From assembly GCA_019115945.1 (NCBI GenBank), contig DXCO01000040.1, forward strand, positions 1-40,757: a stretch of DNA of 40,757 nucleotides, written 5' to 3'. The first letter of the stretch is position 1; every line of letters starts with the position of its first letter. The position numbers and the translations under genes are program-made. The notes beneath the pieces were generated by a model, which worked only from the letters and a program-made list of their open reading frames with translations, did not search any database and was not told the origin of the DNA. This document shows positions 1-40,757 of this stretch, piece after piece. The DNA is from Candidatus Borkfalkia excrementavium. GTDB lineage: Bacteria > Bacillota > Clostridia > Christensenellales > Borkfalkiaceae.

Positions 1-247
1 CTTACCTTGCCTTCCAATACGTTCTCGTATTAACCATTTAGCTCTCTTGCTTCTCTTTTAGTCTTGCCTTTCTGTAAGATTCTTTTTCGTTAAATCTTTT
101 CTTCTTCCTATGCAGTTGTCAATCTGCCAAAACTTTCTTCAACAGAAGAAATATGCCGTCTCAATCGACAGCCTACATAGGATAACATTTTTTCATGGAT
201 ATGTCAAGCAAAATTAAAAAGTTTTCAAAAATTTTTCTTTCCTCGAC
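1..247. other. Intergenic, no gene recognised
   Basis: No credible reading frame, tRNA or repeat is visible in this AT-rich left edge. Short frames here lack ribosome sites. A gene beyond the left edge may end near here, but nothing inside the window shows it. Confidence 0.5.
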
Positions 248-284
248 AAAAAACTCTCCGGCCGTCCCCGGCCGGAGAGTTTTA
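248..284 (-). terminator. Intrinsic terminator after the acetylesterase gene
   Basis: A perfect 11-bp stem CTCTCCGGCCG (254-264) pairs with 269-279 around a four-base TCCC loop. On the minus strand it is followed by a T run (plus-strand A run 248-253), so it ends the gene at 321-1688. The TTTTA on the other side would also let it work on the plus strand. Confidence 0.85.
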
Positions 285-320
285 TACTCTGTTCGTATTT
301 ATAATATAGAAGGCGATGCA

Positions 321-1688
321 TTATTTCGATTTTTTTCTTTTGATCACTTTCCAAACAATGACGGCCGCGCATGCGACAACGATGACCGCGCCTATCGCGA
401 TCGCCGCAATCTCCCAGGCTGAAAGCCCGCCGCCGGAAGGCTTTCCCTCGGGCAAGGGCTCCTGGTCAGGAGGGTTTGGTTCGGGCGTTTCGACTTCAAC
501 TGCCGCAATAGATATTTTCAGATTGTATTCGGGCAATGTAAAATAAAAGCCCTGTTCCGTACTCCCGTAAGACAGCACATCTTGAGAGACCTGTGTGCCG
601 TCCGTCTTGGCAAACGCAACGTCAAAAATTTTATCTTCCCCAACAGCCACAAAAACTTCTGCCCTGTTGCCGGCCGCCCCGCTGAGCGTACGCGTTTCGC
701 CCGAGCGCCCTTCGCGGTACGAGACGGAAACAAAAGTATCTTCGTATGATTGCGCAGATAAAATAGCAGCCCCGAAATTTCTACCCAGCCTGACCATGGA
801 AGAAGTTTTATAATGATGCCCGTCCGAACCGATGGTAAGATCGTTGTTGTCTATAGTGGAAATAAATTCGTTTTCGGCGGCAGCCGCCGTCATCCCGTCG
901 CGTATCTTCTGTGCGTTTCCGTTTGCATAATCCTCCGGAATAAGCGCTGTTACGAGCGGAAACGCATCCGTTTGGGGCAATGATAAACTTTCCCCGATCT
1001 CTTTTACGTCTTGCTGAAGATCGGAAACAAAATCGAGCAACAACTCTTTATATACTTCAGAAGAAATATTCGACCAGGCATCGGCTTCCCCCTGCATCCA
1101 TGCGACGCCCGAAACGATGGGAGTATATCCGAGCGATCGATATACATTTAACCCGCTTTCGACGACTTTGAGCAAATTCTCATAGCAAAGGCCCGCACGG
1201 CTGTTCGACGTCGGATGGTCGGCCAAATAACCGGGAGAAGTCCAACTGCCGTAACGGTAACTCTGCGCGCTTGTATCGGCAGAAATCGCGGAGGGGCTGA
1301 ACGGCGTACCGCCGTATGCACATTTTATAATTGCATAATCTCTGCCCTCTTCATTTCCCGTAACGCTTGCGGCCATACCCATTTCAGGACCGATTTTCGA
1401 ACTGTCGGCACCCAGCCCGATATGTACATCCGTCACCTCTGCCGACGATAGGGACTGATCGTCGGCAATGCCGTAATACAGTACGTCGGTATATCTTCTG
1501 TTCCCCGAATAACTCGTTCCGGATGTATAACCTGCCGCATTGCTTTGACCGGCGATCAACCAAACATAAAGCGGATTTTCTATAATCGCCCCTTCGGCTG
1601 TCGTCTGCCCGGATACCGCAGAAAACGACAGTACCGACGAGGTCAAAAAGAGAAAAACGCATGTGAATAATACAATTATTCTTTTCAT
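321..1688 (-). CDS. Secreted, membrane-anchored SASA-domain carbohydrate acetylesterase
   Basis: Predicted exported esterase of the SASA/DUF303 family (sialate O-acetylesterase and CE6-like xylan acetylesterases), which removes O-acetyl groups from glycans. Residues 1-27 form a signal peptide. The catalytic-serine block GQSNAAG (Ser about 49) follows, with the family-typical IKCAYGGTPF, WMQGEADA and a C-terminal SDGHHY Asp/His block near residue 290. After the catalytic domain come about 100 residues of small beta domain, a proline-rich linker, one transmembrane helix (about 427-450) and a KRKKSK tail, so the enzyme is tethered outside the membrane. GGGGAG eight bases upstream supports the ATG. 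It has its own promoter and sits alone after the phosphoglucomutase gene. The family is clear; the exact substrate (sialate, xylan or another glycan) is not. Confidence 0.85.
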   Translation of the reverse strand: MKRIIVLFTCVFLFLTSSVLSFSAVSGQTTAEGAIIENPLYVWLIAGQSNAAGYTSGTSYSGNRRYTDVLYYGIADDQSLSSAEVTDVHIGLGADSSKIGPEMGMAASVTGNEEGRDYAIIKCAYGGTPFSPSAISADTSAQSYRYGSWTSPGYLADHPTSNSRAGLCYENLLKVVESGLNVYRSLGYTPIVSGVAWMQGEADAWSNISSEVYKELLLDFVSDLQQDVKEIGESLSLPQTDAFPLVTALIPEDYANGNAQKIRDGMTAAAAENEFISTIDNNDLTIGSDGHHYKTSSMVRLGRNFGAAILSAQSYEDTFVSVSYREGRSGETRTLSGAAGNRAEVFVAVGEDKIFDVAFAKTDGTQVSQDVLSYGSTEQGFYFTLPEYNLKISIAAVEVETPEPNPPDQEPLPEGKPSGGGLSAWEIAAIAIGAVIVVACAAVIVWKVIKRKKSK

Positions 1689-1735
1689 GACTTCTGCTCC
1701 CCGATCACGGACACTTTTTCATCAATCCATTTTTC

Positions 1736-1767
1736 AAAAAAATCCCCTTTTAGACAAAGGGGATTTT
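1736..1767 (-). terminator. Intrinsic terminator or attenuator between pgcA and the esterase gene
   Basis: Stem AAAATCCCCTTT (1739-1750) pairs with 1756-1767 around a TAGAC loop, and the minus strand then reads TTTTTTTG. It ends pgcA transcripts. It also lies downstream of the promoter at 1814-1842, so esterase transcripts must read through it. Confidence 0.8.
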
Positions 1768-1813
1768 CTTACCGATATTACAGGTTTTCAAGAAAGTCCG
1801 GATCTCCGGATCA

Positions 1814-1842
1814 ATTATAACAATTCCGGAATAACCTGACAA
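1814..1842 (-). promoter_or_regulatory. Sigma-A promoter for the esterase gene, with TCCGGA repeats
   Basis: On the minus strand TTGTCA (1837-1842), a 17-base spacer and TATAAT (1814-1819). Three copies of the self-complementary hexamer TCCGGA surround the -10 box (1797-1802, 1805-1810, 1825-1830), the last inside the palindrome ATTCCGGAAT. They could be operator half-sites. Predicted transcription start is near 1807, ahead of the hairpin at 1736-1767. Confidence 0.7.
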
Positions 1843-1887
1843 GAGCAAAAGATAAATTTGACCATATTATACAAATTTATGGAAAAT

Positions 1888-3600
1888 TTATACCACGTTG
1901 ATCAACTTTTCGAAAGCGCTTTTCAGTTTTTCCAACGCCTTTTCGGCGGAACCTTCGTCTTTGGCCTTGACGGAATAATATATTTTCAGTTTGGGTTCCG
2001 TACCGCTGGGGCGCACGCAGATAAACCCGCCCGTCTCCAGTTCGTAATAGACGGCGTTCGTTTTGGGAATGTCGAGCGGTTCTTCCGTACCGTCTGTCAG
2101 CCTTCTGACCGAGGCGGAGTAATCGCGCACGGCGACCACGTTGTAAATATCGAATTTCTCCACTTTGCGGGTCTTCAAGGAATCGACGACGGCGTTCATC
2201 TCCTTCATCGCGTCCAACCCTTCGAATTTAATGCTCACGTTGCGGTCGAGCACGTAACCGTATTTTGCATAAATTTCGCAAAGCCTGCCGTACACGGTCT
2301 GATTTTTATAAGTATAATAGCAAACCATCTCCGCAAACAGCAAAGACGCGACGACGGCGTCTTTATCTCGGCTGCCCTCGGTCCCGCGCAGATAGCCGCA
2401 ACTTTCCTCGAAACCAAACAGGAAGGTATGCGAACCGTCCGCTTCATATTCCTTGATCTTTTCGCCGATAAACTTGAAGCCGACCGGGACCTCGACGAGC
2501 GACACTTCAAACGCGTCGCAGATGACCTGCGCCATGCCGGTGGTGACAAAACTTTTCACCACGACGCCGTTTGCCGGAAGTTTCCCCTCTTCTTTCAGGC
2601 GGGTGAGGATATAATCGAGCAACAAAATGCCGACCTGATTGCCGGTAAGCGCGATAAAATCGCCCCGGTCGTTCCGCACGGCAACGCCCAGTCTGTCGGC
2701 ATCGGGATCGGTGCCGAACACGACGTCCGCGTCGATTTTTTTCGCCAGCGAAATACCCAAAGAAAGCGTTTCCTTGAATTCGGGATTGGGGACTTCCACC
2801 GTAGAAAACTCGGGATCTTTGACCGCCTGCTCGGCGACCACGTTGACGTTGATGCCCATTTTTTTGAGGATTGTGGTGACGGGAATAAACCCGCTGCCGT
2901 GCACGGGCGTATAGACGAGGCGCAGTTTTTTGCCCTCTTTTTTGACCGCCTTCGGCGAAAGGGTGAGGCGGGTCAGTTTTTTATAGTAACTTTTATCCAC
3001 CGATTTAGGCACTTTGCGGATCAGCGATCCCGCGCCCTCTGCAACGGAAAAATAATCTTTGATCTGACCGATAAATCCGACGACGACCTCGGTCGCTTCG
3101 GGCGACATCTGCGCGCCGTCCTCGCCGTAAACTTTATAACCGTTATATTCTTTGGGGTTATGGCTGGCCGTGATCATGATCCCTGCGATCGTCTTCAATC
3201 TTCTGACCGCATAGGAGAGCATGGGAACGGGGTGCACGTCGTCGAACAGCCAGACGGCGATGCCGTTCGCAGCCAGCACGCCCGCAGCGGCGCGGGCAAA
3301 CGCATCCGACTGCCTGCGGGTATCGTATGAAATGACGACTCCCCTCTTCATGGCGGCCGCCCCGAGCGTTTTGACGTATTCCGCAAGCCCCTGCGTTGCG
3401 CGGCGGACGGTATACACGTTCATCATGTTCGTGCCCATGCCGATGATCCCGCGCATTCCCGCCGTGCCGAACTCCAGTTCAGCGCCGAAGCGGTATTCGA
3501 TCTCTTCGTCTTTGCCTTTGAGCGCTTCGAGTTCCGCCCTTTCGCTTTCCGAAAGCGCGGGGCTTTTCAGCCAGCGCGTATATTCTTCTCTGTAATCCAT
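1888..3600 (-). CDS. pgcA: Phosphoglucomutase / phosphomannomutase (PgcA type)
   Basis: Alpha-D-phosphohexomutase interconverting glucose-1-phosphate and glucose-6-phosphate (or the mannose equivalents) in the cytoplasm, feeding UDP-glucose and envelope glycan synthesis. All family signatures are present in order: the phosphoserine loop TASHNPKEYNGYK (Ser about 146), the metal loop GTDPDADR (Asp 298, 300, 302), the sugar-recognition segment FGFEESCGYL (about 396-404) and the phosphate-binding RPSGTEPK (530-537). The length of 570 residues matches Bacillus PgcA. GGAGG five bases before the ATG sets the start. The gene follows the two membrane protein genes with a 62-bp gap and no terminator, so it may be transcribed with them. 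The family is certain; glucose versus mannose preference is not. Confidence 0.95.
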   Translation of the reverse strand: MDYREEYTRWLKSPALSESERAELEALKGKDEEIEYRFGAELEFGTAGMRGIIGMGTNMMNVYTVRRATQGLAEYVKTLGAAAMKRGVVISYDTRRQSDAFARAAAGVLAANGIAVWLFDDVHPVPMLSYAVRRLKTIAGIMITASHNPKEYNGYKVYGEDGAQMSPEATEVVVGFIGQIKDYFSVAEGAGSLIRKVPKSVDKSYYKKLTRLTLSPKAVKKEGKKLRLVYTPVHGSGFIPVTTILKKMGINVNVVAEQAVKDPEFSTVEVPNPEFKETLSLGISLAKKIDADVVFGTDPDADRLGVAVRNDRGDFIALTGNQVGILLLDYILTRLKEEGKLPANGVVVKSFVTTGMAQVICDAFEVSLVEVPVGFKFIGEKIKEYEADGSHTFLFGFEESCGYLRGTEGSRDKDAVVASLLFAEMVCYYTYKNQTVYGRLCEIYAKYGYVLDRNVSIKFEGLDAMKEMNAVVDSLKTRKVEKFDIYNVVAVRDYSASVRRLTDGTEEPLDIPKTNAVYYELETGGFICVRPSGTEPKLKIYYSVKAKDEGSAEKALEKLKSAFEKLINVV

Positions 3601-3662
3601 AATAACCTCCGAAAATCCGTATCGACGTAATCGTATTTTCTACCGAATAAGAACACCGAGGA

Positions 3663-4637
3663 TCAAAGATCGAAATCGTCGTAGAAGTCTTCCTCTTTCT
3701 TATCCTTTTCCGGCTGTATGATCTTATCTTTTGCGATAAAATATTTTTTACCCTCGAACATATAATAACTCACGAACTGAATGCAGATGAGCATGAGATA
3801 GGACACGGGCACGGCGAGCAACAGGCCTGCCCCGAACGTAAAGACGCCCGCCACCATATACATGCAGAGAATGATGAGCGAAGTGGCCAAATAGGTGGAA
3901 AACAGTGCGCCGAAACGGCCTTTCAGATGCGAAAAACCTTTTTTGAGCGCGGCAGACAGTTTCAGTTTATCGCTGACGAACGCGGGAACGACTCCGTTGA
4001 ATACGGAAAGTTTTACCGCCTGCGCCACGAGCAAGAGGGTGACGGACAGCATGAGCGCCAGCGCCGACGCGAGCAGCGTGAACGATATGACGTTCAGCAG
4101 CGTCAAGAAGAACAGATAACACAGCACGAGCATCAGCGCGTCATATACAAAGGTAACGGGCACATAGATCAGTTGCCAGAGAGACGCCCTGCCGAGATTT
4201 CTGATGAAGGCGCCCGAAAAGGACGTTTTTGCGTAACTGGACATTTTATCGTCCACAAGGCCGCCGAACACGAAATTTCCGAGCCCGCTCAAAAAGCGAT
4301 AGATCAAGATGACCGCAGCGGCGGCAACGGCAAGCAGCACCCAGTTGGACGTTTTTGCCGCGATGTACGAACCCAGATCGGAAAGCGCGGTTTTCAGACT
4401 TTCGGAAAACCCGTTCAGAAAGACGGTATCTCCCGATACGAGCGCTTTGAAAAAATCTTTGATCAGCCCGATCACATCCCCGAACGGCTCGCTCGAAAAC
4501 AAAAACGCGGCGTTCGGCACCACAAAGGCGGCCGCAAGCCCGACGGAAATCGCCACCACGATGAGTTTATACAATAAATATTTATAGTTGAGCGCAAAGT
4601 TATCTATGAGTAAATGAAACGCATTTTTGAAAATCAT
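3663..4637 (-). CDS. Six-helix integral membrane protein, unknown function
   Basis: No known family is recognised. Hydrophobic segments lie at about residues 21-41, 98-116, 153-183, 187-211, 245-265 and 268-293, followed by a charged cytoplasmic tail ending in an acidic DFYDDFDL. The gene upstream on the same strand (4654-5472) encodes a protein with the same helix layout and a similar helix-loop near residue 220 (SDKLKLSAALKKG here, SNQLSADRKGK there), so the two are probably paralogues forming a hetero-oligomer. The gap between them is 16 bp. GGGGA seven bases before the ATG supports the start. The layout recalls bacterial multi-pass membrane regulators or transport accessory proteins, but no function can be assigned. 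Confidence 0.8.
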   Translation of the reverse strand: MIFKNAFHLLIDNFALNYKYLLYKLIVVAISVGLAAAFVVPNAAFLFSSEPFGDVIGLIKDFFKALVSGDTVFLNGFSESLKTALSDLGSYIAAKTSNWVLLAVAAAAVILIYRFLSGLGNFVFGGLVDDKMSSYAKTSFSGAFIRNLGRASLWQLIYVPVTFVYDALMLVLCYLFFLTLLNVISFTLLASALALMLSVTLLLVAQAVKLSVFNGVVPAFVSDKLKLSAALKKGFSHLKGRFGALFSTYLATSLIILCMYMVAGVFTFGAGLLLAVPVSYLMLICIQFVSYYMFEGKKYFIAKDKIIQPEKDKKEEDFYDDFDL

Positions 4638-4653
4638 CGTATTTTCCCCTCTC

Positions 4654-5472
4654 TCAGAAACGCTTCTTCAGATCTTCGCGCTCTTCTCCGGCCGCGTCAA
4701 AGTATGCGGCGTACATGAGCACGTTGAAATAAAGAAAGAGCAGCAGATAGATCAGTTCTATAATCACAAAAACGGGTACGACAGTTTTGTAAGCGCCGCA
4801 GACCCCCACGGCTGCCAGCACGAGCGCGACGCCCGCAACGAAGGGCAGAAAGACGGAAAGATAAATTTTCCCCTTTCTGTCCGCGCTGAGTTGGTTGGAA
4901 AAGACGAGCGCGTCCAGAAAACTGTATCCCGTAATATGCAGACAGGGCAGCCACAGCATAAAGATGGAAGCGATATACGATAACAGCGCCATCATTCCGA
5001 ACGCGAGCAATAGCGCCGCGATCAACTGCGCGATCCCGTCTAAAATAAGGGAACAGGCATAGATCAGACCGGACGCGAGCACCGCCCAAAGTTCGTAGAC
5101 GCCGACCGCCAGCACGATAAGGATAAACGTGGAGACAAAGTTATAGTTGATCCTTTTTGCGACGCCACGCAGCGAACGGGACCCGATGCGCATGTGCTTT
5201 TCCACGAACGCGAGCAGCATGGGCATAAAGATCGCCGTCAGCGCAAAACTGACCAGCCCGAACTGCCAGCGCGCGGCGTTAAACAGCGAAAATGCGGAAA
5301 AGAGTTGAGAAAAACTCAATTCCGCCCTGCCGTGCAAAATATTGTCGACGATACTCCCGAGTGCATTCAGATCGAGAGACGCCGCAAAAAAATAAGACGG
5401 GAGCAATGCGAACAGGAAAATAAATATAAAGTTTTTGAAGACGTATCTGAACGCGCTTCCGATATATTTCAC
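4654..5472 (-). CDS. Six-helix integral membrane protein, paralogue of the next gene
   Basis: Unrecognised 272-residue membrane protein with hydrophobic segments at about 12-31, 70-90, 112-142, 147-177, 205-226 and 232-256 and a charged C-terminal tail (EEREDLKKRF). The frame stays open upstream to 5688, but a near-consensus promoter lies inside that extension (5503-5531, start of transcription near 5496). The protein must therefore begin downstream, most simply at the GTG at 5472, which gives a normal cytoplasmic N-terminus (KYIGSAFRYVFKNF) before helix 1. No clear ribosome site precedes this GTG, so translation may be weak or the leader unusual. First gene of a likely operon with the gene at 3663 and perhaps pgcA. 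Confidence 0.75.
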   Translation of the reverse strand: MKYIGSAFRYVFKNFIFIFLFALLPSYFFAASLDLNALGSIVDNILHGRAELSFSQLFSAFSLFNAARWQFGLVSFALTAIFMPMLLAFVEKHMRIGSRSLRGVAKRINYNFVSTFILIVLAVGVYELWAVLASGLIYACSLILDGIAQLIAALLLAFGMMALLSYIASIFMLWLPCLHITGYSFLDALVFSNQLSADRKGKIYLSVFLPFVAGVALVLAAVGVCGAYKTVVPVFVIIELIYLLLFLYFNVLMYAAYFDAAGEEREDLKKRF

Positions 5473-5502
5473 CCGACGTACCCGCAACAAATTTTTTCTT
5501 AC

Positions 5503-5531
5503 ATTATATAATAAAAGCGCGTTCTTGTAAA
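5503..5531 (-). promoter_or_regulatory. Sigma-A promoter for the membrane-protein operon
   Basis: Minus strand TTTACA (5526-5531), a 17-base spacer and a consensus TATAAT (5503-5508). The start codon at 5472 lies about 25 bases past the predicted transcription start, which rules out the longer upstream reading of this gene. Confidence 0.8.
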
Positions 5532-5576
5532 GTCTTTCGGATAAAATTTTTGCAAACGCACACATGCAAACGGGCC

Positions 5577-5614
5577 GCAAAACGCCCCTTCCGCCCGTTC
5601 GGACGGAAGGGGCG
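5577..5614 (-). terminator. Second terminator after the phage head module
   Basis: An 11-bp stem CGCCCCTTCCG (5583-5593) pairs with 5604-5614; the minus strand then reads TTTTG. It lies in tandem behind the stronger hairpin at 5643-5684, giving double termination of the module's transcript just before the next promoter. Confidence 0.65.
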
Positions 5615-5642
5615 GCAAATCGCCAAAGCCGCCGCGGCGCAG

Positions 5643-5684
5643 AAAAAAGCATGGGCGATTTCGCGCGAACGCATGCCCATGCTT
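5643..5684 (-). terminator. Terminator at the end of the phage head module
   Basis: Stem GCATGGGC (5649-5656) pairs with GCCCATGC (5675-5682), extended by two A:T pairs, with an 18-base loop. The minus strand then reads TTTTTT. It lies 31 bases after the last gene of the module. Confidence 0.75.
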
Positions 5685-5714
5685 GCATCTTTGCTTTTTG
5701 TATCCTTCAAAAAT

Positions 5715-6179
5715 TCAGGTCATCGTGGCGAGCAGTTCCTGCAAAAACGAATAATAGGTGCCCAGATAATCTTTCGCGACTTCGTCTTCGAGAAAGTCGT
5801 CCAGCGCGGCCTGCGGGTCGTCGTAAGACAGATAATAATTTTTGACCGTGATGTACCGCTCGCGCATGGGCAGCGAATAATCGACCTCGTACGGCGCGTC
5901 CTCGCCGCCCGAGCCCCCTTCGCCCGTCTCCCCCTCCGCGTACAGCGCGTCCAGGCTCTCGTCCAGTTCCCGCTGGATCTTATCCGCGAGCGCGTCGTAT
6001 TCCTTTTTCAGCCTTGCAAGGATATCGGTCAGGATGCCCGAACGCGCCAGCCGCCGCGCCGCGGCGGCATTGGTCTCCTTTACGCACCCCCTCGTATACT
6101 CTTCCTTCGCCGCTGCGCTCTCTCTGTTCGCTTCCTCGATCAGTTTGCGCGCGGCCTCGTCGATCTCTTCCGGCGTCAT
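5715..6179 (-). CDS. Small coiled-coil protein, last gene of the phage head module
   Basis: Unrecognised 154-residue protein. Residues 1-80 are strongly helical, charged and alanine-rich (AARKLIEEANRESAAAKEEY), probably a coiled coil. An acidic glycine-rich linker follows at about 83-93, then a second helical part with aromatic residues. It starts four bases after the preceding stop, with GGGAGG upstream, so it is co-translated with the nozzle-like gene. In P22-like phages the gene after the gp10 nozzle protein encodes the trimeric coiled-coil needle that plugs the portal (gp26). Position and helical character fit that role, but the protein is shorter than P22 gp26 and similarity cannot be shown from sequence alone. 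It could instead be a minor virion or assembly protein. Confidence 0.7.
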   Translation of the reverse strand: MTPEEIDEAARKLIEEANRESAAAKEEYTRGCVKETNAAAARRLARSGILTDILARLKKEYDALADKIQRELDESLDALYAEGETGEGGSGGEDAPYEVDYSLPMRERYITVKNYYLSYDDPQAALDDFLEDEVAKDYLGTYYSFLQELLATMT

Positions 6180-6183
6180 ACCG

Positions 6184-7530
6184 TCAACCTCCCTGTTTCA
6201 ACTTTGAAAACGATGCGGACAGAGAGAAGACCGCGGCGCGGCCTTCCGTTTCAAAAACGAAAACGAACGCACTGCCCCGCAGCGCGGGCCGAATCCTCTT
6301 CATTCTGCCCGTGCCGCACGCGCAAAGACGCCTGCTCCCGAATTCGGACGAAACGGATAGGGAAACGCTCCCCTCCGCGCGCACGCACATCTCTTCGAGC
6401 AGGCATTCCCCGCCCGCAAACGGAAAGAACACGCCGCTTTGCCAATACCCGACCCCCTCCGAAACGGCCTCTCCTTTTTCCGCAACGCAGAAGATCCTGC
6501 CGTCCGAGAGGAAAGCGGCGCGCAGCCCCCTCTCCGTCCTTACAACCGCGGCCGCGTGCGCATCTGCAGGCAGCAGGCACCCGCCCGCGCCGTCCTCGCG
6601 GAAGACGCCGACGGCGGGGCGGACCTCCCCTCCCGTACGGACCAAAAGTGTGAACACAACTTCTCCGCCGCAGGCGGCGGCGCTCGCGCCCGTCTGCGGC
6701 TCATCCGCTAAAAAGCGGGAAAATTCCGGATAAAAGGACTGCGTTTCCCCGTCGTATACGCAGGCGCCCCGATCGGTGAGAAAATATAATTTTCCGTTTT
6801 CCGCGCACGCAGTGCCCGCGTAAATCCTGCCGAAAAAAGAGGGCAGATCTTGCAGGAAAAATTTTTCGGGATCTCCCGGAGCGGAAAGCATCTGCAGGCC
6901 GTATTCGCGCACGATCGCGATCTCTCCGTTGCGGACGAACATCGCGGAGATCTTTCCCTTCGCGTCCGGCAGGTCGAGATGGCCGCCCTCCCCCTCCCGC
7001 TCTTCAAAATCGAAAATATCGAGCGGCGCGGAATAACGCAGCCTGTTCCCGTCCGCCTCGCCCGTCAAAACCCAAAGCCTGTCGTTGCAGAACGCCGCGC
7101 AGGAAAAGGGCGGAACCGCGTCCGTCTCCTCCGCCCCTTCCTCCGTCAGAGAGACCGTCTTTTCGCCGTCCGAAAACAGCATGACTTCCTTCTCTGCGAT
7201 GGCCCGAACGCAGGCGGGCGTCTCGTCAAAATGCGCCGCCGTCTTTTCAAAGGTGCCCGAGCCGCGGACGTAAAGATAACCGTCCTCCGCATATACGGCA
7301 GACAGCCCGTCCGTCTGCCACCAGGCGGCCGCGCGGCATCCTTCGGGAAGGGCAAAGCCCGCGTCTATGTCCGTCAGCGGACAGAAGCCCGCGGAAAAAA
7401 GGCCGCCCGCCTCCGCTTTCAATCCCAAACAGACCTCTGCGCCGCCCTTTTCCCGAATGCCTTCGAGGGAGATCTCTGTCCTCTTTTTGTTTACGGCAAG
7501 GGTCGTGGGCGGCTTGTTCGGCGCCATCAT
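6184..7530 (-). CDS. Probable phage nozzle / DNA-stabilisation protein (P22 gp10-like)
   Basis: About 448 residues of repeating beta-strand segments with many aromatic and Gly-Asp turns (LSDGRIF, YFLTDRGACVYDGET, VREYGLQML). This is the pattern of a beta-propeller, as in tubular tail or nozzle proteins such as P22 gp10 (472 residues). The order portal, scaffold, coat, neck protein, then this gene matches the P22 order gp1, gp8, gp5, gp4, gp10. Three ATGs are possible. The one at 7530 overlaps the preceding stop as ATGA and has GAGG eight bases upstream, so it is preferred over 7536, which is only two bases from the ribosome site. The propeller fold and phage context are convincing; the gp10 equivalence is inferred from gene order. 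Confidence 0.7.
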   Translation of the reverse strand: MMAPNKPPTTLAVNKKRTEISLEGIREKGGAEVCLGLKAEAGGLFSAGFCPLTDIDAGFALPEGCRAAAWWQTDGLSAVYAEDGYLYVRGSGTFEKTAAHFDETPACVRAIAEKEVMLFSDGEKTVSLTEEGAEETDAVPPFSCAAFCNDRLWVLTGEADGNRLRYSAPLDIFDFEEREGEGGHLDLPDAKGKISAMFVRNGEIAIVREYGLQMLSAPGDPEKFFLQDLPSFFGRIYAGTACAENGKLYFLTDRGACVYDGETQSFYPEFSRFLADEPQTGASAAACGGEVVFTLLVRTGGEVRPAVGVFREDGAGGCLLPADAHAAAVVRTERGLRAAFLSDGRIFCVAEKGEAVSEGVGYWQSGVFFPFAGGECLLEEMCVRAEGSVSLSVSSEFGSRRLCACGTGRMKRIRPALRGSAFVFVFETEGRAAVFSLSASFSKLKQGG

Positions 7531-8075
7531 ATCCATTCCCTCCCTTTCAGCGTGAACGACTTGTCCCGCCTCGCGGCGGCGAGAGACTCTTTATAGCGTT
7601 TATCCAACAGCGCGGCGCGTTCGAACATGCCCTCCATCAGGCAAAACTCGCACGCCGCCCCTGCCGCAAGAAAATTTTCCCCGTTCGGAAAATCCGTCTC
7701 GTCGCCGGCGTCTTTCACGAGGGGGCGATAGCGATACCCCACCGTCGCCGCGCAGGAGGGAAAGCGCACGCCCTCTCCGCAGACGGAAAAGGGAAGTTTT
7801 CTGCCCGTGCCGTCTTTGACCCAAAGGATCTCGAGAGGCGGTTTTTCAAAATCCCCGAAGGCCGCCGGCCCGCCCGAGGGGAAGGTCTGCTGCGCCACGA
7901 GGGGCAGGTAATCCGAAGCCGCCTCGTTTTCCGCAAGATTGAAGCACCGCAGCATCGTTTCCGCGTCACGCTGCGCGGCGGACACGTCCGCAACGCGCTT
8001 TCCGCCCAAAAAATCGGCAAGGTCTCCCCGCCCCGCAAGCGCGGCCGCCGTTTCCATAATTTTTCTGACCAACAT
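7527..8075 (-). CDS. Phage head-tail connector (neck) protein
   Basis: A 182-residue protein between the coat gene and the nozzle-like gene. The N-terminal half is helical (VRKIMETAAALAGRGDLADF, then a segment rich in D, E and A that resembles adaptor proteins sitting under the portal). The C-terminal half includes GYRYRPLVKDAGDETDFPNG and a helical end with ALLDKRYKESLAAARR. By position it corresponds to P22 gp4-type or gp6/gp16-type neck proteins. The frame is open upstream to 8273 inside the coat gene, but AAGGAGGG directly before the ATG at 8075 marks the true start. The stop overlaps the next start (ATGA), indicating translational coupling. Assignment rests on context and general character, not on a diagnostic motif. 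Confidence 0.65.
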   Translation of the reverse strand: MLVRKIMETAAALAGRGDLADFLGGKRVADVSAAQRDAETMLRCFNLAENEAASDYLPLVAQQTFPSGGPAAFGDFEKPPLEILWVKDGTGRKLPFSVCGEGVRFPSCAATVGYRYRPLVKDAGDETDFPNGENFLAAGAACEFCLMEGMFERAALLDKRYKESLAAARRDKSFTLKGREWI

Positions 8076-8119
8076 ATTTCCCTCCTTACGGGCGGAGGCA
8101 GAAACCCCCGCCCCGCTTT

Positions 8120-9286
8120 TTACGCCTCGGTGATGCCCGAAAGCATGGCCTGCCCGCACGGCCGCGTGCAGATAAGGTCGGCATATTTGACGAGCGTCGC
8201 CGTATAAAGGGGCTTGCCCGCCACCTGACGGAGGATCCTGCCGTCGTCTCCTTCCAGCCACTTCCAGTCGCACAGTTGGTGCAGGCAGAAATCGGATGTA
8301 TTCAGAAGATACATCGTGCCGTCGGGGCAGAATCTGTCCGCAACGACGGGAATGCCGTTATAGGTGATGGAGCGGTATCCTCCCGCAAGTTTCGTCACGT
8401 CGATATTGCGTTTATTTTCCGAAAGGTGTTTCTGAAGCGCCCGTTTGACGCCCCAACTGCACACGATGAAATCCACACGGCTGCCCGCCGTCTCTTCGAG
8501 GCGGTCGATCGCGGTCTGTATGACCGTCTCGCTGATCGCCCCTACCTTCGTCTTGATATAGGGGATCATCCATTTATGCGTCGCCCTGTCCAGGCCGTAC
8601 AGGCTGCCGGTGGTCTGAAAGATCGCGCCCAGCCCCGTCAGTTCAAGGTTGTACGACCCCTGCACGCACACGGCGTTTCCCGCAGCGATCGCCTCGTCCA
8701 GCGCCGAGCCCGTCACGGTGAACGTCTTGTTGTCCCTGTCCACAGCGGTTATGCGTCTGCCCGCGGCGCCCGCGATCGCGGAACCGTCGTCGAGAAAATC
8801 GACCACCATGCCCTCTATCAGATTTTTTACGCTGTCGGCCGTGACCGTATTGCCGCTCACCGACGAAACGGTGCAGAGCACGCCGCTTCCGTCTCCGAAG
8901 AGCATCCTGCCGAAATTGAAGGAGGACGCCTTGATCAACCCGTCCATTTCCGCATTGAGCAGATTGACGAACGCGCCCACGTTGTTTTCGGAAGCGCGCA
9001 CCGCCTTATCGCTGATCTCTATCGTACCGTACAGGTTTTTGAGAGTCGTTACGAACTGCTCGTAATTGTTGCCGGCGGCAGAAGGGAGATCGCCCTCTTC
9101 CGTGCCCGCACCCACGCCGCCGTTTACGCCGTACTGCGCAAGGCGGCGCACCTCTTTGCCCCACACATCCGCGGTGGACTGTCTGATCTTTGCAAGCAGC
9201 GGGTTCGCCGCCGTATTCAACTGTTCGGAGACCACGCCCAAATATACGCTTTTCAATGCGCTGTCAGCGCTTGCCATCGTTACCAT
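8120..9286 (-). CDS. Phage major coat protein (HK97 fold)
   Basis: A 388-residue major capsid protein. The N-terminal part carries an alpha-helical arm (SALKSVYLGVVSEQLNTAAN) and a loop rich in glycine (YGVNGGVGAGTEEGDLPSA). A central LYGTIEISDKAVRASEN segment follows, then a beta-rich insertion (about 140-215), and the C-terminal P/A-domain part with RVDFIVCSWGVKRALQKHL and GGYRSITYNGIPVVAD. These blocks are typical of HK97-fold coat proteins that lack a fused protease. The absence of a protease gene agrees with scaffold-assisted P22-like assembly. AGGAG thirteen bases before the first ATG suits 9286 better than the second ATG three codons on. It follows the scaffold gene by 42 bp. The gene is complete and shows no damage. 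Confidence 0.9.
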   Translation of the reverse strand: MVTMASADSALKSVYLGVVSEQLNTAANPLLAKIRQSTADVWGKEVRRLAQYGVNGGVGAGTEEGDLPSAAGNNYEQFVTTLKNLYGTIEISDKAVRASENNVGAFVNLLNAEMDGLIKASSFNFGRMLFGDGSGVLCTVSSVSGNTVTADSVKNLIEGMVVDFLDDGSAIAGAAGRRITAVDRDNKTFTVTGSALDEAIAAGNAVCVQGSYNLELTGLGAIFQTTGSLYGLDRATHKWMIPYIKTKVGAISETVIQTAIDRLEETAGSRVDFIVCSWGVKRALQKHLSENKRNIDVTKLAGGYRSITYNGIPVVADRFCPDGTMYLLNTSDFCLHQLCDWKWLEGDDGRILRQVAGKPLYTATLVKYADLICTRPCGQAMLSGITEA

Positions 9287-9328
9287 CTGTTTTTTTATGC
9301 TCCTTTTCCTTTTTGCGCGATCGCGCGC

Positions 9329-9805
9329 TCATTCTTGTTTGCGGAAGATTTCCGCGGCGATCGCCGCCGCGTCTTCCAGCGTCCTCGCCCTGCCGTCCGG
9401 CGCGGAAACGTGCCCCGCGCCGCCCGACATGACGTAGGGCGCATCTCTGCGCACGGAAGCGAGATATTCCGAGATGACCCTGTCGCGGACCTTTTCGGAA
9501 ATCATTTCCTCCGACCGTGTTTCGTTTTCAGATCCCCCGCCCCGCGGGCGGTCGGCCGTTCCGGGCGGCAAAATGTTCTCGCCCGACGCGTCGGCCCCTC
9601 CGTTTTCCGCGGTTTTTCCCTCCAATTCCCGAAGGCGCTGACTGCGGCGGGTGAATTCCGCCTCCAGCGAATTGTACGCGTTCAGAAGGGCATCGACGCT
9701 CTTGAATTTGCCCAAGTCCGCCGCGGGCGCCGCCGCGCCCGATTCCGTGCGGGCATCCGCCCCCTGCGCCGCCTCCCGCGGCGTTGTCATGTTCTCCTTC
9801 TCCAT
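9329..9805 (-). CDS. Phage scaffolding protein
   Basis: A small, very hydrophilic 158-residue protein, rich in A, E, R and G and with little hydrophobic core, lying between portal and coat genes as scaffolds do. The segment LGKFKSVDALLNAYNSLEAE (about 31-50) followed by FTRRSQRLRELEG is the helical block typical of scaffold proteins of Firmicutes phages. A flexible middle part (about 65-100) precedes a helical C-terminus (EKVRDRVISEYLASVRRD, then EDAAAIAAEIFRKQE) that would contact the coat protein. GGAGG just upstream supports the ATG at 9805, 17 bp after the portal stop. It is expected to guide procapsid assembly and leave before DNA packaging. Confidence 0.8.
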   Translation of the reverse strand: MEKENMTTPREAAQGADARTESGAAAPAADLGKFKSVDALLNAYNSLEAEFTRRSQRLRELEGKTAENGGADASGENILPPGTADRPRGGGSENETRSEEMISEKVRDRVISEYLASVRRDAPYVMSGGAGHVSAPDGRARTLEDAAAIAAEIFRKQE

Positions 9806-9822
9806 AAACTCCTCCCGTATCT

Positions 9823-11751
9823 TTATTGATTTTGGCCGCCTTTGCTTTCCGTTCCCGCCGTTCTTTCCCTTTCGGCCGCCCTCCGTTCCGCAAGCAGACG
9901 GTGCTCCTGCAGGTGCCGTTCAAAGCGTTCTTTGACCTTCCCGTCGCAGCCGCGGCACTCGTCGGACAACAGAAAACGCACGTGCGCCTGCATGTGGATC
10001 TGCTCGTCGTCGAATGTATCCGGAGCGACGGGTTCCTTCATAAGCCTCAGATTTTCCTCCGAGGCCTTGTTCGCATGCAACTGTGCGAGCCCGCGGGCAT
10101 TTTCCAGCCCGCCGTAGCCGAGTGCGTTCAGGATGCGGCGTTTGGTTTCGGCAGACGTCTTTCCCTCTTCGTCCGATAAAAGCCCCATCCTGTAAATCTC
10201 GTAGATCAGAGAACGGTTTTCGGACGGGGTGCGCGCGCCATCCGGATCCGCTTCGAACACAACGTCGTCCGAAGAGATGTCGCTGCCGCAAAAATAGATC
10301 ATGTCTACCCTGCCGCCCTCGCCGGCGCAGCGCATCAGCCTCTTCTCCCCCGCAAACTCGCGCATGAGGCGCAGAACGTGTTTTCCCACTTTGCGGACGG
10401 CTCGCCGTATGCTCTCCGTCGTGACGGCGAGCCGCGTATCGTCCAGATCGATGAGCAGTTGCAGCCCGGTCGCGCTCGTCACCTGCGTGCGGTTCTGCGA
10501 AGTGGAACTGATCTCCGAAACGCCGCTCACGAGGATAAATTCGTTGAGCAGGCGCTCTTCCTCCTCGTAAAACTCAGCGGGGATCGAGTCTGCGCCGAGC
10601 AGTTTCGGCGGAGTCGAGCCCTGGCGGTAGACGATCACTCTGCCGGGAGCAAGCCCCTCTTCGGCAAGTTCTTCCGTATCCACGGAGCCGTCCTCTACGG
10701 CGAGCACGCCCATCGTCAGGCGGTTGATAAATTCATGCTTGCGGTTTTTCAGCGCGTTGAACGCGCGCTGCACGGGGATCATTCTGTCCACGATGCTCGC
10801 GCCGAAAAAACTGCCCGAAAGTTCCACCGCGCACTGTTTGACAAAGGGATACGTGCGCGCGCCGCCCTCGCCGTTCGCGTACGGAAGATCCCCGATATAC
10901 GCCAGTTCCTCTCCCGCAACGACAGTCAGCCTGCCCCGCGGCAGACCCGCCGTCGGTTTTTCGTACTTCTCGATCACGATCTCCGCATCCTTCATGCCGC
11001 CCTTCGTCCGCGCGCCGAGCCCGCCGGCAAAATGCATGGAGGAAGAGCGCGGAGAGAGGGAAAATTCTTCGATCTCTCTCCCCTTGACCCGCACGCCGTA
11101 CCGCTCGAAGATCTCTTCGGCGGGCATGGCGCGGGCGTGGATGAGAGAACGGAGATCCTCGACTTCTTCGCACCCGAGATCGTCCGGATAAATTTCGAAC
11201 GGAGACACGCACGCGATGCGCACGCCCCCTTCGTAAACCGCTTCTCCGCCGCTCTCGCCCAGCAGGCGCCCCACGTTTTTGTCCCACAGCACCTTATAAA
11301 AAGAGGTGCCGCACGTTTCGCTCCACACCGTCGCTTTGCTCATCACGTCGCTCAGCGCGTTTTCTTCGCAAACGGAACGAAGAACGGCGGACGCCGTCTT
11401 TGCCGTGCGCAGATCGCTCTCCTGATCGCTCGCCGCGCGGACGGTCAGATCGGGACGCACGCGGGAAAGTTTCGCGCAGCGCGTGTCGATCGCGGGCGCA
11501 ATGTGATTGAACACCCGCCTGTACTGCCAGTAAAATCTGGGTTCCTCCTCCTCGATCTTCCCCGTCGGCCCCACGTCGCAGTACTGGTTGCCCGCAAGAA
11601 AGTTCATGTTCAGTTCCCAGCCCCGTTCGAGCGTCCTGCGCCCGGCGCGGCGCCTTTCGAAGTCCTCTTTCACCTCGCGCACGATGCGTTCGGCAAATTT
11701 TCTGTCATAGCCGCGGGCGTTTTTATCCGCGGCGTTCTCCCTTTTCTCCAT
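9823..11751 (-). CDS. Phage portal protein (P22-like)
   Basis: A 642-residue portal subunit forming the ring through which DNA enters the capsid. The N-terminal block (about 60-135) holds DVGPTGKIEEEEPRFYWQYR, NHIAPAIDTRCAKLSRVRPD and SDQESDLRTAKTASAVLRSV, typical of large P22-type portals. The middle carries the wing and stem region (YPFVKQCAVELSGSFFGASI, VQRAFNALKNRKHEFINRL). The C-terminal part has the clip-like FILVSGVSEISSTSQNRTQV and a long charged tail. The size, larger than the SPP1/HK97 type, also points to the podovirus class. GGAGGAGG precedes the ATG, which overlaps the preceding gene by 29 bases. The gene is intact, with no frameshift or internal stop. Confidence 0.88.
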   Translation of the reverse strand: MEKRENAADKNARGYDRKFAERIVREVKEDFERRRAGRRTLERGWELNMNFLAGNQYCDVGPTGKIEEEEPRFYWQYRRVFNHIAPAIDTRCAKLSRVRPDLTVRAASDQESDLRTAKTASAVLRSVCEENALSDVMSKATVWSETCGTSFYKVLWDKNVGRLLGESGGEAVYEGGVRIACVSPFEIYPDDLGCEEVEDLRSLIHARAMPAEEIFERYGVRVKGREIEEFSLSPRSSSMHFAGGLGARTKGGMKDAEIVIEKYEKPTAGLPRGRLTVVAGEELAYIGDLPYANGEGGARTYPFVKQCAVELSGSFFGASIVDRMIPVQRAFNALKNRKHEFINRLTMGVLAVEDGSVDTEELAEEGLAPGRVIVYRQGSTPPKLLGADSIPAEFYEEEERLLNEFILVSGVSEISSTSQNRTQVTSATGLQLLIDLDDTRLAVTTESIRRAVRKVGKHVLRLMREFAGEKRLMRCAGEGGRVDMIYFCGSDISSDDVVFEADPDGARTPSENRSLIYEIYRMGLLSDEEGKTSAETKRRILNALGYGGLENARGLAQLHANKASEENLRLMKEPVAPDTFDDEQIHMQAHVRFLLSDECRGCDGKVKERFERHLQEHRLLAERRAAERERTAGTESKGGQNQ

Positions 11752-12010
11752 TGTCCTCCTCCACGCTTTTCAATAGATGCAGCAGCCTGTCTTTTTCCCT
11801 TTCCAATTCTTCATCGGTCAACTCCGTAAACGGTTTTTGCGCTTCGACGTACAGTTTTGCCGCCGCGACGTCGGGCGGCACCTGTTTTTTTACGACGCGC
11901 CGCTTGAGGAGCACCTCTTCTCCTTCGTTGAAACTGTATTCTTCCGTCACCTCGTCCGCCTCGAAACCGACGGCGCGGCGGTACAGCGCCCTTCTTATCC
12001 CTTCATCCAC
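11723..12010 (-). CDS. Short terminase small-subunit-like protein (TerS C-terminal half)
   Basis: A 95-residue protein beginning at a GTG with AAGGAGGGG just upstream, overlapping the terL stop by eight bases and the portal start by 29. Residues 5-50 (ALYRRAVGFEADEVTEEY, then LKRRVVKKQVPPDVAAAKLY) match the C-terminal portion common in phage small terminase proteins, where an 'A-x-G-x-x-x-x-E-V' strand leads to a 'K-x-V-P-P-D-x-x-A' helix. The N-terminal DNA-binding helix-turn-helix of those proteins is absent, and the gene sits after terL instead of before it. It may work with an HTH protein encoded elsewhere, such as the ArpU-like protein upstream, or be a reduced connector to the large subunit. 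The family link is by eye only. Confidence 0.6.
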   Translation of the reverse strand: MDEGIRRALYRRAVGFEADEVTEEYSFNEGEEVLLKRRVVKKQVPPDVAAAKLYVEAQKPFTELTDEELEREKDRLLHLLKSVEEDNGEKGERRG

Positions 12011-13442
12011 AGCCCCTCCTTCCGCGCGAAATGCTGCGCATCAGCCTCCTTTTATCCTTCTGCAGATCCGTTTCGGGGCGGGCGGGCGCATCGTTTTTCG
12101 GCTTGGTCATCAGCAGATAACGCAACTCGTCAAGGCTGTGATCCGAAACCTTCCGCGGCACGTCGCCCTCGCCCCAGAAATACCCTTTGAACTCGCGTAT
12201 CATATTGACGCAGTTTGCAAAGATATAGAGGCGCGGACCGCACTTGCCGCTCAGATAACTTTTTACGCGCGCAATGCCCGAAAACAGGTCCTTATCGACG
12301 TTCGTATTGACGAGGATGCCGCGTTCGTAAAAGAGTTCGCTCACGCTTTTCGCGCTCGCCAAAGTCCTTTGGTTCGCGGCGGAATCGATCAGCGCGCGCA
12401 GCCTTCCCTTTTCGTCCGTATGCCAGCCGAGAGCGCGGCTGATCTCTTTGATCTTTTCCGCATGGTAGTCGATGTCCCGCTTAGCCTCGTAGTGTTCTGC
12501 CACGGCGTACACGTTGCCGTCAAAATCCACGCAATACCAGTGCGCGGAGAGCGGGTTGTTGAGCCCCGGGTCGATCGAAATGGTATCCTGCCACTCGAAG
12601 GGTACGGGAAACGGTTCGATCACGTGGATACGTTCGTCAAATTCGGGATACACGAGCCCTTCGTTCACGCAGAAACGGCCGAAGCGCCTGCTTTCGAGTT
12701 CCTTTTCCCCCAGCGCGGCGGTCATTGCGGCGACCTCTTTCGCGGGCAGAAAGGGATTGTCCGCCCACTCCATGAATTCGTACCAGATCTCGGGATCGCC
12801 GCGCTTGTTGAGATAAATCTCGTCGAACAGAAAGGTGACACCTTTCAGGGGCGTCATCGTGCCGAAAATATCGCCGCGCCTGTCCATCACGCGCATGCGG
12901 CATTCTTCGTAAATATCGCGGGGCGGCTCTTCGTCGAACCAGACGAAATCGAGGGAGGCCCCCTGAAACTTTTCCCGACCCTGATCGCAACTTTTGAACC
13001 CGATGACGGATATGCCGCCGAAGGCGTTGCGCACGCTGATCTGGTCGATGATCCCGGACGCGGGAGAATCGCGCCTGCCCGAAAGCATGGTGATCTCCGC
13101 AATGCGGGCGGGATCCAGGTACTGCAGGATCTTTTTCTGCGCGACGTCGCGCTGCACCTGCTGCGAGAGGGAGACCACCCAGCCGAACACGTCTCCTCTG
13201 TTTTTGCGGTACGGATGCTCGCCGAGCGCGATGTAAAGGCACTCGACGGCGCCGCATTCCGTTTTTCCGCTCCTGTTCCCGCCGAATACCCAGCGGTTCC
13301 GCTTTTTGCATTTATGAAAGGCGATCTGCTTTTTGTGTCTCTTTTTGCCGGCGTTGTAGCGCGCAAGGGGGCTTTTGCCCGCGCGGCGCGCCTGTTCCCG
13401 TTCGATCGCGACGATCCCGGCAACGATTTCTTTTTCAAGCAT
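12003..13442 (-). CDS. Terminase large subunit (DNA-packaging ATPase and nuclease)
   Basis: A 479-residue packaging motor. The Walker A motif GGNRSGKT is at residues 54-61, and Walker B LDFVWFDEE at 164-172 includes the catalytic glutamate pair. The coupling-motif region near 190-200 reads DIFGTMTPLKG. The C-terminal RNase H-like nuclease has SIDPGLNN (Asp about 291) and ALIDSAANQ (Asp about 353), followed by the helical SVSELFYERGI. Both activities therefore look intact. The ATG at 13442 has only a distant GGGAGG (about 20 bases away), so the start is less sure than the domains. The gene lies back to back with the plus-strand SH3-like gene (95 bp apart). Confidence 0.93.
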   Translation of the reverse strand: MLEKEIVAGIVAIEREQARRAGKSPLARYNAGKKRHKKQIAFHKCKKRNRWVFGGNRSGKTECGAVECLYIALGEHPYRKNRGDVFGWVVSLSQQVQRDVAQKKILQYLDPARIAEITMLSGRRDSPASGIIDQISVRNAFGGISVIGFKSCDQGREKFQGASLDFVWFDEEPPRDIYEECRMRVMDRRGDIFGTMTPLKGVTFLFDEIYLNKRGDPEIWYEFMEWADNPFLPAKEVAAMTAALGEKELESRRFGRFCVNEGLVYPEFDERIHVIEPFPVPFEWQDTISIDPGLNNPLSAHWYCVDFDGNVYAVAEHYEAKRDIDYHAEKIKEISRALGWHTDEKGRLRALIDSAANQRTLASAKSVSELFYERGILVNTNVDKDLFSGIARVKSYLSGKCGPRLYIFANCVNMIREFKGYFWGEGDVPRKVSDHSLDELRYLLMTKPKNDAPARPETDLQKDKRRLMRSISRGRRGCG

Positions 13443-13477
13443 ATGACAAAATCCGCGAAAATCCTCCCCATTCTCCT

Positions 13478-13506
13478 TTGCGCGGCGCTTCCTTCCGCCG
13501 TATACT
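13478..13506 (+). promoter_or_regulatory. Possible promoter of the SH3-like gene
   Basis: TTGCGC (13478-13483), an exact 17-base spacer and TATACT (13501-13506), 32 bases upstream of the ATG at 13538. The -10 is good and the -35 poor (three of six). Confidence 0.5.
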
Positions 13507-13537
13507 GGTGCCGTTACGAAAAAAGGAGGAATCCGTC

Positions 13538-14239
13538 ATGAAAAAATTTATCCTGTCTGCGGCCCTTCTGCTCGCCGTACTTCCCGCGGCCGCGCTCGCC
13601 GCGGCGAGGCCCGCAAGGGCGGAAGAAGCGCTCTACGCGAAGGTGCTCGAGGAGGGCGTTTATCTGTATTCCTCGGCAGACGAAACGTCGGGGCTCTTTA
13701 TCCTCCCCCGCAGTTATTTCGTGCGCATCGAGAGCGAGGAGGACGAATGGTACCGCGTGCTCTACCGCGAAGGGGATCCGGATATCCCTCCCGTAAGGGG
13801 ATATTGCAAACGCTCGGAGATCACCCCCGTCGACTTCATTCCGCAGACGCCCTATCTCTTTTATCAGATCGACATCACATACCGCGCAGGCAGCGGCGAT
13901 TATCCCGACGGCTTTCTCGACGAATTTACCCTGACCGCCGACTATTTCGGCAAATTTTATTACGGTTCCGAAGTCTCCTACTACATATGTCTGGACGGAC
14001 AGTTCGGCTACGTGCCCTCTTCCGCCTGTCCGGAGCCCGATTATCCCGAAAACATCGAACACACCGAAAGCGGTTCGGGAAACACGTCGCCCGCAAAAAA
14101 GAGCAACGCGATCAATATCGTACTCGTCTGCGCGCTCGCCGTCGCGGCGCTCGGCGCCGTCTACTTTCTTTTCCGGCCGGCCAAGAGCCAGAAAGAGCGG
14201 AAAGCGGACTATTTCGACGATGCGGAAGATCTCTTCTGA
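13538..14239 (+). CDS. Secreted, membrane-anchored SH3-like protein inside the phage module
   Basis: A 233-residue exported protein on the strand opposite to the phage genes. It has a signal peptide (about 1-29, ending AARPARAEE), then a bacterial SH3-like domain (about 30-90: YAKVLEEGVYLYSSADETSG, then DEWYRVLYREGD and VRGYCKRSEI). A second beta domain follows (about 95-160, ending GQFGYVPSSACPEP), then a Ser/Gly linker, one transmembrane helix (about 188-208) and a cytoplasmic tail ending DYFDDAEDLF. AAAGGAGGA precedes the ATG at 13538; a longer reading from 13478 would bury the signal peptide. Its 3' end overlaps the convergent ArpU-like gene by 31 bases. It resembles a cargo ('moron') gene, or a host gene into which phage genes were placed. 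SH3 domains usually bind peptidoglycan or peptides; no target is evident. Confidence 0.8.
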   Translation: MKKFILSAALLLAVLPAAALAAARPARAEEALYAKVLEEGVYLYSSADETSGLFILPRSYFVRIESEEDEWYRVLYREGDPDIPPVRGYCKRSEITPVDFIPQTPYLFYQIDITYRAGSGDYPDGFLDEFTLTADYFGKFYYGSEVSYYICLDGQFGYVPSSACPEPDYPENIEHTESGSGNTSPAKKSNAINIVLVCALAVAALGAVYFLFRPAKSQKERKADYFDDAEDLF

Positions 14240-14748
14240 CGGCGCGCCGCCAGCGCGAGCGTGCTGTGCGCGCGTTTGTCCGAAAACGCCCTTTCCCCCT
14301 CCTCTTTCAGCCTCTCGAGCGCCGCTGTCATCCAAGGAAAATCCGTAAACGCGGAAAAAAATTTTTCGTCCAGCCCGTGCCGGACGAACATGCCGCCCAG
14401 TTTTGCGGACAGCCTCTTCTGCCTGCGGAAATAGGTGCGTTCCGAATGCGGGAATACCGTCCCCGAAAATTCTTTTTCAAGCACTTTTTTTCTTCTGAAA
14501 TACTTATATTCGAGCAAATACCGCTCTTCCTCCGAAAGTTCGGCAAGCATCCCGTCCATTTCGTTTTTCAAAAAAAGCAGTCCCCTTCGCAGATTCAGAT
14601 ACTCGATCAGCCTGCGGATCCCCGCCTCTGTATCCGACCGATCCATGCCCGACGCGACCGCGCGCGCCGTGACGATCTCGGATATGCTGTCTGCCAGTCT
14701 GTCCAGACGGGGATACAAAAACAGCATCACCTTTTGATAATCTTTCAT
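14209..14748 (-). CDS. ArpU-like late-gene regulator (sigma-region-4-like)
   Basis: A 179-residue basic protein at the head of the phage module. The centre (about 70-130) reads MLAELSEEERYLLEYKYFRR, then HSERTYFRRQKRLSAKLGG. This is a sigma-70 region 4-like helix-turn-helix as found in ArpU/DUF1492 proteins that switch on late phage operons and lie just before the terminase genes. The N-terminal part has a helical YPRLDRLADSISEIVTAR segment typical of that group. Two starts are possible: GTG at 14757 or ATG at 14748. An AGGTGA five bases before the ATG favours 14748. The C-terminal 30 residues are basic and overlap the plus-strand gene. It probably activates transcription of the head genes; a terminase small-subunit role is the alternative. 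Confidence 0.65.
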   Translation of the reverse strand: MKDYQKVMLFLYPRLDRLADSISEIVTARAVASGMDRSDTEAGIRRLIEYLNLRRGLLFLKNEMDGMLAELSEEERYLLEYKYFRRKKVLEKEFSGTVFPHSERTYFRRQKRLSAKLGGMFVRHGLDEKFFSAFTDFPWMTAALERLKEEGERAFSDKRAHSTLALAARRQKRSSASSK

Positions 14749-14766
14749 TCCCTTCACCTGCCTTGC

Positions 14767-14806
14767 GCCGCCGACCGTTTCCGCCCGATCGGCGGCTTTT
14801 TATTTT
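14767..14806 (+). terminator. Plus-strand terminator beyond the ArpU-like gene
   Basis: Stem GCCGCCGA (14767-14774) pairs with TCGGCGGC (14789-14796), followed by TTTTTATTTT. It works only on the plus strand. Transcripts of the SH3-like gene would thus run antisense through the whole ArpU-like gene before stopping here. Confidence 0.75.
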
Positions 14807-14904
14807 GAAACCCGACTCTGCCCCGCAAAAAAAGCCGCGCGCCTTTTTTGCCCGCGCCGCAAATTCATTATCGCATACGGCCGCCGCGAAATACAGGATA
14901 ACTG

Positions 14905-14936
14905 CCAAAAATACAAACATATGTTCGTATTTTTGG
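14905..14936. promoter_or_regulatory. 32-bp palindrome with a LexA (SOS) box at its centre
   Basis: Two 16-base arms (14905-14920 and 14921-14936) match at 15 of 16 positions. The core at 14914-14927 reads CAAACATATGTTCG, one base from the Gram-positive LexA/DinR consensus CGAAC-N4-GTTCG. The site lies about 155 bases upstream of the ArpU-like gene and is the only obvious operator before the phage module. The arms extend well past a LexA box, so a second repressor may use the same site. No clear minus-strand -10 box could be fixed beside it. The rest of 14807-15036 shows nothing else. Confidence 0.65.
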
Positions 14937-15036
14937 TATATTTTACCATTTCAAACAGGCATACGCCTGCTTATTTTGCGGCATTTTATAAAATTTTTCA
15001 AAAAATTTCCTTTCGGTCGCAAGATAAAAATTTTTG

Positions 15037-15065
15037 TCGACAAATGTCAAAGAATATGATATAAT
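15037..15065 (+). promoter_or_regulatory. Sigma-A promoter of the 850-residue exported protein
   Basis: TCGACA (15037-15042), a 17-base spacer and consensus TATAAT (15060-15065). The predicted transcription start near 15072 excludes any protein start before that point and supports the ATG at 15136. Confidence 0.75.
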
Positions 15066-15135
15066 GGTTTTACAGTTTATGCGCAAAGAAGCGGCGCGCC
15101 GGCCGGGCCGCAGACGAGCGCAAGGGAAAGCACGT

Positions 15136-17688
15136 ATGAAAAAGGCGATTCTTTCATTTTTAATTTTAACGGCGGTCGTTTGCGGGGCGATGAGCCTGCC
15201 GACCGCGGCCGTACGAGTCGGCGCACAGGAGAGGGCGGACAGCGGAACGTCTCTTCTGACGCCGCAGTACTACGAGGAATATCTTGAACTGGAAAACCCG
15301 TCCGACGTAGCCTTCAACGACGATTACATCGCCGTGGCGGACGGAAACGTCATTTACCTGTACGACCGCGCCGCAGGCACTTATTCGGAAAAGGCGCTCG
15401 AAGAGGGAACCTCCGTTTCCTCGCTCAATTTTTACGGGAACAATCTCTATTTCGTGGCGAAAACGACGGCCTCTTCCCCCATCGTCTATATCGACTGCAC
15501 CGACCCCGCAAAGGAGCAGACGGCGACCGGAATCGGCTCGTGCGCCTCTTTCGTCATCAACGGCGAGACCGTTTATTACTCCATCGTAACGGCGGGCGAG
15601 ATCACCGTTTATTCCTCTCAGATGCAGGACAACGATATCCCCGCCGCATCGGAATCTTTTGCAAGGAGCGACGGCAATACGGTGCCCGCGTTCGCCGTGG
15701 ATGACGGAAGCGTGTATTTTTCGCTCGGCACTTCCGTATACAACGCCGCGGAGCCTTCCAGCGCGATTGCGACACTGACGGATACGGTCGCGGCGTTCGG
15801 CATCGTCAAAGAAGATTCGCAGACGGGCGCTTCTTACAAAATTTATTATTCTTCCACGTCCTCCGACGGGTTCTTCCTCTGGAACGGGTCGGAAAAAAGC
15901 GAGATCAAAGAACACGGCCAAGAGGGCTCGTCCGTCAGGGGCATCAAATCGATCAAGCCCTACGGAGGGGATTTTTACCTCGTTACGGCTACGGCCGTCA
16001 AACGCTATGCGCCGGCCGATAATGCGTTCGACGGCTACGAAATCGGAAAACGGACGCTGACCGATCTTTCGGCGTACGGATCCAGGATCGTCGTGACGGA
16101 CAGGACGGACGGCAGTGCGCTCGTCTATGAAAACGGCGCGGGCAGGCGGGTCCTTCTGCGCAACGGAGACGCCTCTCTGTCCCCCGATTTTGTGTGTGCG
16201 GGAGAGGGTGCTTTTCTCGTCGCTTCGGGCAATGCCTTCTACGTTTTTTCCTACGAAGGAACTGCGGTACGGATCGAAGGCACGGCAGGCGCGCCCATCG
16301 CAGCGGCCTACGCGTACGGAAGTTTTTACGCCGTATCCGATATAGGATCGGGCATTGCAACGTACAAGATCGGAGAAGACGGCACCCTTGCGGAAGAGGG
16401 GCAACTCTTTACGGAACCCGTCGATCTGGCTTCCGATCTGTTCGGAAACCTCTACGCGCTGACCGCGGCGGGAAACGCCTATCGCTTTACCGAAGAAGAA
16501 TTTCTCGGGCAGTCCGTCTCCCACGATCCGGTCGCAGAATTCGGCGCGGGCGCGATTTCGCTGTCCGTAGACTGTATGGGGACGCTGTACGCGCTTACCG
16601 AACGCGCGGTCCTGAAAGCGGAAAACGGTTCTGTCCGTTCCTATCCCCTTTCGTTTGAAGGCTGCGTATATAACGGAGAGACAAAGACCGCCGCCGCGTT
16701 CACTTTCGGATTCGAAGAAGCGGGAGTTTACGTGCTGTCGGACGGCTTCATCATCAAAACGGACGCCCCGCAGACCGCATCCCTCAAAAACCTTGCCGCG
16801 GGGGATACTTACGAACAGATCTTTACGAACGCTCTGACCGAAGAGAGCGTGAAAAATATGACCCTGATCACCCTTCCGGCAGATTCGGTGCTCGTCTCTC
16901 TCGACGGACAGAACATGGAGGGCGACGTTCTCCCCTACAACGGGTACCGCAAGACGGAGACTGAGATGACGGGCGTCGTGCTCGCAGAGACGGAATTCGG
17001 CACCGTAGCGGCTTTTTACGACGGCGGCGATTATGAGATCGCCCTTCTGCCCGAGGGGAATCAGACGGAAACGATCGCATCGGACAAATTTTATACGGAA
17101 AACACTTTCGGCGGATACACGACGAATAAAGTGGGACTGTATCGGTTTACCGCCATGTTTTCCGCAGACACCCCCTACAGGACGGAGTTGAACAAATCGG
17201 CGGGGGTCACGGTACTCGGAGAAGTGCGGCACGATGCTCTCGACGCCGTCTATTACTTCGTGAGCGCGCAGGCGGACGGCGAGACGGTTTACGGATTCGT
17301 GCCCGCAGGATACGTTCTCGAGGGTTCCGCCTGGGGCGGGCCGGACGAAAACGAACCTTTCCGCTACGCGCAGATCGACAAGGGGGAATCGGCAGTTCTC
17401 AACGATCTTACCGCGACCGCCGCAGAGGGAGAAACCCCTACGATCACCCTCCGAAATGAAGAGACCCTGAAAGTCTATTACGAACTGAAAAACGAAGACG
17501 GGCTCGTGTGGGCGGAATATGAAAGGGACGGCGCCGTGGTCGCGGCAGGCTATATCGACGAAAGCATCTTATACCGTGCGGACGATCATGCCATGATCGT
17601 AGTTGCGGTGGTGCTTGTCGTAACGGCCGTCGTGCTCGTGAGCGTGGCTTACCTGCTATTGCGCAAGCAGCCGAAAATCGCAGCATAA
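15136..17688 (+). CDS. Large exported protein, propeller-like repeats with a membrane anchor
   Basis: An 850-residue protein of unknown function. Signal peptide at about 1-35 (MKKAILSFLILTAVVCGAMS). Residues about 45-600 form repeating four-strand segments of the type 'YGNNLYFVAKT', 'DDGSVYFSLGTSVY', 'YGSFYAVSDIGSGIATYKI', 'LFGNLYALTAAGNAYRF', the pattern of beta-propeller blades. Residues about 690-810 form small SH3-like beta domains, one of which ends YGFVPAGYVLEG. One transmembrane helix at about 817-841 and a short KQPKIAA tail anchor it outside the cell. The longer frame from 15034 is excluded by the promoter at 15037-15065. The architecture (signal, beta domain, SH3-like, C-terminal helix) parallels the smaller gene at 13538. 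A strong hairpin ends the transcript right at the stop codon. Confidence 0.8.
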   Translation: MKKAILSFLILTAVVCGAMSLPTAAVRVGAQERADSGTSLLTPQYYEEYLELENPSDVAFNDDYIAVADGNVIYLYDRAAGTYSEKALEEGTSVSSLNFYGNNLYFVAKTTASSPIVYIDCTDPAKEQTATGIGSCASFVINGETVYYSIVTAGEITVYSSQMQDNDIPAASESFARSDGNTVPAFAVDDGSVYFSLGTSVYNAAEPSSAIATLTDTVAAFGIVKEDSQTGASYKIYYSSTSSDGFFLWNGSEKSEIKEHGQEGSSVRGIKSIKPYGGDFYLVTATAVKRYAPADNAFDGYEIGKRTLTDLSAYGSRIVVTDRTDGSALVYENGAGRRVLLRNGDASLSPDFVCAGEGAFLVASGNAFYVFSYEGTAVRIEGTAGAPIAAAYAYGSFYAVSDIGSGIATYKIGEDGTLAEEGQLFTEPVDLASDLFGNLYALTAAGNAYRFTEEEFLGQSVSHDPVAEFGAGAISLSVDCMGTLYALTERAVLKAENGSVRSYPLSFEGCVYNGETKTAAAFTFGFEEAGVYVLSDGFIIKTDAPQTASLKNLAAGDTYEQIFTNALTEESVKNMTLITLPADSVLVSLDGQNMEGDVLPYNGYRKTETEMTGVVLAETEFGTVAAFYDGGDYEIALLPEGNQTETIASDKFYTENTFGGYTTNKVGLYRFTAMFSADTPYRTELNKSAGVTVLGEVRHDALDAVYYFVSAQADGETVYGFVPAGYVLEGSAWGGPDENEPFRYAQIDKGESAVLNDLTATAAEGETPTITLRNEETLKVYYELKNEDGLVWAEYERDGAVVAAGYIDESILYRADDHAMIVVAVVLVVTAVVLVSVAYLLLRKQPKIAA

Positions 17689-17724
17689 AAACAAGGGGCG
17701 CCCGTGCCGGCGCCCCTTGTTTTT
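17687..17724 (+). terminator. Strong bidirectional terminator
   Basis: A perfect 16-bp stem (17687-17702 with 17709-17724) around a CGTGCC loop. It starts with A5 and ends with T5, and overlaps the last base pairs of the exported-protein stop codon. The following 200 bp up to the next hairpin hold no recognisable gene. Confidence 0.9.
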
Positions 17725-17927
17725 CTCAAATCTGACCGCGGCCGCACGCACAGGACAGCGTCGGACAGCGTATAACGATCAATGCAGTTTTTCAAATCTC
17801 CGCAAAATCAGGCATCCTTTGTAAAAAAGAGAGCCATTTATTTGAAGCGTTCTTTTTTATCTGGCCGCGCAGGCGCATATGTCCATCCGTAAACGTTCCG
17901 CCCGAAGGATCCTGACAAAAGAAAAAT

Positions 17928-17957
17928 AAAAAACGGACGCAAATGCGTCCGTTTTTT
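17928..17957 (-). terminator. Terminator of the oxidoreductase/isomerase operon
   Basis: Stem AAAAAACGGACGC (17928-17940) pairs perfectly with 17945-17957 around AAAT. On the minus strand the stem runs straight into TTTTTT. It lies 27 bases after the stop of the ThuA-type gene, the last of the operon. Confidence 0.9.
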
Positions 17958-17984
17958 ATATCCTGTTTTGCGTCATAAGACGAC

Positions 17985-18707
17985 TCAGTCTTTTACGCTG
18001 AATTCGAGCAACCCCGGGCAGCAGATCTTTTCGAGCAGCGGCCCTGCAGGCGCCACATATTCGCAAGCCTGCTTGAGGAGGGTGCGAACGGCGGGTATCT
18101 TGTACGTAGGATACGTTTCGTGACCGGGGTTGAAATAGAAGATCTTGCCCCTGCCCCGTTTGAACACGCAGCCGCCGCGGAAAACCTCTCCGCCGCGGAA
18201 CCAGCCGATATACACCAGTTCGTCGGGCGTGGGGATATCGAAAGGTTCGCCGTACATCTCTTCCTGCGGGATATCGATAAATTCTCCCAGTCCCTTTGCG
18301 ATGGGATGGGTCGGATCGACGCACCAAAGCCGTTCAAGTTCGCCGTCCTCCCTCCATTTGAGGGAACAGGAAGAACCGAGCAGTTTTTTGAACATCTTCG
18401 AATCGTGCGCGGAATGCAGGAACACCATGCCCATGCCGCGCAGCGCCCTGTCCGCGATCTTGGCGATCAGCCCGTCGTCCACCGCCAGATGATACCAGTG
18501 CCCCCACCAGAACATGACGTCTGTGTTTGCGATGATCTCGTCGGTGAAATCGTGCGCGCCCGTCTCGTCGAGACGGATCATTGTAACTTCGTGCCCTGCC
18601 TCTTTCAAAAGATCGGCAAGACATACGTTCAGCCCTTCGGGATAAGCCTTTTTGCCCTCGTCCGAATCCATGGACGGGTTATATTCGCATACGAGCGTAA
18701 CTTTCAT
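17985..18707 (-). CDS. ThuA-family protein
   Basis: A 240-residue glutamine-amidotransferase-like flavodoxin-fold protein of the ThuA family, known from trehalose utilisation in rhizobia and usually found beside Gfo/Idh/MocA enzymes. Visible features are the N-terminal strand VTLVCEYNP, TDVMFWWGHWYHLAVDD (about 62-78), a nucleophile-elbow-like MGMVFLHSAHDSKMF (about 91-105) and the C-terminal GKIFYFNPGHETYP (about 183-196). The usual Cys of glutamine amidotransferases is replaced by the Ser-Ala-His segment, as is normal for ThuA. It is the last gene of a five-gene operon, 11 bp after an oxidoreductase gene, with GAGGG upstream. The reaction is unknown; context suggests a step in oxidised-sugar metabolism. 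Confidence 0.85.
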   Translation of the reverse strand: MKVTLVCEYNPSMDSDEGKKAYPEGLNVCLADLLKEAGHEVTMIRLDETGAHDFTDEIIANTDVMFWWGHWYHLAVDDGLIAKIADRALRGMGMVFLHSAHDSKMFKKLLGSSCSLKWREDGELERLWCVDPTHPIAKGLGEFIDIPQEEMYGEPFDIPTPDELVYIGWFRGGEVFRGGCVFKRGRGKIFYFNPGHETYPTYKIPAVRTLLKQACEYVAPAGPLLEKICCPGLLEFSVKD

Positions 18708-18718
18708 ATCCGTCCCTC

Positions 18719-19804
18719 TCAGTCAAAATAATAGGGTTTGCCCGTCTTATCGGACTCGTAGATCCCTTCGAGGATGCGCGTTACCACGGCTGCCTGATCG
18801 GCCGTAACGTACAACTTTTTGCCGTCGAGGATCGCACCCGTGAATGTGCGCGCTTCGAGATCTTCGGGAGCGTTTGCGCTGTCCCCTTCAAAGAAGGCGA
18901 CGGAACCCGCGTTCAGGTCGGGGGTGATCATGATCTGCCTGCCGCCGAGTACGCTGTTCATGCGCAATCCGTCGAGCATATCCGCGCCGCCCTTGTCGCC
19001 GCAGATCGTGGTGATCGCTTCGCGGGGGTCGGCCATATTCAGCGCCCAACTGGATTTGAGATAGATGACGGCGCCGTTTTTCATGACGACAAAACCGAAC
19101 GCGCTGTCTTCAGCGGTAAACTTTTCCACATCCCAATCGCCCCACGCATTGCCCGTGTTGCGCTGGTTGTTGAGTTTATGGAAGGTCTTGCCCACGCAGT
19201 ACGCGGGTTCGTAGTTGTCCATCATAAACAGGGTAAGATCGAGCGCGTGCGTCCCGATATCGATCAGCGGGCCGCCCCCCTGTTTTTCCTGATCGATGAA
19301 AACGCCCCACGTAGGCACGGCGCGGCGGCGGATCGCGATCGCTTCCGCATAATAGATATCGCCGAACATGCCCTCGGCCGCCCTTTCTTTCATATAAAGC
19401 GAGTCGGGGCGGAATCTGTTCTGATATCCGATCGTGAGCACTTTGCCCGATTTGTCGCGCGCTTCCAGCATCTTTTTCGCCTCGGCATAATTCATTGCCA
19501 TCGGTTTTTCGCACATAACGTGCTTGCCTGCGTTCAGCGCGGCGACCGTGATCTCGCAGTGCGCGCAGTTGGGCGTGAGCACGAGCACCGCGTCGATGCT
19601 CTTGTCTTTGAGCAGTTCGCGGTAATCGGTATAGACCTTGTGCTCGGGCTTGCCGAAATCCTCGCGCGCTTTTATCGCGCGTTCCTCGATGATGTCGCAG
19701 AAAGCGACCAGTTCCGCTTCGGGGTTGCGCGATTCCGCGGGCATGTGTTTGCCGTTCGCGATCCCGCCGCAACCGATAACGCCGATCCTGACTTTTTTGT
19801 TCAT
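18719..19804 (-). CDS. Gfo/Idh/MocA-family sugar oxidoreductase
   Basis: A 361-residue NAD(P)-dependent oxidoreductase. The N-terminal Rossmann fold has IGVIGCGGIANGKH (about 7-20), the second-strand acidic residue in AFCDIIEER (about 34-42), and the family motif CEKPMAM (about 98-104) whose lysine is catalytic. The C-terminal alpha/beta domain has GGPLIDIGTHALDL (about 175-188) with the conserved Asp and His. Enzymes of this family oxidise or reduce a hydroxyl on free sugars, sugar acids, inositols or intact glycosides. It is one of two such enzymes in the operon and differs clearly from the one at 21668, so each may catalyse one direction of an oxidation-reduction cycle. Start supported by GGAGAGG. 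Confidence 0.92.
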   Translation of the reverse strand: MNKKVRIGVIGCGGIANGKHMPAESRNPEAELVAFCDIIEERAIKAREDFGKPEHKVYTDYRELLKDKSIDAVLVLTPNCAHCEITVAALNAGKHVMCEKPMAMNYAEAKKMLEARDKSGKVLTIGYQNRFRPDSLYMKERAAEGMFGDIYYAEAIAIRRRAVPTWGVFIDQEKQGGGPLIDIGTHALDLTLFMMDNYEPAYCVGKTFHKLNNQRNTGNAWGDWDVEKFTAEDSAFGFVVMKNGAVIYLKSSWALNMADPREAITTICGDKGGADMLDGLRMNSVLGGRQIMITPDLNAGSVAFFEGDSANAPEDLEARTFTGAILDGKKLYVTADQAAVVTRILEGIYESDKTGKPYYFD

Positions 19805-19820
19805 TTTTCCTCTCCTTTTT

Positions 19821-19877
19821 GCGGCGCGGAGCGCCGCATTCCTATCTTTTTATAAATTTTCCGCCGCTTATACGGCG
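19821..19877 (-). other. Intercistronic stem-loops
   Basis: Two small hairpins lie in the 80-bp gap between operon genes: GCGGCGC/GCGCCGC (19821-19827 with 19831-19837) and CGCCG/CGGCG (19862-19866 with 19873-19877). Neither has a T run on the minus strand, so they are not terminators. They could adjust mRNA stability between the cistrons. Confidence 0.4.
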
Positions 19878-19884
19878 CAGATTT

Positions 19885-20613
19885 TTATTTTGCAAGTTTT
19901 TTCATGTTCGCAAGGCTGCGGGAAAGATATTCCCCGACCTCGCAGGGGTACTGTTCCACTTCGAGGAAGCACCATTCGATACCCTGTGCCTTTGCCTCCG
20001 CAAAGACGCCCTCCATGCCGACGCAGCCTTCGCCTACGACGGGCTGCGGATTTTCTCTCGGGTTTTCGGCAGCCGCCTCTTTGATATGCACGCAGGCAAG
20101 GCGGCCTTTCAGGCGTTTCATCTCCTCTACGGCGTTCTTTCCCGCTACCGTCGCCCAAAAGACGTCCAGTTCCGCCTTGATGTCCGCGTCCGACGTGAAG
20201 CGGAAAAGGGAATCGCATCCGTTTTCATACTCGTGCGCGTGGTTATGGTAACCGAACACGATGCCGCGTTCGTCCAGGAGTTTTTTCATTTTCGCCGTCT
20301 GCTCCAAAAGCGCCGCATATTTTTCGGGATCGGCAAAAGTTTCCGGCCCCTCCCAGGGGATAAACACGTAGCGGATCCCGAGCGCGTCGATGAACGGCAA
20401 ATTTTCCTCTATTGCCCAAGCGCCGATGTGGGCGGACATGGGAACAAGGTCATATTTTTGCAGAAGAGCCTTCATTTCGTCGGGCGCCGTGCCGTAAAAG
20501 CCGGCAAACTCAACGCCGTCGTAACCGGCATCCGCCACCGCTTTGAGGACGGCTTCCGCACCCTCTTTTTCGCCGATTTCTCTTAAACTCCAAAGTTGTA
20601 CGCCGAATTTCAT
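19885..20613 (-). CDS. Sugar isomerase/epimerase (AP-endonuclease-2 TIM barrel), shorter paralogue
   Basis: A 242-residue TIM-barrel enzyme of the xylose-isomerase-like superfamily. Family features are the N-terminal QLWSLREIGEKEG, the strand GYDGVEFAGFYG (about 30-41), the metal-binding run GIVFGYHNHAHEY (about 116-128), ELDVFWATVAG (about 147-157), LACVHIKEA (about 172-180), the GEG turn near 194 and a final FLEVEQYP (about 217-224). The E/D/H/E residues coordinate a divalent metal. Members act as inosose dehydratases, sugar epimerases, or lyases/hydratases on 3-keto-glycosides. AAGGAG upstream of the ATG sets the start, 22 bp after the preceding gene. The exact reaction is open; a beta-elimination type role fits the neighbouring oxidoreductases. 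Confidence 0.88.
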   Translation of the reverse strand: MKFGVQLWSLREIGEKEGAEAVLKAVADAGYDGVEFAGFYGTAPDEMKALLQKYDLVPMSAHIGAWAIEENLPFIDALGIRYVFIPWEGPETFADPEKYAALLEQTAKMKKLLDERGIVFGYHNHAHEYENGCDSLFRFTSDADIKAELDVFWATVAGKNAVEEMKRLKGRLACVHIKEAAAENPRENPQPVVGEGCVGMEGVFAEAKAQGIEWCFLEVEQYPCEVGEYLSRSLANMKKLAK

Positions 20614-20635
20614 ATCCTTGATCTCCTTGTGTGCT

Positions 20636-21604
20636 TTACGCCCACCACATATTCTCGTTGCTGCCGCCGCGGATCATGCAATCCTGCACGAGGCGGATCG
20701 CCTTTTCCAGCCCCTCTTTGGGGGACATGAGCCCGTCTTCATGCTCGATGGAAATGGAATCGTCGTAGCCGGCGACTTTGAGCGCGGAGAAGATCTGTTT
20801 CCAAAGCCCGATATCGTGACCGTAGCCGAGCGTGCGGAAAGACCACGAACGGTCTGCAGCCTCGGTGAACGACTTCGTGTCGAGCACGCCGTTCTTGCGC
20901 ACGTTGTGCATGATCAACTGCGTATCTTTCGCATGGAAATAATAGATCGCATCGCCCAGTTCGCGGATCACTTCGAGGATGTCCATGCCCTGCCAGAACA
21001 GATGAGAGGGGTCGAGGTTGGCGCCGATCACATTGCCGACCGCATTGCGCAGGCGGTGCAGGGTCGCGGGATTGTAAACGCAGAACCCGGGATGCATTTC
21101 GAGCGCGATCTTTTTGACGCCGTTGTCCGCGGCGAATTTGACCGCTTTTTCCCAATACGGTATGAGAACTTCGTTCCACTGCCATTCGAGCGCCTTGGGA
21201 TAATCGGGCGGCCAGGCGCAGGTGATCCAGGAAGGCGCTTTCGCGTCCGGATCGGAACCGGGGCAGCCCGAAAACGTGACGATCCTGTCTATGCCGATCT
21301 GTCCGGCGAGCACGCACGCCGCTTCGAAATCCGCTTCGTACATGGCCGCGGTCGCCTTGTCGGGATGCACGCAGTTGCCGTGCACCGCAAGCGCGGAAAT
21401 GCCCATGTTATGGCGCTTGAAGGTGTCCATAAGTTCCTGGCGCGCCTTTTTGTCTTTGCTGAGGATAAGCGCGTCCGCATGGGCCTTGCCGGGATAACCG
21501 CCCACACCCAATTCAAATTCGTCCACGCCGAGCCCGGAAAGATAAGACAGGCTCTCGTCAAGGCTGTAATCGCCCAAAATGCCGCTCACTACGCTGATTT
21601 TCAT
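20636..21604 (-). CDS. Sugar isomerase/epimerase (AP-endonuclease-2 TIM barrel), longer paralogue
   Basis: A 322-residue protein of the same superfamily as the next gene. Metal-site blocks are VKKIALEMHPGFC (Glu about 168), GANLDPSHLFWQGMD (Asp about 197), IYYFHAKDTQ (His about 226) and DSISIEHEDG (Glu about 287). The long insert with WITCAWPPDYP (about 129-139) and the RSWSFRTLGYG stretch (about 252-262) are common in sugar-phosphate-isomerase/epimerase proteins encoded next to Gfo/Idh/MocA enzymes. The ATG at 21604 has AGGAGG seven bases upstream, which excludes the TTG one codon earlier. Its sequence differs enough from the shorter paralogue that the two probably catalyse consecutive steps. 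Confidence 0.9.
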   Translation of the reverse strand: MKISVVSGILGDYSLDESLSYLSGLGVDEFELGVGGYPGKAHADALILSKDKKARQELMDTFKRHNMGISALAVHGNCVHPDKATAAMYEADFEAACVLAGQIGIDRIVTFSGCPGSDPDAKAPSWITCAWPPDYPKALEWQWNEVLIPYWEKAVKFAADNGVKKIALEMHPGFCVYNPATLHRLRNAVGNVIGANLDPSHLFWQGMDILEVIRELGDAIYYFHAKDTQLIMHNVRKNGVLDTKSFTEAADRSWSFRTLGYGHDIGLWKQIFSALKVAGYDDSISIEHEDGLMSPKEGLEKAIRLVQDCMIRGGSNENMWWA

Positions 21605-21667
21605 CAAAAATCCTCCTTACGGAAATTTATTTTTATTCTATGACCGACGCATCACGGACCCGTGCGG

Positions 21668-22726
21668 TCAAATTTTTTCTTTGATCACGATATTTTCGCG
21701 CGCAGAGCGCTCTGCCGCCTCCATGAAGCGGAACACGCGCAACACCTGCTCTTTGCGGATGGCGCGCTCTTCTCTGCCCTCGCACGCGGCGACAAAGTTG
21801 TCGTAAAACGCGAAGGGTTTCGCATGCACGGCGGGAACGGGAAGTTCCTCTACCGAATTGCCCGTGCGGGGCGCCATGGTGCGGGTAAAGCCGTTGCCCG
21901 CCTGAATGCCCTTTACCTGATCTTTTCCCTCGGGCACGTCGCGTGTGATGCCGCCGGAAAGATCCCAGTCCGCGATCGTCGCGGTGCCCATCGTGCCGTA
22001 CACCTGCCAGCGCGGGAGCGGGCGGAAACAGTCGGTCGCGACCAAAATGCGGCATTCGATCCCGTTTTCAAACTTTGCGACGAGGTCAAAACCGTCGTCC
22101 ACCTCTTCGCCGTAGATATAACTGTAATCGCAATACAGGCTCACGACGGGCGAATCCACCATGAGCAGCATCTGATCGATCAGGTGCACGCCCCAATCGA
22201 GCATCATGCCGCCGCCGCGCGCCTTTTCTTTGCGCCACGCGCCGGGGATGCCGTTCGCGCCCATCACGCGCGATTCGATGCGGTAAACGTCTCCGATGAC
22301 GCCGCTTTCCAGAATGCCTTTCACGGTCAGATAATCGTCGTCCCAGCGGCGGTTCTGGTGCACTTCGAAAACGACGCCCGCCTTTTCCGCCGCGGCGTAC
22401 ATGCGTTCCGCCTGTTTGCTGTCGCAGGCGATCGGCTTTTCCGAAATGATATTTTTGCCTGCCGCGGCCGCGGCCTCGGCATACTGTTCGTGCAGATCGT
22501 TCGGGGTCGCGATGAGGACCGCGTCGACGGCCTTGTCCGCCCAGATCTCTTCGGGATCCCGATACGTCTTAAATCCCCTTTCCGCGGCGACGCGCATGCG
22601 CTCTTCGTCGATGTCGTACACGCCGTAAACTTTCAGCGCGTTTTTTCCGCGCTCTTTGCCGTACTTTTCCAGACAATCGGCATGGTATCCGCCCATGCCG
22701 CCGAACCCGATAATTACGAGATTCAT
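21668..22726 (-). CDS. Gfo/Idh/MocA-family sugar oxidoreductase, first gene of the operon
   Basis: A 352-residue NAD(P)-dependent oxidoreductase. Rossmann motif VIIGFGGMGGYHA (about 4-16), acidic residue in VYGVYDIDEER (about 33-43), catalytic-lysine motif SEKPIA (about 94-99), a basic substrate segment HQNRRWDDDY (about 123-132) and the C-terminal MMLDWGVHLIDQ (about 173-184) with Asp and His. It is read divergently from the AraC-type gene, from a promoter overlapping the regulator's. GAGG lies upstream of the ATG. As the promoter-proximal enzyme it probably acts first, for example oxidising a sugar hydroxyl, with the second oxidoreductase reducing the product. Substrate unknown. Confidence 0.92.
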   Translation of the reverse strand: MNLVIIGFGGMGGYHADCLEKYGKERGKNALKVYGVYDIDEERMRVAAERGFKTYRDPEEIWADKAVDAVLIATPNDLHEQYAEAAAAAGKNIISEKPIACDSKQAERMYAAAEKAGVVFEVHQNRRWDDDYLTVKGILESGVIGDVYRIESRVMGANGIPGAWRKEKARGGGMMLDWGVHLIDQMLLMVDSPVVSLYCDYSYIYGEEVDDGFDLVAKFENGIECRILVATDCFRPLPRWQVYGTMGTATIADWDLSGGITRDVPEGKDQVKGIQAGNGFTRTMAPRTGNSVEELPVPAVHAKPFAFYDNFVAACEGREERAIRKEQVLRVFRFMEAAERSARENIVIKEKI

Positions 22727-22737
22727 AAACCAATCCT

Positions 22738-22767
22738 CGAATATGTATTGACATTATTTTTTGTCAA
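22738..22767 (-). promoter_or_regulatory. Probable divergent promoter of the sugar operon
   Basis: The minus strand has a consensus -35 TTGACA (22762-22767) followed after 18 bases by a weak -10 TATTCG (22738-22743). This -35 forms an inverted repeat with the -35 of the plus-strand promoter, so the two overlap and probably compete. Confidence 0.45.
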
Positions 22768-22776
22768 TGATATAAT
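22748..22776 (+). promoter_or_regulatory. Perfect consensus sigma-A promoter of the AraC-type gene
   Basis: TTGACA (22748-22753), exactly 17 bases, TATAAT (22771-22776). The predicted 5' leader is about 55 bases. So strong a promoter for a regulator suggests it is normally repressed or its translation is limited. Confidence 0.85.
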
Positions 22777-22837
22777 ACCACTGAATATTGCGAATATCTA
22801 CGCAATTTTTCAGAATAATCTACCGAATATTGACATT

Positions 22838-23632
22838 ATGAAGCAAAATTTCTTTTATGAAGCGGGGCACGACAAAGCGGATACCATTTCCTTCCATTAT
22901 TGCGAAAACGTGTATACGCCGCCGCACTTTCACCGCTGTATCGAAATACTGTACGTAAAGCAGGGAGGCATCGATTTCGAGGTCAACGGAGAGGCTTTTC
23001 ACGCCGACCGGGACGACATCGTGTTCGTGCACAAATGCGGCGTGCACGCGCTGCAGCCCGCGCCCGCCTATACCGATTACGTGCTGATCATAGGCCCGCG
23101 CTACTCCAACGATTTTGCGGGCATTTTCCGCACGAAAACGCTTCCGACGCACCTGACCGACAAAGAGTACAACCGAAAACTTCTGCCCTGCATGAGCGCC
23201 CTGCACGAATTGAAAGAGACGGATTCCGAACTCATCAAAAAGGGCTATACGGACGTGATCATCGGCCATCTTCTGTCTCATTACGAAAAAGTGTCCGTTC
23301 CGCTGATGCCGAAAATTGAGACGGTCGTAAACGTGCTCAATTACATCGACGACCATTACAGGGACCCCATCACGCTGGATTCCATTTCGTCCGAATTCGG
23401 GTATAACAAATATTATTTTTCCCGCCTGTTCAACTCGTACGTGGGCGAAACGCTGAACGGATATATCAACATGATCCGCATCCGCAACATGATGGACGAG
23501 GCGGGCAGGACGGAAAACCCGAACGTTTCGGAATTGGTGTTTTCAAACGGGTTCGATTCGATGACGACCTTTTACCGCAGTTTTTCAAAACTGTACGACA
23601 AACCGCCGACCGAGGTATTCAAAGATATCTGA
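22838..23632 (+). CDS. AraC-family transcriptional regulator with cupin sensor
   Basis: A 264-residue regulator. The N-terminal half is a cupin ligand-binding domain (about 15-100: YTPPHFHRCIEILYVKQGG, then FHADRDDIVFVHKCGVHAL). The C-terminal AraC domain has two helix-turn-helix units: ITLDSISSEFGYNKYYFSRL (about 180-199) and NVSELVFSNGFDSMTTFYRS (about 228-247). It should sense a sugar released by the neighbouring operon and control the divergent promoters. The frame is open far upstream to 21662 on the strand opposite the oxidoreductase gene, but the promoter at 22748-22776 and the cupin N-terminus place the start at 22838. There is no recognisable ribosome site before this ATG, which is unusual in this genome. 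A strong hairpin follows the stop. Confidence 0.9.
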   Translation: MKQNFFYEAGHDKADTISFHYCENVYTPPHFHRCIEILYVKQGGIDFEVNGEAFHADRDDIVFVHKCGVHALQPAPAYTDYVLIIGPRYSNDFAGIFRTKTLPTHLTDKEYNRKLLPCMSALHELKETDSELIKKGYTDVIIGHLLSHYEKVSVPLMPKIETVVNVLNYIDDHYRDPITLDSISSEFGYNKYYFSRLFNSYVGETLNGYINMIRIRNMMDEAGRTENPNVSELVFSNGFDSMTTFYRSFSKLYDKPPTEVFKDI

Positions 23633-23667
23633 CCCGAAAACTTAAAACGTATCGCTTTTTACACGAC

Positions 23668-23713
23668 AACGGGAGGGAGCGCAGAAAATTCTGCGCTCCC
23701 TCCCGTTTTATTT
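23668..23713. terminator. Bidirectional terminator shared by convergent genes
   Basis: A 19-base arm (23668-23686) pairs perfectly with 23689-23707, followed by TTTATTTT on the plus strand. On the minus strand it is preceded by the end of the gene at 23729 and followed by TTGTCG, so termination is stronger on the plus strand. Confidence 0.85.
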
Positions 23714-23728
23714 TATGCGGCTCAAAAA

Positions 23729-24547
23729 TCAGTGCTCCGCACGATCTTCGCGCAGCATGCTTTCCACTTTTTCGGCGGCGCCCTCAATATCGATCCGCAC
23801 GATGTTATCTCCCTGCCGCACAAGTTCGCGGCCGCAAAGCAGTTCGGCCGCCCTGCCCCGCAGCAGGCGCTCCTCGTCATATACGTTCCCCGTCGGATAC
23901 ATTCTTTCCGCAAATAATTCGGACAGTTTCCCTATGTACGCATCCCGTTCAAAATCGTCGAGATATCTCTTCACTCTGTCGTACATCCGGTCGCGCACAT
24001 CTCCGATCTCGTTTTCTTCGATCGCGCCGGCATCGGAAACGGAGTTTTCTAAAATATAATATTGCCTGTAAATTTTATCGGCGGTTTTTTCATATTTTTC
24101 GACCGTCTGCCCCGTTTTCCTGTTGCCGTTGATCACGACATTCCCCAAATACACAAGTTCGGCAAGCGTGCGGAATGCTTCCGCGTCCGTGACCGCCGTC
24201 AGGACCGCTTGCGCCATTCCCGCTTTGACCGTGCAGATCTGATCCGCTACGGCAATCTCCGCATTGCCGTAGCGAAAACCTTCTTCCCCGGCGCATTCCT
24301 CGCGTATCTGACGCAATTTGTTCAAAAGATAATCGGAAGTTTCGCGCGGCTTATCCCGCAGCACTGCCGATTCGGGTATGCCCCTCTCCGATACGGCTTT
24401 GACAATGTCCGAAATCAATCGCTGCTTTTTATTCAATCCTGCCGGAATATTCAGCGCCCTGCAAATGGAGCGGATCTCGTAAACGCTCAGCCCGTCAAGA
24501 AATTGGTACGCTTTTTCATAAGTATGATCTTTTTGATTGTGTGTCAT
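23729..24547 (-). CDS. Unrecognised protein with a SAP/Rho-N-like N-terminus
   Basis: A 272-residue, mostly helical and charged protein. Residues about 18-52 (LSVYEIRSICRALNIPAGLN, then KKQRLISDIVKAV) resemble a SAP or Rho N-terminal helix-extended-helix, a small nucleic-acid-binding fold. The remainder has a conserved-looking centre (LAELVYLGNVVINGNRKTGQ, about 128-147) followed by helical segments; no catalytic motif is visible. No signal peptide or membrane helix. GGAGG upstream supports the ATG at 24547. It is read away from the double-Xre array, and the inverted repeat at 24630-24696 flanks its likely -10 box, so the Xre proteins may control it. Function unknown. Confidence 0.7.
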   Translation of the reverse strand: MTHNQKDHTYEKAYQFLDGLSVYEIRSICRALNIPAGLNKKQRLISDIVKAVSERGIPESAVLRDKPRETSDYLLNKLRQIREECAGEEGFRYGNAEIAVADQICTVKAGMAQAVLTAVTDAEAFRTLAELVYLGNVVINGNRKTGQTVEKYEKTADKIYRQYYILENSVSDAGAIEENEIGDVRDRMYDRVKRYLDDFERDAYIGKLSELFAERMYPTGNVYDEERLLRGRAAELLCGRELVRQGDNIVRIDIEGAAEKVESMLREDRAEH

Positions 24548-24629
24548 TTTTATGACCTCCTTTTTTGTTTTACTTCAATTAATTTTTAATCAAAAGAGTG
24601 AAAAGATAAATATATATTTTGTATATTCA

Positions 24630-24696
24630 TCTAGATTGAAGAACTTTTTTACAAAGAAAAAACCTATTATATAAAATGAAAGTTCTTCAATCTAGA
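24630..24696. repeat. 18-bp perfect inverted repeat, likely operator, around a TATAAT
   Basis: TCTAGATTGAAGAACTTT (24630-24647) is repeated in inverted orientation at 24679-24696 with a 31-base spacer. Inside the spacer the minus strand reads TATAAT (24666-24671), a probable -10 box of the gene ending at 23729, with a weak TAGATT -35. A third, imperfect copy (TAGATTGATGAAC) lies at about 24752-24764, before the first Xre gene. The layout fits a repressor bound on both sides of the -10. The surrounding 24548-24800 is AT-rich and holds no gene. As RNA it could also form one long hairpin. Confidence 0.65.
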
Positions 24697-24800
24697 ATAT
24701 AGTCTATTTTGTAGATAGGTTGATTATATCATTATTAAAAATTCATGTAAATAGATTGATGAACATAAATTTAGCATAATATAGGAGAGTATGTCTAAAT

Positions 24801-25280
24801 ATGTCGAATTTATTATCTTTTGATTTTAAAGTCTCCCCTATCTTTCAAGAAAGACTCAGCAAAGCCCTTCTAGGAGAAAACCGTAGTCATCTCGAACTGG
24901 CTAAAGAAATCGGCATAAATAAGGATGTTTTAATAAGGGCACTTAATGCAGGTGTTATCCCTAGTACACGAAGTTTAATAAAACTCGCTGACTTTCCAGG
25001 AGAATCAATTGATTATCTTATCAATTTAACCGATAAAAAAGCATCTGCAAAATCAATAGAAGATTTGACCTTTTGGGACAGACTAACGGAGTTAAAACAA
25101 CTTCATAATATGAAAAATGGAACAATTGCTGCGAAAATAGGGATTTCTCGTAGTTTATTCAATTCTTGGGAAAAAAATAATTATATTCCAACTCTGGAAA
25201 TCGCATATCAACTCGCTAACTGCTTTGAATCTTCAATAGACTATTTACTCGCTAGAACAGATATAAAAAAATATGAATGA
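24801..25280 (+). CDS. Double Xre-type helix-turn-helix protein, array copy 1
   Basis: A 159-residue DNA-binding protein made of two Xre-like HTH domains. Domain A (about 10-75) has HLELAKEIGINKDVLIRALN and ends IDYLINLTD. Domain B (about 85-155) has NGTIAAKIGISRSLFNSWEK and ends IDYLLARTD. The 'D-Y-L-x-x-x-(T/S)-D' ending after each unit is typical of Xre/CI-type repressor domains, so each protein carries two full binding heads. There is no sensor, protease or other domain. It is the first of five similar genes in tandem, all AT-rich compared with the flanks. GGAGAG is about 15 bases upstream. An operator-like repeat precedes it. Likely an autoregulating DNA-binding protein; the target is inferred only from position. 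Confidence 0.85.
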   Translation: MSNLLSFDFKVSPIFQERLSKALLGENRSHLELAKEIGINKDVLIRALNAGVIPSTRSLIKLADFPGESIDYLINLTDKKASAKSIEDLTFWDRLTELKQLHNMKNGTIAAKIGISRSLFNSWEKNNYIPTLEIAYQLANCFESSIDYLLARTDIKKYE

Positions 25281-25286
25281 TTAATT

Positions 25287-25772
25287 ATGAATTCTAGTTT
25301 GGATTTTGATTTCAAAATTTCTTTAATATTTCGGAAAAGGCTGAACGATTATATAGCGGAACAGGATTGCAAAAAATCGGAATTGCCTGCGTTGATAGGA
25401 ATCAATAAGGATGTATTTATCAGGGCGGCAAATTTGGGGATTCTTCCGAGTACGAGGTCCATACAGAAAATCGCGGATTATTTTGATGCTTCTTTTGATT
25501 ATCTGATCGGACTTACGGACAAAGATATTTTTATAAAATCCGCCTCCCCCGTTTCTTTCGGCCAACGATTGGACGAATTGAAAAACGAGAAAAAAGTTAC
25601 TTTCGGAAAAATTGCGACAGCATTGGGTTTTTCCAGAAGCCTTTTCAATTCGTGGACGAAAAACAACTATCTGCCTACTGTAGAAATCGCATTTTCTTTG
25701 TCTCAGTATTTTAATGTTACGATCGATTTTCTGTTGGGCAGATCTGAAAGGAAAAATTTTAGTTATCCTTAA
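25287..25772 (+). CDS. Double Xre-type helix-turn-helix protein, array copy 2
   Basis: A 161-residue paralogue of copy 1, starting six bases after its stop, so probably co-translated. Domain A has SELPALIGINKDVFIRAANL and ends FDYLIGLTD. Domain B has FGKIATALGFSRSLFNSWTK and ends IDFLLGRSE. The recognition-helix segment of domain A (INKDVFIRA) nearly matches copy 1 (INKDVLIRA), and the domain B helix (SRSLFNSW) is identical to copy 1. The two may therefore bind similar sites, whereas copies 3-5 differ there. No ribosome site of normal strength is visible in the short gap. Confidence 0.85.
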   Translation: MNSSLDFDFKISLIFRKRLNDYIAEQDCKKSELPALIGINKDVFIRAANLGILPSTRSIQKIADYFDASFDYLIGLTDKDIFIKSASPVSFGQRLDELKNEKKVTFGKIATALGFSRSLFNSWTKNNYLPTVEIAFSLSQYFNVTIDFLLGRSERKNFSYP

Positions 25773-25783
25773 GGAATTTAAAA

Positions 25784-26284
25784 ATGCCAAACGATGCGAT
25801 TACTCTTTCCCCTAAATTTCGGACACGTATAATCCGTCTGATAGCAGATGAAGAATGCGGAGGCAAAGACGAGGGCAAAAATTGCACAAATGCAGAATTT
25901 GCCAAACGTGTCGGCGTCAGTCTGAACGTAATTACGAATATGACGGCTCATGGCATAATCCCCTCTACCAGATCTCTCATAAAAATTGCTGATTACACGA
26001 ATAAACCCTTTGATTATATTTTAGGGATTTCTGACGACACTGATTTTGAAAAATCTGAGAATCCCGTTACATTTGACGTTCGCCTGCTTGAACTGATTCA
26101 AGAAAACAATCTGAGATTCTCTGACATCACGAATTCCCCTGATATTACTTTTTGCCGCAACTCTATCCATTTATGGATAAAACGCAAAAATTTGCCCTAT
26201 TATCATTATGTATTACAATTAGCCAAATTCTTTCATGTTTCAACCGATTATTTGCTCGGCAGAACAGATTATAAACATAACTAA
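25784..26284 (+). CDS. Double Xre-type helix-turn-helix protein, array copy 3
   Basis: A 166-residue paralogue. Domain A has a short charged insertion (GGKDEGKNCTN, about 25-35) before AEFAKRVGVSLNVITNMTAH and ends FDYILGISD. Domain B has FSDITNSPDITFCRNSIHLW, a divergent HTH, and ends TDYLLGRTD. AAGGAATTT precedes the ATG. It is the most divergent member: domain B has lost the usual small-residue turn and may bind poorly or serve in dimerisation. The last 20 bases and the following gap (AAACGGGGAGAAAG) are repeated after copy 4, marking the edge of the duplicated unit. Confidence 0.83.
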   Translation: MPNDAITLSPKFRTRIIRLIADEECGGKDEGKNCTNAEFAKRVGVSLNVITNMTAHGIIPSTRSLIKIADYTNKPFDYILGISDDTDFEKSENPVTFDVRLLELIQENNLRFSDITNSPDITFCRNSIHLWIKRKNLPYYHYVLQLAKFFHVSTDYLLGRTDYKHN

Positions 26285-26298
26285 AACGGGGAGAAAGT

Positions 26299-26757
26299 TT
26301 GCCTATGGCGGCTTCTGAAAAATTCAAAAAGCGATTGCTTGCATTGATTAAAAATTCTAACTTGCACAAAGTTCAGTATGCCTCGGCTGTAGGAGTAAAC
26401 AATACGACCCTGTTTCACGCTACTTTATACGGCATTATCCCGAATGTTACAAGTCTGATCAAAATAGCGAATCATGAAAATATTTCCCTCGATTATTTAC
26501 TGGGCTATACCGACGACAAGACTTTTTATCCTGCCCTGCCCCCTTCTACCTTTCAGGAAAGGTTAGTATCTCTTGCAGAAGAAAACAATACAAAATTTTC
26601 AGAAATCGCCCGTCATATGCCTTTTGAAACCGCTTTATTTTATCGTTGGATAAATCGAGGCAATCTGCCCACCGCGGAAAATCTTTATATCTTGGCTGAA
26701 TACTTCCAGGTTTCCGCCGATTACCTGCTCGGCAGAACAGATTATAAACACAACTGA
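26299..26757 (+). CDS. Double Xre-type helix-turn-helix protein, array copy 4
   Basis: A 152-residue paralogue. Domain A has VQYASAVGVNNTTLFHATLY and ends LDYLLGYTD; domain B has FSEIARHMPFETALFYRWIN and ends ADYLLGRTD. A TTG at 26299 (five bases from GGAG, giving MPMAASEKF) and an ATG at 26305 (eleven bases) are both possible. TTG is preferred for its spacing and because copy 3 also begins Met-Pro. It is the near twin of copy 5; 15 bp separate it from copy 3. Confidence 0.83.
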   Translation: MPMAASEKFKKRLLALIKNSNLHKVQYASAVGVNNTTLFHATLYGIIPNVTSLIKIANHENISLDYLLGYTDDKTFYPALPPSTFQERLVSLAEENNTKFSEIARHMPFETALFYRWINRGNLPTAENLYILAEYFQVSADYLLGRTDYKHN

Positions 26758-26770
26758 AACGGGAGAAAGT

Positions 26771-27226
26771 TTGCCTATGGCGGCTTCCGAAAAATTCAAA
26801 AAACGACTGCTTGAATTGATTGCAGACTCTGAACTCCAAAAATTTGAATATGCCGCGGCCGTCGGCATAAACAATAACACCCTTTCTCACGCTACTTTGT
26901 ACGGCATTATCCCGAATGTTACAAGCCTGACCAAAATAGCGAATTATGAAAATATTTCCCTCGATTATCTACTGGGCTATACCGACGACAAGACTTTTTA
27001 TCCTGCCCTGTCCCCTTCTACCTTTCAGGAAAGGTTAGTATCTCTTACAGAAGAAAACAATACAAAATTTTCAGTGATTGCCCGTCATATGCCTTTCCCC
27101 CGAACATTATTTTATGACTGGATCCGACGAGGTAATCTGCCCACCGTGGAAAATCTTTATATCTTGGCTGAATACTTTCAAGTTTCTGCCGATTACCTGC
27201 TCGGCCGCACCGACTACAAAAATTGA
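26771..27226 (+). CDS. Double Xre-type helix-turn-helix protein, array copy 5
   Basis: A 151-residue near-duplicate of copy 4. Counted by eye, about 22 residues differ, and most lie in the two HTH helices: residues 15-39 of domain A and 102-119 of domain B (for instance FETALFYRWINR in copy 4, FPRTLFYDWIRR here). The linker and the DYLLGYTD and DYLLGRTD ends are essentially unchanged. This suggests the copies are changing DNA specificity. The start is the TTG at 26771 or the ATG two codons later, as for copy 4. It is the last of the array; the next gene has its own promoter. Confidence 0.83.
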   Translation: MPMAASEKFKKRLLELIADSELQKFEYAAAVGINNNTLSHATLYGIIPNVTSLTKIANYENISLDYLLGYTDDKTFYPALSPSTFQERLVSLTEENNTKFSVIARHMPFPRTLFYDWIRRGNLPTVENLYILAEYFQVSADYLLGRTDYKN

Positions 27227-27227
27227 T

Positions 27228-27256
27228 TTGACTTTTTTCAAAGTTTGCACTATTAT
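27228..27256 (+). promoter_or_regulatory. Sigma-A promoter of the small gene at 27286
   Basis: TTGACT (27228-27233), 17 bases, TATTAT (27251-27256), each one base from consensus, beginning just after the stop of array copy 5. Confidence 0.75.
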
Positions 27257-27285
27257 ATTATAAGAAATTCAGGAGGCCGCCCCCG

Positions 27286-27495
27286 ATGCATATCATTATC
27301 GACTTCAAAAACGCCGAAGAGTATGAAAACGAGCAACACGGCATTATTTTTGAAGAAGATTTGACGGAAAACGAATTCGACCATTTGCTCGATACGTTGG
27401 ATTGTTATATTGAAGACTATCCGAATTATCATTGTCGGGTGCGGAACGATGCGGATCAGGAATTTTTTATTTGCCTTACCGTCGAAAACCGTTAA
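27286..27495 (+). CDS. Small acidic protein, unknown
   Basis: A 69-residue protein with many Asp and Glu residues (FEEDLTENEFDHLLDTLDCY, about 22-41) and a beta-alpha-beta-like pattern ending CRVRNDADQEFFICLTVENR. AGGAGG lies ahead of the ATG and a promoter 30 bases further upstream, so it is expressed separately from the Xre array. No family is recognised. A small acidic protein next to many basic DNA-binding domains could be an anti-repressor or DNA mimic, but nothing in the sequence proves this. Confidence 0.65.
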   Translation: MHIIIDFKNAEEYENEQHGIIFEEDLTENEFDHLLDTLDCYIEDYPNYHCRVRNDADQEFFICLTVENR

Positions 27496-27548
27496 AGGCG
27501 CTTCGCCCAAATGAGGCGTTTATTTTTTGTCCGGTAAAAAATTGCAAT

Positions 27549-27585
27549 AAAAACGGGCGCGGAATTGTTTTCCGCGCCCGTTTTT
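27549..27585. terminator. Bidirectional terminator between convergent genes
   Basis: A perfect 16-bp stem (27549-27564 with 27570-27585) of A5-GC-T5 type around a TTGTT loop, ending the small gene at 27286 on the plus strand and the DUF1858 gene on the minus strand. Confidence 0.9.
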
Positions 27586-27596
27586 GACTGTTCGCC

Positions 27597-27797
27597 TTAT
27601 TCTTCAACGCCTTCGTTGAGTTTGTCGAGCAATTCTTCAAGATCTTTGCCGTGAACGCTTACCGCCTCGCCGACCGTTTCGCCGTGCGCCATCGCGCAGC
27701 CGATGCAGTGCATGCCGTACGACAAGAGGATCTGCGCAGAATCGGGATTGAGTTTCAGGCAATCCGCAATCAAAGTATCCGCCGTAATCTTAGCCAT
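27597..27797 (-). CDS. DUF1858 redox-disulfide protein
   Basis: A 66-residue protein of the DUF1858 / hybrid-cluster-protein-associated disulfide group. It has the family's helical N-terminus (TADTLIADCLKLNPDSAQIL), the CIGCAMAHGETVGEA block (Cys 31 and 34) and an acidic helical end. The CxxC pair is thought to cycle between thiol and disulfide, often near redox enzymes. AAGGAG six bases before the ATG supports the start. It is a single-gene unit between a terminator and an extended -10 promoter. The physiological partner is unknown. Confidence 0.88.
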   Translation of the reverse strand: MAKITADTLIADCLKLNPDSAQILLSYGMHCIGCAMAHGETVGEAVSVHGKDLEELLDKLNEGVEE

Positions 27798-27876
27798 TTT
27801 TTTAACTCCTTACGTTTATTTTCCTGTTTCCGAAAGAATGAAAACGCTTTGTCCGTTGCACCCTTCCGTAAATAGT

Positions 27877-27905
27877 ATTATACCATTCCCGAATGAAAAA
27901 TACAA
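27877..27905 (-). promoter_or_regulatory. Extended -10 promoter of the DUF1858 gene
   Basis: The minus strand reads TGGTATAAT (TATAAT at 27877-27882), an extended -10 box, with a weak TTGTAT at 27900-27905 after 17 bases. Confidence 0.65.
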
Positions 27906-27972
27906 TTACTTTTACGCACTTTTTCCCGCCCGAATCCCCTACAAACGCGGAGCAAAAACACATTTTTCAGAA

Positions 27973-28313
27973 AAATCCACAAAAAATCGGTTTCGGTGCC
28001 GAGTTTTTGCGGCGGCCGCTGCGGCAAACGGATTTTTATCCACAATTTTGCAAAAAACACATACATTTTTTACAAATTTTATACAATTCGTCTGCAAAAT
28101 TTATTTTTTGTGCACAACTTTGTGGAGCAATGTGGACAACTTAAAGTTATGCACAGCATTCCACATTAAAAACCGCATGGCAAAGGCACAAAATATAAAA
28201 ACCTGAAATTTTATCCACAATTTATCCACACTTATCCACATTTTTTGCCTAAAATTACAAAATCCGCGCTGTAACGACAAACTTTGCAGGAAAGTCAAAA
28301 AAATTTATCAACA
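27973..28313. other. DnaA-box cluster in a 620-bp gene-free region (oriC-like)
   Basis: Four perfect DnaA boxes TTATCCACA lie at 28036-28044, 28211-28219, 28222-28230 and 28232-28240, the last three spaced 11 and 10 bp apart, about one helical turn. One-mismatch copies are TTATGCACA (28147-28155), TTATCAACA (28305-28313) and the reverse-strand TGTGGACAA (28131-28139). Weaker ones are at 27973, 28108 and 28121. Between the first box and 28120 the DNA is very AT-rich (about 28045-28110), as an unwinding element would be. No dnaA, dnaN or rpmH gene is nearby, and the genes to the right all read towards the cluster, unlike a normal origin. It may be a true or secondary origin, a DnaA-titration or reactivation site, or a remnant of a plasmid origin. 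Confidence 0.6.
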
Positions 28314-28336
28314 AAATCCGAACATCCGTTCACAAC

Positions 28337-28363
28337 AAAAAGCGCGGATAAACCGCGCTTTTT
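28337..28363 (-). terminator. Terminator of the beta-galactosidase operon
   Basis: Stem AAAAAGCGCGG (28337-28347) pairs perfectly with 28353-28363; the minus strand ends in TTTTTGTTG. It lies 58 bases after the stop of the dehydrogenase gene. Confidence 0.85.
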
Positions 28364-28421
28364 GTTATTTTGCTAACCTTTTGTCGCCGTATTTTTGCAG
28401 TCCGACGCAATAAAAGCGGCG

Positions 28422-29540
28422 TCAGTAAAATTTTTCTTCCAACTGCGGCAGATAGCGTTCCATAAGCCCCATTTCGTGCAAAAGGGTCAAAACGGTGTAG
28501 CGCGGACGTACGGTATACGCTTTCAGCATCGTTTCGCGGAACAGTTCGCGGCTGATCGGAAGTTCGGAAAAGCGGGTCGGTGCGCCCAGCCTGCAAAGCA
28601 TTTCTTCCAGCGTCTTCAAAGGCGGAATATACCGCGCCGCCCGATACGTTGCCTCCGCGCCCCTGAACTCCACGCCGTCACGTTCCAGCGCGCCGTACAG
28701 ATAGGCGGTAACGAGCGTGCCCAGCCCCACTTTTATACCGTGCAGCGGAACGTGCATTTTTTGGGCGACAAACCACATTTCAAGATAATGCGAAATGTGG
28801 TGCTCCGCACCGGATGCGGGTCGGGAATTGCCCGTTTCTGCAATGGCAAGCCCGGAAACGATGAGCGCATCGGTCAGCCGCCCGATCCCCGCGGCGCCGC
28901 GCGCATAAATATCTTCGATGCTGCCGAAACATTTGTCGACCGCGTCGACCGTGTCGGAAAACGCCTCTTCGTTGACCTCTTCCCCCAAATGGTTCTGCGC
29001 AAGCCGCCAATCGGTCAGGCAGGTATACTTGCCCATAATGTCCCCTGCCCCCGCGGCGATCATAACGGAAGGCGCCGCGGAAAGGATATCCGTATCGATC
29101 AGGATATCCGAAGGAGCGTGCACGATCTCGGACACCTTGAATCCCGCCCGCATGATGGGCGCGACGGGAGAAGCGTACCCGTCCATGCTGGGCGCCGTCG
29201 CCAGAACACCGCTCTTTTTGCCCGTATGGTACGCGGCAAACTTTGCCGTATCGTTCAAAGTGCCGCTGCCGACCGCCAGAACGTAGTCCGCTTCTTTCGC
29301 GCATTCCGTCACGTAACCGCACACTTTTTCGTCGGGGACGGGTTCGTCCTCGTCGATAAAACAGATCTTTTTGTTCGGGATCTCGGCGGACTCGGCAAAC
29401 GGCCGCGTGTTCCGGTCGCATACGGCGAGGATCTTTTCCTTCTGCCGACGCGCGCAAAACGCGGGAAAGCCTCCGCCGCTCTTATATTCGAGTCGGATCC
29501 CGATCTTATCCAGTTTGTCGGAAATCATCTTGTCAACCAT
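28422..29540 (-). CDS. Glycerol-1-phosphate dehydrogenase family protein (AraM/EgsA type)
   Basis: A 372-residue NAD(P)- and metal-dependent dehydrogenase of the sn-glycerol-1-phosphate dehydrogenase group. Visible blocks are the nucleotide-binding AVGSGTLNDTAKFAAYHTGK (about 89-108), ATAPSMDGYASP (about 114-125), the metal ligand Asp in AAGAGDIMGKY (Asp about 167), and His in SGAEHHISHYLEMW (about 247) and PLHGIKVGLGT (about 267). AraM of Bacillus reduces dihydroxyacetone phosphate to glycerol-1-phosphate. AGGAGGG ten bases before the ATG gives the start. The start overlaps the last eight bases of the beta-galactosidase gene, so the two are translationally coupled, an unusual partnership. 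The family is clear; the substrate might differ. Confidence 0.9.
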   Translation of the reverse strand: MVDKMISDKLDKIGIRLEYKSGGGFPAFCARRQKEKILAVCDRNTRPFAESAEIPNKKICFIDEDEPVPDEKVCGYVTECAKEADYVLAVGSGTLNDTAKFAAYHTGKKSGVLATAPSMDGYASPVAPIMRAGFKVSEIVHAPSDILIDTDILSAAPSVMIAAGAGDIMGKYTCLTDWRLAQNHLGEEVNEEAFSDTVDAVDKCFGSIEDIYARGAAGIGRLTDALIVSGLAIAETGNSRPASGAEHHISHYLEMWFVAQKMHVPLHGIKVGLGTLVTAYLYGALERDGVEFRGAEATYRAARYIPPLKTLEEMLCRLGAPTRFSELPISRELFRETMLKAYTVRPRYTVLTLLHEMGLMERYLPQLEEKFY

Positions 29541-32500
29541 TTGCCGAATGCCCTCCTTTGATATTTTCGAAACGGAAAACGAATTCCGCCTCCATGTGTT
29601 TCTGTTCCAGCCGATAGCGGGGCGGCAGTTCCTCTCCGCATGCGCCCGAGCCCGCGCCGCTCATGCAAAGATCGACGTTCAGTTCCGTCGCGCGGCTCTT
29701 TTTCAGTTGAAAGGCGTATTTTTTTGCGCGAAGTTCTCCCTGCGCGTAGGGCAACGCGGAAAAAGAGATCTCTCTGTCCGCATATACGCTGAGGCGCATT
29801 TCCTTCCCCGAAACGCTTAAAAACCGCGTGCCGTTCCTGCTGCCGTATTCCTGCGGCTTCAGGTGGGTATCATATTCCGAGCGCGCGTCCGTTCGGTACA
29901 CCCCCTTTTGCGCCGCACGGCAGAGATCCGCATACGAAGAACAGGGGCCGTTCCCGTACCACTCGACATGCCGCAACGACTTTTTCAGCGGGAACAGAAG
30001 CCCGAAGCGGGGCAGGAACCGAATGTGCGCGCCTATCTCGGCGCTCAGGCGCAGAATAAAACCACTGTCAAAAAAGCGATATTCCGCCCAAATTTCCGCA
30101 ATGTTTTTGCGCCACATCGCCTGCAGGGCGATCTTCTGCCTGAACCCGCCGTCGGTCAACTGTATCTCCCCGCCCGTCGCGTAGGCGTCGTACAGCCCGC
30201 ATCCCCGCCAAAAAATGCGGTTATACATATCGTTGTCCATATCCGCGCGCGTCACGCAGAAAGATACGGGGCGTTCGAGAAATTCCGCTCCCTGCGAACG
30301 CAAAGAAAGGATGGCTCCGCCGCGCGTATCGTAACAGCAGGAAAATCCGCCGCAGGAAAAGGAAATTTCCGCGCAATCGGCAGGCAATATCCGTCCGTCT
30401 GCCGAGGCAGGCGCGTCGTTTCTCACCTTGCCCGTTCCCGCCGAGCGGGCGTGACGGTAAATTTTATCCGCATCGCTCCAGATTTGGACGGAATCCCTTC
30501 CCGCAAGGGTGTTCGCGGGAACGAAGGGCGTCTCGCCGCGCGTATAACACGAAAAGTGAATATACAGGTCTTCTGCCGCCGAAAAATCTGAAAGATCGAG
30601 AGCAAATTGCTTTTTCGCACGCGGCGGAAGGGGCGGAAGAGAGATACGGACTTCGCGCAGCACCTCTCGGCCGCTCATGATTTTTGCAAGGACCGCGAAC
30701 GACTCGTCCGCACGCGTAAAAAACAGCATGTTTTCCGCAAAAAATTCGCCGTTTTCAAAGGTGATGCGCACGGGGCGCAATACGTTTTTATATTCGTAAT
30801 ACCCTCTGTGCGGCACGCGCCTTTCATTGACAAGCCCGTCCATACAGAAGTTCCCTTCCGTTTCCTGGATCAGGCGGTCGGCCGCGGTGCCGAAATCGCC
30901 GCCGTACAGGGGCACGTTTTTATATCTTCCGAAATCGCCGCGCGCGGCGTGGTCGCAAAATTCCCACACGCAGCCGCCGATCACTTCGGGATGCCGGTAA
31001 AAACAATCGACATAGTCTCCCAGGTCGCCCGGCCCCGTGCCCATGGCGTGCGCGTATTCGCACAAAAACAGCGGCCTGCGCATTTGCGCAAAATCATACT
31101 CGATATGGGGCACCTGCTCGTCCTTTCCCGCAAGATACACGTTTTCGATCCAATCCACGTTGAAATACATGCGCGAAATAATGGAAAGTTCTTCGAATTT
31201 TTCTCCCTGCCGCTTGTTCGGCGCCACGTTGATGTCCTCGTAATGGAGCACGCGGGAGGGATCTCTCTTGGAAACTTCCCGCGCCGCGTTGCGGAAACAC
31301 CTACCCCAGCCGCTCTCGTTGCCCAAACTCCACATGACCACGCAGCCGAAATTTTTGTCCCGCTCGACGAGCCTTTGCACCCTGTCGGCAACGGCGGCCG
31401 AAAAGCGCGGATCGTCCGCAAAGGTGTCGTACAGATCGAAATCGCTCTTTCCGTTCTGTTCGAGCACGCCGTGACATTCGAGGTCCGCCTCGTCCACGAC
31501 GTAGATGCCCGCCTCGTCGCAGAGTTCCAAAAAACGCGGACAATCCGGATAATGAGAGGTGCGAACCGCGTTCATATTGCCCTGCTTGATCAGTTTCAGA
31601 TCGGATCGCATGCGCTCTTCCGTCATTACGTATCCGAAATCGAGGTCAATTTCATGGCGGTTGGCGCCCAAAAGTTTGACGGCCCTGCCGTTGACGGTAA
31701 ACACGCCGTTTTCCACAGCCACCCTGCGCAGGGCGTATTTTTGGCGGATGATCTCTCCCGATGCGGCGATCTCGACGTCGTATAGTACGGGGCGCTCCGC
31801 ATTCCACAGCGCGGGGTCCTTAAGGCGGAGAACAAGGCTCTGCCCCACCGTCTGCCCCGATGCGGCGACTTTACCGTCCAGCGAAAGCGTCACCCTCTTT
31901 TCGGCGCCGTCCGCACCCGTAAATTCAAAATGCAGTTCCGCTTCTCCGCCGCCGAACGAAGGGCGGATAAAGTAATCCCAAAGGCAGTTCTGCGGGCGGA
32001 AAAGCAGATACACCTCGCGGAAAATGCCGTTCATGCGCAGCATATCCTGCGATTCGAGATAAGAACCCGCGCACCACTTCAGATTGAGCACTTCCGCAAC
32101 ATTCTCGCCGATATGCAGAAAATCGGTGATATCATATTCTTCGCCCGAGTGTGAAACGGAGGAATACCCGACTTGCCGCCCGTTGATAAACAGGTAATAA
32201 AAACTGCTCACGCCCTCGAAACGTATGTAACATCTGTTGCCGCCCGTATAGGGAAACCTGCGGGTATACAGCGCGCAGGGCATATTTTCGGGCACATGCG
32301 GCGGATCGAAGGGAAAGGGATAGCGCGCGTTCGCATACATATGCGCGTCGTACCCCTCCGTCTGCCAGCATGAGGGCACAAGGATCGGCGCCGGATCCTT
32401 TTCGCAGATCCCGCGCAGATCGGGATAATAGCGGAACTCCCACTCTCCGCTGAGAGACACTTTTGCCCCCTCCGGCACGTAATATGCGCGCTGCGGGCAT

Positions 32501-32574
32501 GTACCGAAAGAGGGACAATCGAGCCGCTCGTAATCTTTTTTCTTCAATATATTCCTGACGATATTTATATCCAT
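29533..32574 (-). CDS. Beta-galactosidase, glycoside hydrolase family 2 (LacZ type)
   Basis: A 1013-residue cytoplasmic GH2 enzyme (no signal peptide) cleaving terminal beta-D-galactosides. Domain order is typical: sugar-binding jelly roll (about 35-195, with VPSCWQTEGYD), immunoglobulin-like domain (about 205-285), TIM barrel (about 295-600) with LLGANRHEID and SHYPDCPRF, then the large C-terminal domains including the family-specific galactose-mutarotase-like end. The acid/base Glu is about 420 in WSLGNESGWG and the nucleophile Glu about 506 in LCEYAHAMGTGPG, both intact. It is the promoter-proximal gene of a two-gene unit with the dehydrogenase-like gene. Confidence 0.93.
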   Translation of the reverse strand: MDINIVRNILKKKDYERLDCPSFGTCPQRAYYVPEGAKVSLSGEWEFRYYPDLRGICEKDPAPILVPSCWQTEGYDAHMYANARYPFPFDPPHVPENMPCALYTRRFPYTGGNRCYIRFEGVSSFYYLFINGRQVGYSSVSHSGEEYDITDFLHIGENVAEVLNLKWCAGSYLESQDMLRMNGIFREVYLLFRPQNCLWDYFIRPSFGGGEAELHFEFTGADGAEKRVTLSLDGKVAASGQTVGQSLVLRLKDPALWNAERPVLYDVEIAASGEIIRQKYALRRVAVENGVFTVNGRAVKLLGANRHEIDLDFGYVMTEERMRSDLKLIKQGNMNAVRTSHYPDCPRFLELCDEAGIYVVDEADLECHGVLEQNGKSDFDLYDTFADDPRFSAAVADRVQRLVERDKNFGCVVMWSLGNESGWGRCFRNAAREVSKRDPSRVLHYEDINVAPNKRQGEKFEELSIISRMYFNVDWIENVYLAGKDEQVPHIEYDFAQMRRPLFLCEYAHAMGTGPGDLGDYVDCFYRHPEVIGGCVWEFCDHAARGDFGRYKNVPLYGGDFGTAADRLIQETEGNFCMDGLVNERRVPHRGYYEYKNVLRPVRITFENGEFFAENMLFFTRADESFAVLAKIMSGREVLREVRISLPPLPPRAKKQFALDLSDFSAAEDLYIHFSCYTRGETPFVPANTLAGRDSVQIWSDADKIYRHARSAGTGKVRNDAPASADGRILPADCAEISFSCGGFSCCYDTRGGAILSLRSQGAEFLERPVSFCVTRADMDNDMYNRIFWRGCGLYDAYATGGEIQLTDGGFRQKIALQAMWRKNIAEIWAEYRFFDSGFILRLSAEIGAHIRFLPRFGLLFPLKKSLRHVEWYGNGPCSSYADLCRAAQKGVYRTDARSEYDTHLKPQEYGSRNGTRFLSVSGKEMRLSVYADREISFSALPYAQGELRAKKYAFQLKKSRATELNVDLCMSGAGSGACGEELPPRYRLEQKHMEAEFVFRFENIKGGHSANG

Positions 32575-32618
32575 ACGCTTACCCGACCGTTTTTCGGCAT
32601 GCGGTGCCGCTTTATTCT

Positions 32619-32647
32619 ATTATAAATGATTGTCCTGCAAATTTCAA
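32619..32647 (-). promoter_or_regulatory. Sigma-A promoter of the beta-galactosidase operon
   Basis: Minus strand TTGAAA (32642-32647), 17 bases, TATAAT (32619-32624), about 45 bases before the start codon at 32574. The rest of the 222-bp gap holds only short GC-rich stems without T runs. Confidence 0.75.
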
Positions 32648-32796
32648 TAGAGGTACAAAGATCGATAAAAAATATATAAACGATACAAAAATAAAACAAC
32701 AATGAACTTTATGCAATATAAAGCTGTTACGGCCGTTTTGCGGCCGCCCGAAAATATGCGGTTTTTGCCTCGTCAAGGCGAGCGGAGAAGAGATTT

Positions 32797-33915
32797 TCAC
32801 TCCTCCGCTTCGCTCAAAAACCGACCGATATACCCATTTTCATGCGCAAATCTGCAGCATTCCAGCACGATTTCGCGGAATTTCGGGATATAGTTGCAAT
32901 AATTTTTATAAAAATATTGCTCGTGGATCATAAACTCGAGAAAGCCGCCGCGGTGCGCGTCTTCGGCGATCTTTTTCAGTTCCGCCACGTTGACTTCCGG
33001 TTCGGGCGAATAATTGATGACGCGGTCGATGCGCGCATACGTTACGTCCAATTCGGTATCCCGCCAGAAATCGCGCGCCCCGACGTGCGGGATAAATTCC
33101 GTCGGATAAAAATAGGACACGAGCGGATCGCCGTTGTACAATTCGAAATAGCCGGCAAGGCGGCGGTATCCGAGCGCGCGCAGCGCGGCGACCCCCTCCT
33201 TTGTGACCGCCCCGAAATGTATGGTCGTCTCGCGCGCGAGCGTCTTTTCGCCGGCAAAGCGCGCGATCTCGCGATCGACCGCAAGGCAGTCGGCCGTGAT
33301 CTCTTCCGCCGAAGCGTTTTTATACGGGGACATGGGGTTTTCTTTGCGGGCATGGAAGGAAAGGCGCAGCCAGTCGGAATTTTCCTCCCATTCGCTTTTG
33401 AATTTATCGGGCATCATCGTCAGATTGAAATAGTCGGGCCGAGGCGTAAACCCGTCGAGATCCGCCGTTTCAAAAAACAGATTGAGATGCACTTTCGCGC
33501 CGTATTTTTCGTGCGCCTCGCGATAGACCGCAAGATAGGGATTTTCAAAAACGGAGCGGTATTCGTCCGCATGCTCGGCAATATCTTTCAGGCAGAGGAT
33601 ATTGTCGTCGGAGGAAAGGCGGAACCCTTTTTCCGCGTTTTTCAGCCGCCAGACGGATATTTTCGCACATTCTCCCCCGTCTGCACTTGCAAGAAGAACG
33701 TTTTTACCCCACGCAAGCACAATTTCGGCGGTGAACGTATCCCCGTTTTTTACGGCGGGAACGCCGTTGATCTGCAGCGCAGCCGCATCGCCGGCACGCA
33801 CGCGCGCGCGTATGTACAGCCGATCGCCGTCCGCTTTCCCGTCCGCCGCATTCAGGCAGTCTCCGTCCAGCGGAAACAAAAAGGTAATCTTGCCCCTGTT
33901 GAAATAATCTCTCAT
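32797..33915 (-). CDS. Divergent polysaccharide-deacetylase-like protein
   Basis: A 372-residue cytoplasmic protein. The N-terminal beta domain (about 5-85) is a small sandwich (TFLFPLDGDCLNAADG, ALQINGVPAVKNGD). From about 100 it resembles a NodB/CE4 deacetylase barrel: RLSSDDNILCLKDI with an Asp pair (about 103-104), VHLNLFFETAD, WLRLSFHARKENP with a His (about 185), TTIHFGAVTKEG (about 230) and EFMIHEQYFYKNY near the end. Asp and two His would be the metal ligands. The typical CE4 signature is only partly kept, so chemistry and substrate are uncertain. The start at 33915 follows AAAGG; a longer frame reaches 34047 but overlaps the promoter and hairpin of this gene. Confidence 0.6.
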   Translation of the reverse strand: MRDYFNRGKITFLFPLDGDCLNAADGKADGDRLYIRARVRAGDAAALQINGVPAVKNGDTFTAEIVLAWGKNVLLASADGGECAKISVWRLKNAEKGFRLSSDDNILCLKDIAEHADEYRSVFENPYLAVYREAHEKYGAKVHLNLFFETADLDGFTPRPDYFNLTMMPDKFKSEWEENSDWLRLSFHARKENPMSPYKNASAEEITADCLAVDREIARFAGEKTLARETTIHFGAVTKEGVAALRALGYRRLAGYFELYNGDPLVSYFYPTEFIPHVGARDFWRDTELDVTYARIDRVINYSPEPEVNVAELKKIAEDAHRGGFLEFMIHEQYFYKNYCNYIPKFREIVLECCRFAHENGYIGRFLSEAEE

Positions 33916-33941
33916 ATTCGCACCTTTCAAATTTGGTATTA

Positions 33942-33976
33942 AAAATCGGGGGACGGCGGATTCTCCTGCCGTCCCC
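33942..33976 (-). terminator. Terminator or attenuator before the deacetylase-like gene
   Basis: Stem GGGGACGGC (33949-33957) pairs with GCCGTCCCC (33968-33976), ten-base loop, then CGATTTTTAA on the minus strand. It ends the lipoprotein operon, yet lies downstream of the promoter at 34018-34047, so it could also attenuate transcription of the next gene. Confidence 0.7.
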
Positions 33977-34017
33977 TTGCTTGAAGCACAGCGCAAGCCG
34001 ATCTTCCGATTTTGTAC

Positions 34018-34047
34018 ATTATAAACCGACTTGCGGCGGTCTGTCAA
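34018..34047 (-). promoter_or_regulatory. Consensus promoter of the deacetylase-like gene
   Basis: Minus strand TTGACA (34042-34047), 18 bases, TATAAT (34018-34023). Predicted transcription start is near 34011. The leader contains a short stem (CTTGC with GCAAG) followed by the T-run hairpin at 33942-33976 before the start codon. Confidence 0.8.
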
Positions 34048-34050
34048 CCG

Positions 34051-34076
34051 CGTATGCCGATCATTTTCGGCATACG
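34051..34076 (-). other. Hairpin just after the large lipoprotein gene
   Basis: A 10-bp perfect stem CGTATGCCGA (34051-34060) pairs with 34067-34076 around TCATTT, 13 bases after the stop at 34090. It has no T run and probably protects the mRNA end or helps termination at the following hairpin. Confidence 0.5.
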
Positions 34077-34089
34077 GCCTCAGACCTGA

Positions 34090-37000
34090 TCACGCTACAC
34101 ACACGATCTCGGCAATATAGATTGCCGTAAACGAATGACCGCGATCGATCATGAGAGCGTTATTTCCTAAGAACAACCCTGCATACAATTCCTTGATCCT
34201 GGAAATTTCGATATCGAAGGTATGCCATTCGCCGGGCGTCATGGAACCGTACGAGAAGAAATCGTTCCCGGTCGCTCCATGTACCTTCTCCTGAGAATAC
34301 AGTTCGACATTTGCATCCGCTTCGATATAGACCGTCACGCTGACTTTGGAATAATTGTCAAGTTCACCCCAAGTTTTGCCCGGCTTGACAAAGATATTTA
34401 CCCAAGTATCCGTGCTCGTGATCTTCAGGACATCGGACTTGCCCTCGAATTCGGCAACTGCCTCGACCGACCCGACATCTACGGTAACGTTCTCTGTAGT
34501 AAGTTCGGTAAAGTTATTGCCGAGGGATTCGTCCGGTTCCGGCGTATAGAAATCGATGGACGCGATATACAGATTATATTCTCCGCCGCCAGAAAGCATA
34601 AACAGTTTATCTTTCGACATATCGTCGAACAACTGCTGAACGATATAGAATGCTTTACCCTGATGATGAGAATTCATGTAGATGCTGAGAGGCATCACAA
34701 ATTCCACCCATTGCCCACGCGTAATATTTGCCATCTCGTTGTTATAGTAATAGATGGGAATGGTTCCCTCACCCGTAATATACATTTTGATGGAAATATA
34801 ATCGTACTGGCTGAACTCACCGAAATTGCATTCGGGCGTGATGCGCACGTTGAACCATTGTTGAGCGTTTCCGTTTTTGACTTCGACGTATCCGGTATCG
34901 TCGCCGTCGAGCGCGGGCAGGTCGCCTTCAGACGCGGCGATCGCTTCCGCATCGTAGAACTTGATCGCTTCGGACGCTTCTCCTACGTAAATGTTGTCGA
35001 GTTTGTCTTCCGAATCAAATGTGACGACAGTGCCCACTTCGGTCGGAGGCGTTTCGTCTTTGATCGCGGTGACGTCATAAATATGGAATTCCTGCACGCT
35101 GTTGCCGCCCACATTCGTGAACCAGAACCAGCCCTGATCGGGAGAGGTGAGCGTATCGAAAGCGAGATCGCGGAACAGTACGGCATACACGTCGACCGTG
35201 ACCCATTCATTCAACGGAACGGTTACCCTTTCAGCATCTCCTGGCCAGAAACACATTTGGACGGTTCCGGCCGTACCGACGATGCGTATTGTCAGGCGGA
35301 TATAGTCGTAATCCGCATACGCCTCAACGCCCTGACGGGGCTGCAGGCGAAGGACGGGCCAGTTTTCCTCTCCTTGCGTAATTTCAAACTTCACATAGCC
35401 GTGCGTCGCGTCTGCGGGGCCGCTTGTCGTGTCGTCCACATAGATGGGATCTCCTGCGGAGCGCATGGACACATTGTCGATGGAAGATCTGTCAGAGAAA
35501 GACTCCACCTCGCCTGCCGCGGGCGCAGGGCGATTGACAGTGATCTCGACAGAGGTGGTGTACGGCGTTTCATTATACGTTGTCGTATATACGACCGTAT
35601 AAGTGCCGCCGAGATCTGCCGTAAACGCACCGTCGGTGACAGTGACGGGATCTCCGTAATAATTTACGGTATAATCCATTACAGCGACGAGCGTTTCCTG
35701 TGTGAGTGAATTGATCAGACTCATATCGGGCACTTCGATCTGCGCACCTGCCGCGTAACTGTCTTCCAGTTCTCCGACAAGTTTATACCCCGTTGCCGGT
35801 GCGACAACGAACGTCTCTTCATATGTACCCATATATCCGGGGTCGGAAACGGATACGGTGACCGTATACGTGCCTCCCGCAAGATTTTCGATGACTCCGC
35901 CGGATGCAGGCGTAACGACAGAGCCGTCCGGCGCGGTGATCACGCTGCTGACGTTGAACCCGTCCGCTGCAGTGACTTCGACGGTCGCGCTCTGCCCCGC
36001 GATCAGTGTTCCCGTTACATTCACGTCGATCTGCGCATCGTCGAGGTTTTTATAGACCATGATCTCCGCGATATAGATAACGCCGTCGGTAGCGTCCGTC
36101 TGACCGGACCAGATGCGGGCTTTTAACGTATCCGTTCCCTCGTCTTTCCACCAATACAGGAAATTATCGATCTCATAGACATAATCTACCCAGCGATCTG
36201 TCTGAATGCTGGTTAAAGGATGTGTAACATAAACGGTATCATTGCCGAGAATCATGCTCGTATAAGCATTGCCGCCCGACACGATATAGGCGCGGATGAC
36301 GAGATAATCGTAATCGGCATAATCAGCCATAGGACGGCGCGGCACGAAAGAAAATGCGGGCCATGCGCTGCCACCGTAAGAGAGTTCCACGACACCCGCC
36401 TCTCCCTCATAGGAATTAAGCCATCTAACATCGTTATACGACCCGTTGAATCCCATAAGGGAAGAGGCTGAATCGGGATGATCGAAGGACTCGACCTCGT
36501 TCACCGCAGGGTCAGGCCGCTCTTCCGGAGCATCTACCGTGATCGTCAGCGTGTTGATATAGGTCAGCCCGTCTTTGACGGCCGTATATGTAACGATATA
36601 TTCGCCGATATTGTTTGCCGTAAACGTACCATCGTTGACGGAGATCTCCGTACCTGACCAAACGACGGAAACATTCACCTGCGCACCGTCCAAGGTACCT
36701 GCAGGAATGGTGACCGTGTCTCCGATGGAAGGCGTATCGGTAAAGTCGCCGATCGCGATATTGGTATCCGAACCGACAGTGATCACAAAATCCATCGCAC
36801 CGCCTTCCGTGGCGTGATTTACGGTCACCGTGACCTTATACTCGCCCATGATATTTGCATCAAAGGTGTTGTTGTCCGTAAGTTGTACAGTCTTGCCGAA
36901 CGGATCGACGACCTGATAAGAGAGCGTATAATCGGTCAGATCTGCCACCGTGCCTTCCAGCGTAACGGTGTCGCCCAGTTCCACTTCCGAAGGCGTGCTC

Positions 37001-38187
37001 ATGACCGGTTCGTAGACGCGCTTAAAGCCGATCTCGTCCACATAGAAAGTATACAGATCTTTCCCGCTGTCTTTTTCAAAGCCGCCGTTTCTGATCCAGA
37101 ACAGATAGCCGCCGTCCACAGTCATCAGGCGATTGAAGCAATCGCGGGGAGATTCGCCGGGAAGATAGATATTCGGGTCGGAATAGCATACGTCCGACCG
37201 CTCTATATCTTCAGCCGTCAGGCGCACCTCGATCCACTCGTTCAGCGGATAATTGCCCAAGCCGTAATTCCAGTTGAACAGATCGACCGCCGTCCTGTCC
37301 GTTCCGTCATACGCGATGTAGCATTTGACGTACAAATAATAGAAATCGATTTCGGCGAGTTCTTCCGTCGTCATGTTGAATTTAAAATATTCGTACGTGC
37401 CGTACTGATCGGCAATCGAACCTGTGGACGCAACACCCGTAGCGCCTTCAAACGTTTCATGATATACGGGCGCCTCCTCCGCTTTGCCGTGGTCGACGTT
37501 GACGATCGACGAAACGGAGTACGGGTCATTGAAATCTTCGAACGTATTCAACGTAAGCGCGTTGCGGACGTAAAAAGTTGCACTTGCAGTACCCGTATTG
37601 CCCGAACTGTCGGTCGCGCTTGCCTCGATCAGATATTCGCCGCGCGCCGCAGGGGTGAATTTGCCGTCGGTGATCGTCTGCTCCTCTCTGTCCTCTCCGT
37701 TGACGAGATAGACTTTGATCTCAGGCGTGAGCGATTCACCGGAATCGTCGCGCACGGAGACGGCAGGCAACGTATATTCTTCGTTCACAAATCCCGACGC
37801 AGGCGAAGGGATCGTGATCGTCGGGTTGCCCTTGTCCTGCACGTTCAGGGTCAACGTACGCGTGCGCACGTCCCCTCCTCCGAGATCGGCGCTGAACGTG
37901 ATCACATAGCCGCCGGGGTCCTCCACCGCAAACTGATTGGCGAGCACAGAGATCTCTTCGCCTGCCGAGTCTTTGACAGTAACCGTGAGTCTGTAATTGT
38001 TTCCCTCCGTATCTTTGACGAACGTATCGGAGATGGTGTAGGTCGAACCGAGATCGACGGTGATCGTCTCGTTCTCGAAATCGACAAGTTCCACTCGGCT
38101 GCCGTCGTTTCCGCAAGCGGAAAGGATTCCGCCGACGGCAAAAGCGATGCAAAGCAGCAACATCAATAACAGTGACTTCTTTTTCAT
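34090..38187 (-). CDS. Giant surface lipoprotein with Ig-like and carbohydrate-binding-like domains
   Basis: A 1365-residue lipoprotein with lipobox LSAC (Cys about 25) after a hydrophobic leader. It is built from beta domains only. Two Ig-like domains lie at about 30-205, then jelly-roll domains at about 215-395 (ending FYVDEIGFKRV), 565-735 (ending YIAEIMVYKN), 910-1085, 1090-1245 and 1250-1365 (ending IYIAEIVCVA), separated by further Ig-like pairs (for example NIAIGDFTDTPSIGDTVTIP). Each jelly roll has a 'Y-D-Y-x-x-(V/I)-R-x-Y-I' strand and a closing '(Y/F)-I-A-E-I' strand, as in carbohydrate-binding modules. No catalytic motif is seen. It probably captures glycan at the cell surface. Of two adjacent ATGs the second has the better GGAG spacing (five bases). 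Confidence 0.8.
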   Translation of the reverse strand: MKKKSLLLMLLLCIAFAVGGILSACGNDGSRVELVDFENETITVDLGSTYTISDTFVKDTEGNNYRLTVTVKDSAGEEISVLANQFAVEDPGGYVITFSADLGGGDVRTRTLTLNVQDKGNPTITIPSPASGFVNEEYTLPAVSVRDDSGESLTPEIKVYLVNGEDREEQTITDGKFTPAARGEYLIEASATDSSGNTGTASATFYVRNALTLNTFEDFNDPYSVSSIVNVDHGKAEEAPVYHETFEGATGVASTGSIADQYGTYEYFKFNMTTEELAEIDFYYLYVKCYIAYDGTDRTAVDLFNWNYGLGNYPLNEWIEVRLTAEDIERSDVCYSDPNIYLPGESPRDCFNRLMTVDGGYLFWIRNGGFEKDSGKDLYTFYVDEIGFKRVYEPVMSTPSEVELGDTVTLEGTVADLTDYTLSYQVVDPFGKTVQLTDNNTFDANIMGEYKVTVTVNHATEGGAMDFVITVGSDTNIAIGDFTDTPSIGDTVTIPAGTLDGAQVNVSVVWSGTEISVNDGTFTANNIGEYIVTYTAVKDGLTYINTLTITVDAPEERPDPAVNEVESFDHPDSASSLMGFNGSYNDVRWLNSYEGEAGVVELSYGGSAWPAFSFVPRRPMADYADYDYLVIRAYIVSGGNAYTSMILGNDTVYVTHPLTSIQTDRWVDYVYEIDNFLYWWKDEGTDTLKARIWSGQTDATDGVIYIAEIMVYKNLDDAQIDVNVTGTLIAGQSATVEVTAADGFNVSSVITAPDGSVVTPASGGVIENLAGGTYTVTVSVSDPGYMGTYEETFVVAPATGYKLVGELEDSYAAGAQIEVPDMSLINSLTQETLVAVMDYTVNYYGDPVTVTDGAFTADLGGTYTVVYTTTYNETPYTTSVEITVNRPAPAAGEVESFSDRSSIDNVSMRSAGDPIYVDDTTSGPADATHGYVKFEITQGEENWPVLRLQPRQGVEAYADYDYIRLTIRIVGTAGTVQMCFWPGDAERVTVPLNEWVTVDVYAVLFRDLAFDTLTSPDQGWFWFTNVGGNSVQEFHIYDVTAIKDETPPTEVGTVVTFDSEDKLDNIYVGEASEAIKFYDAEAIAASEGDLPALDGDDTGYVEVKNGNAQQWFNVRITPECNFGEFSQYDYISIKMYITGEGTIPIYYYNNEMANITRGQWVEFVMPLSIYMNSHHQGKAFYIVQQLFDDMSKDKLFMLSGGGEYNLYIASIDFYTPEPDESLGNNFTELTTENVTVDVGSVEAVAEFEGKSDVLKITSTDTWVNIFVKPGKTWGELDNYSKVSVTVYIEADANVELYSQEKVHGATGNDFFSYGSMTPGEWHTFDIEISRIKELYAGLFLGNNALMIDRGHSFTAIYIAEIVCVA

Positions 38188-38215
38188 CATTTCTCCTTCT
38201 TATTTTTTATTTTCT

Positions 38216-38238
38216 CCCGCCGGCATCAAACCGGCGGG
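38216..38238 (-). other. Intercistronic hairpin between the two lipoprotein genes
   Basis: Stem CCCGCCGG (38216-38223) pairs with CCGGCGGG (38231-38238) around CATCAAA, with A-rich flanks on both strands and no T run. It lies in the 65-bp gap and could stabilise or process the mRNA, so that the two lipoproteins are made in different amounts. Confidence 0.5.
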
Positions 38239-38254
38239 AAAATATTACCGCACG

Positions 38255-39445
38255 TTACGATTTTTTCTCAAATCGGAAATTGTCGAAATAAAACACCAAT
38301 TCGCCCGCATCGATATATTCGGCCCATGCGATTTTGATAAAGCCCGGATTGGATACGACATCCTCAGAGAAATTGGTAAAATCCACAGAATAGGTAACCC
38401 ATTGTCCTCTGCGCGCAGATACATTCGTCGCCGTCCAGTTGCTGCCGCCCTGCGAGTAGAATTCGGGGAAGAAGGTGCGGTTCTGCGTTTCGGCGTATAC
38501 TTCAAAGCAGAATCGATACTCTGACCACTCTTCTGAAGGGATATTCATGAATCCGCTCTCGCGCACGATCTTTTCGGGGATCGTAAATCTCGGCCACGAG
38601 CCTTCCGTCGCATCTCCCGGTTTCGTGACGATCCTGAGTACTTTTTCTCCGCTCGGTGCGGTCAGGCCATATTCTGCGGCCTCCACAATACTCATATCGG
38701 GGATACATTTGGTATTCGGGCAGTCATAGGTAATGATATACTGTTGATACGCCTTTTCGAAATCGCAGATCTCCCCTTCGTCCAGTTCGATGATGTTTTC
38801 CACTTCGACCGGCTCGTCGAGACGACGCATGACCACGTCGTCGAGATAGAACACGGGCGCGTCTTCCGGATCGCGCACGCCTGCGTTTTCAAACCCGAGA
38901 TAGATACCCTGTATATCCGTAATATCGTAAGACAGGTTGATAATGGTCAGATCGGGATAGTACACGATCTCGTTCCACCCGGGTTGCAGTTGAAATGTTC
39001 CCCCGCTCGCCCGCTCTGTATTGTTGATATCGACGATCGTTGTGACCAGTCCGAAATCGAGCGCGGCGGCCTCATCCTGTGCGTTGTAGATAAAGAAAGT
39101 AATGTAATCCACCAAAGAAAAATCGCAATAGTTAAACGAGAACAATTCGCTGGACAAGGGAAAGTAAACGTATGGTACCTTCTGCACCGAATAACCGCCC
39201 ATCGGCTGCAATTTTGCAGACGCCTCTCCGCCGTGTACGTACTGCGGATCTTCGTTGACGGAAACGACGCCGAAACTGTTCATCGGCCGCATGATCTGAA
39301 AATCGGGTGCCCACTTTTCGAAGTCAGCGATCACCACCTCTCCCGCTTGAGTATCCCCCTTGCTCTCATTTTCGTTGCAGCCGACAAAGGAAAAGAGGGA
39401 AAAGAGCAAGACGAAAGAAAGCATCAATCCGAATATTTTTTTCAT
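38255..39445 (-). CDS. Lipoprotein with two carbohydrate-binding-like jelly rolls
   Basis: A 396-residue lipoprotein: hydrophobic leader, lipobox FVGC (Cys about 23), then two related domains. Domain 1 (about 38-210) starts VVIADFEKWAPDF and ends APVFYLDDVVMRRL. Domain 2 (about 225-396) starts GEICDFEKAYQQY and ends LVFYFDNFRFEKK. The opening 'D-F-E-K' strand and closing 'F-Y-x-D-x-x' strand resemble the jelly rolls of the larger lipoprotein encoded next. No catalytic residues are recognised. AGGAGG seven bases before the second of two adjacent ATGs supports this start. Only 12 bases separate it from the stop of the DUF4091 gene, so they form one operon. Probably a glycan-binding partner of that enzyme. 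Confidence 0.8.
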   Translation of the reverse strand: MKKIFGLMLSFVLLFSLFSFVGCNENESKGDTQAGEVVIADFEKWAPDFQIMRPMNSFGVVSVNEDPQYVHGGEASAKLQPMGGYSVQKVPYVYFPLSSELFSFNYCDFSLVDYITFFIYNAQDEAAALDFGLVTTIVDINNTERASGGTFQLQPGWNEIVYYPDLTIINLSYDITDIQGIYLGFENAGVRDPEDAPVFYLDDVVMRRLDEPVEVENIIELDEGEICDFEKAYQQYIITYDCPNTKCIPDMSIVEAAEYGLTAPSGEKVLRIVTKPGDATEGSWPRFTIPEKIVRESGFMNIPSEEWSEYRFCFEVYAETQNRTFFPEFYSQGGSNWTATNVSARRGQWVTYSVDFTNFSEDVVSNPGFIKIAWAEYIDAGELVFYFDNFRFEKKS

Positions 39446-39457
39446 CATTTTTCCTCC

Positions 39458-40757
39458 TTATTTGGCGTAGACGACAGTGTCCGCAATATAGATGATGCGC
39501 GCGGGCTCTCCGGTCACTCCGCCCAGATAGAAGTTGACGTATTCGATCGCACCGAGTGTGCCCCAGCTCTTGGAGGTCAGGGAAACGGAAATGGTGTTCA
39601 TGCCTTTTTGCAGCGTTACGTTTGCCATTTCTACCAACACACGCTGATTTTCGTGCTTGGCCGCGATCATGAATGCGGGCGCATCCTCACCGTCATAGTA
39701 AATGTGGAAGATCACGCTGCTTGCCGTTTCGTCGATCCCCGTAAGGAGCGAGCCGGACACGCTGAACGACTGCGCCACGTCTGAAGCCGCCGACGGGACA
39801 TCCAACTTGACAAATTTGCCTGTAAGCGCAGAATCGACAGAAGAAGCGTCCACCAACGAATATACGGGGGTCACGCCCGAACCTGTAAATTCCGAAGCCG
39901 TCGTACTGTCGGCAAGATTCGCGCTGACTTTTCCGCCGAGATTCTGTTCGTAATAGTAGGTATTTCCGCCGACTTCCACGGATATGGACAGCATATTCTG
40001 TGCGTTTTCCAAAGGAATATCCAGCGTATAGATCTTTCCTCCCTCCACGTTCTGTGAAGAAGCGATCTCCGTGCCGTTGTTCTTGACCACAGCACCGTCC
40101 GCCGCATAGAAGCGATAATTTTTCGTACCGTATCCGTCGTCGCCGTAGTCGATGACGCAGAATTCCGCCTCTGATTGTGAAAGAGTCGCCAATTGCAGGA
40201 GCGCGTCGCGCGAAGACTGGAAATTTGCGCTCGTTGTAGACACGCGCGTACCGTCGTAGACGAGTTCGGTCAGGCTCTCCATCATTCTGTCCGCCGTGAA
40301 CGCGAGGGAGGAATCGTCCGCCGAAATCCTGTCGCTGACATCGCCGTACGTCTGTTTCATCGCATAGAGAAGTTCGTATTCTTCCAAACCGTCGCGGATC
40401 GCTTCAAGGCGCAGAGAGCCGACTGGGCCGTCAATCCCGTATTGTTTGCCGGGATAGAAAAGATAGCCGTCTCCGTTTACGTTGGGGAATCGCGACGCAC
40501 TGCCGCCGTAATAATCTTCGATCTCTTCGTATTTACTGCCGTTGTAGGCCGCATAAATATCTGTAGCCCAGAATAAATTCCCCACTACGTCATATTCTGC
40601 CATCATCCAGCCGAGAGCACGGGCAGAAAGAAGCGTATCTTCCATATGATATGTCGGATACGGCGCGCGCGGCGAAATACAGCCGTACCACCATTTTTCT
40701 TCCTGATCCGCATAATTGGCACGCTGCGCTTCCGAATCGTAATGCTGATACTGCGGA
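39458..40757 (-). CDS. DUF4091 / GH123-like glycoside hydrolase, 3' part only
   Basis: The frame is open to the right edge (last visible residues upstream read YADQEEKWWYGCISPRAPYP), so the N-terminal part lies outside the window. The visible part begins in the barrel domain: ARALGWMMAEYDVVGNLFW, then YLFYPGKQYGIDGPVGSLR and EAIRDGLEEYELLYAMKQ. The last is the signature of DUF4091 proteins, related to family GH123 N-acetyl-beta-galactosaminidases. After about 150 residues the protein changes to beta domains (about 165-432) with a jelly roll at the end (INFYLG-type strand and IIYIADTVVYAK). The catalytic acids are probably in the missing part. First visible gene of the lipoprotein operon. Confidence 0.75.
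   Translation of the reverse strand, partial: PQYQHYDSEAQRANYADQEEKWWYGCISPRAPYPTYHMEDTLLSARALGWMMAEYDVVGNLFWATDIYAAYNGSKYEEIEDYYGGSASRFPNVNGDGYLFYPGKQYGIDGPVGSLRLEAIRDGLEEYELLYAMKQTYGDVSDRISADDSSLAFTADRMMESLTELVYDGTRVSTTSANFQSSRDALLQLATLSQSEAEFCVIDYGDDGYGTKNYRFYAADGAVVKNNGTEIASSQNVEGGKIYTLDIPLENAQNMLSISVEVGGNTYYYEQNLGGKVSANLADSTTASEFTGSGVTPVYSLVDASSVDSALTGKFVKLDVPSAASDVAQSFSVSGSLLTGIDETASSVIFHIYYDGEDAPAFMIAAKHENQRVLVEMANVTLQKGMNTISVSLTSKSWGTLGAIEYVNFYLGGVTGEPARIIYIADTVVYAK

Follow-up and report, generated by a model that had tools for sequence, protein, structure and literature searches.

We know of few gene transfer agents (GTAs) outside the Alphaproteobacteria. RcGTA (Rhodogtaviriformidae) has a long-tailed form. 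PBSX of Bacillus subtilis is SOS-linked and packages host DNA in a Gram-positive host, features in which the cluster described here would resemble it; it does so without DNA injection and acts as a tailocin. According to PMC9662315, GTAs are built from caudoviricete-derived proteins, package mostly random host DNA that reaches other cells, cannot fully package their own genome, and are fully endogenized and vertically inherited, co-diversifying with the host. Both RcGTA, inherited vertically with its host, and BhGTA/VSH-1 of Brachyspira, co-diversified with its host genus, resemble the present cluster in this respect, but the latter has a flexible tail of 65 nm and is not podovirus-like (PMC9662315). 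Tailocin-type prophages are described from solventogenic clostridia (PMC10538166), and the first GTA in a human gut commensal, FpGTA of Faecalibacterium, was reported in 2026 in a paper that also brings up PBSX (PMC12946183).

FpGTA, likened here by its description, is the nearest known system. Its operon contains a possible small terminase (TerS) without an obvious DNA-binding domain, a large terminase (TerL), portal, scaffold and major capsid protein (MCP). It is podovirus-like, belongs to Clostridia and is nearly ubiquitous within its genus, and replication genes are not reported in the available text (PMC12946183). There are also differences. FpGTA is described there from one genus, whereas the present cluster occurs in 14 sampled families within a single order; the baseplate, fibre and lysis genes of FpGTA occupy a second operon, whereas many relatives here have holins within the cluster; and the present cluster has a LexA-type box ahead of a helix-turn-helix (HTH) regulator as well as an opposite-strand membrane gene. 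For this comparison, a 16S probe for Faecalibacterium found none among 391 genomes of the class. Among the matches listed in the PMC literature, a coverage that leaves subscription papers and bioRxiv mostly outside, no report of the present cluster was found. The cluster, known from its genes alone, is likely an ancient, vertically inherited GTA of podovirus type, a domesticated phage remnant.

The window, 40,757 nucleotides of Candidatus Borkfalkia excrementavium, has its closest relatives in Candidatus Borkfalkia. Its minus strand holds closely packed open frames for TerL, portal, a scaffold-like protein, MCP, an adaptor-like protein, a nozzle and a coiled-coil protein, much as an earlier note on this DNA had listed them. 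They form a real, intact module of genes for a phage capsid, the packaging of DNA and a short tail. TerL (12003-13442, minus strand; phrog_2, 7.2e-29) has ATPase and nuclease domains. The note had called its catalytic residues complete, and the Walker and nuclease residues K60, D170, E171, D291, D353, D434 and D438 are indeed identical in 72/72 aligned TerL proteins. Between TerL and portal lies a small-terminase-like (TerS-like) gene (11723-12010, minus strand), whose product matches phrog_309 (4.6e-9) over profile positions 198-263 of 319. This is the C-terminal stretch only, and a DNA-binding domain is not visible in the protein; the same profile is matched by 16 of 20 relatives. A TerS-like fragment had previously been placed at 14209-14757 (minus strand). 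That identity is rejected in favour of an HTH transcription regulator, RinA/ArpU/sigma-like, since 12 of 19 relatives hit phrog_36, a family annotated as transcriptional regulator. The gene has a GTG start, an ATG start at 14748 also being possible. The AlphaFold2 model of the regulator is all-helical (pLDDT 87), with no fold match in the PDB at E <= 0.001. Its detection in only 12 of the 20 loci from other families counts against the GTA reading.

The portal (9823-11751, minus strand) is of P22 type (PF16510, 1.8e-18). The tail nozzle (6184-7536, minus strand) is of podovirus type: its predicted structure resembles podovirus nozzles in Foldseek, with E values of 1.7e-15 for Pa223, 5.5e-12 for SU10 and 4.7e-11 for a P22 tail-complex chain. 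In its portal and nozzle the module is P22-like. The MCP (8120-9286, minus strand) matches phrog_14242 (2.8e-66). It matches SU10_MCP only below the cut-off, its profile gave one chance-level hit among PDB sequences, and only 13 of 50,697 phage records match it, at 25-30% identity (best 30%). Related MCPs are carried by Arthrobacter, Microbacterium and Cellulosimicrobium phages. By these profile matches and the nozzle fold, the proteins are caudoviricete-derived. The cluster shares its portal family and nozzle fold with P22/SU10-like podoviruses, but it differs from them and from the phages with related MCPs in showing no phage replication genes. Of the window's 134 ORFs of at least 80 aa, 30 were scanned with Pfam, and neither a phage replication gene nor an integrase was found in these 30; the absence of an integrase had been noted before.

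The scaffold-like protein (9329-9805, minus strand), without a family match, is so called from position and composition, and the head-tail adaptor-like protein (7527-8075, minus strand) from position only; a PHROG match was absent for the latter in the window and in one relative. The coiled-coil protein (5715-6179, minus strand) is related to, but shorter than, the DUF7934 protein found at other loci; in Pfam it stays below the cut-off. On the opposite strand within the cluster, 13538-14239 (plus strand) encodes a membrane-anchored protein of 233 aa that, judged by eye, has a signal peptide, a C-terminal transmembrane helix and an SH3-like look. No Pfam match over the cut-off was obtained for it, and relatives are present in 31/37 named loci (those spanning the module) and 14/20 other-family loci. 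Beyond the module lie two polytopic membrane proteins on the minus strand, TM1 (4654-5688) and TM2 (3663-4637). TM1 is a neighbour in 13 of the 37 named loci, and also in two other-family loci without holins; TM2 is a neighbour in 19 of the 37. The double terminators described earlier do not exceed chance: the window has 19 terminator-like sites, against 18.3 +/- 4.8 in shuffles.

The module is widespread among relatives. The MCP was matched once each in 142/151 genomes of the host's family, covering 18/18 sampled genera, and only one of these 142 has an internal stop. With such single matches and conserved neighbours, the cluster is a fully endogenized part of its hosts' genomes. In 35/37 named loci TerL, portal, MCP and nozzle each occupy one uninterrupted frame that covers 70% or more of the model, where premature stops in most relatives would have spoken against a module kept by the cell; at other-family loci the four frames reach that length in 15/20. 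Nor did the note's other refuting result, integrase and tail genes of a normal prophage just outside the module in relatives, turn up in an unsystematic look at their flanks. Gene order is common to loci from 14 families. Across the order, host family included, the MCP was matched in 173/297 genomes. Against the GTA reading, 124/297 gave no hit and some had 2-4.

Some losses and decay exist (G007 is a remnant), the head genes are of phage origin, and a relative outside the order, L248, adjoins phage replication genes. All this would suit an ordinary prophage remnant, or repeated independent infections by related prophages, but such an origin is highly improbable given a single MCP copy per family genome, the conservation of the neighbours and of the opposite-strand gene, purifying selection, and co-divergence with RpoB across the 14 families. 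In 30 genomes, the module tree and the RpoB tree have 16/27 splits in common, compared with at most 4 in 1000 shuffles, and 15 of the 17 RpoB nodes with support of at least 0.95 recur in the module tree, with one supported conflict. RpoB frames were chosen by homology in 32 genomes, two of which were left out: G041, which gave no hit, and G220, for which a locus was lacking. The comparison points to vertical inheritance and co-diversification with the host, although single-gene trees agree less with RpoB (nozzle 9/27 splits, r 0.18; adaptor 7/27). The dN/dS values, a check also suggested earlier, indicate purifying selection on TerL (0.15), MCP (0.17) and portal (0.25), with 0.10 for a host control; the nozzle, at 0.59, counts against the GTA reading. 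A prophage remnant was rejected on the single MCP copy, RpoB co-divergence and dN/dS. That the cell keeps these head genes is supported by their conservation, intactness and selection.

Upstream of the regulator, 170 bp from its GTG start, a LexA/SOS-type operator-like box lies at 14914-14927 (CGAACATATGTTTG in minus-strand reading). Such a box precedes the regulator, the first gene of the cluster, with at most one mismatch in 33/55 loci versus 0.5% of shuffles, and with at most two in 44/55 versus 5.9%. Outside the named loci the box is weak (at most two mismatches in 3/11), and of 494 stretches of 300 bp that precede other cluster genes, 56 contain it at that level. Elsewhere in the window's genome, a single further exact copy lies about 50 bp upstream of one gene, presumably a radical-SAM DNA repair gene by its look. 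A LexA DNA-binding domain exceeds the cut-off in 35 of 41 family genomes, and a box of the same type precedes 5 of 10 lexA genes read, the other five having none at up to two mismatches. The window's genome (90% complete) gave a sub-threshold LexA hit only and no TIGR00498 hit. The SOS-type control proposed in the note is in keeping with these data: at the sequence level, the cluster is probably SOS-controlled, with LexA as the predicted binder of the box. No clean conserved promoter motif emerged when the region ahead of TerL was searched.

The note had found no lysis genes. This is true of the window's genus as far as searched (holin family PF10960 in 0/1 genome, G000; PF04531 in 0/11 genus genomes) and fails for relatives, where holins adjoin the cluster in 14/20 other-family and 9/37 named loci. 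Within the cluster of the window's genus neither a holin nor a receptor-binding-like gene was found, which counts against the GTA reading as regards release and attachment. The same gap, together with the SOS-type box, would fit a domesticated capsid without gene transfer, SOS-induced and packaging cell DNA as a killing particle, a decoy or an altruistic-death device comparable to PBSX, and the authors of the FpGTA report leave this question undecided for their own system (PMC12946183). For the present cluster such a device is possible, if rather unlikely: the intact TerL residues, the TerS-like gene and the path from portal to nozzle suit packaging and delivery, and other relatives retain a receptor-binding-like gene. 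PBSX differs, too, in that the present cluster encodes a short-tail nozzle. Head genes accompanied by few tail genes, as in the window's genus, might also recall a capsid-forming satellite (cf-PICI-like), which takes its tails from a helper phage, but this is the least credible of the readings. Capsid-forming satellites typically carry an integrase and mobility genes; here, the lack of an integrase among the 30 scanned ORFs and the vertical inheritance led to the rejection of this reading, and the cluster encodes its own nozzle and in many relatives adjoins holins.

If the cluster is a GTA, DNA damage would relieve LexA repression of the regulator gene, and the regulator would turn on the separately transcribed operon from TerL to the coiled-coil protein. 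The intact genes suggest that MCP, scaffold, portal, adaptor and nozzle could assemble a capsid, which TerL and the TerS-like protein, with no visible DNA-binding domain, may load with non-selected cell DNA. A short-tailed particle would then be freed by lysis, via holins in many relatives, and might bring its DNA to kin. The order's named members come from animal guts. The cluster is kept across many families of this order, so a large group of gut bacteria may have inherited the capacity to exchange genes by way of capsids, and DNA damage, for example from some antibiotics, might be what sets it off. The chances are about even that podovirus-type gene transfer triggered by DNA damage belongs to the ancestral core traits of a large uncultured clade of gut Clostridia, predating the split into at least 14 families, with the MCP gene as a constant landmark whose 3' end is used by mobile restriction islands. 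The cluster also offers a defined gene set for asking why cells retain GTAs. As to the islands, testing for TniQ gave no sign that they are Tn7-like, with negative results in 10/10 records and genomes; in relatives, they consist of restriction genes inserted at the 3' end of the MCP gene.

The window lies within contig C35 of an assembly of 1.55 Mb in 42 contigs (90% complete), and its phage-type genes run on the minus strand in the order HTH regulator (14209-14757), large terminase (TerL), TerS-like small protein (11723-12010), portal, scaffold, major capsid protein (MCP), adaptor, nozzle and coiled-coil protein. A 233-aa membrane-type protein is encoded on the plus strand (13538-14239) between the regulator and TerL. 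Neither an integrase nor a phage replication gene was found by Pfam scan among 30 of the 134 window ORFs of at least 80 aa, and where genes adjoining the module could be assigned to a family, most are metabolic. One plus-strand neighbor (15034-17688) encodes a long surface-type protein with, as judged by eye, a C-terminal transmembrane helix; its relatives adjoin the cluster in 23/37 named loci and 0/20 loci from other families. Farther away (24801-26284), three neighboring plus-strand genes encode HTH_3-domain proteins in AT-rich surroundings (36-40% GC at 24-27 kb).

Two gene labels have changed. The product of 14209-14757, taken in the earlier note for a TerS-like fragment, is instead the regulator: its relatives match phrog_36 (transcriptional regulator) in 12 of 19 cases, a sigma-factor family in 8 and a transcriptional-activator family in 7, and their alignment shows an HTH region. 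The TerS-family match belongs to the short protein encoded between TerL and portal, where 16 of 20 relatives match phrog_309; the window protein aligns to profile positions 198-263 of 319, a partial TerS likeness judged from profile coverage, not structure. The double terminators described for the module are no more frequent than chance predicts (19 terminator-like sites versus 18.3 in shuffles).

The nozzle model (mean pLDDT 77) matches the podovirus nozzles of Pa223, Pan3, VP1, GP4, SU10 and P22 with E values from 1.7e-15 to 4.7e-11; unrelated beta-propellers rank next with weaker E values. These matches suggest that any particle made would be short-tailed.

The architecture is conserved among relatives. 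The 80 best named MCP relatives include many uncultured Clostridia as well as five records with Candidatus Borkfalkia in the title, at 79-87% identity; NCBI taxonomy places Borkfalkia in Christensenellales. Thirty-seven of the 80 loci cover the module, taken as MCP plus 7 kb before it and 5 kb after it; this set is not purely of one family, since L103 (the same locus as L137) belongs to another. In 35/37, TerL, portal, MCP and nozzle are each encoded by one uninterrupted frame covering 70% or more of the model length, and all 37 have portal, MCP, adaptor and nozzle at 80% or more. The scaffold is variable (80% of model length in 21/37). The opposite-strand membrane gene is present in 31/37 and the regulator in 30/37. 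For 20 loci from 13 other families, all seven core genes were detected in 16; of the remaining four, L126 and L140 are truncated at a contig end, and L137 and L138 lack TerL in place. The membrane gene occurs in 14/20 of these and the regulator in 12/20. A BhlA-type or Phage_holin_1 holin follows the nozzle in 14/20 other-family loci, and a holin is present in 9/37 named loci. Several loci also have a receptor-binding-like protein after the nozzle, its function assigned by position and a coiled-coil start. The window's genus has a reduced version of the cluster, with neither holin nor receptor-binding-like gene inside it. The holin profile PF10960 had no match in the genome that holds the window, nor did PF04531 in 11 genomes of the genus. 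In some relatives (L106, 3555-6917; L107, from 2432 onward) TerL and the TerS-like gene are separated by a gene whose product, about 1,120 aa long, looks secreted when judged by eye.

With ranks as assigned by the genome search tool, MCP is present in 18/18 sampled genera of the family, as a single match in 142/151 genomes (98/103 of the better ones). One family match has a stop and a few are partial. The stop is in G007, whose locus (L255) is a decayed remnant with TerL partial and portal not found; within its genus, g8, both G007 and G053 retain about 50 residues of MCP. Order-wide, family included, MCP was found in 173/297 genomes and 63/125 genera; a few genomes carry between two and four matches, and a stop interrupts two among the matches listed. 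Tandem MCP gene pairs occur in L139 (genome G238), L225 and L231. Among 391 genomes sampled from the class, the MCP profile matched 14/19 order genomes and 12/372 others; the full cluster was found in none of 13 loci from those 12 genomes, some on short contigs. One of the 13, L248, looks like a phage state because a replicative helicase, a replication initiation protein and a phage TerS adjoin it. Phage records gave an MCP match in 13/50,697 (25-30% identity). IMG/VR gave 57 MCP loci, mostly contigs under 17 kb with the same cluster.

Inheritance was examined in 30 genomes from 14 families, with portal, MCP, nozzle and adaptor concatenated and compared with RpoB as host reference. The two trees have 16/27 splits in common (1000 label shuffles: mean 0.22, maximum 4), and 15 of the 17 RpoB nodes with support of at least 0.95 recur in the module tree, whose single supported conflict is the placement of G006. 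Distances correlate at 0.58 (at most 0.27 in 1000 permutations). Taken alone, TerL gave r 0.62 and 11/24 splits (27 genomes), MCP 0.54 and 14/27, portal 0.52 and 14, adaptor 0.50 and 7, and nozzle 0.18 and 9. Nei-Gojobori dN/dS medians (pairs with dS < 1.5; 32 loci taken as the genus by similarity) are rough because synonymous sites are near saturation: TerL 0.15, MCP 0.17, portal 0.25, TerS-like 0.28, adaptor 0.36, regulator 0.42, scaffold 0.45 and nozzle 0.59, with 0.10 for the phosphoglucomutase gene next to the cluster. The TerL Walker and nuclease residues are unchanged in 72/72 proteins.

A LexA/SOS-type box, CGAACATATGTTTG, lies at 14914-14927, 170 bp 5' of the regulator start. Scored by mismatches to CGAAC-N4-GTTCG in 55 loci with the regulator and 300 bp upstream, the box occurs at one mismatch or fewer in 33 and at two or fewer in 44 (shuffles 0.5% and 5.9%); stretches of 300 bp ahead of six other cluster genes (TerL, portal, MCP, adaptor, nozzle and coiled-coil) gave 6/494 and 56/494. 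The named loci together with the window give a strong signal (31/44 at one mismatch, 41/44 at two), and the other-family loci a weak one (2/11 and 3/11). The window's genome has one further copy of the 14-mer, about 50 bp upstream of what we take to be a radical-SAM DNA repair gene. The LexA DNA-binding domain scores above cut-off in 35/41 family genomes, and in the window's genome the match is sub-threshold. Upstream of lexA itself, 5 of 10 readable genes (from 12 loci) have a box at two mismatches or fewer and two more at three. Since the opposite-strand membrane gene separates regulator and TerL, a natural inference is that the regulator would act in trans on a TerL promoter; a search for a conserved motif upstream of TerL gave nothing clean.

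A published GTA definition, in the available text of its source, lists six features: phage-derived proteins, endogenized genes, vertical inheritance, random host DNA, limited capsid and delivery (PMC9662315). The first three are found for the cluster, which, known here from its genes, is a GTA-like element and not a proven GTA. The nearest described system, from the available part of the report, is FpGTA of Faecalibacterium, whose particles are about 40 nm with 8.4-8.9 kb of DNA; the same text gives GTA-like packaging for Christensenellaceae in 3/25 events, without genes named (PMC12946183).

The MCP 3' end has a peculiarity of its own. In six IMG/VR contigs (L204, L223, L229, L236, L239, L240) the match ends at residue 378 or 379 and is followed by similar end sequence; the island in L204 looks the same as that in L229. 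In the five other than L204, the ORFs scanned behind the site or near it include restriction-modification proteins (C5 methylase, McrBC, HsdM/R/S, ResIII-Mrr), and L240 encodes large serine recombinases, one within 2 kb of a separate copy of the MCP 3' end. TniQ, looked for in 10 records and genomes, was not found. The breaks in the MCP matches, the restriction-modification ORFs and the L240 recombinase suggest integrative islands for which the MCP 3' end serves as the site. In four genomes (G009, G042 and G145, all of genus g10, and G400) the match ends at residue 375-381, at most 60 bases from a contig end, as if a repeated insert there had broken the assembly.
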